A stretch of 41,416 nt of DNA, from NCBI GenBank assembly GCA_001940825.1, contig MSGT01000023.1, positions 1 to 41,416 on the forward strand, read 5' to 3'. How positions within the stretch are numbered: position 1 is the stretch's first letter; every line of letters starts with the position of its first letter. The position numbers and the translations under genes are program-made. This document shows positions 1-41,416 of the stretch, one piece after another. Under the pieces are notes generated by a model, which did not search any database, had not been told where the DNA came from, and saw only the letters and a program-made list of their open reading frames with translations. Source of the stretch: Sphaerochaeta sp. Phil3. Lineage in GTDB: Bacteria > Spirochaetota > Spirochaetia > Sphaerochaetales > Sphaerochaetaceae.

Positions 1-27
1 CCCGACTTTTGTTACAGCCCCTGTCGG
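1..27 (-). terminator. Partial copy of the repeated GGGGCTG nested hairpin, downstream of virB10
   Basis: Read on the minus strand this stretch contains GGGGCTGTAAC followed by AAAAGTCGGG, the left half of the hairpin seen complete at 31227-31272 (plus) and 21041-21087 (minus). It lies just after the virB10 stop codon, the same position the other copies have behind their genes. The right half would lie outside the window. It is probably the Rho-independent terminator of the long T4SS operon. Confidence 0.6.
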
Positions 28-45
28 CATCGCTTCGCCAAGACC

Positions 46-1563
46 CTATCGCTTGAAGTTCACCGTCTGGTTCACAAGCATCTGTATCTGGGCTCCGGTC
101 CTGACCTTTATCGTGGGCTGCATGTTGGCCCACCTGGACGTATACTGCATTCCGAAGTTTGCGGTGGTGTCCAGAGCGGAGTCCGTCAGAGCGCCCGCCG
201 CACCTGAGATGTACTCGTTGCCTATCGTCTGGGCGGCATTGTCCACGGTGCTTCCTATGGTGTTGGCTCCGTAGTTTATTATCGACCCCAGCACTGCGCC
301 TCCAAGGATTGCCCAGAAGTGGTTGTTGACCTTCCCCTCCACGCCGGAGTAGCCCTCCTGGGACACGCCCTGGAAACCCGGAAGCGTATAGACATACCCA
401 TCGGGCGTTATGAGCTGCGTCCATGCGACCTGGATCGACTTCTGTCCGAACGTGACCGAGCTGTTGTAGCTCGCCATCACTCGGGATCCCTTTGGAATGA
501 GCACCACCGAACCCGTAAGCGTGTCGTAGACGTCCTGTCTGACAAGACCGACCACATCGCCAGGAAGGTCCGTGTTGATTCCTGTCACCAGCGTTATCGG
601 TATCACGGTTCCCGCCACCAGATCGTACTTTGTGACCTTTCCCTTGTATCCTGCATCCTCCGTCCTCTGACCCTCAAGCCAGGAGCTCTTCTCGCTCTGT
701 CTGTTGGCGTTTTCCCAACTGGAGGACGAGGTTCCGGACGACCCGGAGAGGGCCGAAAGCGTCTCGACCATCGCATTGAGGCTATCGGTCGGATCGGACT
801 CCTGCATCCAGGACGGGTATTCGTAGGACGAAGAGCCTGTATCCGTGATGGACGTCGGAGCCTCGGTGCCGCCGAGCTTCTCGACCGTGACCGATACGCT
901 TTTCGGGCTTTCCTCCTCCTGTTTGGCGGATGCCTGCATTATGGATTCTATGACCCCTTCGTCGTCATCGTACATCCAAAGCATGGTGTACACGTCCCCG
1001 AGGGTGGATCCCAGTCCATAGACCTGTCCCACGAAGTCCTCGTAGGGTATGGCCATCTCGTCCAGAAGCGCACGCAGCGCTTCGTCGTTGGTCAGCTCCT
1101 TGGTCTCTGCGGGTGTGGGCTCATCCTTGGGAAGCCTATCCTCCAGTCCGGCGAGGGCCATCGAGGCCTGCCCGTCGGTCTTCATCACCGAAAGGGCCTG
1201 TTCGAGGGCCTGGGCCCGTTCGTCGCCCTGGACGGAACCTGTCACCTGCCCCGTCTCGGAGACGTATGAGACGTTCCCCGCAGAATCGACCCTGATGCGG
1301 GTGGATCCATCGGTGAGGACGATGTAGTCCGCTCCCGTATCATAGGTCTTCTCCTGCGAGGGGTCGTAGTATTTGATCGTGGATGGAACCATAGGGGTCG
1401 TCACCGCCTCGGGCATCGTCTCGGCCTTGGGCTTGGACCTGACGGCTCTGAATATCAACACAGCCGCCAGAAGCACTACAAAGACCGCCCCGATAATCAT
1501 CGCCTTCTTCAGCAGCCCGCCCTTGTCCAGGCGCTGGACCTCGCTGTATGTTCCCTTGGCCAT
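46..1563 (-). CDS. virB10: VirB10/TrbI-type T4SS core-complex protein
   Basis: A 505-residue protein with a short cytoplasmic N-terminus, one membrane segment at about residues 19-41, a long low-complexity periplasmic linker rich in Ser, Glu and Thr, and a C-terminal beta-barrel domain from about residue 305. The C-terminal part shows typical VirB10/TrbI features: AGTVIPITLVTGINTDLPG, IPKGSRVMASYNSSV, then a glycine-rich hydrophobic stretch near GGAVLGSIINYG that corresponds to the outer-membrane antenna region. In this family the protein spans both membranes and transmits ATPase energy state to the outer-membrane pore. The ATG has a good ribosome site (GGGGAGG, minus strand). It is the last gene of the T4SS operon, 4 nt after virB9, and is followed by a terminator-like hairpin. 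Family assignment is firm; details of the linker are not conserved. Confidence 0.9.
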   Translation of the reverse strand: MAKGTYSEVQRLDKGGLLKKAMIIGAVFVVLLAAVLIFRAVRSKPKAETMPEAVTTPMVPSTIKYYDPSQEKTYDTGADYIVLTDGSTRIRVDSAGNVSYVSETGQVTGSVQGDERAQALEQALSVMKTDGQASMALAGLEDRLPKDEPTPAETKELTNDEALRALLDEMAIPYEDFVGQVYGLGSTLGDVYTMLWMYDDDEGVIESIMQASAKQEEESPKSVSVTVEKLGGTEAPTSITDTGSSSYEYPSWMQESDPTDSLNAMVETLSALSGSSGTSSSSWENANRQSEKSSWLEGQRTEDAGYKGKVTKYDLVAGTVIPITLVTGINTDLPGDVVGLVRQDVYDTLTGSVVLIPKGSRVMASYNSSVTFGQKSIQVAWTQLITPDGYVYTLPGFQGVSQEGYSGVEGKVNNHFWAILGGAVLGSIINYGANTIGSTVDNAAQTIGNEYISGAAGALTDSALDTTANFGMQYTSRWANMQPTIKVRTGAQIQMLVNQTVNFKR

Positions 1564-1567
1564 GTTT

Positions 1568-2704
1568 CTACCTCCCCTTCGTTATCCTGACCTGTTCGCT
1601 CTGTCCGGACTTGAGGAGTATCGTCTGGGACGACGTTATCACCGTATCGAGCTGGTAGATGTTTCCGATTATGCGGTAGTTCACAAGGGCCTCCTCCTTG
1701 CCCTTGAGGATGTACACGGAAGGAAGCTCATCGGTGTTCGCTACGCTTGCGGGAAGCTGTATGTAGGTCTTCTTGTCGTCGGAGAACACGTTCTGAGGCG
1801 TCCATGTGGGATTCCCCTTGGCCTTCTTTATGACGTAGTTGTAGTCCGTCTTCGAAAGGTCGAGCCTATAGAGGGATTCGTCGGAGACCGATGTGTCCTT
1901 CACGAAGTCGGCGAAGTCCTCCTGGACGAACCACCCCTCTCCGCTGTCCACTGGATAGTCGAAGCGGAATGCCGTCATGTAGCTGTTCTCGAAGCTCGCG
2001 ATCCTGAAGTAGTACGTCCTCTGGTCGGTGAGAACTATCATGGACGTGTCCAGCCCCACCGTCGTCGGCTTGATGAAAAGGTGCTGCACCGTCTGTCCGT
2101 TCTCGATGCTCGTACCCATCGTGAACTGCCATGAGGCGGAGTTGTTGTTGACTATGGGGCTTCCGGTGACGCTCTCCCCCGGCTTGAGTCTGAAGTCCGT
2201 TATCGCCTTGGGGCTGGTGATGACCTCGTATATGTTCCCTTCTATCCAGTCGTAGACGGCTATGGCCCCTGTGAAGTTGTCCGTGGACGTAAGGTACGTG
2301 AAGGAGTCGCTGGTGGCCTTCACTGCAAGCGCACCGCTGGATGTGCCGTACAGGGTGTCGTCGAGGCTCGTATCCGCAAGCGGATCGGTCTTGATGGCGT
2401 CCTGTATCTCCTCCTTCCTGGTCTGCTGTTCAAGGGTGGAGCTCTTGACCTGCTCCTGTCTGAACGACCTGTCGGCCTTCAGCGTCGTGATGTCGATCAC
2501 GGGGCTCGTCACAAGGTCCTCCGGCTCTATCACAGCTGTCAGAGGCAGATTGCTCTGGGCGTTCGTCCAGTCGGCTTTGTCCTGGACGTTGATTATCTGG
2601 ACGCTCGAATAGTCCGTACCGGACCCCTTCGCCGTCGCGCATGACGCAAGCATGCCAAGTGCAGCCAATGCCATCAGAATGGTCTTCGCAGTTCTCTTCT
2701 TCAT
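1568..2704 (-). CDS. virB9: VirB9/TrbG-type T4SS outer-membrane core lipoprotein
   Basis: A 378-residue protein beginning MKKRTAKTILMALAALGM with a lipobox-like LASC, so it is probably lipid-anchored. The middle holds the signature of the VirB9/TrbG/CagX family, IEGNIYEVITSPKAITDF followed by RLKPGE, and the C-terminal half is a beta-rich domain ending QVRITKGR. In this family VirB9 forms the outer-membrane ring with VirB10 and a VirB7 lipoprotein. No separate virB7 is seen, and the lipobox here may replace it. I chose the ATG at 2704 because the signal peptide begins there; the reading frame is open further upstream but that part overlaps virB8 in a different frame. It sits between the second virB8 gene and virB10 in the operon. 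Confidence 0.87.
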   Translation of the reverse strand: MKKRTAKTILMALAALGMLASCATAKGSGTDYSSVQIINVQDKADWTNAQSNLPLTAVIEPEDLVTSPVIDITTLKADRSFRQEQVKSSTLEQQTRKEEIQDAIKTDPLADTSLDDTLYGTSSGALAVKATSDSFTYLTSTDNFTGAIAVYDWIEGNIYEVITSPKAITDFRLKPGESVTGSPIVNNNSASWQFTMGTSIENGQTVQHLFIKPTTVGLDTSMIVLTDQRTYYFRIASFENSYMTAFRFDYPVDSGEGWFVQEDFADFVKDTSVSDESLYRLDLSKTDYNYVIKKAKGNPTWTPQNVFSDDKKTYIQLPASVANTDELPSVYILKGKEEALVNYRIIGNIYQLDTVITSSQTILLKSGQSEQVRITKGR

Positions 2705-2733
2705 AGTAAGGTTCCTCACAATTCCTTTCCGTA

Positions 2734-3381
2734 TCAGATATAGCTTCGGAGCAGGTCCGAATCCATGTATGTTATGTACATCCCCAACGGGTTCCATGTC
2801 CTCTCGTCCTCCGTCTCCGGTTGGGAGAACGAAGTGTACACCACGGCCTCGTACTGCCTGTCGGACATAAGAGAGCCGTTCTTGGCATCCGCGACGATTT
2901 CGCGCCACACTATCTTCCATGTGTTCGTTCCATACCTTGTGAGCTCTATGTCCTCATAGGGGACGTCGACGAGACGTTCCTGACTCAAAGGTATGGGCTG
3001 GTTGGCCGAAAGGTATGCGGTCACGACGGAGTACGCCTGTCCCAAGGACCTGTACGCCACGCGTCCTACGTCGTCTATGTTCGCCTGCTTGTCCGCCTTT
3101 ACGCTCCTGAGGCTCTGTATGAAGACCTTCAGGAACCTTTCCTGAGCCGCCGTAGGAGGAGTCCAGTCCTCCATCAGCTTGCGTCCGTCCTCGATCCTAA
3201 CGGCGCTTCCGTCGACGGATATCTCCGTGAAGGACACATCGCTGTAGGCCGAAGATCCAAGGCTGGCGCACAGGAACGCAAGGGACAACGCAAGGAAGGC
3301 CTCCACAATGATCACCAGAGAGATCAGGAGGACTCTTCCCCTATAGCGTATTTCGGTGGATGCCATTCCGATGCGCTTCAC
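2734..3381 (-). CDS. virB8: VirB8/TrbF-type T4SS inner-membrane protein, second copy
   Basis: A 215-residue protein with one N-terminal membrane segment (about residues 16-38) and a periplasmic NTF2-like domain. It shares with the neighbouring copy (3378-4028) the blocks DWTPPTAAQERF, TWKIVWRE, SDRQYEA and NPLGMYIT, the last being typical of TrbF/VirB8. A GTG start at 3381 overlaps the upstream stop codon and has GGGAG 6-8 nt before it; the ATG at 3366 is an alternative with a poorer ribosome site. VirB8 proteins assemble the inner-membrane platform and recruit VirB9 and VirB10. Two adjacent, diverged VirB8 genes are unusual, and the pair may form a heteromer. The family call is good; specialisation is inference. 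Confidence 0.8.
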   Translation of the reverse strand: MKRIGMASTEIRYRGRVLLISLVIIVEAFLALSLAFLCASLGSSAYSDVSFTEISVDGSAVRIEDGRKLMEDWTPPTAAQERFLKVFIQSLRSVKADKQANIDDVGRVAYRSLGQAYSVVTAYLSANQPIPLSQERLVDVPYEDIELTRYGTNTWKIVWREIVADAKNGSLMSDRQYEAVVYTSFSQPETEDERTWNPLGMYITYMDSDLLRSYI

Positions 3382-4028
3382 ATCAGACTCCCTATGAGGT
3401 TCGTCTCGAAGTCCGTTATGTACATGCCTATCGGGTTCTCCCTCTTGCGCCGTTCGGTGTCCGGAGTATAGAAGGACACAGAGAAAAGCCCTTCGTACTG
3501 CCTGTCTGCGGTCATCGTTCCATCGGACCTGCGGTATGTCGTCTCCCTCCAGGAGACCTTCCATACGCTGTCCGAATAGAGGACCACAGACATCTCGTCG
3601 CTTGGAATGACGACGTATTCCGTCCTCGACCTATCTATGGGGTTGTTGTCCCCATACCACGACGTCACCAGCTCGGTGGCTTTGGAAAGGGACTTCGAGT
3701 ACACGGACGATGCATGGTCCTTGTTCACGTAGTTGTCGATGCTGACGCTTCTGAGGTCGGATACGTATCTGCTTATGAAGTACCTCTGTGTCGCATCGCT
3801 CGGAGTCCAGTCCCTCAGAAGGTCCACCGTGTTCGCATGGTAGTACGCCTCTCCGTCCGAGGAGAGCTCTATGACATAGGGCATCTTCTTCGGAAGGGCT
3901 CCCAGGTAGAACGCTAATGCCGCCAGCACAACAACCACCACCGCGAGCACCACCGCCACGGCCGTGCGTATCGCTATCGTCTGCTTGTATCTTGCTATCG
4001 TCTCCGCCGCTGTATTCCTGTTGTCCAT
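3378..4028 (-). CDS. virB8: VirB8/TrbF-type T4SS inner-membrane protein, first copy
   Basis: A 216-residue protein starting MDNRNTAAETIARYKQT, with one strongly hydrophobic segment at about residues 22-47 and a periplasmic domain. DWTPSDATQRYF, VWKVSWRE, TADRQYEG and NPIGMYIT match the equivalent blocks of the following copy and of the TrbF/VirB8 family. The start is 2 nt after the virB11 stop, and the stop overlaps the start of the second copy, indicating translational coupling. The NPxG block that contributes to dimerisation in VirB8 structures is retained. The two copies differ over most of their length, so the duplication is old or one copy was acquired. Confidence 0.84.
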   Translation of the reverse strand: MDNRNTAAETIARYKQTIAIRTAVAVVLAVVVVVLAALAFYLGALPKKMPYVIELSSDGEAYYHANTVDLLRDWTPSDATQRYFISRYVSDLRSVSIDNYVNKDHASSVYSKSLSKATELVTSWYGDNNPIDRSRTEYVVIPSDEMSVVLYSDSVWKVSWRETTYRRSDGTMTADRQYEGLFSVSFYTPDTERRKRENPIGMYITDFETNLIGSLM

Positions 4029-4030
4029 GA

Positions 4031-5392
4031 CTACTCCACCATCACATCGTTCTTCGCGTCCCAGAGCTCCACCAGCCTTCTCTTCGCCGACCCCGGCTCC
4101 CTTCTCATCTGGAGGACCACATCGACGGCCTGTCTGACCATCGCGCCCTGATCGCTCGTAGCGTTCCTGTTCGCAAGCTCCGTAAGCCTCGGAACGACGT
4201 CCCTTGCGCTGTTCGCGTGCAATGTGGACATTCCTCCAGGATGCCCGGTGTTCCAGCTCTGGAGCATCTCTATCGCCTGCTGCGGATAGCGGCACTCCCC
4301 TACGATTATCCTGGTGGGATTGTGTCTGAGAGCCTGCGCAATGGCCTCCGCATAGTCGAACCTGCCGTTGATCTCGGCGTTGAATACATCCGGCTGGGTG
4401 AAGACGAGCTCAGGCGAATCCTCCACGACGTAGAGCCTGTCCTCATGGTCGATGAGCGTCATCAGACTGTTGAGGACCGTCGTCTTGCCGGAGTTGTGGA
4501 CGACCATGTAGTCATGCATGCAGTAGAGGTTGTTTCCATCCACCATGAACCCGTAGTACATGCCGGACCCCGCTGGGACGACATCGAAGGGGACCATCCT
4601 GTTGCGGCCCTTTCCGTTCGGGTCGATGTACGAATAGTAGACCCTCATGTTGCTCTTCCATGAGCCGGGCCTTCTGATGTAGTCCGCGACCGTCATGTAT
4701 CGTCTTTTCATGAGAGTTCTGTCGACGAGGACAAGCACATGCCCTTCGTTGACGATGTACGGCATCCCTCCTCGGGGTCTTATCGCATACATCGGAGAGA
4801 ATCCCCTGTGCAGTTCGAGCACGGTCCTTGGGGTTCCGTCGTCGCCCATCAGCACATCGCCTTCGACGATCCTCTGGGAGGCCTTCGTCGTCCCGTCGTG
4901 CATGAGTATCATCTCGTTCTTCGCATGGCAGCCAGTGCCTCCGGAGATGAGGATGTTCCTGTATCCGACTATCGACTCCTTCAGGAAATCCATCTGGCCG
5001 GCCGTGACCGAACCGCCTTCGACAAGCGACTCGGGGGAGACGACCGTCTTGGACGGCTTTCTGAACGAAACCGAGACCCTTCGCACTGCGGGAGGCCCTA
5101 TGAACGAGCACCTGACGTTCAATATGGGGATTATCGCGACGAGGCTCTGAGCCTCCGCGGTGTTGAACTTCTTGGAGGAGTACGACGCAAGAGTCATGGC
5201 GGCGGACTCAAGCCCTTGGCTCGTGGTGCGGCATTCCACCCTTCTCTTCCTGTCTGAGTCGATCCAGACCGTACCGTCGGGATTGACCATTATGTCCGTC
5301 CAGTCGTCCTTCATCAGATATCCCCAGAGATCGGCCCCAAGGCTGACCCGGACCTCTTCGACGACCTTCTCGGGTGTAAGGTTTATATTCAT
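4031..5392 (-). CDS. virB11: VirB11 secretion ATPase, interrupted by a mini-intein in the Walker A motif
   Basis: The precursor is 453 residues from the ATG at 5392. A TTG at 5398 has a better-spaced GAAGGG ribosome site and is possible. Residues 1-154 are the VirB11 N-terminal domain and the start of the P-loop (GGTG). Residues 155-300 are an intein. Residue 301 onward resumes with SGKTTVLNSL and continues with YVVEDSPELVF, IIVGECRYPQQAIEML and the His-box GHPGGMSTLHANS, all typical of the VirB11/PilT/GspE family. Excision would restore GGTGSGKTT and give a normal-sized 307-residue ATPase. VirB11 is a hexameric cytoplasmic ATPase that switches the T4SS between pilus assembly and DNA transfer. 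The unspliced protein cannot form a P-loop, so activity should depend on splicing. The gene lies directly upstream of virB8, behind an 80-nt gap containing a GC-rich stem. Confidence 0.94.
   Translation of the reverse strand: MNINLTPEKVVEEVRVSLGADLWGYLMKDDWTDIMVNPDGTVWIDSDRKRRVECRTTSQGLESAAMTLASYSSKKFNTAEAQSLVAIIPILNVRCSFIGPPAVRRVSVSFRKPSKTVVSPESLVEGGSVTAGQMDFLKESIVGYRNILISGGTGCHAKNEMILMHDGTTKASQRIVEGDVLMGDDGTPRTVLELHRGFSPMYAIRPRGGMPYIVNEGHVLVLVDRTLMKRRYMTVADYIRRPGSWKSNMRVYYSYIDPNGKGRNRMVPFDVVPAGSGMYYGFMVDGNNLYCMHDYMVVHNSGKTTVLNSLMTLIDHEDRLYVVEDSPELVFTQPDVFNAEINGRFDYAEAIAQALRHNPTRIIVGECRYPQQAIEMLQSWNTGHPGGMSTLHANSARDVVPRLTELANRNATSDQGAMVRQAVDVVLQMRREPGSAKRRLVELWDAKNDVMVE
4493..4930 (-). other. 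Mini-intein (146 residues) within VirB11
   Basis: The insert begins with Cys (CHAKNEMILMHDGTTKAS), has an N-terminal Hint block including VEGDVLMGDDG, a block-B-like segment PYIVNEGHVLVLVD with the conserved His, and ends with a block F/G segment containing YYGFMVDGNN and DYMVVHN followed by Ser. Cys1, the penultimate His, the terminal Asn and the Ser at +1 are the residues needed for standard class 1 splicing. No LAGLIDADG endonuclease motif is present and 146 residues leaves no room for one, so it is a mini-intein that cannot home by itself. The insertion splits the Walker A motif between GGTG and SGKTT. Boundaries are exact from the motifs and leave both exteins in frame. Splicing itself is inferred. 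Confidence 0.9.
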
Positions 5393-5408
5393 ACGCAAAA
5401 TACCCTTC

Positions 5409-5431
5409 GGCGGCCTCCATACGGGGCCGCC
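5409..5431 (-). other. GC-rich stem-loop in the 80-nt leader of virB11
   Basis: GGCGGCC (5409-5415) and GGCCGCC (5425-5431) form a perfect 7-bp stem with a 9-nt loop, just upstream of the weak virB11 ribosome site. Most neighbouring genes in the operon overlap by 4-8 nt, so a gap of about 80 nt with a stable stem stands out. There is no U-tract, so it is not a simple terminator. It could modulate virB11 translation, be an RNA-processing site, or be part of a relaxase recognition site. Confidence 0.4.
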
Positions 5432-5478
5432 TCCATGTGTTGGTTAGATCATAGCCCGAAGGCGTTTTACGACCAAAC

Positions 5479-5916
5479 CTAGAAATCGGACTCTTCGAGC
5501 TTCTTCGCGAAGTCCTCAAGATACAGAGGGTCGGGACCTTCGGAACCGTACATCGCCACGGTCGCTTCGACCGCACGTTCGTTGCACCTCCCAAGACTCG
5601 CCTCGACCTTTCTGAGCATTCCGTCCGCCTCCTCCTTCGAGTATCTGGACATGTCCTTCTCCGTCACCCTCATCGCAAGGTTCCTGAACATCCCGTCCAT
5701 CCTCGCGGATATCAGCCTTTCGCCCAGAAGAAGGTTCGAGAGCATGTTCTTCACCTCCTCCAGATCCATCTTCAGCTGAAGGATGGAGCATCCCGCCGAA
5801 AGCGTCGAATCCTTCACGAAGTCGGTCATCGATTTCCCTTCGCCCTCTGCGAGCCTTCTTATCCTGTCATGCTCCTCTTTGGTGAGTCTGAGGCTCAGCT
5901 GCTTCATCTCCTTCAT
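5479..5916 (-). CDS. Ribbon-helix-helix-type protein, possible relaxosome accessory factor
   Basis: A 145-residue protein. The first 45 residues (KQLSLRLTKEEHDRIRRLA, then KSMTDFVKDSTL) look like an Arc/MetJ-type ribbon-helix-helix DNA-binding domain: a beta strand with alternating polar residues and two helices. The rest is predicted helical and charged, with a Met/Leu-rich segment that could be a coiled coil. Its ATG overlaps the stop of the virD4 gene (ATGA). In MOB-P type systems a small RHH protein of the MobC/TraJ sort often binds oriT next to the relaxase, and the position between virD4 and virB11 fits that role. A transcriptional repressor of the transfer operon is the main alternative. 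The RHH fold is fairly secure; the role is inferred from context. Confidence 0.66.
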   Translation of the reverse strand: MKEMKQLSLRLTKEEHDRIRRLAEGEGKSMTDFVKDSTLSAGCSILQLKMDLEEVKNMLSNLLLGERLISARMDGMFRNLAMRVTEKDMSRYSKEEADGMLRKVEASLGRCNERAVEATVAMYGSEGPDPLYLEDFAKKLEESDF

Positions 5917-8387
5917 AGTTCCATCTCCTCCATCGCGAACGCCTTCTCACGTTCGGCCTGATAGTATTGCAGCACCTCAAGCAACGCAGGGTCCTGCGAT
6001 TCGTCGGGGTATTCGCTCAACCCCATCAGATCCAATACATCCCTTTCGCTGAGATATGCATCCACTTCGTTCATCGAGTCCGCATCTATCACGAACGGGT
6101 CCACGGGTTCGTCGTCTATGAAGTCGTCCTCGCCCCTGGCCCTGGCGCCCGGCTCCTTCAGCTCGAACTCAGGCAGCGCTCCGTTGTACCCTACGAGCAG
6201 ATGCCAGCCCTCATCGTCGACCCCCACCCTGCGCAGGACTTTCCCTTCCTTGTTCCTTTCGACCGCATCGGGATGCGGTTGGTTCTCTTCGATGGACTCT
6301 TCGCTCTCCGGTGCGGGAAGCATCCTTCCCTTGTCGTCCAGATAGAGCCTTCTGAAACGCTCGTCAAGATAGTATCTGACCTTCTTGGCCTTGTACGGAT
6401 GCTCGCCGGACATGAATATGATGCAGTCGTCCTCCGGCATCGTCCTGATCTCCTCTGCGGTCATCAGCTCACGTCCGACCTGCTCTATGTTGAGGTTCGT
6501 GCTGTTGTTCGCGACCGCGAAGACGTTTCCGCTCGTCCCCAGCTTCTTCTGCCTTTTCGTCTCGTTGCCCAGGGTCTTGGATATCTTCTCGCATGTCTTC
6601 AGTTCGTTCACCCTGAGGATGATCTGCCTTGCGAAGTTGTCGGTGAACGTGGCTTCGCTCTGATACAGCTTCTGGAGCTGGTCGAAGCTCTGGATGACGA
6701 CCGCGCACAGAACTCCGTATCCAGCTGTCAGCGAGAGGGCCTTCTCGACGATCTCCATCCTTCCCATCTGATAGAACTCGTCGAAGACGAGCAGCAGCTT
6801 GTACGGGTTCTTCCTGAGCTCCCTCGTAAGCAACGTCACCGCCTGCTCGTACATCATCCTTATCAGAGGCATGAGCCTTTTCATCGAAGACAGCGACACG
6901 CACAGATAGAGGCTGATGGGATGCCTCACCCCGTTCTCGTCCACCACGCCTTGGACGAAGTCCTCCATCACGAAGTCGCTTCTGTCCGTGACGTCCTGGA
7001 CGTTGGGGTCCGCTATGACCTGAAGGTTGCTCATCATCGTCGATACGACGGACGAAAGCTGCCTGTCCTCGCAGTTTGCAAAGTACGCAAGGTCCTGCTG
7101 GAACCTCTCAAGGTTCTTCTTGTCGTCCTCGGTGAGGTACTGCATCGCTTCAAGCTCCACGCTCTCCCTCTCTTTTCGGGGAAGCCTGTACCTGTCCTCG
7201 AACCTCGCCCTCAGCTCCTCCCCCATCAGAGGCATCGATTCGTTGTAGAGAGCTGCGTTCTTGGCGTACCTTCTCAGATACTTCTTGACCGCACTCTCTC
7301 CGTCGTCCTGCTTCTGCTCCTCGGGCTTCAAAGCACCCATCCTGTCGTCCTGGACCGTCCCCTGGGGCATCTCCACAGGAGTGATGTCCTCGATGGAGGC
7401 CGTGAATACGGAGTAGACCTGTCTGAAGGTCTTCCTTTCGGGAGGCTCGCAGTAGACGACGTATCCGATCACCGCCGCAAGCAGCTTTCGGGCCTCGTTG
7501 TCCCAGAAAGGGTCCTTGGCGTTCTCGTTGTATGGAATGAGGATCAGGGCTAGGTTCTGTATGTCGGGTATGGTCTGTCTGCCCCTTCTTATCGAGAAGA
7601 GCGGATTGTAGTGTATGCTCTGCTTCGGATGCTCAGGTTCGAACTTGAAGGTGTAGCTGAACCTGGACCTGAAATTGGCGGATATCCCCCATCCCTCGGA
7701 CTTCGGGTCCAGTACGATCATGCTTTCGTTCCATTGGAACTCCGTCGGGATGATGACGCTGACGCCTTTCCCTGAACGTGTCGATCCGACCACCAGAGTA
7801 TGGTTGTTCCCGTTCTCGACAATGAGGTCGCCGGGGGTCTCCATTTCAAGGTCCACATCCTTGGGGGACCATTTGGCGAGCCTTGACTCGAAGTCGTCGC
7901 GGGACTCATCTTTCCTTCGTCTGGGTCTGCCCGACCTCCTTCTCCTGAACTTCGCATTCGAGGTCTGCCCCATCACGAGACCGGCTTTGTTCAGCATTCC
8001 AAGGTTCTCCAGTTCCTTCGTGGTCATCCATTTGGACGAACCATGCAGCGTCGTCTTTCGGTTGTACGTCAGCGTGCTGACCCTCGCGATGAGGATGTAG
8101 CACACATACCAGAAGACGGCGGCTATGAAGAACGGAAGCAGATATTTCAGCCCCAAAGCCAAATAGACCTCACCCGTGTGGTTGCGCACGACGACCCATA
8201 GTCCATGGAAATCGCACTTGTATATCGGAAGCGAGATCGGACCGACATTGAGTCTGACCACCGTCACCAGCCTGTATATCGCACCGGGCAGGACGTCCGA
8301 GCTGAGGCTCACCACGAAGCACTCGCTGACAAGCAGAATAAGAATCGATACGATGCCGTCCAGAAGAAACAGTCCAAGCTTCAGCAT
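5913..8387 (-). CDS. virD4: VirD4/TraG-type coupling protein (T4CP)
   Basis: An 824-residue ATPase with two N-terminal membrane segments (about residues 4-26 and 78-100). The Walker A motif VVGSTRSGKGVSVIIPT lies near residue 200, followed by the family-typical SMIVLDPKSEGWG. The Walker B motif LLLVFDEFYQMG lies near residue 530 and is followed by VVIQSFDQL. T4CPs are hexameric inner-membrane pumps that bring the relaxase-DNA complex to the T4SS. The last 120 residues are acidic (for example DDFIDDEPVDPF) and may recognise substrates. The ATG at 8387 has GGGGAGG 5 nt upstream and overlaps the end of the relaxase gene by 7 nt, so the two are translationally coupled. A roughly 70-residue charged insert sits between the two halves of the motor. 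The assignment is firm. Confidence 0.93.
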   Translation of the reverse strand: MLKLGLFLLDGIVSILILLVSECFVVSLSSDVLPGAIYRLVTVVRLNVGPISLPIYKCDFHGLWVVVRNHTGEVYLALGLKYLLPFFIAAVFWYVCYILIARVSTLTYNRKTTLHGSSKWMTTKELENLGMLNKAGLVMGQTSNAKFRRRRSGRPRRRKDESRDDFESRLAKWSPKDVDLEMETPGDLIVENGNNHTLVVGSTRSGKGVSVIIPTEFQWNESMIVLDPKSEGWGISANFRSRFSYTFKFEPEHPKQSIHYNPLFSIRRGRQTIPDIQNLALILIPYNENAKDPFWDNEARKLLAAVIGYVVYCEPPERKTFRQVYSVFTASIEDITPVEMPQGTVQDDRMGALKPEEQKQDDGESAVKKYLRRYAKNAALYNESMPLMGEELRARFEDRYRLPRKERESVELEAMQYLTEDDKKNLERFQQDLAYFANCEDRQLSSVVSTMMSNLQVIADPNVQDVTDRSDFVMEDFVQGVVDENGVRHPISLYLCVSLSSMKRLMPLIRMMYEQAVTLLTRELRKNPYKLLLVFDEFYQMGRMEIVEKALSLTAGYGVLCAVVIQSFDQLQKLYQSEATFTDNFARQIILRVNELKTCEKISKTLGNETKRQKKLGTSGNVFAVANNSTNLNIEQVGRELMTAEEIRTMPEDDCIIFMSGEHPYKAKKVRYYLDERFRRLYLDDKGRMLPAPESEESIEENQPHPDAVERNKEGKVLRRVGVDDEGWHLLVGYNGALPEFELKEPGARARGEDDFIDDEPVDPFVIDADSMNEVDAYLSERDVLDLMGLSEYPDESQDPALLEVLQYYQAEREKAFAMEEMEL

Positions 8388-9796
8388 CTTGTCCTCCCCA
8401 TGATCTCCCTTATCTTCTGTATGTCGAACGGACCTTCGGGCATCGAGTCTCCGAGGTCCTCGTCTATGTACTCTTCGCGGATATGTCTGATCCCATCCTC
8501 GTCCATCAGAACAAGGAGGATCCTGGCATCGTCTTCGTCCGGTCTCTTCGATGCCACGACCGAACACCTGTACGCCCCCTTCGTCCCTTGGACTGAATCG
8601 ACGATGCAGTCCGAAAGGTCCATTCCGAACTCCCTTGAGAACTCGGCCTTGCGGACCTTCTGTTCAAGGTTGCGACCGATGGCCCAGAACCCTTCCCTTC
8701 TCAGCCCCACGGAATCGGGGCCTATCCAATCGACGATGCGGCGCCTCTTCAGGGCCCTCAGTCTCTGGACGACCTCCATGTAGCCCTTGGGATCCATTGC
8801 CGCAAGCGCATGCTGGGGTATGGTCCTTCCGTATTTGGGATCCTCCCTGGACATGGCGAGGATCCTTCTGTCCATGTCGCAGAATCCGACCTCGCCGGCC
8901 TTCGAGGCGATGGTCCTGAGCTCTTCGTCCCAGTTGACCCTTCCCTTCTGTCTGGTGAGGATACGCATCGCAGCCTTCCTTGCACCGACCTTCACGAACG
9001 TCGATGGAAGCCTGAGAAGGCCTTTGCGTCCTTTTCTGGACACGACTATGTGCACGTGTGCATGCGCCGTGTTGTGATGCGTGACGGCGAACCATCTCAG
9101 AGGCTCCCCCAGCTTCTTCTCAAGGACCTTCATGAAACCGGCTGCAAGCAGACCTATGTCCACGCCTTGGTCCTCAGGGGAGAGGACTATCTTGAATATC
9201 GGATCCGAACCCACTATGTCGGAGCAGAGCCCTGGGGTAAGCTGGATGCGGCTGTCGCCGTCGTACGTGTATGCAGGCTCAAATGCGGTGGACCTCTCCC
9301 AGTCGGGGTTGTTGTCCACCGCCGCCTCCGGGCGCACAAGGTATCCGATGAGCCCTGTGTTGTAGGCGGTGTTGTCGATCCTGCCTTTGTCGAAATATGC
9401 AGCCAACCTTCCGGTTCTGGAGAACCTCTGGCCAGGCTTCGTGTATCCGATCCTCACGGTGCAGCGTCTCTGGTACGTCGACTCCCTGAATCCGGCCTCC
9501 TGTCTGGCCTGGGTTCTGGAGATCTTCCTGAACCCTGTTGGCTGTACCCTGCGCCCAGGAGCCGTCACCCCCACCGTCCAGACATCCCTGCCTTTCCTGG
9601 GGTTTTCCATGCGTGGAGGTGCGATGCGCCTCATGGCCGCCGACGGCCTTTTTCCATACGGATATGCGCTGACCCATGCAGCCGCCTTCGGGCACTTTGA
9701 CTTCGAAACGCCCTTGGTCCTTGCAAAATCGACGCCCTCCTTCAGAAGGACGCCTTCGCGGAGGTCCACCCCTCCGTTGAAACCTATGCCTTCCAT
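8381..9796 (-). CDS. Conjugative relaxase, MOB-P/DUF3363-like
   Basis: A 471-residue protein from the ATG at 9796, which follows GGGAAG; another ATG at 9808 is possible but has a worse ribosome site. The central part shows the relaxase three-histidine region THHNTAHAHVHI, preceded by FKIVLSPEDQGVDI, a layout seen in the DUF3363/VirD2-like relaxases of the IncP/Ti lineage. An upstream tyrosine-rich block (AAYFDKGRID, TGLIGYLVR) is where the nicking tyrosine should lie. The N-terminal 90 residues are very basic and probably bind DNA. The enzyme would nick one strand at oriT and pilot it to VirD4, whose gene overlaps its 3' end. It sits between virB4 and virD4, an unusual place for a relaxase gene. 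The oriT was not identified. Confidence 0.84.
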   Translation of the reverse strand: MEGIGFNGGVDLREGVLLKEGVDFARTKGVSKSKCPKAAAWVSAYPYGKRPSAAMRRIAPPRMENPRKGRDVWTVGVTAPGRRVQPTGFRKISRTQARQEAGFRESTYQRRCTVRIGYTKPGQRFSRTGRLAAYFDKGRIDNTAYNTGLIGYLVRPEAAVDNNPDWERSTAFEPAYTYDGDSRIQLTPGLCSDIVGSDPIFKIVLSPEDQGVDIGLLAAGFMKVLEKKLGEPLRWFAVTHHNTAHAHVHIVVSRKGRKGLLRLPSTFVKVGARKAAMRILTRQKGRVNWDEELRTIASKAGEVGFCDMDRRILAMSREDPKYGRTIPQHALAAMDPKGYMEVVQRLRALKRRRIVDWIGPDSVGLRREGFWAIGRNLEQKVRKAEFSREFGMDLSDCIVDSVQGTKGAYRCSVVASKRPDEDDARILLVLMDEDGIRHIREEYIDEDLGDSMPEGPFDIQKIREIMGRTRC

Positions 9797-9797
9797 G

Positions 9798-12140
9798 CTA
9801 CTTCCCATCCCTTGCTATCCTTTCCAGCTGGTAGGAATCCACGCAGAAATCCACGAGGGCCGAGCCTTCGGCCTGCTGGATGAAATAGTCCCGCTTGCGT
9901 CGTGCATTCCCTATGAGCTCGATTTCGCTGTCGGTCACACCCATGCGCTTGTACGCCTCCCTGATGGCCTCCGCACCTTCGCCCCTGAGTTCAGGGTTCG
10001 CAAGATATATCTTTGTATGACATGAAGTCAAAAACTCCTCCGGATCGTCTATGTCGTTTATGTTCTGTATGGCCATGACGACGAAGACCCGTTTCTTTCT
10101 GAGGGTCTTGAGCCATTCCTTTATCTTCGCTCGGAACACCTTGTGGTTCAGAAAGAGCCACGCTTCGTCCAACACCAGAAGCGTAGGCTTCGGGTCGGTG
10201 TCGAACAGCTCGTCCATGCGGGAGAAGATGAACGCAAGGGCCGGGAAGACCGCGATGTCGCCCATCGACATCAGGGCGTTCATCTCGATCATCGTCTTCT
10301 GCCCGAACGAGCGGTTGTCGAAGGAGTCCCTCTCGCCTCCGAAAAGGTGCGCCAGCAGCGCATTGTCCAATATCCTCCTCAGAGCGGGGATGGCCGGCGA
10401 GTCCGGATGCCGTCCGTTTAGCCTTTCGACGAACCTCTCCAAAGTGGGGACGCTTTCGTCCCAGGCGTCGACTACCTCGGCTATTGCTGCGGACACTTCG
10501 CTCGTGACCTCCGTCCCTGCGGCGGCGACCGTCAGCTCCAGCCACGATTTGGCCTCGTACGGCTTGGTCTTTATCCTCGAAAGGGGCATGAACGACAGAG
10601 GCGAATCCTCGGCTCCCGGTATGTATATCGCACCGCCTGAGCGTTCGCAGATGTTCCTGAAGCTCTGGTCCTTGTCGAAGAGTATCACCCTGGATCCGGG
10701 GTATCTGGCCCACTGAGACCCCATCAGAGAAAGGAACACCGACTTTCCGCCTCCCGTGGATCCTACTATGAACGTATGACCGATGTCGTCCTTGGGGCCG
10801 TTGAGGTTCAGATAGTACAGCTCCCTTGTGGAGAGGCGGCCGATCATGTGGGGCCAGCCGATGCCTGTGAGCATCTGAAGGTACTGGTCCCTGTCCGCTC
10901 CATGGTACACGCTCGTGAAGGGTACTATGTGCGAGATGTTGCTTGCCGTGACAAGGGGTCTCCTGCGTCCGGAGAGGCTGTCCCCCGGAAGGCTCGACCT
11001 CCATGCCTGGAAGTTCGAGTACATCGTCTCCTCTATGGCGTCGAAGCCCGTGGCTGCAAGCGATTCATGGACCCTCTGGACCTTCTTCCTGAGTCCGTCC
11101 ACGGTGTCGTCCCATACGAGGATGGTGCTCGTCATCTCCCCCAGGGTCTCCCCGTGGGCGAGCTGGACGAGGACCTCTTCGACAGCATTGGAGTCCACGA
11201 CGGCCTGTGTGTCTATGTTCGTGGACTCGCGTCCCGAACTCTGTTCGTACATTATGCTCTTCCAGCTCTTCTGGCTGGACTTGTACTGGGTGCGGAGCTT
11301 CTTCGCCTTGTCCTGGCTCTCCCGGTTGTTGTTCGGAATCCATCTGGTGGTCCATCTGAAACGGAACGGAAGCGTCAGCACCTGGGCCAGTATCCCCGGA
11401 TACGTGGCGCTGGGGAAGTCGTTGAGGGTGAGGACCTGAAGGAACCTGCCTCCGTAGGAAAGGGGTTTGCCCTTGTCCATCTCCATCGTGGACAGGAACT
11501 CGCTGAACTCCCCCATCCCCTGCTCCGGACACCTGTAGCTTCTGTACTCCATGTTCGTCACGAACTTCAGGAACGTCATTATGCTGTGTTCGGGGGCCGG
11601 CATACCTCCGTCCTCTTCGACGCAGCGCAGCGGTTCTATCACGGCCTGGGCCGTCCTCATCGCGCTCTCCATCTCCATGAAGACCTCGTCGGCCCTTCTT
11701 CTCGATTCCGGCTCTATGCCGTTCTCATCCAGCTTGACCGCCACCTTGCAGCAGCAGTACGCAAGGTTCACGAGGCTCTGCGTCACATCCGAGAAGAGCC
11801 CGATCCTATGCCTTTCGACCTCAAGGTCCCCTTCCGTCATGTTGATCTCACCCGAAACCTCCGGGTCTATCGCCATCCTGAGGGGGACCCTATGGATGCA
11901 GAACCAGTAGGAGCTCTTGACGTCCCTCTGTCCGTCCGTCTTCCTATGGAAGGCCTGTGCGACCGAACTGGAGACCTCCTCCGCCTGCACTGGAGAAAGG
12001 GACACGTCCGGATACGTCACATGCCAGCACTTGAGAAGGGACCAGTCCTTCGTGAGGATGGTCCCGTCACTGTAGAGCTCCTGATACGGAAGACCCTGCG
12101 CCACGGTCTCCGCCGCAGCCTTCCTGTTTCCAAACAACAC
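9798..12140 (-). CDS. virB4: VirB4/TrbE-type T4SS ATPase
   Basis: A 780-residue ATPase. The C-terminal motor domain has the Walker A motif FIVGSTGGGKSVFLSL near residue 460 and the Walker B motif LLVLDEAWLFLNH near residue 658, followed by VVMAIQNINDID, all typical of VirB4. The N-terminal half is the CagE/TrbE/VirB domain that binds the inner-membrane complex. VirB4 supplies energy for pilin extraction and substrate movement and docks with VirB3, which is encoded immediately upstream. The start is a GTG at 12140 behind GGAGGG; an out-of-frame ATG overlaps it. The stop codon is followed after one base by the relaxase start. Length and motif spacing are normal. This is one of the most certain calls in the window. 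Confidence 0.95.
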   Translation of the reverse strand: MLFGNRKAAAETVAQGLPYQELYSDGTILTKDWSLLKCWHVTYPDVSLSPVQAEEVSSSVAQAFHRKTDGQRDVKSSYWFCIHRVPLRMAIDPEVSGEINMTEGDLEVERHRIGLFSDVTQSLVNLAYCCCKVAVKLDENGIEPESRRRADEVFMEMESAMRTAQAVIEPLRCVEEDGGMPAPEHSIMTFLKFVTNMEYRSYRCPEQGMGEFSEFLSTMEMDKGKPLSYGGRFLQVLTLNDFPSATYPGILAQVLTLPFRFRWTTRWIPNNNRESQDKAKKLRTQYKSSQKSWKSIMYEQSSGRESTNIDTQAVVDSNAVEEVLVQLAHGETLGEMTSTILVWDDTVDGLRKKVQRVHESLAATGFDAIEETMYSNFQAWRSSLPGDSLSGRRRPLVTASNISHIVPFTSVYHGADRDQYLQMLTGIGWPHMIGRLSTRELYYLNLNGPKDDIGHTFIVGSTGGGKSVFLSLMGSQWARYPGSRVILFDKDQSFRNICERSGGAIYIPGAEDSPLSFMPLSRIKTKPYEAKSWLELTVAAAGTEVTSEVSAAIAEVVDAWDESVPTLERFVERLNGRHPDSPAIPALRRILDNALLAHLFGGERDSFDNRSFGQKTMIEMNALMSMGDIAVFPALAFIFSRMDELFDTDPKPTLLVLDEAWLFLNHKVFRAKIKEWLKTLRKKRVFVVMAIQNINDIDDPEEFLTSCHTKIYLANPELRGEGAEAIREAYKRMGVTDSEIELIGNARRKRDYFIQQAEGSALVDFCVDSYQLERIARDGK

Positions 12141-12149
12141 ATGTCCCTC

Positions 12150-12395
12150 CTATGGTTCCAGATGGACCTTCTCCTTCATCGCATCGATGAAGTAGAGGAT
12201 CCAATACTCGTCCTTTTCATACTTGGCCTTCACGAAAAGATGCCAGACCAGACCCAGCGGCAGAAGATACCAGAGCCAGCCTGTGGCAAGCCACACGACG
12301 AGCCCGATGACATAGCCGATGCACACGATCCTTATAGGAGCGCCCATCGAGTACGTGTGCTTCGTCAGCGCCTTCGCGAACGGACTCGTCCTCAT
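12150..12395 (-). CDS. virB3: VirB3/TrbD-like inner-membrane protein
   Basis: An 81-residue protein with a hydrophobic hairpin at about residues 21-54, split by a GWLWYLLP segment, and a charged C-terminal tail (KAKYEKDEYWILYF). Size, two closely spaced membrane segments, the short N-terminus FAKALTKHTYSMGAP and the position directly upstream of virB4 all match VirB3. The ATG overlaps the stop of the preceding gene (ATGA). VirB3 anchors VirB4 in the membrane and is essential in classical systems. Sequence conservation in this family is low, so the call rests on architecture and synteny. Confidence 0.75.
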   Translation of the reverse strand: MRTSPFAKALTKHTYSMGAPIRIVCIGYVIGLVVWLATGWLWYLLPLGLVWHLFVKAKYEKDEYWILYFIDAMKEKVHLEP

Positions 12396-12805
12396 GAGAC
12401 AACCCCCAGAAGAGCGAGGACCCCTACGCTTCCGAAGGCGACGACCCCTACATGGAGCAGGAGCTTCAGAAAGCACCTCTTCATGCCTTTTGGATTGCTG
12501 TCCTCGTTCATGTAGGCATGAAGCAGCTCGATGGCGAACTTGAGCGCAAAAAGGCTTCCGGCCACGACCCCGACTATCATCTGGTTGTAGAACGAGAACA
12601 CTCCTTTGAACGGGTTCTCGACGAGCGCGAGCCCTCCTGCGTTGGACTCTAGGCGGAACACCTGCGAATCCAGGGCGGACCTTCCATAGGACGGGGCGTT
12701 GACGCTGGTCGATGAGAAATCCTTGAAGCTGGACCTGCAGAATACGGGCGACGCCGCAAGGAGCAGGACCAGAAGCATCGCTGCGATGGACTTGGACCTA
12801 AGCAT
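12392..12805 (-). CDS. Second pilin-like (VirB2-like) membrane protein
   Basis: A 137-residue protein with a signal peptide (SIAAMLLVLLLAASPVFC), a polar 40-residue stretch, then two membrane segments at about residues 76-96 and 113-135 separated by a short charged loop (EDSNPKGMKRC). This signal-plus-hairpin plan is the one of VirB2 pilins and is shared by the next gene upstream, although the two proteins share little sequence beyond an N-PKG / N-LKK loop. The ATG at 12805 follows GGAGGAG. It is separated from virB2 by two stem-loops and overlaps virB3 by 4 nt. It may be a minor pilin or a VirB2 homologue used in another assembly state. A general membrane component of the T4SS is the alternative. 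Confidence 0.55.
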   Translation of the reverse strand: MLRSKSIAAMLLVLLLAASPVFCRSSFKDFSSTSVNAPSYGRSALDSQVFRLESNAGGLALVENPFKGVFSFYNQMIVGVVAGSLFALKFAIELLHAYMNEDSNPKGMKRCFLKLLLHVGVVAFGSVGVLALLGVVS

Positions 12806-12824
12806 GAATCTCCTCCTTTCCGTC

Positions 12825-12846
12825 GGACGCGGAATCCTCCGCATCC
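12825..12846 (-). other. Stem-loop 2 after the pilin gene
   Basis: On the minus strand GGATGCGGA and TCCGCGTCC form a 9-bp stem around a GGAT loop. One pair is G-U in the minus-strand RNA but would be a C-A mismatch in plus-strand RNA, so the structure fits transcription of the T4SS operon. It lies directly downstream of a second perfect hairpin (12857-12879). Tandem stems behind a pilin gene often protect the pilin mRNA or partly terminate transcription. Confidence 0.6.
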
Positions 12847-12856
12847 AGCGGAAAAG

Positions 12857-12879
12857 GACGGGGAGAAGGACTCCCCGTC
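12857..12879 (-). terminator. Stem-loop 1 after the pilin gene, likely attenuator
   Basis: A perfect 9-bp stem (GACGGGGAG / CTCCCCGTC) with a 5-nt loop starts 6 nt after the virB2 stop codon. On the minus strand it is followed by CTTTTCC, a short, imperfect U-tract, so it could stop part of the transcripts and allow more pilin than downstream ATPase to be made. mRNA stabilisation is the alternative role. Confidence 0.6.
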
Positions 12880-12885
12880 GGTTCC

Positions 12886-13272
12886 TCAGAGCTTCGCCAC
12901 CACGGCTCCCGTAAGGCCTGTGAAGAAGTCCTTGCTCGCCGTACCGTCATCGGCCGTCACCGAACCAAAGACGTAGTTGACGATGAAAAGGAAGCTCGCA
13001 AGGATCGCCACATTGAGCACGAGCGTTCCGATGGCCTTCTTCAAAGCGTTCGGATCCTCGGAGGAGTGCCTTACGGCTCCGAAGATGTCCATTGCGGCCT
13101 TGATGAGGACGTAGCCTCCTGCGAAGATGCCGACGATGAGGTTGACGGCCTTGCTTACAAAGCTCAAGTCGAGCTTCGTGCCGTTCGTCTCAAGAGTGGC
13201 GGTTGCGAAAAGCGGTGATGCGAGGATCGCCATCACCAACATCACGAAGAGGATTTTCCTTCCCTTTGTCAT
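12886..13272 (-). CDS. virB2: VirB2-like conjugative pilin precursor
   Basis: A 128-residue protein with a signal peptide (KILFVMLVMAILASPLFATA, cleavage likely near ATA), then a first membrane segment at about residues 35-58 (VNLIVGIFAGGYVLIKA), a short polar loop with the basic sequence NALKKAIG, and a second membrane segment at 84-104. This is the standard layout of VirB2/TrbC pilins, which form the pilus with phospholipid. It follows the traF peptidase gene, whose product processes TrbC in the IncP system. The ATG at 13272 has AGGAG 6 nt upstream. Two strong stem-loops follow the stop. The C-terminal tail after the second membrane segment is longer than in many pilins and might be trimmed. 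Confidence 0.74.
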   Translation of the reverse strand: MTKGRKILFVMLVMAILASPLFATATLETNGTKLDLSFVSKAVNLIVGIFAGGYVLIKAAMDIFGAVRHSSEDPNALKKAIGTLVLNVAILASFLFIVNYVFGSVTADDGTASKDFFTGLTGAVVAKL

Positions 13273-13273
13273 A

Positions 13274-13660
13274 TCAATCTCCTGTCATTGACCACCACGG
13301 GAGCTCTCTGGACACGCAGAGAGGTATGACCCTATGGCGTATGTATTCCTTTCCGACAAGCCCGAAGTACGTGGAGTCATAGCTGTCCTCCGTTTCCCCC
13401 TGGACTTCGTACAGTCCCCCTTGTATGGACTCGACCCGCTTCAGCAGCCCCCATCGGGCCTTCACCCCGAAGCTGTCGGTCAGCGGATTGTCCAGCTCCA
13501 CCAGATCGCCGACCTCGATGTTCCAGGCAGGCAGCCTCATGTAGAGCCCGTAGGGCATCGATCGCGTCGTGTTGACCGCAAGGATCCTTCCCAGCAGCAG
13601 GACCACGACGAACAGAGCCACGACGAATGGGCCGTCCCTTGCAGGCCTTGAAAGCTTCAT
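13274..13660 (-). CDS. traF: TraF-type conjugal transfer serine peptidase (S26 family)
   Basis: A 128-residue protein with one N-terminal membrane segment (FVVALFVVVLLLGRILAVN). NTTRSMPYGLY carries the catalytic Ser of the TraF/LepB S26 family, and GLLKRVESIQG carries the catalytic Lys. HRVIPL near the end matches the third conserved box. In IncP plasmids TraF cuts and cyclises the pilin TrbC, and here the gene lies directly upstream of virB2. The ATG at 13660 follows GGGAGG and overlaps the previous stop (ATGA). The protein is at the short end for the family but both catalytic residues are present. The call is firm; pilin cyclisation is inferred from context. Confidence 0.86.
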   Translation of the reverse strand: MKLSRPARDGPFVVALFVVVLLLGRILAVNTTRSMPYGLYMRLPAWNIEVGDLVELDNPLTDSFGVKARWGLLKRVESIQGGLYEVQGETEDSYDSTYFGLVGKEYIRHRVIPLCVSRELPWWSMTGD

Positions 13661-13944
13661 GAAGCACCTCCCAGTCTGGAGAGGTAGACGAAGCCCTCCT
13701 TGTCCGGAAGCGGAAAATCCAGGTCCTTCAGATGCCTCTCCGTGGAGACCTGGAGCCTTTCGGTCCTCTGGACCAGCTCCGGGTGTCTGATGGAGAGCCA
13801 CGTCAGGTCCTTTCTGAGGGTTCTGAGGCCCTTCTCCGCATCCGTGTATGGAGGTTTTGTGTATCCGGCCTTCACGGCCAAGTACTCTTCGCTGACGCCC
13901 TTCGGGTAGAAGGGGATGTATTCGAGCAGCCTTGGATTCTTCAT
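13657..13944 (-). CDS. Small conserved-looking protein of unknown function
   Basis: A 95-residue soluble protein beginning MKNPRLLEYIPFYPKGVSEE with no membrane segment or signal. It has a possible winged-helix character (SEEYLAVKAGYTKPPYTDAEKGLRTLRKDL resembles a helix-turn-helix with a following helix), but this is weak. The ATG overlaps the upstream stop and has GAGG 5 nt before it; the stop overlaps the traF start. Tight coupling on both sides argues that it is a real gene of the transfer operon, perhaps a regulator. I do not recognise the family. Confidence 0.62.
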   Translation of the reverse strand: MKNPRLLEYIPFYPKGVSEEYLAVKAGYTKPPYTDAEKGLRTLRKDLTWLSIRHPELVQRTERLQVSTERHLKDLDFPLPDKEGFVYLSRLGGAS

Positions 13945-14417
13945 TTGGTCCTCGACCCCCTTGTCTGGCAGGCTCTTCCGAACCTGTGCTCCTCGATGCC
14001 CGACCTGAGGGCCGCGAACCTGCGTGCGACATCGGTCGAGGCCTTTCTGTCGAAGAGCCCTGAGAACGGAAGCACCGTACGGAAGTTCCTTCCGCAGACC
14101 TCCTTCAGGTCCGCAGGTATCTCGCTCGCCGCACCCATGCCTTCCAGGACCGCGACGGACTCGATGTCCTTCAGACGCTCGTCAAAGGCGCGCATGAGGC
14201 TGTCGGAAAGGATTTGCGTTCCGAGAAGCTCCGCCCTGACCATGCTTGAAGGGACGAGGGAGAACACGCCGACGGCCTTCACTCCGCATCTGTCTGCTAT
14301 GTGGCATGCGTAGTCCACGACGTCCCGGCACAGTTCAATGGCCGTTTCGGAGGACATTCCGGCGAAGCGGATGCGTCTGAAATCGCAGAAGACTATGGTC
14401 GATTGGATTCTGTTCAT
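13941..14417 (-). CDS. Unknown protein in the transfer operon
   Basis: A 158-residue soluble protein starting MNRIQSTIVFCDFRRIRFA. It alternates strands and helices (TIVFCDF, AVGVFSLVPSS, SVAVLEGMG), as in a small alpha/beta fold, but has no motif I can assign. The ATG at 14417 follows GGAGG and overlaps the upstream stop, and its own stop overlaps the next start. The arginine-rich tail could bind nucleic acid. The function is unknown; operon position suggests a link to conjugation or its control. Confidence 0.62.
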   Translation of the reverse strand: MNRIQSTIVFCDFRRIRFAGMSSETAIELCRDVVDYACHIADRCGVKAVGVFSLVPSSMVRAELLGTQILSDSLMRAFDERLKDIESVAVLEGMGAASEIPADLKEVCGRNFRTVLPFSGLFDRKASTDVARRFAALRSGIEEHRFGRACQTRGSRTK

Positions 14418-15040
14418 GCCTTCGACCTCCTGGGTGCGACCCTTTCGCGTCCGATTGTCCTGCGCGAGTCGAGGGAGAAATCGATTCTCTCTCCGTACAT
14501 GGACTCGAACTCCCTGAGGATCCCCATGGAGCCCTTCATCCGATAGCCCGATCCCGGAATCGTGAACCATACGAGTCCGTAGTCGGCCTCGGAGGCCCCC
14601 TTGGCGCAGAGGAAACCCCACTCCGCAACGTCCCTAAGGCGCAGTGCGTATGTGTCGTACCAATCGACGCAGGAGAGCCTTTCGATGCCGTCGGCATCGA
14701 GCCTGCCTCCCGAACAGCCGTATGTACGGAGGACGAAGGATCCTCCTGCCTTCAGGACCGCCTTCGCTGCATGCAGGGTCTCGAATGAGACGGCCACGCA
14801 GCCTTCGATGTCCTCGAACCCTCCGAGCCCCTTCGTCTTGAAAAGCTCGTCGATTCTCCTAAGGGCCGCCGAAGCATCCCTCCTGGAACCTACGGCGACG
14901 TAGCCGGAGCCTTTCGCCGGACGTGCACGGAGAACCCCATCGTTTCCTTTGATGGAGACGAAGGTGCATGGCACATACGCCACGGCATCGGTTGTTCTGC
15001 AGAGAAGGTCGTCGATGTCAATACCAAAATTCCGTTCCAT
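14414..15040 (-). CDS. Unknown protein, first gene of the T4SS operon
   Basis: A 208-residue soluble protein starting MERNFGIDIDDLLCRTTDAV, with a basic C-terminus (RRTIGRERVAPRRSKA). Glycine-rich blocks such as GSGYVAVGSRRDASAAL and an alpha/beta pattern are seen, but no family is recognised. No Shine-Dalgarno sequence precedes the ATG. A -10-like TACCAT lies 8 nt upstream, so the transcript may be leaderless or nearly so, as for three other genes here. As promoter-proximal gene of the operon it could be regulatory. The AbiE pair starts divergently about 200 nt away. Confidence 0.6.
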   Translation of the reverse strand: MERNFGIDIDDLLCRTTDAVAYVPCTFVSIKGNDGVLRARPAKGSGYVAVGSRRDASAALRRIDELFKTKGLGGFEDIEGCVAVSFETLHAAKAVLKAGGSFVLRTYGCSGGRLDADGIERLSCVDWYDTYALRLRDVAEWGFLCAKGASEADYGLVWFTIPGSGYRMKGSMGILREFESMYGERIDFSLDSRRTIGRERVAPRRSKA

Positions 15041-15119
15041 TTGAGAAAATGGTACGTCTAAGGCATTTTTTTCCCAAACAAACTGCGATTTTCCTCATAG
15101 CCACATACGTTTTTTTTCA

Positions 15120-15158
15120 ATCAAAAGGCAAAATAGACCGTTTTGCAGGGGCTTTGAT
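15120..15158. other. Imperfect nested inverted repeat between the T4SS operon and abiE
   Basis: ATCAAAAG and CTTTGAT flank an inner pair GCAAAA / TTTTGC with a 7-nt loop. The surrounding bases 15041-15180 are A/T-rich and contain no gene. It may be an operator for the divergent T4SS operon or a remnant of the insertion that brought in abiE. Confidence 0.35.
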
Positions 15159-15179
15159 GTGCATCCAACGTTTTTTTGG

Positions 15180-15208
15180 TTGACAAATACACATTATTTT
15201 CTTCTAAT
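15180..15208 (+). promoter_or_regulatory. abiE promoter
   Basis: A perfect -35 box TTGACA (15180-15185) is separated by 17 nt from a -10-like TCTAAT (15203-15208). TAATTT two bases further on is an alternative -10. The abiEi ATG follows about 33 nt downstream with an AAGGAG ribosome site. This is the most canonical promoter in the window, as expected for a module that must work in new hosts. Confidence 0.75.
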
Positions 15209-15217
15209 TTAATGTGT
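15189..15217. promoter_or_regulatory. Inverted repeat operator over the abiE promoter
   Basis: ACACATTA (15189-15196) and TAATGTGT (15210-15217) form a perfect 8-bp inverted repeat with a 13-nt spacer covering the -10 box. AbiEi antitoxins repress their own promoter by binding inverted repeats, so this is the likely AbiEi operator. Confidence 0.65.
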
Positions 15218-15241
15218 GACTGTCAAAGCAAGGAGAAAAGC

Positions 15242-15835
15242 ATGAATGCCAAGGAGAAAATCGAAGAACTGATGAAAACATCGAAGGATGGTACGATCAC
15301 CTCTGCACAGGTGACGGAAGCCGGACTACATCGAAGCGTTTTGCAGAAGCTTGTCAGTAGCGGCGAGGTATACCGCTTCGGGCGAGGACTGTATGTGCAA
15401 AGCAGTACATGGGAGGACGATTTTCATCTTTTGCAGCGCAGATATGGACGAGGAATCTACTCACACGACACCGCGCTGTATCTGTTGGGCTACTCAGACC
15501 GAACCCCGGCGAAATATACGATGACCTTTCCCAAGGGCTACAACGCCCCGTCCCTGAAGGATGCGAACCTAATAGTCAAGCGTATAGTGCCGGAGAACTA
15601 CGAGTTCGGCGAAACCGAAATCGAGTCTCCCTCAGGCAACCCGATTCGCGTCTACGATTTGGAACGGACGCTGTGCGATGTTCTGCGCGGCAAAGGCAGT
15701 GATGTTCAGATCGTCGGAGAAGCCATGAAACGCTATGCAGCATCCAAGGATAAGAACATGCACAAACTGATGCAGTACGCAGACCTGCTTCGCGTGAAAC
15801 CTAAGGTGCTGCGATACCTGGAGGTACTGCTATGA
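15242..15835 (+). CDS. abiEi: AbiEi-type antitoxin and autorepressor
   Basis: A 197-residue protein. The N-terminus (KEKIEELMKTSKDGTITSAQ, then GLHRSVLQKLVSSGEVYRFG and RGLYV) is the winged-helix domain of AbiEi; the C-terminal domain contains HDTALYLLGYSDR, PKGYN and YDLERTLCDVLR, all typical of the family. AbiEi neutralises AbiEii and represses the operon. The ATG at 15242 has AAGGAG upstream; an in-frame extension to 15176 would run through the promoter and is rejected. The stop overlaps the abiEii start (ATGA). Base composition and codon choice differ from the T4SS genes, which suggests separate acquisition. In this context the pair probably stabilises the element or protects the host from phage. 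Confidence 0.9.
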   Translation: MNAKEKIEELMKTSKDGTITSAQVTEAGLHRSVLQKLVSSGEVYRFGRGLYVQSSTWEDDFHLLQRRYGRGIYSHDTALYLLGYSDRTPAKYTMTFPKGYNAPSLKDANLIVKRIVPENYEFGETEIESPSGNPIRVYDLERTLCDVLRGKGSDVQIVGEAMKRYAASKDKNMHKLMQYADLLRVKPKVLRYLEVLL

Positions 15836-16689
15836 TTACAAAGAATCCGATGCAACTGAAAGCCTTTGTCAAGAACGAAGCGTCGAAGAAGCATATCTCG
15901 GCGCAGCTCGTCATGCAGAACTACATGCTCGAACGGCTGCTGGAACGGATTTCGATCTCTCCCTACAGGGACAATTTCGTTCTCAAAGGAGGGTTTCTGA
16001 TTTCGGCTATTGTGGGACTAGACACACGGACGACAATGGACCTGGATGCAACGATCAAAGGCTTTGCTCTGACGCATGAAGCAATCCGCAGAATCTTCAC
16101 AGAAATCTGTGCCATCCGGATTGCAGACGACGTGCAGTTTGAGATTGTCGGTATCTCCGATATTCGAGAAACCGATGATTACCCCGGCATCCGGGTCGCA
16201 TTGAAAGCGAAATACCCGCCGATCAGCGTACCGCTGACGGTGGACATCACCACAGGGGATATGATAACGCCCCGTGAGGTGGAATACTCAGTCCCGATGT
16301 TGTTCGACAACCGCACAATCAGTGTCCTTGCCTACAATCTTGAAACTTTGTTGGCGGAAAAGCTGGAAACCGTGTTGTCTCGCAACATTGCGAACACCCG
16401 TCCGAGAGACTACTACGATATATACATCCTGCATATGCTGCGTGGCGGAAAATACGACGAAGCGACTCTGCGCCGTGCGCTGGAACGGACGACGCAGAAA
16501 CGAGGCAGCAGCACGATTCTGAAAGACTACCAGGAGATCATGAAAGAAATCCGCGTAAGCGATACGCTCCGCAAATCATGGGAGAAATACAGCAACGAGT
16601 ATGAGTATGCAAAGGACATTTCCTTCGATGATACCTGCAATGCCATTCAGACGATCTTGGATTCGATCCTGCCTGATCCAGGAACATGA
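15832..16689 (+). CDS. abiEii: AbiEii-type nucleotidyltransferase toxin
   Basis: A 285-residue protein with the nucleotidyltransferase motifs of the AbiEii/DUF1814 family: LKGGFLISAI and the acidic pair in TTMDLDATIKG, then VDITTGD and the C-terminal helical block ETLLAEKLETVL followed by RPRDYYDIY. AbiEii toxins transfer nucleotides (tRNA 3' ends in the mycobacterial MenT relative) and halt growth; they also give phage abortive infection. The GG and DxD residues are intact, so the toxin should be active. It overlaps abiEi by 4 nt. Confidence 0.9.
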   Translation: MITKNPMQLKAFVKNEASKKHISAQLVMQNYMLERLLERISISPYRDNFVLKGGFLISAIVGLDTRTTMDLDATIKGFALTHEAIRRIFTEICAIRIADDVQFEIVGISDIRETDDYPGIRVALKAKYPPISVPLTVDITTGDMITPREVEYSVPMLFDNRTISVLAYNLETLLAEKLETVLSRNIANTRPRDYYDIYILHMLRGGKYDEATLRRALERTTQKRGSSTILKDYQEIMKEIRVSDTLRKSWEKYSNEYEYAKDISFDDTCNAIQTILDSILPDPGT

Positions 16690-16725
16690 TTTCATTTTCT
16701 GAGGAAGGTTGGGTTCCAGTGTTAT

Positions 16726-16772
16726 AGAATCCATGCGGGAATACTCCCGTCTTCAGGCGGGGGATGAAAGCA
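16726..16772 (+). mobile_element. Putative IS200/IS605 right-end remnant (TnpB-RNA-like stem)
   Basis: The sequence GAATCC, then CGGGAAT, an 8-bp stem CTCCCGTC-TTCA-GGCGGGGG (16744-16763) and GATGAAAGC resembles the conserved stem-loop that ends many IS200/IS605 elements and their TnpB guide RNA. There is no tnpB or tnpA in the window, so it would be an orphan end. It could instead be an ordinary stem-loop after abiEii, though no U-tract follows. The rest of the gap 16690-16843 holds nothing recognisable. Confidence 0.4.
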
Positions 16773-16843
16773 TGGCTATACGTTCTTCTGGTTTTCGATG
16801 TACTTCATGATCTCTCTTGTTGCAACGACCCTTTCGACTGGCT

Positions 16844-19800
16844 TCAGCAACCTAGCACCATCTCGGCCTTGTCCATCTTCCGTCTGAACCTTTCGGTCCT
16901 CTCGTAGGCAAGTTTTCCCTTGTTTTGGCTGTCCATCCATTTTTCGGTGGCTTCGCGGGGCTCCTTGGAAACGTCCTTGGAGGAGAAGAGCTCCTCCTGC
17001 TCCTTGGCCCAGAACGACGAAGGAACCTTGGCGACGAAAGGAACGGATGCATCCTGAAGCATCCCTCCCCATCTGCCCTGCATTCCCCTGGCCCTTCCGC
17101 CCTGTACGCTGTAGAGCCTGTCCTCGTCGCCTGAATTGCGCTTGCCGGAGTCGGCGTCGTAGAGATCGGTCCTGGTGCTGAGGAACAGCTTCCCGAACGT
17201 CCTTCCTTTGTATCCGACGCCATACTCACCCATTCCCTCTATCGACTGGGCGTATGTCGCCACGCTTTCGAGCAGATCGTTGCGAAGTTCGTCCCTAAGC
17301 TGCCTGCCGAGGACCTCCTTCGCCTGTATTGCGCCGAGGCCTATCTCGAAGGCCTGCTCTCCGTCCGCAACGTCCCTGCCGACAAGGAATCCGGTTTCAG
17401 GTGAGAACACCATCGAAATGGCAGGAACGATCCTGGATGCGATCTCGACGGTCCTGTCGGAGCCTATGCCCATCAGTCGGGCTCCCTTCCCTACAGCCTT
17501 GCAGGCATCCTCCTTCCTTTCCTTGAGCCAACGGTCAGACATCGCAAGCTTCGTCTCGTCGGGCGTTCCTCCCATGCGCTCGCTGAATTGCGAAACCCTG
17601 TCGGCCCAACGTGCCTCCATCAGAATCCCCTTGATGTCCGCATGTCCGTACACAACGGCCTTGCGAAGGTCGTCGATCGTCATCGGCCTCTCCCCCGCTC
17701 CATGGAGAAGGAATATCGGGTTGTTCTTCTCCATTACGTCGATGGCTTCGAGGGCCCTTCCTACATCGTTTCCCTCCACTGCATCGAGGACGGCCTCGGC
17801 CTTCTCCTTCTGAGTGGAGGCGGACATCGTGCTTTCCTTCTTGGAGACATTCCACTGGTCATCGGTGAACGGGTGCACGAGACGGTCGCAGACAAGGCTC
17901 GAAAGCTTCGCCTGGGCGTATTCCTCGACGACGACGTTTCCGGATGCAAAGGCGCCCCTCTTCAGGTCTCCGTACCTCTTCATATCGGACAATCCCTTCA
18001 GCACGATGGACTCGTCGAACGACATGAATGCACCGCACTTGACGAACATTGACGCACCTTTCTTGGACTCCCCCTTTTCGGATCTCTCCCAGGTGTCCTT
18101 CGTAAGGTTTTCGTCGAGCCTGCTGCAGGCGCTTTCGAAAGCCTCCCTGGCAAGCGGTTCGAGGATGAGCTCCGTCGCGATGTCCTCCTCGGGTGACAGT
18201 GGAACAGTCCTCTTCTCGCTCTTCCACCAGAGCCTACGTGAAATGTCCTCGACTCCGCCGTCGGGGATCCTGTTCTTAGTACGGTAGCCTGCGCCTTTGA
18301 GGACGCAGTCCACAAGAAGCGACGACACCACCACATTGGCGATTCTGCTCGAACGCATGACCGCAGTCTGGTACTCGGAGTCCCGTCCGACCTGCTTCAG
18401 CGCCTCTCGGAAGACGGCCTGCCACTTGACGGCCCTCGCCACTTCGTACTCCCTTCTGGCTTCGACCTGCCTTCTGACTTCGGCTCCGTAGCGTGCGTCC
18501 CATGGAGCGTATCCGGTGAAAAGCCCAAGCAGGTTTCCAAGGGTCTCGTCCGACGGCCCCTGCACCCTTTCGAGTTCGTCCGCCAGCCACTTGTACGCAG
18601 CTGATGGATCCTTCCTGTCCAGAACCACCGTTTCGCCCTTGAAGTCCTTCACCAGGGGATATCGGGGTTCGATGGATATGCCGCACATCTCGCAGATCCT
18701 GACAAGGACAGTGACGTATCCGTCCGACCCATTTGCATTCAAGGCCTGCTCCAGCCTTTCGAGGAGCCTTGAATCCACCCCTCCCCTCCTTGCGCTTTCG
18801 CGATGCAGCTCCTTGCAGAAACCCAGAAGCTGGGATGCGGCGATCCCCGCAGGGGTCTCCCCTTTCTCGTTCACGCCCACCAGCGCATGGAAGTTGCGCG
18901 GATCGATTTCGGCTCCGGCCAGAGCGTCGGCGGTTTCGGCTGCAAGGTCTCGTTCTGCATATTCCCTGGCCACTTCCATGAGCTCGGACGACACCTTGCG
19001 TTCCTGTTCCATGCGAAGTTCGACCTCACTGACTATGGGATCCTCCTTGACAAGGAGCTCCGTAGGGATGGCCCCCAGCTTCACGTTCTCGTTCTCGATG
19101 GCGAAGATCGTCTTCACCAGCTCCTCCAAGCGCCCTTGGACTATGACGTTGTATTTCGGATCGGTCCTGACCCTGTTCGTGCTGACCGATGCCATACGTT
19201 CCGGAAACCAGGTCTCACCTCCGTATCGGGCCATGTTGGAAGACTCCCTCCTGTTGGCGCTTCCGCACAGTATCCTTGTCGATTCGAGGAGTCTGTTCTG
19301 TATGTCCTGCCATCCCCTGTAGGTCTCGTAGGCGCTCTTCAGAAGTCCGACCACATCGGAGTATGCGCCATCCGGACTCTCAAGCGTAGAATACCTCAAT
19401 GGATTGAGGATGTGTCCTATGCCCATCACCGGAAGTATCGGGTCCATGGGACCCTTCCCCTTCGACTTTCTGCGTACAATCGCCTCGGACGTGGTCCGAA
19501 AGACGCGCTCCGCCTGAAGGACACCCTCCATGCACTGCTTCGCATCCTTTGCCTGGATGCCGGCATAGCGGTCGAGAAGTTCGATGGACTCCTCCGTGGC
19601 GTTCTGCCTGGATTCGAAGACCCCTCCGCTTCCGATCCCCTTGGAGACGTCTGCAAGGGCCTCCCTCAATGCCTGAGCCAGGGCAGGGGTCCAATCAAGA
19701 ACGCCTGCATCGAACGTCTCCGCCGAGACGTTGCCTATCGTGGATGCAAGGGCGCAGAGACCCTCCACCGTCGAAAGGTCGAACGATGCATACTTGCTTT

Positions 19801-20548
19801 CGCCTCCGATGCCGTCGAACTCCCTTACCGCCCCAGAGCCGAACATGTCGGAGACGATGCTTCTGAGAACGACGTAGGGCTCCTTCTCGATCGACTTTCC
19901 AAGCCCTCTTGCTACGTCCTCCATGGATTTCGCGTCCCTTTCCACGGCCTGGACCAGATCGTAGGAGCCGATACGGCCTCCGTCGGTGGCCGCAGTGCAT
20001 ATGAGCTGGGCGTTGTCCGCAAGCTCCTTCATCGTCCTTGCCAGAAAATCGGCGTCGTATATGCTGATGGTGCGCTCCTTTCTTCCGTCCTCCTCGGAAC
20101 CAAGGATGTCGCAGCACCTCTGGACGAGGGCAAGGAGCTCCAAGGCCTGCGGTGTGGCGCGCGCCCTTGAACCAAGGACCGCGGACATACTGGTCTGGAC
20201 GTCCTCTTCGTCCTCCTCCACGTCCGCAAGAGCCCCAGTGCCCCTTGTCAGCTTCTCCGCATACGAGGCATTGGCCCAATCGGTCTCAAGCTTGTCCACG
20301 ACGCCCTTCAGGAGGGTCCTCATGCCGAACAGTGCACCCCTTGCGGCGCCGATGCGCTTCCGGAACCCATCCATGCCCTCATAGGTCCCTATCGTCTTCG
20401 ACTGCCGCTGTGCGGACTCCTTCATAAGCATGAACGCAAGCAAAGCCGCCCTTGCGGTCTCGACCTTGGGCGTTTCGGCCGTCTGGTACTTTCCGTTGTC
20501 TCCCATACTAGCCCTCCTGACAGGAAGTTTAGGCCCGCAGCCCGACAT
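16844..20548 (-). CDS. Giant cytoplasmic protein of unknown function (about 1234 residues)
   Basis: The longest gene of the window. It has no signal peptide, clear membrane segment or recognisable enzyme motif, and is mostly helical and charged, with repeated Glu/Arg-rich stretches. Two starts are possible: the ATG at 20548 (MSGCGPKLPVRRAS) with a perfect AAGGAGG 7 nt upstream, and the ATG at 20506 (MGDNGKYQTAETPKV) with AGGAGGG, giving 1220 residues. The mRNA start lies in a stem formed by AGCCCGA / TCGGGCT. The reading frame ends EMVLGC at 16844, but the next frame continues as a helical tail of about 24 residues to 16776, so the end may be frameshifted. It sits between two T4SS gene blocks on the same strand; an effector or a structural DNA-processing protein is possible, but neither is supported by motifs. 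Confidence 0.72.
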   Translation of the reverse strand: MSGCGPKLPVRRASMGDNGKYQTAETPKVETARAALLAFMLMKESAQRQSKTIGTYEGMDGFRKRIGAARGALFGMRTLLKGVVDKLETDWANASYAEKLTRGTGALADVEEDEEDVQTSMSAVLGSRARATPQALELLALVQRCCDILGSEEDGRKERTISIYDADFLARTMKELADNAQLICTAATDGGRIGSYDLVQAVERDAKSMEDVARGLGKSIEKEPYVVLRSIVSDMFGSGAVREFDGIGGESKYASFDLSTVEGLCALASTIGNVSAETFDAGVLDWTPALAQALREALADVSKGIGSGGVFESRQNATEESIELLDRYAGIQAKDAKQCMEGVLQAERVFRTTSEAIVRRKSKGKGPMDPILPVMGIGHILNPLRYSTLESPDGAYSDVVGLLKSAYETYRGWQDIQNRLLESTRILCGSANRRESSNMARYGGETWFPERMASVSTNRVRTDPKYNVIVQGRLEELVKTIFAIENENVKLGAIPTELLVKEDPIVSEVELRMEQERKVSSELMEVAREYAERDLAAETADALAGAEIDPRNFHALVGVNEKGETPAGIAASQLLGFCKELHRESARRGGVDSRLLERLEQALNANGSDGYVTVLVRICEMCGISIEPRYPLVKDFKGETVVLDRKDPSAAYKWLADELERVQGPSDETLGNLLGLFTGYAPWDARYGAEVRRQVEARREYEVARAVKWQAVFREALKQVGRDSEYQTAVMRSSRIANVVVSSLLVDCVLKGAGYRTKNRIPDGGVEDISRRLWWKSEKRTVPLSPEEDIATELILEPLAREAFESACSRLDENLTKDTWERSEKGESKKGASMFVKCGAFMSFDESIVLKGLSDMKRYGDLKRGAFASGNVVVEEYAQAKLSSLVCDRLVHPFTDDQWNVSKKESTMSASTQKEKAEAVLDAVEGNDVGRALEAIDVMEKNNPIFLLHGAGERPMTIDDLRKAVVYGHADIKGILMEARWADRVSQFSERMGGTPDETKLAMSDRWLKERKEDACKAVGKGARLMGIGSDRTVEIASRIVPAISMVFSPETGFLVGRDVADGEQAFEIGLGAIQAKEVLGRQLRDELRNDLLESVATYAQSIEGMGEYGVGYKGRTFGKLFLSTRTDLYDADSGKRNSGDEDRLYSVQGGRARGMQGRWGGMLQDASVPFVAKVPSSFWAKEQEELFSSKDVSKEPREATEKWMDSQNKGKLAYERTERFRRKMDKAEMVLGC

Positions 20549-20689
20549 ACCCAAACCTCCTTTCGGGCTTCGCCTTTGGGGAAAGGCTCCGAAGGACGTA
20601 GAATCCACCAACCGTCTGAGGCGATGCACCGTCGAAGCGAAAGGCATACCTCCGGGATGCCGACCATACAGCAAACAAGGAGGACCACC

Positions 20690-21112
20690 ATGAAACGTTC
20701 CATCGCACTCTTCGTATCCGCCATGCTCTGCGCAGCGTTCGTCTATGCCGAAAGCGGGGATTCGCTGACCATCGTCGCAACAGTTCCTGAAAAGACCCCC
20801 TCGTTCTCCATCGTCCAGAACGTCGTAGGAGAAGATCTGTCCGTCTCTGTGATTCAGGACGAAGACGCCAGATACAGGGGAGCCTTGTTCCTCGAAATCC
20901 CGGTCTCCGGTTGGACTTTTGAAAACGCCGTCCTTTCGGAGAGGGTTCTTTGCCGGGTCCTTGGAAACGTTGTCCGCATCGAAGTCATGTATGACGGATA
21001 CCATCCGAAGGGGGTTCTGGCGAACATGGAGCTACGAAAAGGGGCTGCAACCTCCCATCAGGAAAACCTGACTTTTGTTACAGCCCCCGGATTGGTGTTC
21101 GTATCCCCCTAG
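20690..21112 (+). CDS. Small exported protein of unknown function
   Basis: A 140-residue protein with a clear signal peptide (KRSIALFVSAMLCAAFVYA, cut near YAES) and a beta-rich mature part without known motif. AAGGAGG lies 5 nt before the ATG. It is divergent from the giant gene and convergent with the gene at 21109-21897. Its stop codon shares the palindrome CTAG with the opposite stop, and its last 25 codons run through the opposite gene's hairpin terminator (21041-21087). That C-terminus may therefore be a by-product of the hairpin sequence. The product should be periplasmic. Confidence 0.68.
   Translation: MKRSIALFVSAMLCAAFVYAESGDSLTIVATVPEKTPSFSIVQNVVGEDLSVSVIQDEDARYRGALFLEIPVSGWTFENAVLSERVLCRVLGNVVRIEVMYDGYHPKGVLANMELRKGAATSHQENLTFVTAPGLVFVSP
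21041..21087 (-). terminator. Repeated nested hairpin, terminator of the virB5-virB6 operon
   Basis: On the minus strand GGGGCTGTAAC pairs with GTTGCAGCCCC over 11 bp and encloses a smaller hairpin GTCAGG-TTTT-CCTGAT. It starts 21 nt after the stop codon of the minus-strand gene and is followed by TTTT. One outer pair is U-G in this orientation and would be A-C in the other, so the RNA acts on the minus strand. The inner stem differs from the copy at 31227 by compensating changes. Confidence 0.8.
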
Positions 21113-21897
21113 ACCTCGATCCGACTGTTATGCTCGTCCCTTTCGGCCTGGGCGTCGGCTCTGGAGAGCTTTCGTCTGACGAGGGAGTTGTAGACCATAA
21201 GCATGGCCATCAGCATGACAAGGACCGCAAGGCATCCCAGACAAACCAGAACCATAGGGTCCTTCAACGATGAGAGAAGCGGATCCTTCGCTCTTTTCGA
21301 TTCCATCCTTCCCATGCCGTCGAGTACGATTTCGCTTGCCGTGGCGGTGTTTCCGTACATGGCATACACCATACCGTCCAACGTCACGCCTTCGCCCTCC
21401 ATGAACGCATAGAAAACCGAAGGTTCAAGGCCGTGACGCACAATCTCGTCGTCCAGCAGTCTTCGTCCGTAGTTGTACGCAGGGGCCTCCACCACCATGT
21501 TCTCGTTCGGAAGGAAGAGACAGCATGCATACACCCCGTCGCAGTCCAGTCCGACCATCTTCGCGACGGTCTCCCTGTCTCCGAGAAGGAGGAACATCGT
21601 CTTCGCGATTCCTATCGGAAGTATCTGCATGGTGGCTATCGTCCCCGTCGGAACGTCCGTACAGAAGCCTTCGGGGGTCTGGTCCGTGCGCCAACCCCCT
21701 ATGTAGTTCCAGTCGGGGTCGAATGCGAGGAAGGCCCCTTTGCAGCATTCCTCCATTATGGCTTCGTAGCCGTAGAAGAACATGAATGCGAGCTGGTCGT
21801 CCTCATCCATGTCGGATACATCGACCGCCACCGCATCCTGTGCGAACGAAAGGGCCGCCGCTGCGATCAGCAACGAAACAAGAAAAGTCTTCTTCAT
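21109..21897 (-). CDS. Exported membrane-anchored protein linked to the T4SS
   Basis: A 262-residue protein with a signal peptide (KKTFLVSLLIAAAALSFAQ), a Cys-containing extracytoplasmic domain (EECCKG, CDGVYACC) and one C-terminal membrane segment (LVCLGCLAVLVMLMAMLMVY) followed by a basic cytoplasmic tail. The ATG at 21897 lies 6 nt after GGGG and is preferred to the ATG at 21903, which touches it. It is 9 nt downstream of virB6 and is the last gene of its operon, so it is probably a T4SS-associated envelope protein. Several cysteines suggest disulfides. No family is recognised. Confidence 0.7.
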   Translation of the reverse strand: MKKTFLVSLLIAAAALSFAQDAVAVDVSDMDEDDQLAFMFFYGYEAIMEECCKGAFLAFDPDWNYIGGWRTDQTPEGFCTDVPTGTIATMQILPIGIAKTMFLLLGDRETVAKMVGLDCDGVYACCLFLPNENMVVEAPAYNYGRRLLDDEIVRHGLEPSVFYAFMEGEGVTLDGMVYAMYGNTATASEIVLDGMGRMESKRAKDPLLSSLKDPMVLVCLGCLAVLVMLMAMLMVYNSLVRRKLSRADAQAERDEHNSRIEV

Positions 21898-21906
21898 GTT
21901 CATCCC

Positions 21907-23841
21907 CTAATTCTGTGAATTGTTTGCGTTCTGCATTATCGACGCAATCGTCTGCACCGTCTGTGCAGTCTGGTTCTGCGTCATCGAGCTCGAAGCCGAT
22001 GCGCCCATGGAGGCCCCTGTCTTCGCCACGTTGGCGGCTATCGTAAGGCCTCCCATCACGCTGTGCATCGACTGGGAGATGGCGTTCGACAGGCTCTCCT
22101 GTCCTGCGGATCCGCTTACGAGCGAGTTGGTGATCTGCGTGGACTGGAGCACGAAGTAGCACGGAAGATACAGAAGCAGCCATGAAAGCAGAAGGTCGCT
22201 GACAAGCGTTTCGTTGGCCGCATAAGTGGAATCGGCCTCTGTGGCCCTTCTGTTGTCCATGACCGCCACGGGGAACGCCTTGATGCGTGTTATGCAGTCG
22301 TCCTTGGACGGAAACAGGACCTTCTCCTGCTCCGCCACCGGGACTCCGCTTCCAAGCTTCGCACGGCAGACACCGTTGACTATCCCCATGTCCGAGCCGA
22401 ACACGGCGACGAACCTTGTCCTCGAAAGGATGTGTCTGGCCTTCGCGATGAAGTAGTCCTCCATCTTCGCGATGGCGTAGTCCTTGGGCTTGACCGTCGC
22501 CCAGTCGTTCGCATCCGTCCATTTGACTGTTGCGGAGGCTCCGCTCGCCTGCTCCTTGTAGAGCGCCGAGTCGTTGTTGTACATGACGACCTTGCCGCTG
22601 GAATCGGATGCGGTCCACGATGCAACCGCTACATAGTCGCTTCCCTGGGCGATGAACTTCATGTGCCAGGTGACATCGACGGGATCTCCGTCCCTGAAGG
22701 AGGCGGTCTCCTCGGCCACAAGCTCCACTGACGACGACATGGTGCTGCTTGCAGCCTCTCTGAGCGCATTCAGCGCATCGCACGCATTGATGCATGCAGG
22801 GACCACAAGCACGACTATCAGACAGAGCACGAAGCATTCCAGCAGGTTCGAGAACAGGCTGTAGACGCACTTTCTGGTCACATCCTTCAACGGCGTGAAC
22901 ACCGATATGGGAAGCAGCACCATCACTGCGGAGACGAGGACGTAGACTTCGACCACGTTCATCACGATGTGAAGTCCCGCCTTTATCGCCTGGAACCCGA
23001 GCACGAACTCGAAGACCAGGTATACGACACCAGCCAGAAGCTTGCCCAGAACGCTCGACGTCATGGCGGCGGAGTTCTCGTTGAATATCGGACTTGCGTC
23101 CCCATTCCAGGAAAGGGTCTCCATCAGAAGGGATACGTCATACATGAACTTGGCAGGCATGTCGAAGAGGCTGTCGAACTCGACCGGTGAGTATATGGAC
23201 GCTATCTTGAAAAGACCGTACCTTACAGCCTCGACGAGGAACGGAATGGCCGCGGCGAGGATGAAGAGCATCAATGTCATCGCCGCGCTCACGCCTATCT
23301 GTCTAAGAAGGGATGCATTCTCGTCGCGCGGTGCAATATAGCCGAAGACAGCCGTGAACACGACCTCGGCGGCGAAGAACACAATGAAGAGGTATGTGGT
23401 GATCGACCATCTTCTATGCTGCAGCAGCCCCCTTGCCGAATCGGTCTCCGATATGGCGAACTTCCCATCATACCCAGAGAAGCTCACAAGGGCCTGGCCC
23501 GTCCTATCGTCGGTCCCTGCGGCCGTGAACCCCGAGTTCGCATAGAAGTCCTCCGACGTCAGAAGGTAGTCGCCGGAGAACACGCCGTCGTAGTTTGATA
23601 CATAGTTTCCGTCCTCGTCTATTCCGTAGAACTTGGCGAGGATGTTGGGGAAGGGATGCACGGCGAGCACTATCGAACGCGTGGCCAATCCGTAGGCCTC
23701 CCCTATGCCCTGTATCGTCCTGCCTATACGGCCGACGGACGCATAGTCCTTGGGTCTGACGGCCTCGCTTCCACCATTGGCGAAGAGCGATGCGCAGCAC
23801 AGCATGGCAGCGACCGCCATGACGAGAAGCCTCTTCCTCAT
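21907..23841 (-). CDS. virB6: VirB6/TrbL-type polytopic T4SS membrane protein
   Basis: A 644-residue protein with an N-terminal signal-like segment (VMAVAAMLCCASLFANGGSEA), a 130-residue polar domain, then several membrane segments (for example TTYLFIVFFAAEVVFTAVFG, SAAMTLMLFILAAAIPFLV, VYVLVSAVMVLLPISVF and CFVLCLIVVLVVPACI). A 220-residue periplasmic loop precedes a last membrane segment and a Ser/Ala/Gln-rich, low-complexity C-terminus. This layout fits TrbL/extended VirB6 proteins, which form the inner-membrane channel. It directly follows virB5 with a 4-nt overlap, the TrbJ-TrbL order of Trb systems. Sequence identity within this family is low, so the assignment depends on topology and context. 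Confidence 0.8.
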   Translation of the reverse strand: MRKRLLVMAVAAMLCCASLFANGGSEAVRPKDYASVGRIGRTIQGIGEAYGLATRSIVLAVHPFPNILAKFYGIDEDGNYVSNYDGVFSGDYLLTSEDFYANSGFTAAGTDDRTGQALVSFSGYDGKFAISETDSARGLLQHRRWSITTYLFIVFFAAEVVFTAVFGYIAPRDENASLLRQIGVSAAMTLMLFILAAAIPFLVEAVRYGLFKIASIYSPVEFDSLFDMPAKFMYDVSLLMETLSWNGDASPIFNENSAAMTSSVLGKLLAGVVYLVFEFVLGFQAIKAGLHIVMNVVEVYVLVSAVMVLLPISVFTPLKDVTRKCVYSLFSNLLECFVLCLIVVLVVPACINACDALNALREAASSTMSSSVELVAEETASFRDGDPVDVTWHMKFIAQGSDYVAVASWTASDSSGKVVMYNNDSALYKEQASGASATVKWTDANDWATVKPKDYAIAKMEDYFIAKARHILSRTRFVAVFGSDMGIVNGVCRAKLGSGVPVAEQEKVLFPSKDDCITRIKAFPVAVMDNRRATEADSTYAANETLVSDLLLSWLLLYLPCYFVLQSTQITNSLVSGSAGQESLSNAISQSMHSVMGGLTIAANVAKTGASMGASASSSMTQNQTAQTVQTIASIMQNANNSQN

Positions 23842-24863
23842 TCGGACTTCCTCCTTCCGTTCATCGCGTCTATGGCCTCCTGCATCTTCGCATCGCCTTC
23901 CTGGTCGGCTCTGATCGCGCTGGACATGAAGTCCTGTCTGCTTTCGCCGTCGGCCTCGGCGTCGGCGTTCTCCTTCGCCTGAGCCTCATACGCCTTCTGG
24001 CCGCCTTTCACCTCCGCGAGCTTGTTCTGCATGTCCAGATACCATGCCTTGAGATCCTTGAGGTTCGATATCTCATTGTCGAGGCTGTCTATGGCCGCCT
24101 TCACCTGTGAGTACATGTCCGGCGTCTCGCTCTGGCTTATGTTCTGCAGCTCCTGAAGCTGCTTCGACTTTTCGCCTTCGAGGTCGGATATCTTCTTTGT
24201 CAGGTCCGAAAAGCTCGAAAAGCCCGCCTTCTGCAGTCCGTCCTCCATGTTCTTTTCGTAGATCTGCGCATATACCAATGGGGACACCTTCAACAGATCC
24301 AACACGTCGTTGGTCATCTGAAGTCCGCTCAGAAGGGCTCCTCCTCCCCTGTTGAGGATGTTCTGAAGGCTTCCTATCGTAGCCGAGCCGAGGGCGAAGG
24401 TTCCGTCGAGTCCGCCTTCCACGACGTTCGATTTGTCCTGCGCCTTCTCGATGTTCGTCTGCAGGACGTCGATTATCCTGTCCTGGTTCGCAAGGAAAAG
24501 CTTCGCATTGGAGACCATGGACAGAAGAGAGTAGGAACCGTCGCTTGCGCTCTCAAGCCAATCCGACGTTCCTGACCAATCCAGTCCATCGGCCCATCCA
24601 GCCATCTGCCCGGTTAGGGAAGCCAGTCCTCCGACCACCTGGGTGAAGTCCCCCGAGGTTATCTTCTCCGCAGCCTTCTTGACCCTATCGTATTCGCTCT
24701 GCCACTGTCTGAGCCGGGTGTTCCACCTGTTCACCTCGGAGACCGCCTCCTGTATGGCCTGGGCTATCGCCGCCACGTCTATGACGGGCATGCCGGTACC
24801 GAACAGGGACGCTCCGAACAGGACGAGCAGGACCACGGCCGCTATCCTTTTCGTTCCTTTCAT
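23838..24863 (-). CDS. virB5: VirB5/TrbJ-type T4SS protein
   Basis: A 341-residue exported protein. After the signal peptide (IAAVVLLVLFGASLFGTG) comes MPVIDVAAIAQAIQEAV, the typical start of mature TrbJ/VirB5, and long coiled helices (for example KISDLEGEKSKQLQELQN). VirB5 proteins sit at the pilus tip or periplasmic channel and help recipient contact. The last 26 residues before the final seven, starting SRQDFMSSAIRADQEG, are identical to the C-terminus of the small lipoprotein at 30887-31192, and the DNA is identical over 80 bp. The ATG has AGGAGG upstream and the stop overlaps virB6. It is the first gene of the operon. Confidence 0.82.
   Translation of the reverse strand: MKGTKRIAAVVLLVLFGASLFGTGMPVIDVAAIAQAIQEAVSEVNRWNTRLRQWQSEYDRVKKAAEKITSGDFTQVVGGLASLTGQMAGWADGLDWSGTSDWLESASDGSYSLLSMVSNAKLFLANQDRIIDVLQTNIEKAQDKSNVVEGGLDGTFALGSATIGSLQNILNRGGGALLSGLQMTNDVLDLLKVSPLVYAQIYEKNMEDGLQKAGFSSFSDLTKKISDLEGEKSKQLQELQNISQSETPDMYSQVKAAIDSLDNEISNLKDLKAWYLDMQNKLAEVKGGQKAYEAQAKENADAEADGESRQDFMSSAIRADQEGDAKMQEAIDAMNGRRKSE
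23863..23942 (-). repeat. 80-bp perfect inverted repeat, copy in virB5
   Basis: These 80 bases, read on the minus strand, are identical at every position to 31085-31164 on the plus strand. The two copies lie about 7.2 kb apart in opposite orientation and encode the same protein segment in the same frame. Identity at all third codon positions shows recent duplication or gene conversion. Recombination between them would invert the segment between. Confidence 0.97.
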
Positions 24864-24955
24864 GGATTCTTTCCTCCTGTATCGGAGAGATTCTAGCTCC
24901 AAGGCATCCTAAGACCAAACATCGGTGATGGGTCATGCCCTCGTGGACGTGGGGA

Positions 24956-24968
24956 GGCTCTGAGAGCC
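24956..24968. promoter_or_regulatory. Palindrome between virB5 and the sigma factor gene
   Basis: GGCTCT-G-AGAGCC is a perfect 6-bp inverted repeat around one base, flanked by further GGAGG/CCTCC. It sits in the divergent 139-nt gap, 35 nt before the sigma factor start, and is a plausible operator for one or both genes. No protein partner can be named. Confidence 0.4.
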
Positions 24969-25002
24969 ATCCTCCACCAGATGAGAAAAAAAGGAGGTGC
25001 GT

Positions 25003-25680
25003 ATGGCACAGACCGAAATATCAGACGTCCTCCTTGTGAAGGACTCGGACGACGACGCTGCGATGAAGCGTCTCATGGCGAAGTACAAGCCGATCGTTTA
25101 CAGATACTCGTCTCGCATAGACCCTCTTCACATGGAGGACTCCATGCAGGACGGCTACATAGGACTTCTGGCGGCCGCAAAGGCCTTCGACCCCGAAAGG
25201 GGCAACGCCTTCTCAACCTTCGCCTTCCCGTACATCAAAGGCTTCGTCCTCAGGGGGCTGCACGGCCGCAGGTCAGTAAAGCACCCAAGCGGAACGACGC
25301 TCGGAGAGCTGTCCAAGGACAAGACATATCTGAACATGTCGAACCCCGTATCCCTGGAAGGTCTGGAATGCGAAAGACTTGGAGCGCTTTCCGACGCACA
25401 GGACATGGACGGAGCCCTTCTCGCAGCGGAGATCAGGGACAGGATGAAGACAGTCGTCTCCAAGCTGAGGTTCTCAGGGCGCAGAGACGAAGGGAGGAGC
25501 GAACTTGCACGGAAGGTCGTGTTCCTCCACTATGGACTCGAAGACAACCGCAGTCTGAACAGAAGCGAGATATCCAAGACCCTTGGCATCACCGAGAAGG
25601 AGGTGAAGGGATACATCCAGAAGGCAAGGAAAGCCTTTCTGGAAGACTCTGCGCTGAAAGAGCTCTACGAATCGATCTGA
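25003..25680 (+). CDS. Element-encoded sigma-70-family factor A
   Basis: A 225-residue protein with sigma region 2 (about residues 22-84: KYKPIVYRYSSRI, DSMQDGYIGLLAAAKAF, GNAFSTFAFPYIKG) and region 4 near the end (RSEISKTLGITEKEVKGY IQKARKAF). Region 3 seems short or absent, which places it nearer to the small alternative or sporulation/FliA-like sigmas than to RpoD. The ATG at 25003 lies 5 nt after AAGGAGG. It is divergent from virB5 with a palindrome between and has a strong terminator behind it. It may switch on transfer or replication genes of the element. A second sigma factor is encoded at 40143. Confidence 0.85.
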   Translation: MAQTEISDVLLVKDSDDDAAMKRLMAKYKPIVYRYSSRIDPLHMEDSMQDGYIGLLAAAKAFDPERGNAFSTFAFPYIKGFVLRGLHGRRSVKHPSGTTLGELSKDKTYLNMSNPVSLEGLECERLGALSDAQDMDGALLAAEIRDRMKTVVSKLRFSGRRDEGRSELARKVVFLHYGLEDNRSLNRSEISKTLGITEKEVKGYIQKARKAFLEDSALKELYESI

Positions 25681-26519
25681 CGCCGGTGCATCGCGCCGGC
25701 GTTTTCTTTTTCCCTTCCTCTGATGGAGTCGGACATCATCCTCCCCGCATCTTCGTACATCGCCATCAGAAGATCCCTTTCATCGGAACCTACAGGAAAC
25801 TCGAAGTACAGCGGGAACGCATCCTTTCTGACGCACTTGAGCTTCGCTTCGTCGGATCCGGCCCCAAGGAACATCCTTCTGACGTCTTCGAGCCTTCTGT
25901 CCAACGTCCGTCTGCTGAACCTTTCCACAGACGTACCCCTGTAGGTCTGGGCTATGGCCTTGGTCTCCGATTCAAGCCTCGACGTATACCTCTCAAGATG
26001 TCTGGAGGCTCCCTGGAAGTACTGGGACTCCCTGCCGCCGACGGCCGCCATCGTGCGGATCGCATCCAGACACGCCCTTTCGAAAGGGACGTTGGGCAGC
26101 CTTCCGGCGACCCGCGAAAGCATGTCGTAGGCAAGAAGCTGCATCGCCGCCTTCGCCACAAGAGTCCTGCAGGAGCCCTTCATGGGATTGAGTTTCGCAA
26201 GATAGGGGCAGAGCATGTCCGCAGGGGGCGGAAGGAGCCTGAAATAACCCTTCGCCCTCTCTATCCTGTCGGTATCCATCGCCTCCATGCTGTATATCTC
26301 CTCGACCTTCCCGTTGTCGGCGTCGAAGAGAAGCCTCGCCCTGAGGTCCTCCACGTCATCCACATATGAAAGGCTCTGTGCGACGGCGAGTGCCTGGCAC
26401 ATATCGAGAGGATCGATGTCGACGAACGCGGACGTCGGTACGTCCACATCTCTGAATATAAGTGCTGCGGTGTCGTATACGGGACTGTCTGTAAGGGTTC
26501 TTTTGGGATCTGCGGCCAT
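25665..26519 (-). CDS. Unknown soluble protein after the helicase gene
   Basis: A 284-residue protein without signal or membrane segment. It is largely helical and acidic at the start (DIDPLDMCQALAVAQSL) and basic at the end (RGREKENAGAMHRRQIDS). No family is recognised. The ATG follows GGAGGAG and lies 30 nt after the helicase stop, so the two are probably one operon. The 3' end overlaps the convergent sigma gene by 16 nt, and its last codons are formed by the opposite-strand terminator at 25680-25711. A role in element replication is suggested only by its neighbours. Confidence 0.65.
   Translation of the reverse strand: MAADPKRTLTDSPVYDTAALIFRDVDVPTSAFVDIDPLDMCQALAVAQSLSYVDDVEDLRARLLFDADNGKVEEIYSMEAMDTDRIERAKGYFRLLPPPADMLCPYLAKLNPMKGSCRTLVAKAAMQLLAYDMLSRVAGRLPNVPFERACLDAIRTMAAVGGRESQYFQGASRHLERYTSRLESETKAIAQTYRGTSVERFSRRTLDRRLEDVRRMFLGAGSDEAKLKCVRKDAFPLYFEFPVGSDERDLLMAMYEDAGRMMSDSIRGREKENAGAMHRRQIDS
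25680..25711 (+). terminator. Rho-independent terminator of sigma factor A
   Basis: ACGCCGG and CCGGCGT form a 7-bp GC-rich stem with a 9-nt loop, followed by TTTTCTTTTT. It begins at the last base of the sigma stop codon. The same bases encode the end of the convergent gene. Confidence 0.88.
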
Positions 26520-26549
26520 TTCGTCTCCTCCATGGCCGAATGGTCGCCC

Positions 26550-28103
26550 CTAGACGTCCTGGGGACAAGCTTCGGTACGGTCTTCCCTATCGGCGCAGGC
26601 TTCGCAGGCCTCCACGAACGAAAGGGCCTCCGGATTCGCTGCGACCATGCTCCAGTCCGGCTCACCTGTAAGGGCGACCCCTTGGGGTGTCCTGACCCTG
26701 CTCAGACCCAGATAGAACATTCCGTCGGCCTTGAGAAGCTTCGTCTCCATCCTCAGCGAATCGAGGGTCAGTCCCTGGCTCTTGTGGTAGGTCACCGCCC
26801 ATGCACGTCTGATGGGAACCTGGAATATCCTTGCACCCTTCCCTGCTGAGGAGTACGGCTGACCGTATTCATGGCATCTCACAAGAACGGGAACCTTCGA
26901 ACCGTCGAGAAGGACGACCGCGACCGGAAGCGTAAGCTCCACGGACCTCCTGTCATCGACTTCGATGGACCTTTTCTCCTTGACGCAGCCCACGAGGGTC
27001 CCCAGGGATCCGTTGCGATAGCTTCCGTCAGGGGCGTTCTTCAGGCACATCACCCTTTCCCCCTTGTACAGTTCCATGTCGGACGGACATTCGTAGTCAC
27101 CCGGACGGGGATTGTCCTCAAGCCTTTTTCCGTCACGGATCCATTGGTATGGAAAGTGGAACTTCCTGGGGGACGAACCCTCGACGAGAGCCTTCTCCTT
27201 CTTGGTGTTGTAGTCGTCGGCCTGTTGGTTCTGCGGTGCGATGCAGAGGCGCTCCTTCGTACTCGCCTTCGGATCGGAGATGCAGTGAGCCTTCACGAAG
27301 GCCTTCGCCTCCTCCGTCACGTTTCCTCTTCGAAGATCGTTCAGAATGGCCTTGAAGCCTCCGTCGGACTGACGGTATACGGTGTCCAGCACATGGACCT
27401 TAGGCCCAAGGGCCTTCCAGAAATGGGAGTCGAAGAACATCTTGGGGGAGGAGCCGTCCTTGGTCACGGGAGGAAGCTGAAGAGGGTCTCCGAAGCAGAC
27501 CAGCCTGATGACCCTTCCCCTTATCCTGCTTGCGGCGCAGATATGGAGCATTATCAGATCGAAGAGGTCGGACGAGACCATGCTGACCTCATCGAGGAGG
27601 ACGACATCCACCTTCGACAGAGCCGCGACCGAGCCGGAGATGGTTTCGGGCCAGTACCTTGTGCTGTGCCCATCCTCCGAATAGATGGAGGTCCGTCTTT
27701 TTCTGGTGGACGCCTTCGCTATGAACTCCTCTTCGCTCTGGCTGCCGGCCTTCGCCTTCTCCACCGAACCCTTCTCGTTCGACGTCATGAACTTGATTAT
27801 GGGAATGCCCAGACCCTTGTGGATGGTTATGCCCTTGACCTGATGGGTCCCGAACGAGAACGACAAGTTCTCCGCCGCCACCCCTGTCGGGGCGAGGCAC
27901 ATGCAACGATCCCCGAATCTGAGTGCGGCGGCCCTCAGCAGCACGCTCTTTCCGCATCCTCCGGGGCCTATTATGCATACAAGGGGGGACCTGCCCCAGA
28001 ATACATCCTCAAGGGCGGACCTGAAACGAGGCGAACCTATATCCATGAAAGAGGCGCCGAAGGGGATTGAAGCCCCTATGTCGCCGAAAGTCTCCATCTT
28101 CAT
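26550..28103 (-). CDS. Pif1/RecD-like superfamily 1 DNA helicase
   Basis: A 517-residue helicase. Walker A is GPGGCGKS (residues 46-53), motif Ia APTGVAAENL is followed by GITIHKGLGI, Walker B is VVLLDEVSM (near 168-176), motif III is FGDPLQLPPV, and the C-terminal UvrD-like block has VTYHKSQGLTLDS and YLGLSRVRTPQGVAL. This is the Pif1/RecD2 arrangement of 5'-3' helicases. In mobile elements such enzymes unwind DNA for replication or conjugation. No ribosome site precedes the ATG at 28103, but a TGnTATAAT promoter sits exactly 6 nt before it, so the mRNA is predicted to be leaderless. A second in-frame ATG lies at 28097. Confidence 0.92.
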   Translation of the reverse strand: MKMETFGDIGASIPFGASFMDIGSPRFRSALEDVFWGRSPLVCIIGPGGCGKSVLLRAAALRFGDRCMCLAPTGVAAENLSFSFGTHQVKGITIHKGLGIPIIKFMTSNEKGSVEKAKAGSQSEEEFIAKASTRKRRTSIYSEDGHSTRYWPETISGSVAALSKVDVVLLDEVSMVSSDLFDLIMLHICAASRIRGRVIRLVCFGDPLQLPPVTKDGSSPKMFFDSHFWKALGPKVHVLDTVYRQSDGGFKAILNDLRRGNVTEEAKAFVKAHCISDPKASTKERLCIAPQNQQADDYNTKKEKALVEGSSPRKFHFPYQWIRDGKRLEDNPRPGDYECPSDMELYKGERVMCLKNAPDGSYRNGSLGTLVGCVKEKRSIEVDDRRSVELTLPVAVVLLDGSKVPVLVRCHEYGQPYSSAGKGARIFQVPIRRAWAVTYHKSQGLTLDSLRMETKLLKADGMFYLGLSRVRTPQGVALTGEPDWSMVAANPEALSFVEACEACADREDRTEACPQDV

Positions 28104-28109
28104 GCGACC

Positions 28110-28118
28110 ATTATAGCA
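28110..28118 (-). promoter_or_regulatory. Extended -10 promoter giving a leaderless helicase mRNA
   Basis: On the minus strand TGCTATAAT is followed by GGTCGC and then the helicase ATG. With the hexamer at -12 to -7, position +1 is the A of ATG. No -35 box is evident at the usual distance, which the extended TGn motif can replace. Confidence 0.65.
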
Positions 28119-28146
28119 TGGTTCGAGGCGATGCGGCGCACCTATG

Positions 28147-28386
28147 TCAACGTTCGTCCTTCTCTTCGTACCTTCTGAGCCTCAGGGAGAGGGAAAAGAA
28201 CCTCCACTCGAACAGCTGCACCAGAACGGCGAGCATCGCATAGGTCCAGTACGATCTGAATGCGCAGACGACCGCAGCTATGCAGCACACGGCCTGAAGG
28301 ACGCAGAAGTCCCTTGCCATCGATACGGTCTTCGCCCTGCCCTTCTTTGGAGAGAACGCTTTTGCCAAACCTTCCCGGACCTTCAC
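28147..28386 (-). CDS. Small membrane protein of unknown function
   Basis: A 79-residue protein with a basic N-terminus (REGLAKAFSPKKGRAK) and two closely spaced membrane segments (VLQAVCCIAAVVCAF and YAMLAVLVQLFEWRFF), ending in a charged tail RRYEEKDER. It starts with GTG at 28386, 5 nt after GGGAGG, and the GTGA overlap with the previous stop indicates coupling. It is conserved in neither sequence nor name as far as I can tell. It may anchor replication or transfer proteins in the membrane. Confidence 0.55.
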   Translation of the reverse strand: MKVREGLAKAFSPKKGRAKTVSMARDFCVLQAVCCIAAVVCAFRSYWTYAMLAVLVQLFEWRFFSLSLRLRRYEEKDER

Positions 28387-28517
28387 TGGACACCTCCCGT
28401 GGAGAACGCCAGCATCGCGACCATGCTGATGGAGATGCACACCCAGAACACGATACGGCATACGGTGTACAACCTGTCGATCCCCGATTTCGTCTTGTCT
28501 GTCTTTTCCTTCGCCAT
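28383..28517 (-). CDS. Tiny single-span membrane protein
   Basis: A 44-residue protein: a charged N-terminus (AKEKTDKTKSGIDRLY) and one membrane segment (CRIVFWVCISISMVAMLAF). It overlaps the next small membrane gene by 4 nt. There is no ribosome site; a -10 box TACAAT ends 6 nt before the ATG, so the transcript should be leaderless. The good promoter and coupled downstream gene support that this very short gene is real. Confidence 0.55.
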   Translation of the reverse strand: MAKEKTDKTKSGIDRLYTVCRIVFWVCISISMVAMLAFSTGGVQ

Positions 28518-28523
28518 AACACG

Positions 28524-28551
28524 ATTGTAGACCAAAGGCATATTCCGACAA
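28524..28551 (-). promoter_or_regulatory. Promoter for the two tiny membrane proteins (leaderless start)
   Basis: On the minus strand TTGTCG (28551-28546) is 16 nt from TACAAT (28529-28524), which is followed by CGTGTT and the ATG. The predicted +1 is the first base of the start codon. The same TAnAAT-N6-ATG spacing occurs at 28103 and 36829. Confidence 0.62.
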
Positions 28552-28578
28552 AACCGACCCTCCAAGTGAACCGAACGG

Positions 28579-29952
28579 TCAAAGGCTTCTTTCCTTGCAG
28601 TGAAGGTCAAGCGCTTCGCTGACTCTGTGTCTCAGGATGGTGTGCTTCGACTCCTGCCCAAGGGCCTGTTCGACCCTTCTCCGCTGTCTTTCGACGGCTT
28701 CGTTGAAGCGCTCCACAGTCCTCTCCCTGCACCATCTGTACGTGGATGGGGAGAACTTGGACATGTCCATCAGAAGGTCCGCTCCGTCGGGTCTGGAGAG
28801 CCTTCCATCCGCAACGTGGCGTCCTATCGCATGTATCGTCTGCATGTACCACGAAGCCTTGGCCCTGTCGGCCCTCCACATGTCGTTCATGTCCTTGAAG
28901 CCCATGTATCCGGGGAATGGAAGCAACGTAAGGTTCGGGTTCGTCGAAAGCTCGTCCTTGAGCTTCAGCTGTGCATCGACCCCGGCTTCGTCCGAATCGA
29001 GGGCCAGGACCAGGATCATGCGACCTCCCCTCCTTTCGAGCTCCTGTGCAAACGACCGGTGGTTCCCGCAGCCTTGGATCGAAACCACCTGGGCCTTCGG
29101 GACCTTCGTGTCCTCCCTATACAGGGCGCTCTCCATCGTGATCGCATCCATCGGCCCCTCGACAACGAATATCGGGTCCAGCGCGTTCGCATAGTCGAGG
29201 ACGTCCAGATTGAACGGCTTCGAGGGACCTACGGTATAGAACCTCGGACCGTCTTCGTCTCCGCAGAAGGAACCAAGGTCCTTCCTTGCGCGTCTTATCT
29301 GGAATCCGTCGTCGCCGAGTCGGAACACTATGCCGGTGGCGCTGTATGTCTCGTCGGGATTCTTGAGCTTGGACAGCCTCACATCCCTGCAGAAGCCTAT
29401 CTTCTCCCTCGTGGAGGGCCTGAGCCTCGATATATCCTCCAAACCCCTCAATGCAAGCAGATCCAGAGCCTCCTGAGGCATATCGTCACCCCAGAGGGCC
29501 TTCGTCCTGAGCTCCAATGCGTTTTTCTCCATCACCTTCGACCTCCTTCTGGTCCTCTCCGCCGTGGCCTCCGGACTGTACCAGTCGCCGTCACCGTGCG
29601 TTCCAAGCTCCCCGTAGCACGAACGCAATGTCTCCATTCCGTTCTCGTACGTATTGTCCATTCCCTTCTCCGCCATCCTGAACCCTATGGCGTCGTTCGG
29701 ATACTCGCCGTTGTCCCCGAAGTGTGGGCAGTGCCCCCAGTTGTTGACCGTAATGCGTCCGAGGTGCACGTCGTGGTAGACGGTGACCTTCCTTCCGCAG
29801 CACGGACAGGCGAAGTCCGCGAGCCCTCCCGATTCGTTGGGCAGCGCATAGGAGCTGTGGGACACTGCATATGGAAGGTCCAGCGTGGCCTTCGAAAGGA
29901 CATCCATCTCAGGATGCCTTTTGTCGTACTGCGTCGTCCAGAAGCTTGACAT
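28579..29952 (-). CDS. Toprim-domain DNA primase-like protein
   Basis: A 457-residue protein. The N-terminal region has a zinc-ribbon-like set (CPCCGRKV, then WGHCPHFG) comparable to the DnaG zinc domain. The central Toprim domain shows IFVVEGPMDAITM (catalytic Glu, near 262) and LALDSDEAGVDA (DxD-like acidic pair, near 319), followed by PGYMGFKDMNDM, where the last block matches the usual G-KD-ND of primases. The C-terminal 100 residues are helical and basic. A primase would start DNA synthesis on the transferred strand or at the element's origin. The ATG follows GGGAGG. It lies upstream of the helicase, and dnaE is 3 kb away, so a replication module is likely. Confidence 0.85.
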   Translation of the reverse strand: MSSFWTTQYDKRHPEMDVLSKATLDLPYAVSHSSYALPNESGGLADFACPCCGRKVTVYHDVHLGRITVNNWGHCPHFGDNGEYPNDAIGFRMAEKGMDNTYENGMETLRSCYGELGTHGDGDWYSPEATAERTRRRSKVMEKNALELRTKALWGDDMPQEALDLLALRGLEDISRLRPSTREKIGFCRDVRLSKLKNPDETYSATGIVFRLGDDGFQIRRARKDLGSFCGDEDGPRFYTVGPSKPFNLDVLDYANALDPIFVVEGPMDAITMESALYREDTKVPKAQVVSIQGCGNHRSFAQELERRGGRMILVLALDSDEAGVDAQLKLKDELSTNPNLTLLPFPGYMGFKDMNDMWRADRAKASWYMQTIHAIGRHVADGRLSRPDGADLLMDMSKFSPSTYRWCRERTVERFNEAVERQRRRVEQALGQESKHTILRHRVSEALDLHCKERSL

Positions 29953-30047
29953 ATCGATCCTCCCGTCATGGGGAAGTCTATGTCCAAGGCGGTTTCGGAC
30001 AAAGCCTCGGGAAGGCCGTAGGATGCTTCACCGTTTTTCCGCAGACG

Positions 30048-30056
30048 TGCTATACT
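30048..30056 (+). promoter_or_regulatory. Extended -10 promoter of the 30077 operon
   Basis: TGCTATACT is an extended -10 element; TTCACC 18 nt upstream is a weak -35. The start codon at 30077 follows after a short leader with a CAGGAG ribosome site. It lies in the 124-nt divergent gap next to the primase gene. Confidence 0.5.
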
Positions 30057-30076
30057 GTCTCCAACAGGAGATGCCT

Positions 30077-30733
30077 ATGAGATATGTATGGAACACCTAC
30101 CACTACGAATTTACGCTGAGACCGACCGAACAGCAGAACGGATACAGGGCGCCTGTGCCACCGGGAGACATCCCCTTGAGGCTCATACAGACCACTGTGT
30201 TCCTTCCGATCGCGATATACCATACAAAAGAGGAACCCGACGTCCCTCTGGTGAGGGGAAGGTCCCGCTACAAATCCAAATTCACCCTCTATTGCGCCGA
30301 GGACTTCCTTAAAGAGGAGATGGATGAGTTTCTGAAGTACAGCAAGTGGACGCTTGAGGATTGGATCCTTGTGGACGACCATGCGGACTTCTATCTCACC
30401 GAGATAATTCCGCACAAGATGCCGTGCGACTCCGTATTCAGGGAATATCCCGACAATATGCCGGAATGGCTGCGCTTCAAGTGCATCAACGGCTATCCTT
30501 TGAACAAGAATGAGCCGGGATACGCCAGAGAGAAGAGGAACATGGAGATCAGCGATGAGAAGATAGCAAAGGCGATATCCAAGGAGGACGTGCAATGGAA
30601 CAGAGACGGAGCGGAGATATGGTACGAAAAGGACGGAGAGTGGGTCAGCAAGGATCTGGACCCTCGCTTGCCTTGGGAGTGGGATCCGTCCTTGCAGCGG
30701 ATGCAGCAGTTTTCGCCCTATCCGTACTTCTGA
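30077..30733 (+). CDS. Unknown soluble protein
   Basis: A 218-residue protein rich in Trp, Tyr and Pro (YVWNTYHYEFTLRPTEQQN, EWDPSLQRMQQFSPYPYF), without signal or membrane segment. I recognise no family. The ATG at 30077 lies 6 nt after CAGGAG; an ATG at 30071 abuts that site and is less likely. It begins a plus-strand operon that continues with a small membrane protein and a lipoprotein. Confidence 0.68.
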   Translation: MRYVWNTYHYEFTLRPTEQQNGYRAPVPPGDIPLRLIQTTVFLPIAIYHTKEEPDVPLVRGRSRYKSKFTLYCAEDFLKEEMDEFLKYSKWTLEDWILVDDHADFYLTEIIPHKMPCDSVFREYPDNMPEWLRFKCINGYPLNKNEPGYAREKRNMEISDEKIAKAISKEDVQWNRDGAEIWYEKDGEWVSKDLDPRLPWEWDPSLQRMQQFSPYPYF

Positions 30734-30882
30734 AGATCCTTCCTGTATGGCTGGCCATAACCTCGGCCTTCCTTGTAGCCGCAGCGATGCTGGTCCATAT
30801 AGGAGCGGTTTTCTCGAAAGGAGCGACAGAGGGATCTCTCCCTCTACGAAAGGAACCCAAAGAACAAGAAAAGGAGATTTGA
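30679..30882 (+). CDS. Small membrane protein, start uncertain
   Basis: From a GTG at 30679 this gives 67 residues with two membrane segments (VFALSVLLKILPVWLAI and FLVAAAMLVHIGAVF) and a charged tail (RKEPKEQEKEI). The frame is open back to an ATG at 30595, but that part overlaps the preceding gene and looks like its shadow. Its tail ends 4 nt before the lipoprotein ATG. The hydrophobic pattern supports it; the start does not have a good ribosome site. Confidence 0.45.
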   Translation: MGSVLAADAAVFALSVLLKILPVWLAITSAFLVAAAMLVHIGAVFSKGATEGSLPLRKEPKEQEKEI

Positions 30883-30886
30883 AATC

Positions 30887-31192
30887 ATGAAGAAGACATT
30901 GTTGTTCTTCACAGTAGGACTGATCCTCTGCCTAGCCGTTTCATGCGGAGCCAAAGGTTCGTCGTCGAAGTACAAAGGCTATGCCGATGCAACCAAGGAG
31001 GAGATCGAAAGCGGCTCGATCCCCATCACATACGATGATCTTTCCGAGGAGGCGAAACGCCGTTTCGAAGAGGACGAAGCTCAGAGCAGACAGGACTTCA
31101 TGTCCAGCGCGATCAGAGCCGACCAGGAAGGCGATGCGAAGATGCAGGAGGCCATAGACGCGATTTCCGGAAGAAAGAAGAAAACGGAGTGA
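30887..31192 (+). CDS. Small lipoprotein sharing its C-terminus with VirB5
   Basis: A 101-residue protein with a signal peptide and lipobox (KKTLLFFTVGLILCLAVSC, Cys20). The mature part is short and charged. Residues 67-92 (SRQDFMSSAIRADQEGDA and following) are identical to the VirB5 C-terminus, and the DNA is identical over 80 bp. The ATG lies after AAGGAG. In IncP plasmids the lipoprotein TrbK next to TrbJ causes entry exclusion; a comparable role, or competition with VirB5 for a binding partner, is conceivable but unproven. The repeated hairpin terminator follows. Confidence 0.78.
   Translation: MKKTLLFFTVGLILCLAVSCGAKGSSSKYKGYADATKEEIESGSIPITYDDLSEEAKRRFEEDEAQSRQDFMSSAIRADQEGDAKMQEAIDAISGRKKKTE
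31085..31164 (+). repeat. 80-bp perfect inverted repeat, copy in the lipoprotein gene
   Basis: Identical to the reverse complement of 23863-23942. In both places it encodes the same 26 residues near the C-terminus. Sequences before and after differ, so the copied block is sharply bounded. Confidence 0.97.
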
Positions 31193-31194
31193 AG

Positions 31195-31217
31195 AACTCC
31201 TTCTCTCTGAAGGAGTT
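31195..31217 (+). other. Perfect 9-bp stem-loop after the lipoprotein gene
   Basis: AACTCCTTC and GAAGGAGTT pair around a TCTCT loop 2 nt after the stop codon. No U-tract follows. It directly precedes the repeated hairpin at 31227, so the transcript ends in two stacked structures. Confidence 0.55.
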
Positions 31218-31226
31218 GCAATGAAA

Positions 31227-31285
31227 GGGGCTGTAACAAAAGTCGGGTTTTCCGGCTTGGGGTTGCAGCCCCTTGTTTGTTTTTC
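31227..31285 (+). terminator. Repeated nested hairpin, complete copy with U-tract
   Basis: GGGGCTGTAAC (31227-31237) pairs with GTTGCAGCCCC (31262-31272), 11 bp with one U-G. Inside, AAGTCGG and CCGGCTT form a 7-bp hairpin with a GTTTT loop. TTGTTTGTTTTT follows. It is a terminator for the 30077-31192 operon; relatives lie at 21041 and 1 on the minus strand. Confidence 0.82.
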
Positions 31286-31340
31286 AGGACTCTTCCTTTG
31301 GGGAAAAACTGCCTTGGATCTAGACTTTCAAATGCAGGGC

Positions 31341-31369
31341 TTGGTTTCTGCAAAAAAAAACATTATAAG
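31341..31369 (+). promoter_or_regulatory. Promoter of the 31386 lipoprotein gene
   Basis: TTGGTT (31341-31346) and TATAAG (31364-31369) are separated by 17 nt that include a run of nine A. The ATG follows 17 nt downstream of the -10 box. It lies just after the terminator of the previous operon, consistent with a new transcription unit. Confidence 0.6.
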
Positions 31370-31385
31370 GAGCAGCGAAGAAAAG

Positions 31386-32684
31386 ATGACCAGAAGAATC
31401 GTTGTTGAAATGCTTCTCGTCTGCATGCTTACGGCATCGCTTTTCGTTTCATGTGCAAGTGCGAAAAGCACCGACGAAGAGATGCAGGTCGTTTCAGTCG
31501 AACCGGAACCTGTCGCAGAGATGCAGCAGGAGACGGAGGATGTAGAGCTTGACGGAGAAGGATGGCTTACGGCCCTTGGTTCCATCAAGGGACTCGACAT
31601 CAAAGGCTACAGGCTCAGAGGAGAAGGTCCTGATGGAGCTTCGTTCGATTGGATCGATGTCACAGGTACGAAGGTTTCGCTTTCCGACATCAGACGCGGA
31701 CAGTGGACGCTCTATGCAGAAGCGATTGGAGAAAACGGAGATGTCCTTGCGACAGGGAAGCTCGAAACGTTCCTTTCCAATTCAAGTCCAATGGGAGCGC
31801 TCTTCATGGACTCAGAAGCCGGAAACGGAAATGCAAGATGCTCTTTCGCTTGGAATACCTTCCAGGTCCTCTACCCTTCCATAGAGATCTATGTCAAGAA
31901 GGGCAATGGAGAGTACGTAGCGCGTGACGCATCCGAGATATCCATCGGAGACGGCGTTGCAGTATGGAATGCAAGGAACATCGGAGCGGGTTCATACATA
32001 GTGCGCGCAATCCTCAAGGACGAAGGAGAGGTCGTCGCTGGCGTTGCGGCTGCCATGAGGGTCCTCGATGGGAAGCAGTCCGTAGGCGATGTACGCTTCA
32101 CAGTCGGAAAGCTTTCCGCCATCTACGGAATCTCCTTGGAGAACTCACCTGTCAAGACGGTGGTGGGATCCTTGGTCCTTGAAGAGAACCAGGTAGGTTT
32201 TTCAAGCGACGACGAAAACCTTCACTACGACTGGTTCCTAAATGGCGAGTATGTCGAGAACAACGACAGAGCGAAGCTTGATGTGCCTGGAAAAAGCTGC
32301 GGCAGAGGGTTCTACAGAATCGACTGCATCGTTCAGAACTCCAACAACACCTCCATCAACTCAGCATCGATGCTCGTCTACTGCGACGGCAATGCCATAA
32401 AGCAGGTGACGGAGGACGAGGCGGACCACACCAAAGGCGACGTACCTGAAGGCTATGATGAAATCACGACTGGAAGCGAAGACACAGTCGTTCCATTCGA
32501 GACCGAGAGGAACGAGGTCGTCAAGGAAGAAGCCTTGGCAGAACAGGAAATGGATATGACATCCTATCCAGCGGAAGATGACATAGAAAACGATGTAGAA
32601 TCCATCTCCGAGGACATTGTTGAAAACGCAGAGGAAGCGGACGACGATCCAATATACTTCGTGTACGAGGAGACGCAGCAATGA
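31386..32684 (+). CDS. Large acidic surface lipoprotein
   Basis: A 432-residue protein. The signal peptide ends in a lipobox-like FVSC (VEMLLVCMLTASLFVSC). The mature part starts with an acidic linker, continues with beta-rich, possibly Ig-like repeats (for example GYRLRGEGPDGASFDWIDV, LHYDWFLNGEYV) and ends with a very acidic tail (ENAEEADDDPIYFVYEETQQ). Such domains often mediate adhesion. The frame is open upstream to 31221, but the signal peptide fixes the start at 31386. The stop overlaps the next gene (ATGA). It is a candidate surface-contact or exclusion protein of the element. Confidence 0.74.
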   Translation: MTRRIVVEMLLVCMLTASLFVSCASAKSTDEEMQVVSVEPEPVAEMQQETEDVELDGEGWLTALGSIKGLDIKGYRLRGEGPDGASFDWIDVTGTKVSLSDIRRGQWTLYAEAIGENGDVLATGKLETFLSNSSPMGALFMDSEAGNGNARCSFAWNTFQVLYPSIEIYVKKGNGEYVARDASEISIGDGVAVWNARNIGAGSYIVRAILKDEGEVVAGVAAAMRVLDGKQSVGDVRFTVGKLSAIYGISLENSPVKTVVGSLVLEENQVGFSSDDENLHYDWFLNGEYVENNDRAKLDVPGKSCGRGFYRIDCIVQNSNNTSINSASMLVYCDGNAIKQVTEDEADHTKGDVPEGYDEITTGSEDTVVPFETERNEVVKEEALAEQEMDMTSYPAEDDIENDVESISEDIVENAEEADDDPIYFVYEETQQ

Positions 32685-33130
32685 AGAAGACAATACTTGC
32701 ATTCCTCATCGCCATTGTGGCGATGGGGGCGGTTTTTGCAACGAGGATTTCGGTTCCATACAATGGAGTCGACTACATCCTGAACACTTCCAAGAAGATC
32801 ACCGACGAGAACAAGGCATACATTAACGGAATGTTCGATGCCTTCACATGCCTCAAGGAGGGACGCCAGCTCTACGAGATCCAAAGCGTCGTCGCTTCCA
32901 AGACCTTCACCGATGCCGATGGAAAGATAGCAGCGGACAACGATGCCCAGAAGAACGAGTACGAACTCGGATTCTATGACTGCATGTCCAGCTACTCCTA
33001 TGGTTCGAACGGAGATTTCGAGGATGTGTATCCGATCTACGCCTCACTGATGGCGATGCCTGTCAGCTATCGCAATGCGAAACTGATAGTCGAATACGGA
33101 GGCTTTAGGTTCTACATAAGGAACCTATAG
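32681..33130 (+). CDS. Small exported protein
   Basis: A 149-residue protein with a signal peptide (KKTILAFLIAIVAMGAVFA, cut near FAT) and a mature domain with two Cys (AFTCLKEG, FYDCMSSYS) that could form a disulfide. GAGGAG precedes the ATG, which overlaps the lipoprotein stop. It is followed by a terminator. Function unknown; probably periplasmic, co-produced with the lipoprotein. Confidence 0.72.
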   Translation: MKKTILAFLIAIVAMGAVFATRISVPYNGVDYILNTSKKITDENKAYINGMFDAFTCLKEGRQLYEIQSVVASKTFTDADGKIAADNDAQKNEYELGFYDCMSSYSYGSNGDFEDVYPIYASLMAMPVSYRNAKLIVEYGGFRFYIRNL

Positions 33131-33149
33131 GCGTTCCGGTTTCGAAAGA

Positions 33150-33170
33150 GGGGCCGTGAGGCCCCTTCTT
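33150..33170 (+). terminator. Terminator between the exported protein gene and dnaE
   Basis: GGGGCC-GTGA-GGCCCC is a perfect 6-bp stem with a tetraloop, followed by TTCTT. The U-tract is short, so read-through into dnaE, which starts 30 nt later, is likely. Confidence 0.7.
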
Positions 33171-33199
33171 CATGCCCGACGAAGGAAAGGAGGCGGAGG

Positions 33200-36100
33200 A
33201 TGTTCGTACACCTGCACAACCACACAGACTATTCACTGCTCGACAGCGCCGCATCGATCGATGGATACGTAAGAAAGGCCAAGGAACTTGGAATGGAAGC
33301 CTTGGCGATAACGGATCACGGAAACATGTACGGTGTCCTGACGTTCTATTCTGCGTGTAGAAAAGCGGGTATAAAGCCGATTGTAGGCTGCGAGTTCTAC
33401 ATCGCACCGAAGAAAAGGACTGACAAGGACCCGAAGGACAGATACAGTCATCTGATTCTCCTTGCCATGGACGACAAAGGCTACCACAACCTCATGGAGC
33501 TCAATTCCATAGCATGGACCGAAGGGTTCTACTACAAGCCTAGGATAGACCACGAAAGCCTTGCAGAACATAGCGATGGACTCATCTGCCTTTCCGCCTG
33601 CATTTCGGGGGAGGTTCCCAAAGCCATCCTGAAAGGAGATGTTCCTGGCGCCTACAGGACAGCTCAGTGGTACAAGGATGTATTCGGTGACAGATATTAC
33701 CTTGAACTTCAGAACCATGGCCTCAGAGAAGAATTCGTCGTCTCCGAGGCCCTGATCAGAATGTCCAAGGACATGGACATCCCTTTGGTCTGTACAAACG
33801 ACGTCCATTACATCGAAAAGGAAGACTGGGACGCCCATGACACCTTGATCTGCATCGGAACCAGAAGGCTCAAATCCGACAAGGACAGAATGCGGTACAA
33901 GGAAGGCGAGTTCTACCTGAGATCCGAGGAGGAGATATCGAAGCTCTTTCCATCAGAGGCTTTGGAGAACACCGTCAAAGTGGCCGATAGATGCAACCTT
34001 GAAATCGCCTTTCCTGGTCCGGTCCTTCCGAAATGCCCGATTCCAGAAGGTTTCGTCTCGGATTCCGAGTATCTGGAATTTCTGTCGTACAAAGGGTTGG
34101 AAAAGAGGTATCCGAATGCAACCCAGGAAGAGACCGCCGAATTGAAGGAAAGGCTCTCCTACGAACTGGGCATCATCGAAAGGATGGACTTCCCCGCCTA
34201 CTTCCTCATAGTCCAGGACTACATAAACTGGGCGAAGGACAATGGGATAACAGTAGGTCCCGGAAGGGGGTCGGGAGCGGGATCGCTTGTCGCCTACTGC
34301 ATAGGTATAACCGACATAGATCCGATCGAATATGGACTTCTCTTCGAAAGGTTCCTGAACCCGGAAAGAGTGTCCCTCCCCGACTTCGACGTGGATTTCT
34401 GCTTCGAACGCCGTGGAGAGGTGATCGACTATGTGTCGCGTCGTTACGGAAAGGATCATGTAGGACAGATCTGCACTTTCGGAACCCTCAAGGCGAAAGC
34501 CGTCCTGAAGGACGTTGCAAGGGTCCTCGGCTTTTCGTCGGCAGAAGCGAACACCATCACCGCCCTTGTTCCTGACTGCATCGAAGACAAGAAGGAGGTT
34601 CTTCTGAAGGATGCCCTCGAAACGGTTCCGGCCTTGAAGGACTTCATGACGGAAAGCGCTCGTCACGAAAAGCTTTTCACGACCGCAATGAAACTGGAAG
34701 GTCTCGCGAGACATGTCTCGCTTCATGCGGCGGGGATTGTCATCGGAAGGCAGCCTTTGGATTCATACGTACCGCTCTGCATCCCGGACCAAACGTCAGG
34801 GATGCCCGCAAGTCAGTACTCCATGACGCAGATCGAGGACTGCGGACTCGTCAAGATGGACTTCCTTGGGCTGAAGACCCTTACCCTGATCGACCATGCT
34901 GAGGAATTGATCCGCAGGCAGCAACCGGATTTCGATATCCTAAAAATGCCCGACAACGATGAAAAGACGTTCGATATGCTCGATTCAGGCGATTCCGACT
35001 GTGTATTCCAGTTTGAATCCCGAGGCATGCAGGACATTCTCAGGAAAGCGTCTCCAAGATGCATGGAGGAGCTTGTGGCATTGAACGCCCTCTATCGTCC
35101 AGGTCCGATGCAGTTCATAGAGAACTACATCAAAGGCAAAGGGGATCCTTCCTCGATCGTCTATCCGGATCCAAGTCTGAAGGACCTTCTCAAACCCACC
35201 TATGGGGTCATCGTCTATCAGGAACAGGTAATGAAGGCTGCGCAGATAATCGCAGGCTACACGCTTGGCCAGGCCGACAACCTCCGTAGGATAATGGGAA
35301 AGAAAAAGAAGGAGAAGCTTGCCGAGGAGCTTGTCAAGTTCGTGGACGGTGCGATGGCCAAAGGTCATTCCAAGGAGCACGCAGAGGAGATATTCCATAT
35401 CCTCGAACCGTTTGCAGGCTACGGATTCAACAGAAGCCATGCCGTCGCCTACTCTGTAATCGCTTACAGAACGGCATATCTCAAAGCCCGCCATCCAGTT
35501 GAGTTCATGGCCGCGAACCTCACCAACGAAATGGACAATCCGGACAAGTTCGCCCTGTACATCACGCTCTGTTCGAAGATGGGGATCGATGTGCTTCCGC
35601 CCTCCATAAACGAATCGGAGGCTCACTTCTCGGTCGAAGGTGGTTCGATAAGGTTCGGACTTGCAGGAATAAAGGGCATAGGAGAGGATCCAGCGAGGCT
35701 GATCGTTCAAGAAAGGGAGTCGAACGGTCCCTATGAAGACATCGACGACTTCATCCATCGTTCGGAGCAGAGCCTGCTCTGTACAAGGATTCTGGAAGGC
35801 CTCATCCTTACGGGGGCCTTCGAAGGCAGACGCGAAGACATGCTTGAGAGCCTTCCCGGAATGCTTGATGCAGAGAGAAGATGCAGGCGATACGACGAAG
35901 GGAACGGGCTCCTGTTCGAAATAAAACCGGAGTTCGTCCATGTGAAAGGCGAACCTAGAAGCGCATCTGAATGGATGGCGTTGGAACAGTCGCTCCTTGG
36001 AGGGTTCGTCTCGGGCCATCCGCTTGAAGGATATCCGAAGCAATATGTCGAATCCGCCCATGTGGACGGAAGGGTTCGGACCCTTGGATTGATACTCAAA

Positions 36101-36316
36101 AGGAACGATCGCACCACCAGAAAAGGAGAGAAGATGTCGTCCCTCGTCATCAGAACCCACAAGAGCGTGCAGGAATGCGTCGTGTTCCCAAACCGTTATG
36201 AGTGTCTGCCATCGGATGCTAAGGAAGGAGAAGTCAGACTCTTCTACGGTTCGATCTGGAAAAGGGACGGACGGATCGAGTTCATCATCGAAGACGTGGA
36301 GAAGGTTCCATGCTAG
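33200..36316 (+). CDS. dnaE: DNA polymerase III alpha subunit (DnaE), compact form
   Basis: A 1038-residue polymerase. The PHP domain starts HLHNHTDYSLLDSAASIDG and contains ITDHGNMYG and NDVHYI, so its metal-binding residues look intact. GRGSGAGSLVAYCIGITDI, the catalytic LPDFDVDFCFERR (near residue 395), HAAGIVIGR and the third acidic site KMDFLGLKTL (near 552) are present. PGPMQFIENY and GYGFNRSHAVAYS follow. An OB-fold ends the protein (from about 955); the C-terminal tau-binding domain of chromosomal DnaE (about 1160 residues) is missing. The ATG lies behind a GGAGG-rich ribosome site. An alpha subunit on a conjugative element could fill in the transferred strand or replicate the element without the host tau clamp loader link. 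Confidence 0.95.
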   Translation: MFVHLHNHTDYSLLDSAASIDGYVRKAKELGMEALAITDHGNMYGVLTFYSACRKAGIKPIVGCEFYIAPKKRTDKDPKDRYSHLILLAMDDKGYHNLMELNSIAWTEGFYYKPRIDHESLAEHSDGLICLSACISGEVPKAILKGDVPGAYRTAQWYKDVFGDRYYLELQNHGLREEFVVSEALIRMSKDMDIPLVCTNDVHYIEKEDWDAHDTLICIGTRRLKSDKDRMRYKEGEFYLRSEEEISKLFPSEALENTVKVADRCNLEIAFPGPVLPKCPIPEGFVSDSEYLEFLSYKGLEKRYPNATQEETAELKERLSYELGIIERMDFPAYFLIVQDYINWAKDNGITVGPGRGSGAGSLVAYCIGITDIDPIEYGLLFERFLNPERVSLPDFDVDFCFERRGEVIDYVSRRYGKDHVGQICTFGTLKAKAVLKDVARVLGFSSAEANTITALVPDCIEDKKEVLLKDALETVPALKDFMTESARHEKLFTTAMKLEGLARHVSLHAAGIVIGRQPLDSYVPLCIPDQTSGMPASQYSMTQIEDCGLVKMDFLGLKTLTLIDHAEELIRRQQPDFDILKMPDNDEKTFDMLDSGDSDCVFQFESRGMQDILRKASPRCMEELVALNALYRPGPMQFIENYIKGKGDPSSIVYPDPSLKDLLKPTYGVIVYQEQVMKAAQIIAGYTLGQADNLRRIMGKKKKEKLAEELVKFVDGAMAKGHSKEHAEEIFHILEPFAGYGFNRSHAVAYSVIAYRTAYLKARHPVEFMAANLTNEMDNPDKFALYITLCSKMGIDVLPPSINESEAHFSVEGGSIRFGLAGIKGIGEDPARLIVQERESNGPYEDIDDFIHRSEQSLLCTRILEGLILTGAFEGRREDMLESLPGMLDAERRCRRYDEGNGLLFEIKPEFVHVKGEPRSASEWMALEQSLLGGFVSGHPLEGYPKQYVESAHVDGRVRTLGLILKRNDRTTRKGEKMSSLVIRTHKSVQECVVFPNRYECLPSDAKEGEVRLFYGSIWKRDGRIEFIIEDVEKVPC

Positions 36317-36339
36317 GGCTGTTTCTGCAGCCTTTTTTT
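36317..36339 (+). terminator. Terminator of dnaE
   Basis: GGCTGT-TTCT-GCAGCC is a 6-bp stem closed by a U-G pair, followed by seven T. Its stem repeats the GGCTGT/GCAGCC core of the larger hairpin family, so it may be a short relative. Confidence 0.85.
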
Positions 36340-36349
36340 GTACGGGGGA

Positions 36350-36724
36350 TCAATCCATAGGTTCATCAGGAATAGGTCGACAATGGGGAAGGATCTCCAA
36401 TGCGGATCTCGGTATTCTGACGCCTTTCGCAGGCACTCTGATGGAGTCCACCCTACCCTGCCACACCCAATTGCGAAGGGTGTGCTGTGCGATGCCGATT
36501 ATCTGAGCAGCCTCCTTATAGGAGAACGAAGAGGAACCGCTGAGGCGTCCGATTTCGCTTGCAGGAACCCTAGGATGGGAACCAGGCCACCTATAGACCT
36601 TTACAAGCCCTCTTGAGACATAGCAGCGTATCGTATTCACACTGACCCCGAGGATCTCCGCCGCCTGGGCGTATGAGTAGCTCACTTCCGTCTGTACGTC
36701 CCTTCTTTCCTTGGAATACTGCAA
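36350..36724 (-). CDS. Regulator with two excisionase/MerR-like helix-turn-helix domains
   Basis: A 124-residue protein containing two tandem domains of the HTH-17 (excisionase) type: YSYAQAAEILGVSVNTIRCY with RGLVKVYRWPGSHPRVP, and FSYKEAAQIIGIAQHTLRNW with QGRVDSIRVPAKGVRIP. Each has the helix-turn-helix and a wing with conserved Arg/Pro. Start is TTG at 36724 with AAGGTGG upstream; a GTG 39 nt later is possible. Tandem fusion of this domain is uncommon. It could be a recombination directionality factor or a repressor of the divergent barrel-caspase operon, from whose promoter it is 70 nt away. Confidence 0.8.
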   Translation of the reverse strand: MQYSKERRDVQTEVSYSYAQAAEILGVSVNTIRCYVSRGLVKVYRWPGSHPRVPASEIGRLSGSSSFSYKEAAQIIGIAQHTLRNWVWQGRVDSIRVPAKGVRIPRSALEILPHCRPIPDEPMD

Positions 36725-36793
36725 TCAAAGACCACCTTTTCACGGAAAGGATAGGAGAAAGGCGTTTTCCCTCCAAACCGGTTTCTTCGGAAT

Positions 36794-36822
36794 TTGGTCG
36801 AAAAATGCCAGAAAAGTACAAT
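36794..36822 (+). promoter_or_regulatory. Promoter of the barrel-caspase operon (leaderless start)
   Basis: TTGGTC (36794-36799) and TACAAT (36817-36822) are separated by 17 nt. CAAACC follows and then the ATG, so the predicted +1 is the A of the start codon. No ribosome site is present. The same spacing is found at 28103 and 28517. Confidence 0.7.
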
Positions 36823-36828
36823 CAAACC

Positions 36829-37350
36829 ATGAAGAAAGCGATTGCATTCCTTGTTTTTCTAACGGCGACAACCTACATGGCCTTTGCATCCGACCTCTAT
36901 TGCGGAGTGTCCGCCATGGGGCAGGGAGCGCTCAACGATACGGCGCACGCAGTTGTGGCACAGGCGGACATCGCGGCGAAGATGTCCCTTGGAGGCTTTT
37001 TGGATTACAGGAACGGTCTTTACGGAGACGCTTCGTTTGCGTATCGCATCGCAGACAAGCAGTACAGCCGGTTCACGGATGTCCCTTCGTACGAACAGTT
37101 CGCACTCGGCTTCGGTTGGATCTACAAAGGAGACGTCCTGCTGATGTCCATTGATGCAGGTCTTGCTATGGCCCGCATCGGAAAGTCATGGGAGGCTGGG
37201 GTGTATCTTGATGTACATCCTCGATTCCTCGCCGCAGAGTTCGATGCAGTCGGAAGGATTGCAGTCGGACTGCCCTTTCAGTTCGTATTCACAGGCATGA
37301 CATATAGGCACAGCATAGGCCTATCTGTCGGATGGGAGATATACAGATGA
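36829..37350 (+). CDS. Outer-membrane barrel-like exported protein
   Basis: A 173-residue protein with a signal peptide (KKAIAFLVFLTATTYMAFA, cut near FAS) and a mature part of alternating amphipathic strands rich in Gly, Tyr and Phe, ending with an aromatic-rich strand (HSIGLSVGWEIYR), as in small 8-strand outer-membrane barrels. It shares its last bases with the start of the caspase-like gene (ATGA overlap). This suggests a joint surface or periplasmic function. The exact family is not recognised. Expression is predicted from a leaderless mRNA. Confidence 0.7.
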   Translation: MKKAIAFLVFLTATTYMAFASDLYCGVSAMGQGALNDTAHAVVAQADIAAKMSLGGFLDYRNGLYGDASFAYRIADKQYSRFTDVPSYEQFALGFGWIYKGDVLLMSIDAGLAMARIGKSWEAGVYLDVHPRFLAAEFDAVGRIAVGLPFQFVFTGMTYRHSIGLSVGWEIYR

Positions 37351-38813
37351 GACGATTTCTGCTCTGCATACTGTCCGTAGCGCTGCTGTTTTCGCTTGCA
37401 GGCTGTGCGGACTACCAGGCGAACACTACCGGTTCTGCGAAGGTCCTGAGCATAGGACTGAGCTACAAAGGAACTGGAGCTTCGGAACTCAGGGGGACGA
37501 TCAACGACGCTACTGAGTTCGGTGCGGCGATGGATGCGATGTACAACGCAAAGGGTGTTCCAAGGACCGTCTCCTTCATGCTTCAGGAAGACGGAATCGA
37601 AGAGAGGGTCTCCTACCCCACCAGAGACAACATCATCGATGCAATAGATTCGATTGAGGTGGAACCGAACGACTTTCTTGTGGTCTACTACTCAGGACAC
37701 GGACAGAACGTGTGGTTCGCACGTTGTCCCGTCTGTGGAGCGGAAAGCTACGTGTTCGTCGTCGAAGAAAGGGACGAAGAAGGCAATGTGCTCTCTCCTC
37801 AGCCACCTGAAGCCGTATGCAGCCGATGCAAGGACGGAATCGAGACCTTCATCGAACTCAGCGGATATCTTGCAGCAGAAGAGCGGCCTTCATCCCAGGC
37901 CGCAAAGGACTATATCGAAGGGAAACTGGTGAATGAAGGCTACGAAGTGGCGTTGGAGGAGGATCCGTGCAACCTCACCAGAGAAATCCTGACGTTCTTC
38001 GAATATGCAGGTAGAACAGCACCCACCCTCTCCTTCGAACTCAGAGGGTTCTTTGCGACTGCTCCGACCAGGGTCGTGCCCTTCGAGGACTTCGTGCAGA
38101 AGTATCGGGAATACGATACCGATTTCGGATATATATCCGATTACATTGCAGAAGATACAGCTATGCCGGACGTTGATCTGTATGCGAAGGAAACGAACGG
38201 GCTACAAATGTATCATGATGCGCTTTGTTCAAAGTTGGAGTCATACGGCGTTCCTATATCTGCATATACAACCTTCGAGTATTATTGGAACGTCTACCAG
38301 AGCGAATGCTGGGGCGTCTCCAGCTGGACTATGCTCTATATGGACGAACTTGCCGACAGACTCGAATCAAAGGGGTGCAGAGCCCTTCTCGTTGCGGACG
38401 GCTGCTATTCCGGTTTCGCAGTGGAAGGACGGGATGAAAATCCGATTGGTTTCTTCGAGTCGTTTTCAAGGATGTTCGAAAAAAGAAGCTACAGAAATCT
38501 GACCGTCGTATCTGCATCGACATCGGATCAGGTATCCCTCGACAGCTCCACGGATACCGAGGATGGATACAGCGAAAACCACGGACTCTTCACGATGGCT
38601 CTTCTGAACCAGATCGGATGGGTGCATTCAAGAACCGAATATACGGTCAAGAGTATCGATGGAGATGCAAGGAGAATCTACGGTAGGATGGGAGAGCTTC
38701 CGCAAAGGCTTACTGTAAGCCAGGCGATGGAGAACATAAAGGCCGAATGGACATACCAGAAGCAAGCGCCGCAGATGAACGGGACGTACCTCGATACGGT
38801 TCTCGTCCCATAG
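37347..38813 (+). CDS. Caspase-like (C14) lipoprotein with a cysteine-rich insert
   Basis: A 488-residue protein with a signal peptide and lipobox (LLFSLAGC, Cys20), so it is anchored outside the cytoplasm. The caspase fold is clear: AKVLSIGLSYKGTGASEL and TINDATEFGAAM open it, His118 lies in VVYYSGHGQ, Cys353 in LLVADGCYSGFA, and VVSASTSDQ plus NHGLFTMALL follow. Between the two catalytic residues lies an insert of about 210 residues, starting with CPVC (127-130) and CSRC (158-161), a likely zinc knuckle. The family cuts after Arg/Lys or Asp in metacaspases and paracaspases. It may process surface proteins or act in interbacterial conflict. The ATG overlaps the barrel gene stop and has GGGAG upstream. 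Confidence 0.88.
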   Translation: MRRFLLCILSVALLFSLAGCADYQANTTGSAKVLSIGLSYKGTGASELRGTINDATEFGAAMDAMYNAKGVPRTVSFMLQEDGIEERVSYPTRDNIIDAIDSIEVEPNDFLVVYYSGHGQNVWFARCPVCGAESYVFVVEERDEEGNVLSPQPPEAVCSRCKDGIETFIELSGYLAAEERPSSQAAKDYIEGKLVNEGYEVALEEDPCNLTREILTFFEYAGRTAPTLSFELRGFFATAPTRVVPFEDFVQKYREYDTDFGYISDYIAEDTAMPDVDLYAKETNGLQMYHDALCSKLESYGVPISAYTTFEYYWNVYQSECWGVSSWTMLYMDELADRLESKGCRALLVADGCYSGFAVEGRDENPIGFFESFSRMFEKRSYRNLTVVSASTSDQVSLDSSTDTEDGYSENHGLFTMALLNQIGWVHSRTEYTVKSIDGDARRIYGRMGELPQRLTVSQAMENIKAEWTYQKQAPQMNGTYLDTVLVP

Positions 38814-38822
38814 GGAGGATTC

Positions 38823-39824
38823 ATGGATATACCACAGACAGGATGGACCGACGAAAGGGTCGAAGACATGAAGAATCGGGAAATAACATGCCAGCATTGC
38901 GGAAGGGAATCGGTAAGGTTCGTGCATGTGCTTACAAACCCGGACTATAAGGAAGAGTACCGAGTCGGATGCGTGTGTGCCGAAAAGCTTACAGGAGACC
39001 CCGATGGCGTACGCGAGAAGGAACGAGCAAGACGGGCGTTGTCCCAGAAGAACGAATACTGGAAAAAGAAGCTTGAGAACGAAAAACCCTGGGAAGATGC
39101 CAGAAAGCGTTTCATGGAATCCTTCCGTCCAGTAGGAGGGAAACTGGAGAACTGGTACAAAGGAAGCTTGGATGGAAAAATCTGCTGTCTTGTATGGAAG
39201 GGGCTCTACACATGGGCTTTCGGCGTAGCGAAAGGCATGGACCACAAGTTTACGAAGAATGAATGGAACTGGCTGGACGCCGCAGGCTACAAGATGAACG
39301 ACATGGAGACAGCAAAAGAGGCGGCTTGGCAACATATATCCAGAAACAGAGAGATGTACAGGCTGGTGGAACCGATTCAGGAAACCTTGTTTCCGAAGAG
39401 TATCGATATGCTTCGGATCTATATGGAAGAAAGAAAGCTGTCACAATCCGACATTGCAGCACGCCTCGGAGTATCCGCCTCCTGCGTAAGCAGATGGATG
39501 ACTGGAACGAAACCTCCTACCTCCAAGATGGAAGAATGCATACTAAGGCTCTGCAAAGGGGCAAAGGAAGAAAAGAAGACCTCAGAGGTTCAGACTACAT
39601 CTCTTGCTGAAACCATGAAAGAGTTGGCGACCTTGTTCCCAGAACTAGGGATCGACCCCGAAAAGGCCTATATCCTAGGTTCGATCTCAATTCGTTCGAA
39701 CGAAGCAGGATTGGACCTGTTGAAGATGTCTGGATATGAATACTGCAAGGAACTTGAGCCAGAACCTGGATACGATTCGACCATGCTTAGACTAATGAGA
39801 TTTGCTCAGAAGTACTCGACATAG
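38823..39824 (+). CDS. Zinc-binding and XRE-type HTH protein
   Basis: A 333-residue protein. An N-terminal cysteine set (ITCQHCGRESVRFV and VGCVCAEKL) suggests a small treble-clef zinc domain. A central domain with many Trp (for example GLYTWAFGVAKG, NEWNWLDAAGYK) is unknown. An XRE-like helix-turn-helix follows at about 200-240 (LSQSDIAARLGVSASCVSRW). The C-terminal 80 residues are helical. The ATG at 38823 lies 5 nt after GGGAGG and 9 nt after the caspase gene, so it is in the same operon. A regulator sensing the element's state is plausible. Confidence 0.75.
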   Translation: MDIPQTGWTDERVEDMKNREITCQHCGRESVRFVHVLTNPDYKEEYRVGCVCAEKLTGDPDGVREKERARRALSQKNEYWKKKLENEKPWEDARKRFMESFRPVGGKLENWYKGSLDGKICCLVWKGLYTWAFGVAKGMDHKFTKNEWNWLDAAGYKMNDMETAKEAAWQHISRNREMYRLVEPIQETLFPKSIDMLRIYMEERKLSQSDIAARLGVSASCVSRWMTGTKPPTSKMEECILRLCKGAKEEKKTSEVQTTSLAETMKELATLFPELGIDPEKAYILGSISIRSNEAGLDLLKMSGYEYCKELEPEPGYDSTMLRLMRFAQKYST

Positions 39825-39839
39825 AAAAAGGAGGCTGCG

Positions 39840-40100
39840 TTGAGGACGAAAGAAGAACGAAGGTATTCCTTCGGAATCACAAACGAACGGAAAAGATTGA
39901 TTTCGGATGTTCGGACCATCGACCCCTACTGTCCCTACAGAAAGGACGAGAACGGAAGCATCCGCTATCGCTGGAAGAAATCCGGAAAAGGCAAATGGTT
40001 GAAGAGACAGGCTTCGAAGAAGACGAGGCGCAGCCGTTACACAATGCGCAAAGGCAATGCCTATCGAAAGGTCTTCGATCTCAAATTGATGCTGTATTGA
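39840..40100 (+). CDS. Small very basic protein
   Basis: An 86-residue protein starting with TTG at 39840, 6 nt after AAAGGAGG. It is rich in Lys and Arg (KKSGKGKWLKRQASKKTRRS), without membrane segment, and probably binds nucleic acid. It follows the zinc/HTH gene by 15 nt and is followed by a terminator. No family is recognised. Confidence 0.6.
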   Translation: MRTKEERRYSFGITNERKRLISDVRTIDPYCPYRKDENGSIRYRWKKSGKGKWLKRQASKKTRRSRYTMRKGNAYRKVFDLKLMLY

Positions 40101-40116
40101 ACCTGTTCAGCAGAGG

Positions 40117-40142
40117 AAGGACTTCCTTATGGGAGGTCTTTT
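40117..40142 (+). terminator. Terminator between the basic protein gene and sigma factor B
   Basis: GACTTCCT and GGGAGGTC form an 8-bp stem with two wobble pairs and a 3-nt loop; AAG before and TTTT after extend it. It serves the plus-strand operon and lies at the end of the convergent sigma gene. Confidence 0.7.
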
Positions 40143-40940
40143 CTATGCGAAGTCTCCATCTCCGTATTTTCTTCTGAGCCGGGTCTCCAGCATGGTCCGT
40201 CCAGCCTTCAGAATCTGTCTTATGCGTTCCTGGGACAGATTGTAGGATTTTGCTATTTCCATTGAACTCTCTTGTTTGACACCTATTCCGTTATAGCGCT
40301 TCATGATGTCCTTCTCCCTTTCCGGGAGGTCTTCTATAGCAGCTCTCACATCGGTCTCGATGCATTTGAGAAGAGCAGTCATCTCTATGTCTTCAGGATC
40401 CGGGATGTCCTTCGCCTCCTTCGAGTCTTCGGTTCCTGCATCGATGGAGACGAAACTAAGGCAGTCTACGGTTCTGAGGGCGTTTGCCGTGGCCACGGTC
40501 GTACCAAGAGCAGCTGCAAGCTCCTCGTCCGACAAATCCTTTGCACCATCCATGCTCTGGAGCATCTTCCAAGGAGAGAAGTTCTTCGATGGAACTCTGA
40601 CCTTCAAAACGGAAGAGAATGCTTTGAAGATGCTTTGGTATATCCAGTATCCGGCATAGGTCTGGAACCTTACATTGAACGTTTCGGGATTGTAATGGTC
40701 TGCAGCCATGCAGAGTCCTATGTTGGCCTCCGCCACAAGGTCTTCGAGATCCATCCCCTTACCCTTGAAACGGGCTGCCATCTTGAAGGCGAAGCGCAGG
40801 TTGTGTTCGATTAGTGCATCCCTGGCTTTCCAATCCCCATGCATCGAAGCCAAAGCAAGCCTCCGCTCCTCGTCGGCCGTAAGCGGTGGACAGTTCAGGA
40901 GCTCCTTCGAATACCTTTTCAGCAAATCGGTCGAAGGCAA
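40143..40940 (-). CDS. Element-encoded sigma-70-family factor B (RpoH/RpoD-like)
   Basis: About 265 residues from a TTG at 40940, which lies 6 nt after GGAGGG; an ATG at 40961 is in frame but has no ribosome site. Region 1.2 (LLKRYSKELLNCPPLTADEE), region 2 (NLRFAFKMAARF, DLVAEANIGLCMAADHY, RFQTYAGYWIYQS), a region 3 (LSDEELAAALGTTVATANAL) and region 4 (LPEREKDIMKRYNGIG, SQERIRQILKAGRTML) are all present, as in RpoH-size group 3 sigmas. The upstream region contains TGTACC repeats that may regulate it. Two sigma factors on one element suggest its own transcription programme. Confidence 0.9.
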   Translation of the reverse strand: MPSTDLLKRYSKELLNCPPLTADEERRLALASMHGDWKARDALIEHNLRFAFKMAARFKGKGMDLEDLVAEANIGLCMAADHYNPETFNVRFQTYAGYWIYQSIFKAFSSVLKVRVPSKNFSPWKMLQSMDGAKDLSDEELAAALGTTVATANALRTVDCLSFVSIDAGTEDSKEAKDIPDPEDIEMTALLKCIETDVRAAIEDLPEREKDIMKRYNGIGVKQESSMEIAKSYNLSQERIRQILKAGRTMLETRLRRKYGDGDFA

Positions 40941-41416
40941 GTGCAACCCTCCATGGGACATTTGGAATCTTCATGGACAGTCTAGGGGAAAGGCATTTTA
41001 TCGCAAAACGACTCCGCTTGGGGCTTGCGGTCTTTCATGGTTGTACGATATCATTCGCAGTACGGAAGATCTTGGGAACGAGCCGCGGACCACGCGGAGA
41101 GGAGGAGAAATCAGTACATTGGAATCGTGTACCGAACATGTACCAAAAACATGTACCAAATCGGTATAGAAATAGGGATTTTGGTATAAGAAAAAGGACT
41201 TTTGTGCATGTGTTCGAGTTATTCGAAAAAAAAGATTGAGAAGCTTGATACGATAACAATATTTCTTTTTGGAGTATATAGTTACAAAAGCAATAGTGTT
41301 CTTTTTCGTGGAAAACGAGCCTCTCTTGAAATACTGAACTTAATTGCAAGCCAAATCAAAGCTTAATCTAGAATTCCTAAAAATCGAAAATCTGGGTCTT
41401 CCGAGTTTTTGTTGGT
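40941..41416. other. Gene-free, A/T-rich region upstream of sigma factor B
   Basis: No convincing gene is seen; the open frames here have no ribosome sites and poor composition. The region becomes clearly A/T-rich after 41160. It contains the TGTACC repeats listed separately and probably the sigma B promoter. An origin or further regulatory region is possible but not shown. Confidence 0.5.
41128..41157. repeat. Three TGTACC direct repeats
   Basis: TGTACC occurs at 41128, 41139 and 41152, each followed by (G/A)AA, with spacings of 11 and 13 nt, about one helical turn. GGTATA at 41163 and TTGGTATA near 41180 resemble the reverse complement. They look like an operator or short iterons upstream of sigma factor B. 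Confidence 0.5.

What the first reader, a model, noticed from the sequence alone, without database searches (positions are those of the whole stretch)
4493..4930. Mini-intein splits the P-loop of the conjugation ATPase VirB11
The Walker A motif GGTGSGKTT is split between GGTG and SGKTT by a 146-residue in-frame Hint domain with Cys1, block-B His, HN at the end and Ser at +1. VirB11 cannot bind ATP until the intein leaves, so pilus and DNA transfer may be gated by splicing. No homing endonuclease is present, so the intein is fixed or moves only with the element. Inteins favour P-loops of phage and replication ATPases; one in a T4SS ATPase could act as a post-translational switch of conjugation sensitive to redox, metal or temperature.
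Basis: partly seen in the sequence, partly recalled or inferred. Interest (0 to 1): 0.85.

Follow-up and report, generated by a model that had tools for sequence, protein, structure and literature searches.

The report
Self-splicing insert in a conjugation motor
A bacterial DNA-transfer element carries a small self-removing protein segment (an intein) inside the ATP-binding loop of its motor protein VirB11; the insert is real and descends from a phage intein family that targets such loops, but that it switches DNA transfer on and off is unproven.

Summary
Window 4493-4930 (-) is a 146-codon in-frame mini-intein between GGTG and SGKTT of the Walker A loop of a VirB11/TrbB-type ATPase (4031-5392, -). 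Five uninterrupted relatives from the same family or class give the empty site. Pfam Hom_end_hint, solved Prp8/PI-SceI inteins and an AlphaFold model (pLDDT 93; best match the Cryptococcus Prp8 intein) agree. All residues invariant in 23 aligned relatives are present. This VirB11 is the only one found in the genome and sits in a nearly complete T4SS, so splicing is probably needed for function. No homing endonuclease is present.

The closest relatives are phage inteins: 57 of 75 interrupt the same point, G^[S/T/C]GK, of helicases, ClpX, RecA and AAA proteins, mostly with endonucleases. The best reading is an ectopic jump from a phage P-loop intein, then endonuclease loss. The redox/metal/temperature switch has no support here.

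No paper describing these was found in the library searched. The archaeal KlbA intein is a precedent in this superfamily, at another motif.

The parts
4031..5392 (-). virB11/trbB-type T4SS ATPase gene with intein (453-aa precursor, 307 aa after splicing)
   Evidence: TIGR02782 TrbB_P 6.4e-48, TIGR02788 VirB11 1.7e-33 (both below the curated cut-offs), T2SSE 6.3e-27
4931..5392 (-). N-extein, 154 aa, ending ...NILISGGTG
   Evidence: alignment with intein-free relatives
4493..4930 (-). mini-intein, 146 aa, CHAKNEM...YMVVHN
   Evidence: PF05203 3.8e-13; 23-member alignment; AlphaFold pLDDT 93.3 and Foldseek to Prp8 intein
4034..4492 (-). C-extein, 153 aa, starting SGKTTVLN (Ser+1), with Walker B RIIVGE and His box TGHPGG..TLHA
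   Evidence: alignment
3378..4028 (-). VirB8, directly downstream of virB11
   Evidence: PF04335 3.4e-23
2734..3564 (-). second VirB8-like protein (start uncertain)
   Evidence: PF04335 4.7e-14
1568..2707 (-). VirB9/CagX
   Evidence: PF03524 1.3e-41
46..1563 (-). VirB10/TrbI
   Evidence: PF03743 2.9e-50
5913..8567 (-). VirD4 coupling protein (true start probably downstream of the listed GTG)
   Evidence: PF02534 1.5e-82
8381..9808 (-). MobA/VirD2-type relaxase
   Evidence: PF03432 1.7e-5
9798..12140 (-). VirB4/TrbE ATPase
   Evidence: tblastn to plasmid TrbE 1e-78
12150..12476 (-). VirB3-like
   Evidence: PF05101 3e-4, just below the curated cut-off
12886..13272 (-). VirB2-like pilin candidate
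   Evidence: position and small membrane-protein look only; weak DUF3382 hit
21907..23841 (-). VirB6/TrbL-like
   Evidence: PF04610 4.4e-4, below the curated cut-off

Best explanation
A class 1, cis-splicing mini-intein of the Prp8/PI-SceI (Hom_end_hint) type interrupts the Walker A loop of the only VirB11 ATPase found in this genome. The gene is translated as a 453-aa precursor that cannot form its P-loop. The intein then folds, C1 attacks the bond to the preceding Gly, S+1 takes over the N-extein, N146 cyclises, and the 307-aa ATPase is released with a restored GGTGSGKTT loop and can work in the T4SS. It descends from a phage-borne intein lineage that inserts at G^[S/T/C]GK of many different P-loop proteins. 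It reached virB11 by an ectopic event at a similar P-loop-coding site and later lost its endonuclease, so it now travels only with the element. Shown: anatomy, empty site, family, intact catalytic residues, same-site phage relatives. Inferred: splicing itself, and the direction and route of transfer.
For: Exact in-frame insert against uninterrupted relatives; Hint family and fold; all invariant family residues present; only VirB11 found in the genome, with intact Walker B and His box and intact neighbouring T4SS genes; 57 of 75 phage relatives with both junctions readable lie at the same G^[STC]GK point and 13 more at GK^[ST], in SF2 helicases, ClpX, RecA, AAA and DnaB-like hosts, many with LAGLIDADG; 46-47% best identity to HEN-bearing phage inteins; 17 of 21 bases around the insertion point match the best phage site, L141; no other Hom_end_hint and no LAGLIDADG_3 in the genome; only 1 other genome of 393 in the phylum sample scores over the family cut-off, and it is a different Hint protein.
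Against: No splicing data. The tree does not place the intein within the phage set (long branches, weak support), so the donor is unknown. GC and GC3 match the exteins (56/79% against 59/78%), so composition gives no sign of recent transfer. No close relative of the element itself was found, so the age of the insertion is unknown.
Confidence: 0.87

Rival explanations
1. The intein is a conditional switch: splicing is slow or stress-sensitive, so VirB11 activity and DNA transfer are gated after translation.
For: P-loop mini-inteins can be redox switches (M. smegmatis DnaBi1, PMC6195587). Other transfer motors carry P-loop inteins too. A group II intron in a relaxase gene restrains conjugation (PMC6003770).
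Against: No regulatory feature seen. Only two Cys (C1, C137). Selfish persistence explains the pattern, and no close relative exists to show purifying retention.
Confidence: 0.12
2. A dead or slow intein: VirB11 is not restored and the element no longer transfers by itself.
For: Loss of the endonuclease is often followed by decay (own knowledge); the element was found in one contig only.
Against: All family-invariant residues intact, open frame, other T4SS genes intact.
Confidence: 0.07
3. A non-splicing Hint domain or an assembly chimera rather than an intein.
For: Single contig, no second isolate; other Hint proteins of the phylum are not P-loop inteins.
Against: Exact junctions, C1/HN/S+1, and the same insertion point as phage inteins; a chimera would hardly fall in frame at this point.
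Confidence: 0.02

Closest known systems
Phage P-loop inteins of the Hom_end_hint family (SF2 helicase, terminase, ClpX, RecA hosts), e.g. L125, L127, Agarilytica plasmid helicase (H23)
   Same: Same Hint family, same CHA.. start in most, same N..H block B, same insertion point G^[STC]GK
   Different: Most carry a LAGLIDADG endonuclease and sit in phage replication or packaging proteins; here the host is a T4SS motor and there is no endonuclease
Cryptococcus Prp8 mini-intein (6MX6, 6MWY) and PI-SceI
   Same: Best sequence and fold matches among solved inteins; the Prp8 intein is also a mini-intein
   Different: Eukaryotic hosts, other insertion sites
M. smegmatis DnaBi1 P-loop mini-intein (PMC6195587)
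   Same: Mini-intein in a P-loop; a P-loop Ser serves as the +1 residue
   Different: Class 3 chemistry, replicative helicase host, shown redox response
Archaeal KlbA intein (2JMZ, class 2)
   Same: Endonuclease-free intein in an ATPase that shares the VirB11/TadA-superfamily NTGHDG motif
   Different: Ala1 class 2; sits in the NTGHDG (His-box) motif, not Walker A; unrelated intein sequence; not a conjugation system
Class-3-like inteins in plasmid transfer/secretion motors found here (IncC TraD L224; DotL-type L228, L232; coupling protein L231; VirB4-like L229; TadA-like L223)
   Same: Walker A of a DNA-transfer or secretion ATPase is interrupted
   Different: Non-Cys1, HxW/Cys/THN motifs, site GK^T, mostly with endonuclease; no significant similarity to the window intein

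Membership tests
Intein, class 1 | Hint (HINT) fold / splicing-domain profile | tested here: met
   PF05203 3.8e-13; AlphaFold and Foldseek to Prp8 intein
Intein, class 1 | Cys/Ser1, block-B His, C-terminal His-Asn, Cys/Ser/Thr+1 | tested here: met
   C1, H64, H145-N146, S+1
Intein, class 1 | Block-B TxxH (usual but not universal) | tested here: not met
   NxxH; but the Asn is invariant in 23 same-family inteins, so it is a subfamily trait
Intein, class 1 | In-frame insert with uninterrupted host homologues at the same point | tested here: met
   five relatives; contiguous P-loop by pattern in 78 of 80 genome contigs relatives, one more contiguous by eye
Intein, class 1 | Self-excision with ligation | not testable with these tools
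   needs expression
Homing (mobile) intein | Homing endonuclease domain | tested here: not met
   146 aa, no LAGLIDADG or Hom_end match
VirB11/TrbB ATPase | T2SSE fold with Walker A, Walker B, His box; T4SS neighbours | tested here: met
   NCBIfam scores of the interrupted precursor are below equivalog cut-offs
Conditional protein-splicing switch | Splicing rate changes with a physiological signal | not testable with these tools
   no experiment

The most novel reading that the evidence does not exclude
DNA-transfer motors (VirB11/TadA, VirD4/TraD/DotL, VirB4) are a recurrent, overlooked home of P-loop inteins from at least two unrelated intein classes, and the inteins are kept because splicing delays or conditions motor activation and so tunes horizontal transfer.
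Probability: 0.13. Interest if true: 0.8.

Novelty: new member of a known kind. Interest (0 to 1): 0.52.

Why it matters
It adds the conjugation motor VirB11 to the hosts of P-loop inteins and links it to a phage intein pool that uses the same point in very different ATPases. With the TraD, DotL, VirB4-like and TadA-like cases found alongside, it makes a clear question testable: are transfer ATPases just easy P-loop targets, or does protein splicing set when DNA-transfer machines switch on? It also warns annotators: such genes are easily missed (several of the plasmid cases have no gene listed in the table used).

Tried and rejected
A tree of 66 inteins did not place the window intein (weak support, long branches), so no donor is named. 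The G123, G134 and G528 hits in the phylum are other Hint proteins, not P-loop inteins. L047, L102, L076 and L115 seemed to align into the intein but are ordinary uninterrupted TadA/CpaF-type proteins. First genome contigs and viral-contig scans with the precursor found nothing. A mixed alignment of the precursor with TadA proteins misaligned, so the precursor was not modelled. No exact terminal overlap, so circularity of the contig is unproven. The host could not be named from the tools used. Paper searches for intein with VirB11, type IV secretion, conjugative plasmid, TraD and conjugal transfer gave no description of such an intein; only open-licence papers are held.

Full report
Observation. 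The minus-strand ORF 4031-5398 encodes 455 codons (453 from the ATG at 5392). Its two halves match TrbB/VirB11 ATPases (T2SSE 6.3e-27, TrbB_P 6.4e-48, VirB11 1.7e-33). The Walker A loop reads ISGGTG, then 146 residues from CHAKNEM to YMVVHN, then SGKTTVLN. The insert is window 4493-4930, exactly as reported. Five relatives from the same family or class have GxTG and xGKTT joined, and the alignment has a single gap of C1..N146 there. Of 80 further VirB11/TadA relatives in named genomes, 78 have a contiguous P-loop by pattern search and one more by eye. Mature length is 307 aa.

Is it an intein? The insert alone matches Pfam Hom_end_hint at 3.8e-13 and solved Prp8 inteins at about 1e-9, including both the N-terminal blocks and the C-terminal YYGFMVDGNNLYCMHDYMVVHN block. 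A profile of the family finds PI-SceI and Prp8 inteins at 1e-43 to 1e-23. AlphaFold gives pLDDT 93.3, and the best fold match is the C. gattii Prp8 intein, TM 0.82/0.91. In 23 aligned inteins the invariant columns are C1, G24, D25, M28, G29, R35, V37, G43, N61, H64, L66, G127, H145, N146, and all are present. The usual block-B Thr is Asn in all of them, so this is a subfamily mark. Block-F D140 and S+1 are present too. That it splices is inferred, not shown.

Is the host gene alive? No other VirB11 was found in the genome. Walker B (RIIVGE) and the His box (TGHPGG..TLHA) are intact. Around it lie VirB10, VirB9, two VirB8, VirD4, a relaxase and VirB4, with weaker hits for VirB3 and VirB6. The frame is open and the composition of the intein equals that of the exteins (GC3 79 against 78%).

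Where does it come from? Within the phylum sample the family is nearly absent: of 393 genomes only one other is over the cut-off, and that is a different Hint protein. In viral contigs 451 relatives were found and the best 80 kept. Of 75 with both junctions readable, 57 interrupt G^[STC]GK, the same point as here, and 13 interrupt GK^[ST]; 65 of the 75 are endonuclease-sized and 10 are mini-inteins. The hosts are not one family: SF2 helicases, ClpX, RecA, an AAA protein and a Toprim/DnaB-like helicase in the ten scanned. On plasmids, relatives lie in Acinetobacter terminases and an Agarilytica helicase (PTG^SGKT). So this is a lineage whose target is the P-loop itself. The DNA around the virB11 site matches the best phage site at 17 of 21 bases; that partly reflects shared protein sequence and is not proof. 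The most economical account is an ectopic jump from a phage P-loop intein into virB11 and later loss of the endonuclease. The donor is not identified. No LAGLIDADG_3 match exists in the genome, so mobility in trans is unlikely.

Function. The precursor cannot have a formed P-loop, so splicing should be needed for activity; PMC6195587 cites the P. horikoshii RadA P-loop intein as disrupting ATPase function. Whether this gates transfer is open. Conditional splicing is known for the P-loop mini-intein DnaBi1 (PMC6195587), and an intervening group II intron in a relaxase gene restrains conjugation (PMC6003770). Nothing in this sequence predicts a sensor: two cysteines, no special motif. Constitutive splicing of a selfish remnant is the simpler reading.

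Other transfer motors. Searching plasmids with an endonuclease-bearing phage relative showed further cases, none with significant similarity to the window intein and with class-3-like marks: no Cys1, H-x-W in block B, a Cys in block F, THN^T at the end (class assignment by motif and own knowledge). They are IncC TraD (L224, pKAZ5: GSGK^A, 369 aa; present in 6 plasmids while about 970 carry this TraD; broken by an IS in one); a TadA-like secretion ATPase of Miltoncostaea oceani (L223, GAGK^A, 338 aa); DotL-type coupling proteins of a Methylorubrum megaplasmid (L232), of six Xanthomonas plasmids (L228, a 145-aa mini-intein) and of two Pseudomonas plasmids (55-56% identical inteins); a coupling protein of a Brachybacterium plasmid (L231); and a VirB4-like protein of Bifidobacterium longum plasmids (L229). 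A Curtobacterium VirB4-like protein has one at another site (L230). In the Xanthomonas, IncC, Miltoncostaea, Bifidobacterium and Curtobacterium cases the host family is supported by Pfam; for L231 and L232 by reading the sequence only.

Comparison with the known. Inteins in P-loops are common: about 70% of inteins are in ATP-binding proteins (PMC5050341). An intein in an ATPase of the VirB11 superfamily is known in archaea: the solved M. jannaschii KlbA precursor (2JMZ) begins MNTGHDG^A, which is the NTGHDG motif seen in VirB11/TadA proteins; it is class 2 (PMC4031507) and sits at a different motif. That KlbA belongs to this superfamily rests on this motif and on own knowledge. No paper describing an intein in VirB11, TraD or a T4SS motor was found. 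The window case is therefore a new host and site for a known kind of element.

Verdict. The regulatory interpretation is a hypothesis without evidence. The added value is the phage P-loop lineage and the recurrence of inteins in transfer motors.

Noticed in passing
L224 (pKAZ5, KR827394.1) 2635-3741 and five other IncC plasmids: Class-3-like, endonuclease-bearing intein in Walker A of TraD (990-aa precursor, 621 mature), absent from most of about 970 plasmids with this TraD; in E. coli p1902-010-1 the gene is also cut by an IS3-family element.
   Followed up: partly
L228 3498-3932; hits H229-H235: 145-aa mini-intein starting with Pro in Walker A of a DotL-type coupling protein on Xanthomonas plasmids; 55-56%-identical inteins in DotL of Pseudomonas savastanoi and P. 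syringae plasmids.
   Followed up: partly
L229 2792-4489; L230: Inteins in VirB4-like AAA_10 proteins: Walker A in Bifidobacterium longum plasmids (566 aa), after IIDPK in a Curtobacterium plasmid.
   Followed up: partly
L223 2956-3969: Class-3-like intein in Walker A of a TadA/T2SSE-type ATPase on a Miltoncostaea oceani megaplasmid.
   Followed up: partly
33200-36316 (+): Full-length DnaE polymerase carried on the element; a second copy at 53% identity lies on contig C26.
   Followed up: partly
37332-38813 (+), 38823-39824 (+): Caspase-like (Peptidase_C14) protein next to an HTH protein, possibly a defence or regulatory pair.
   Followed up: no
15176-16689 (+): AbiEi/AbiEii toxin-antitoxin pair.
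   Followed up: no
2734-3564 and 3378-4028 (-): Two VirB8-like genes in a row.
   Followed up: no
16844-21004 (-): 1386-aa protein with no family match in Pfam or NCBIfam.
   Followed up: no
40143-40961 (-): RpoS-like sigma-70 factor on the element.
   Followed up: no
L036 and L180: Phage SF2 helicases with two Hint domains each, one in the P-loop and one further on.
   Followed up: no
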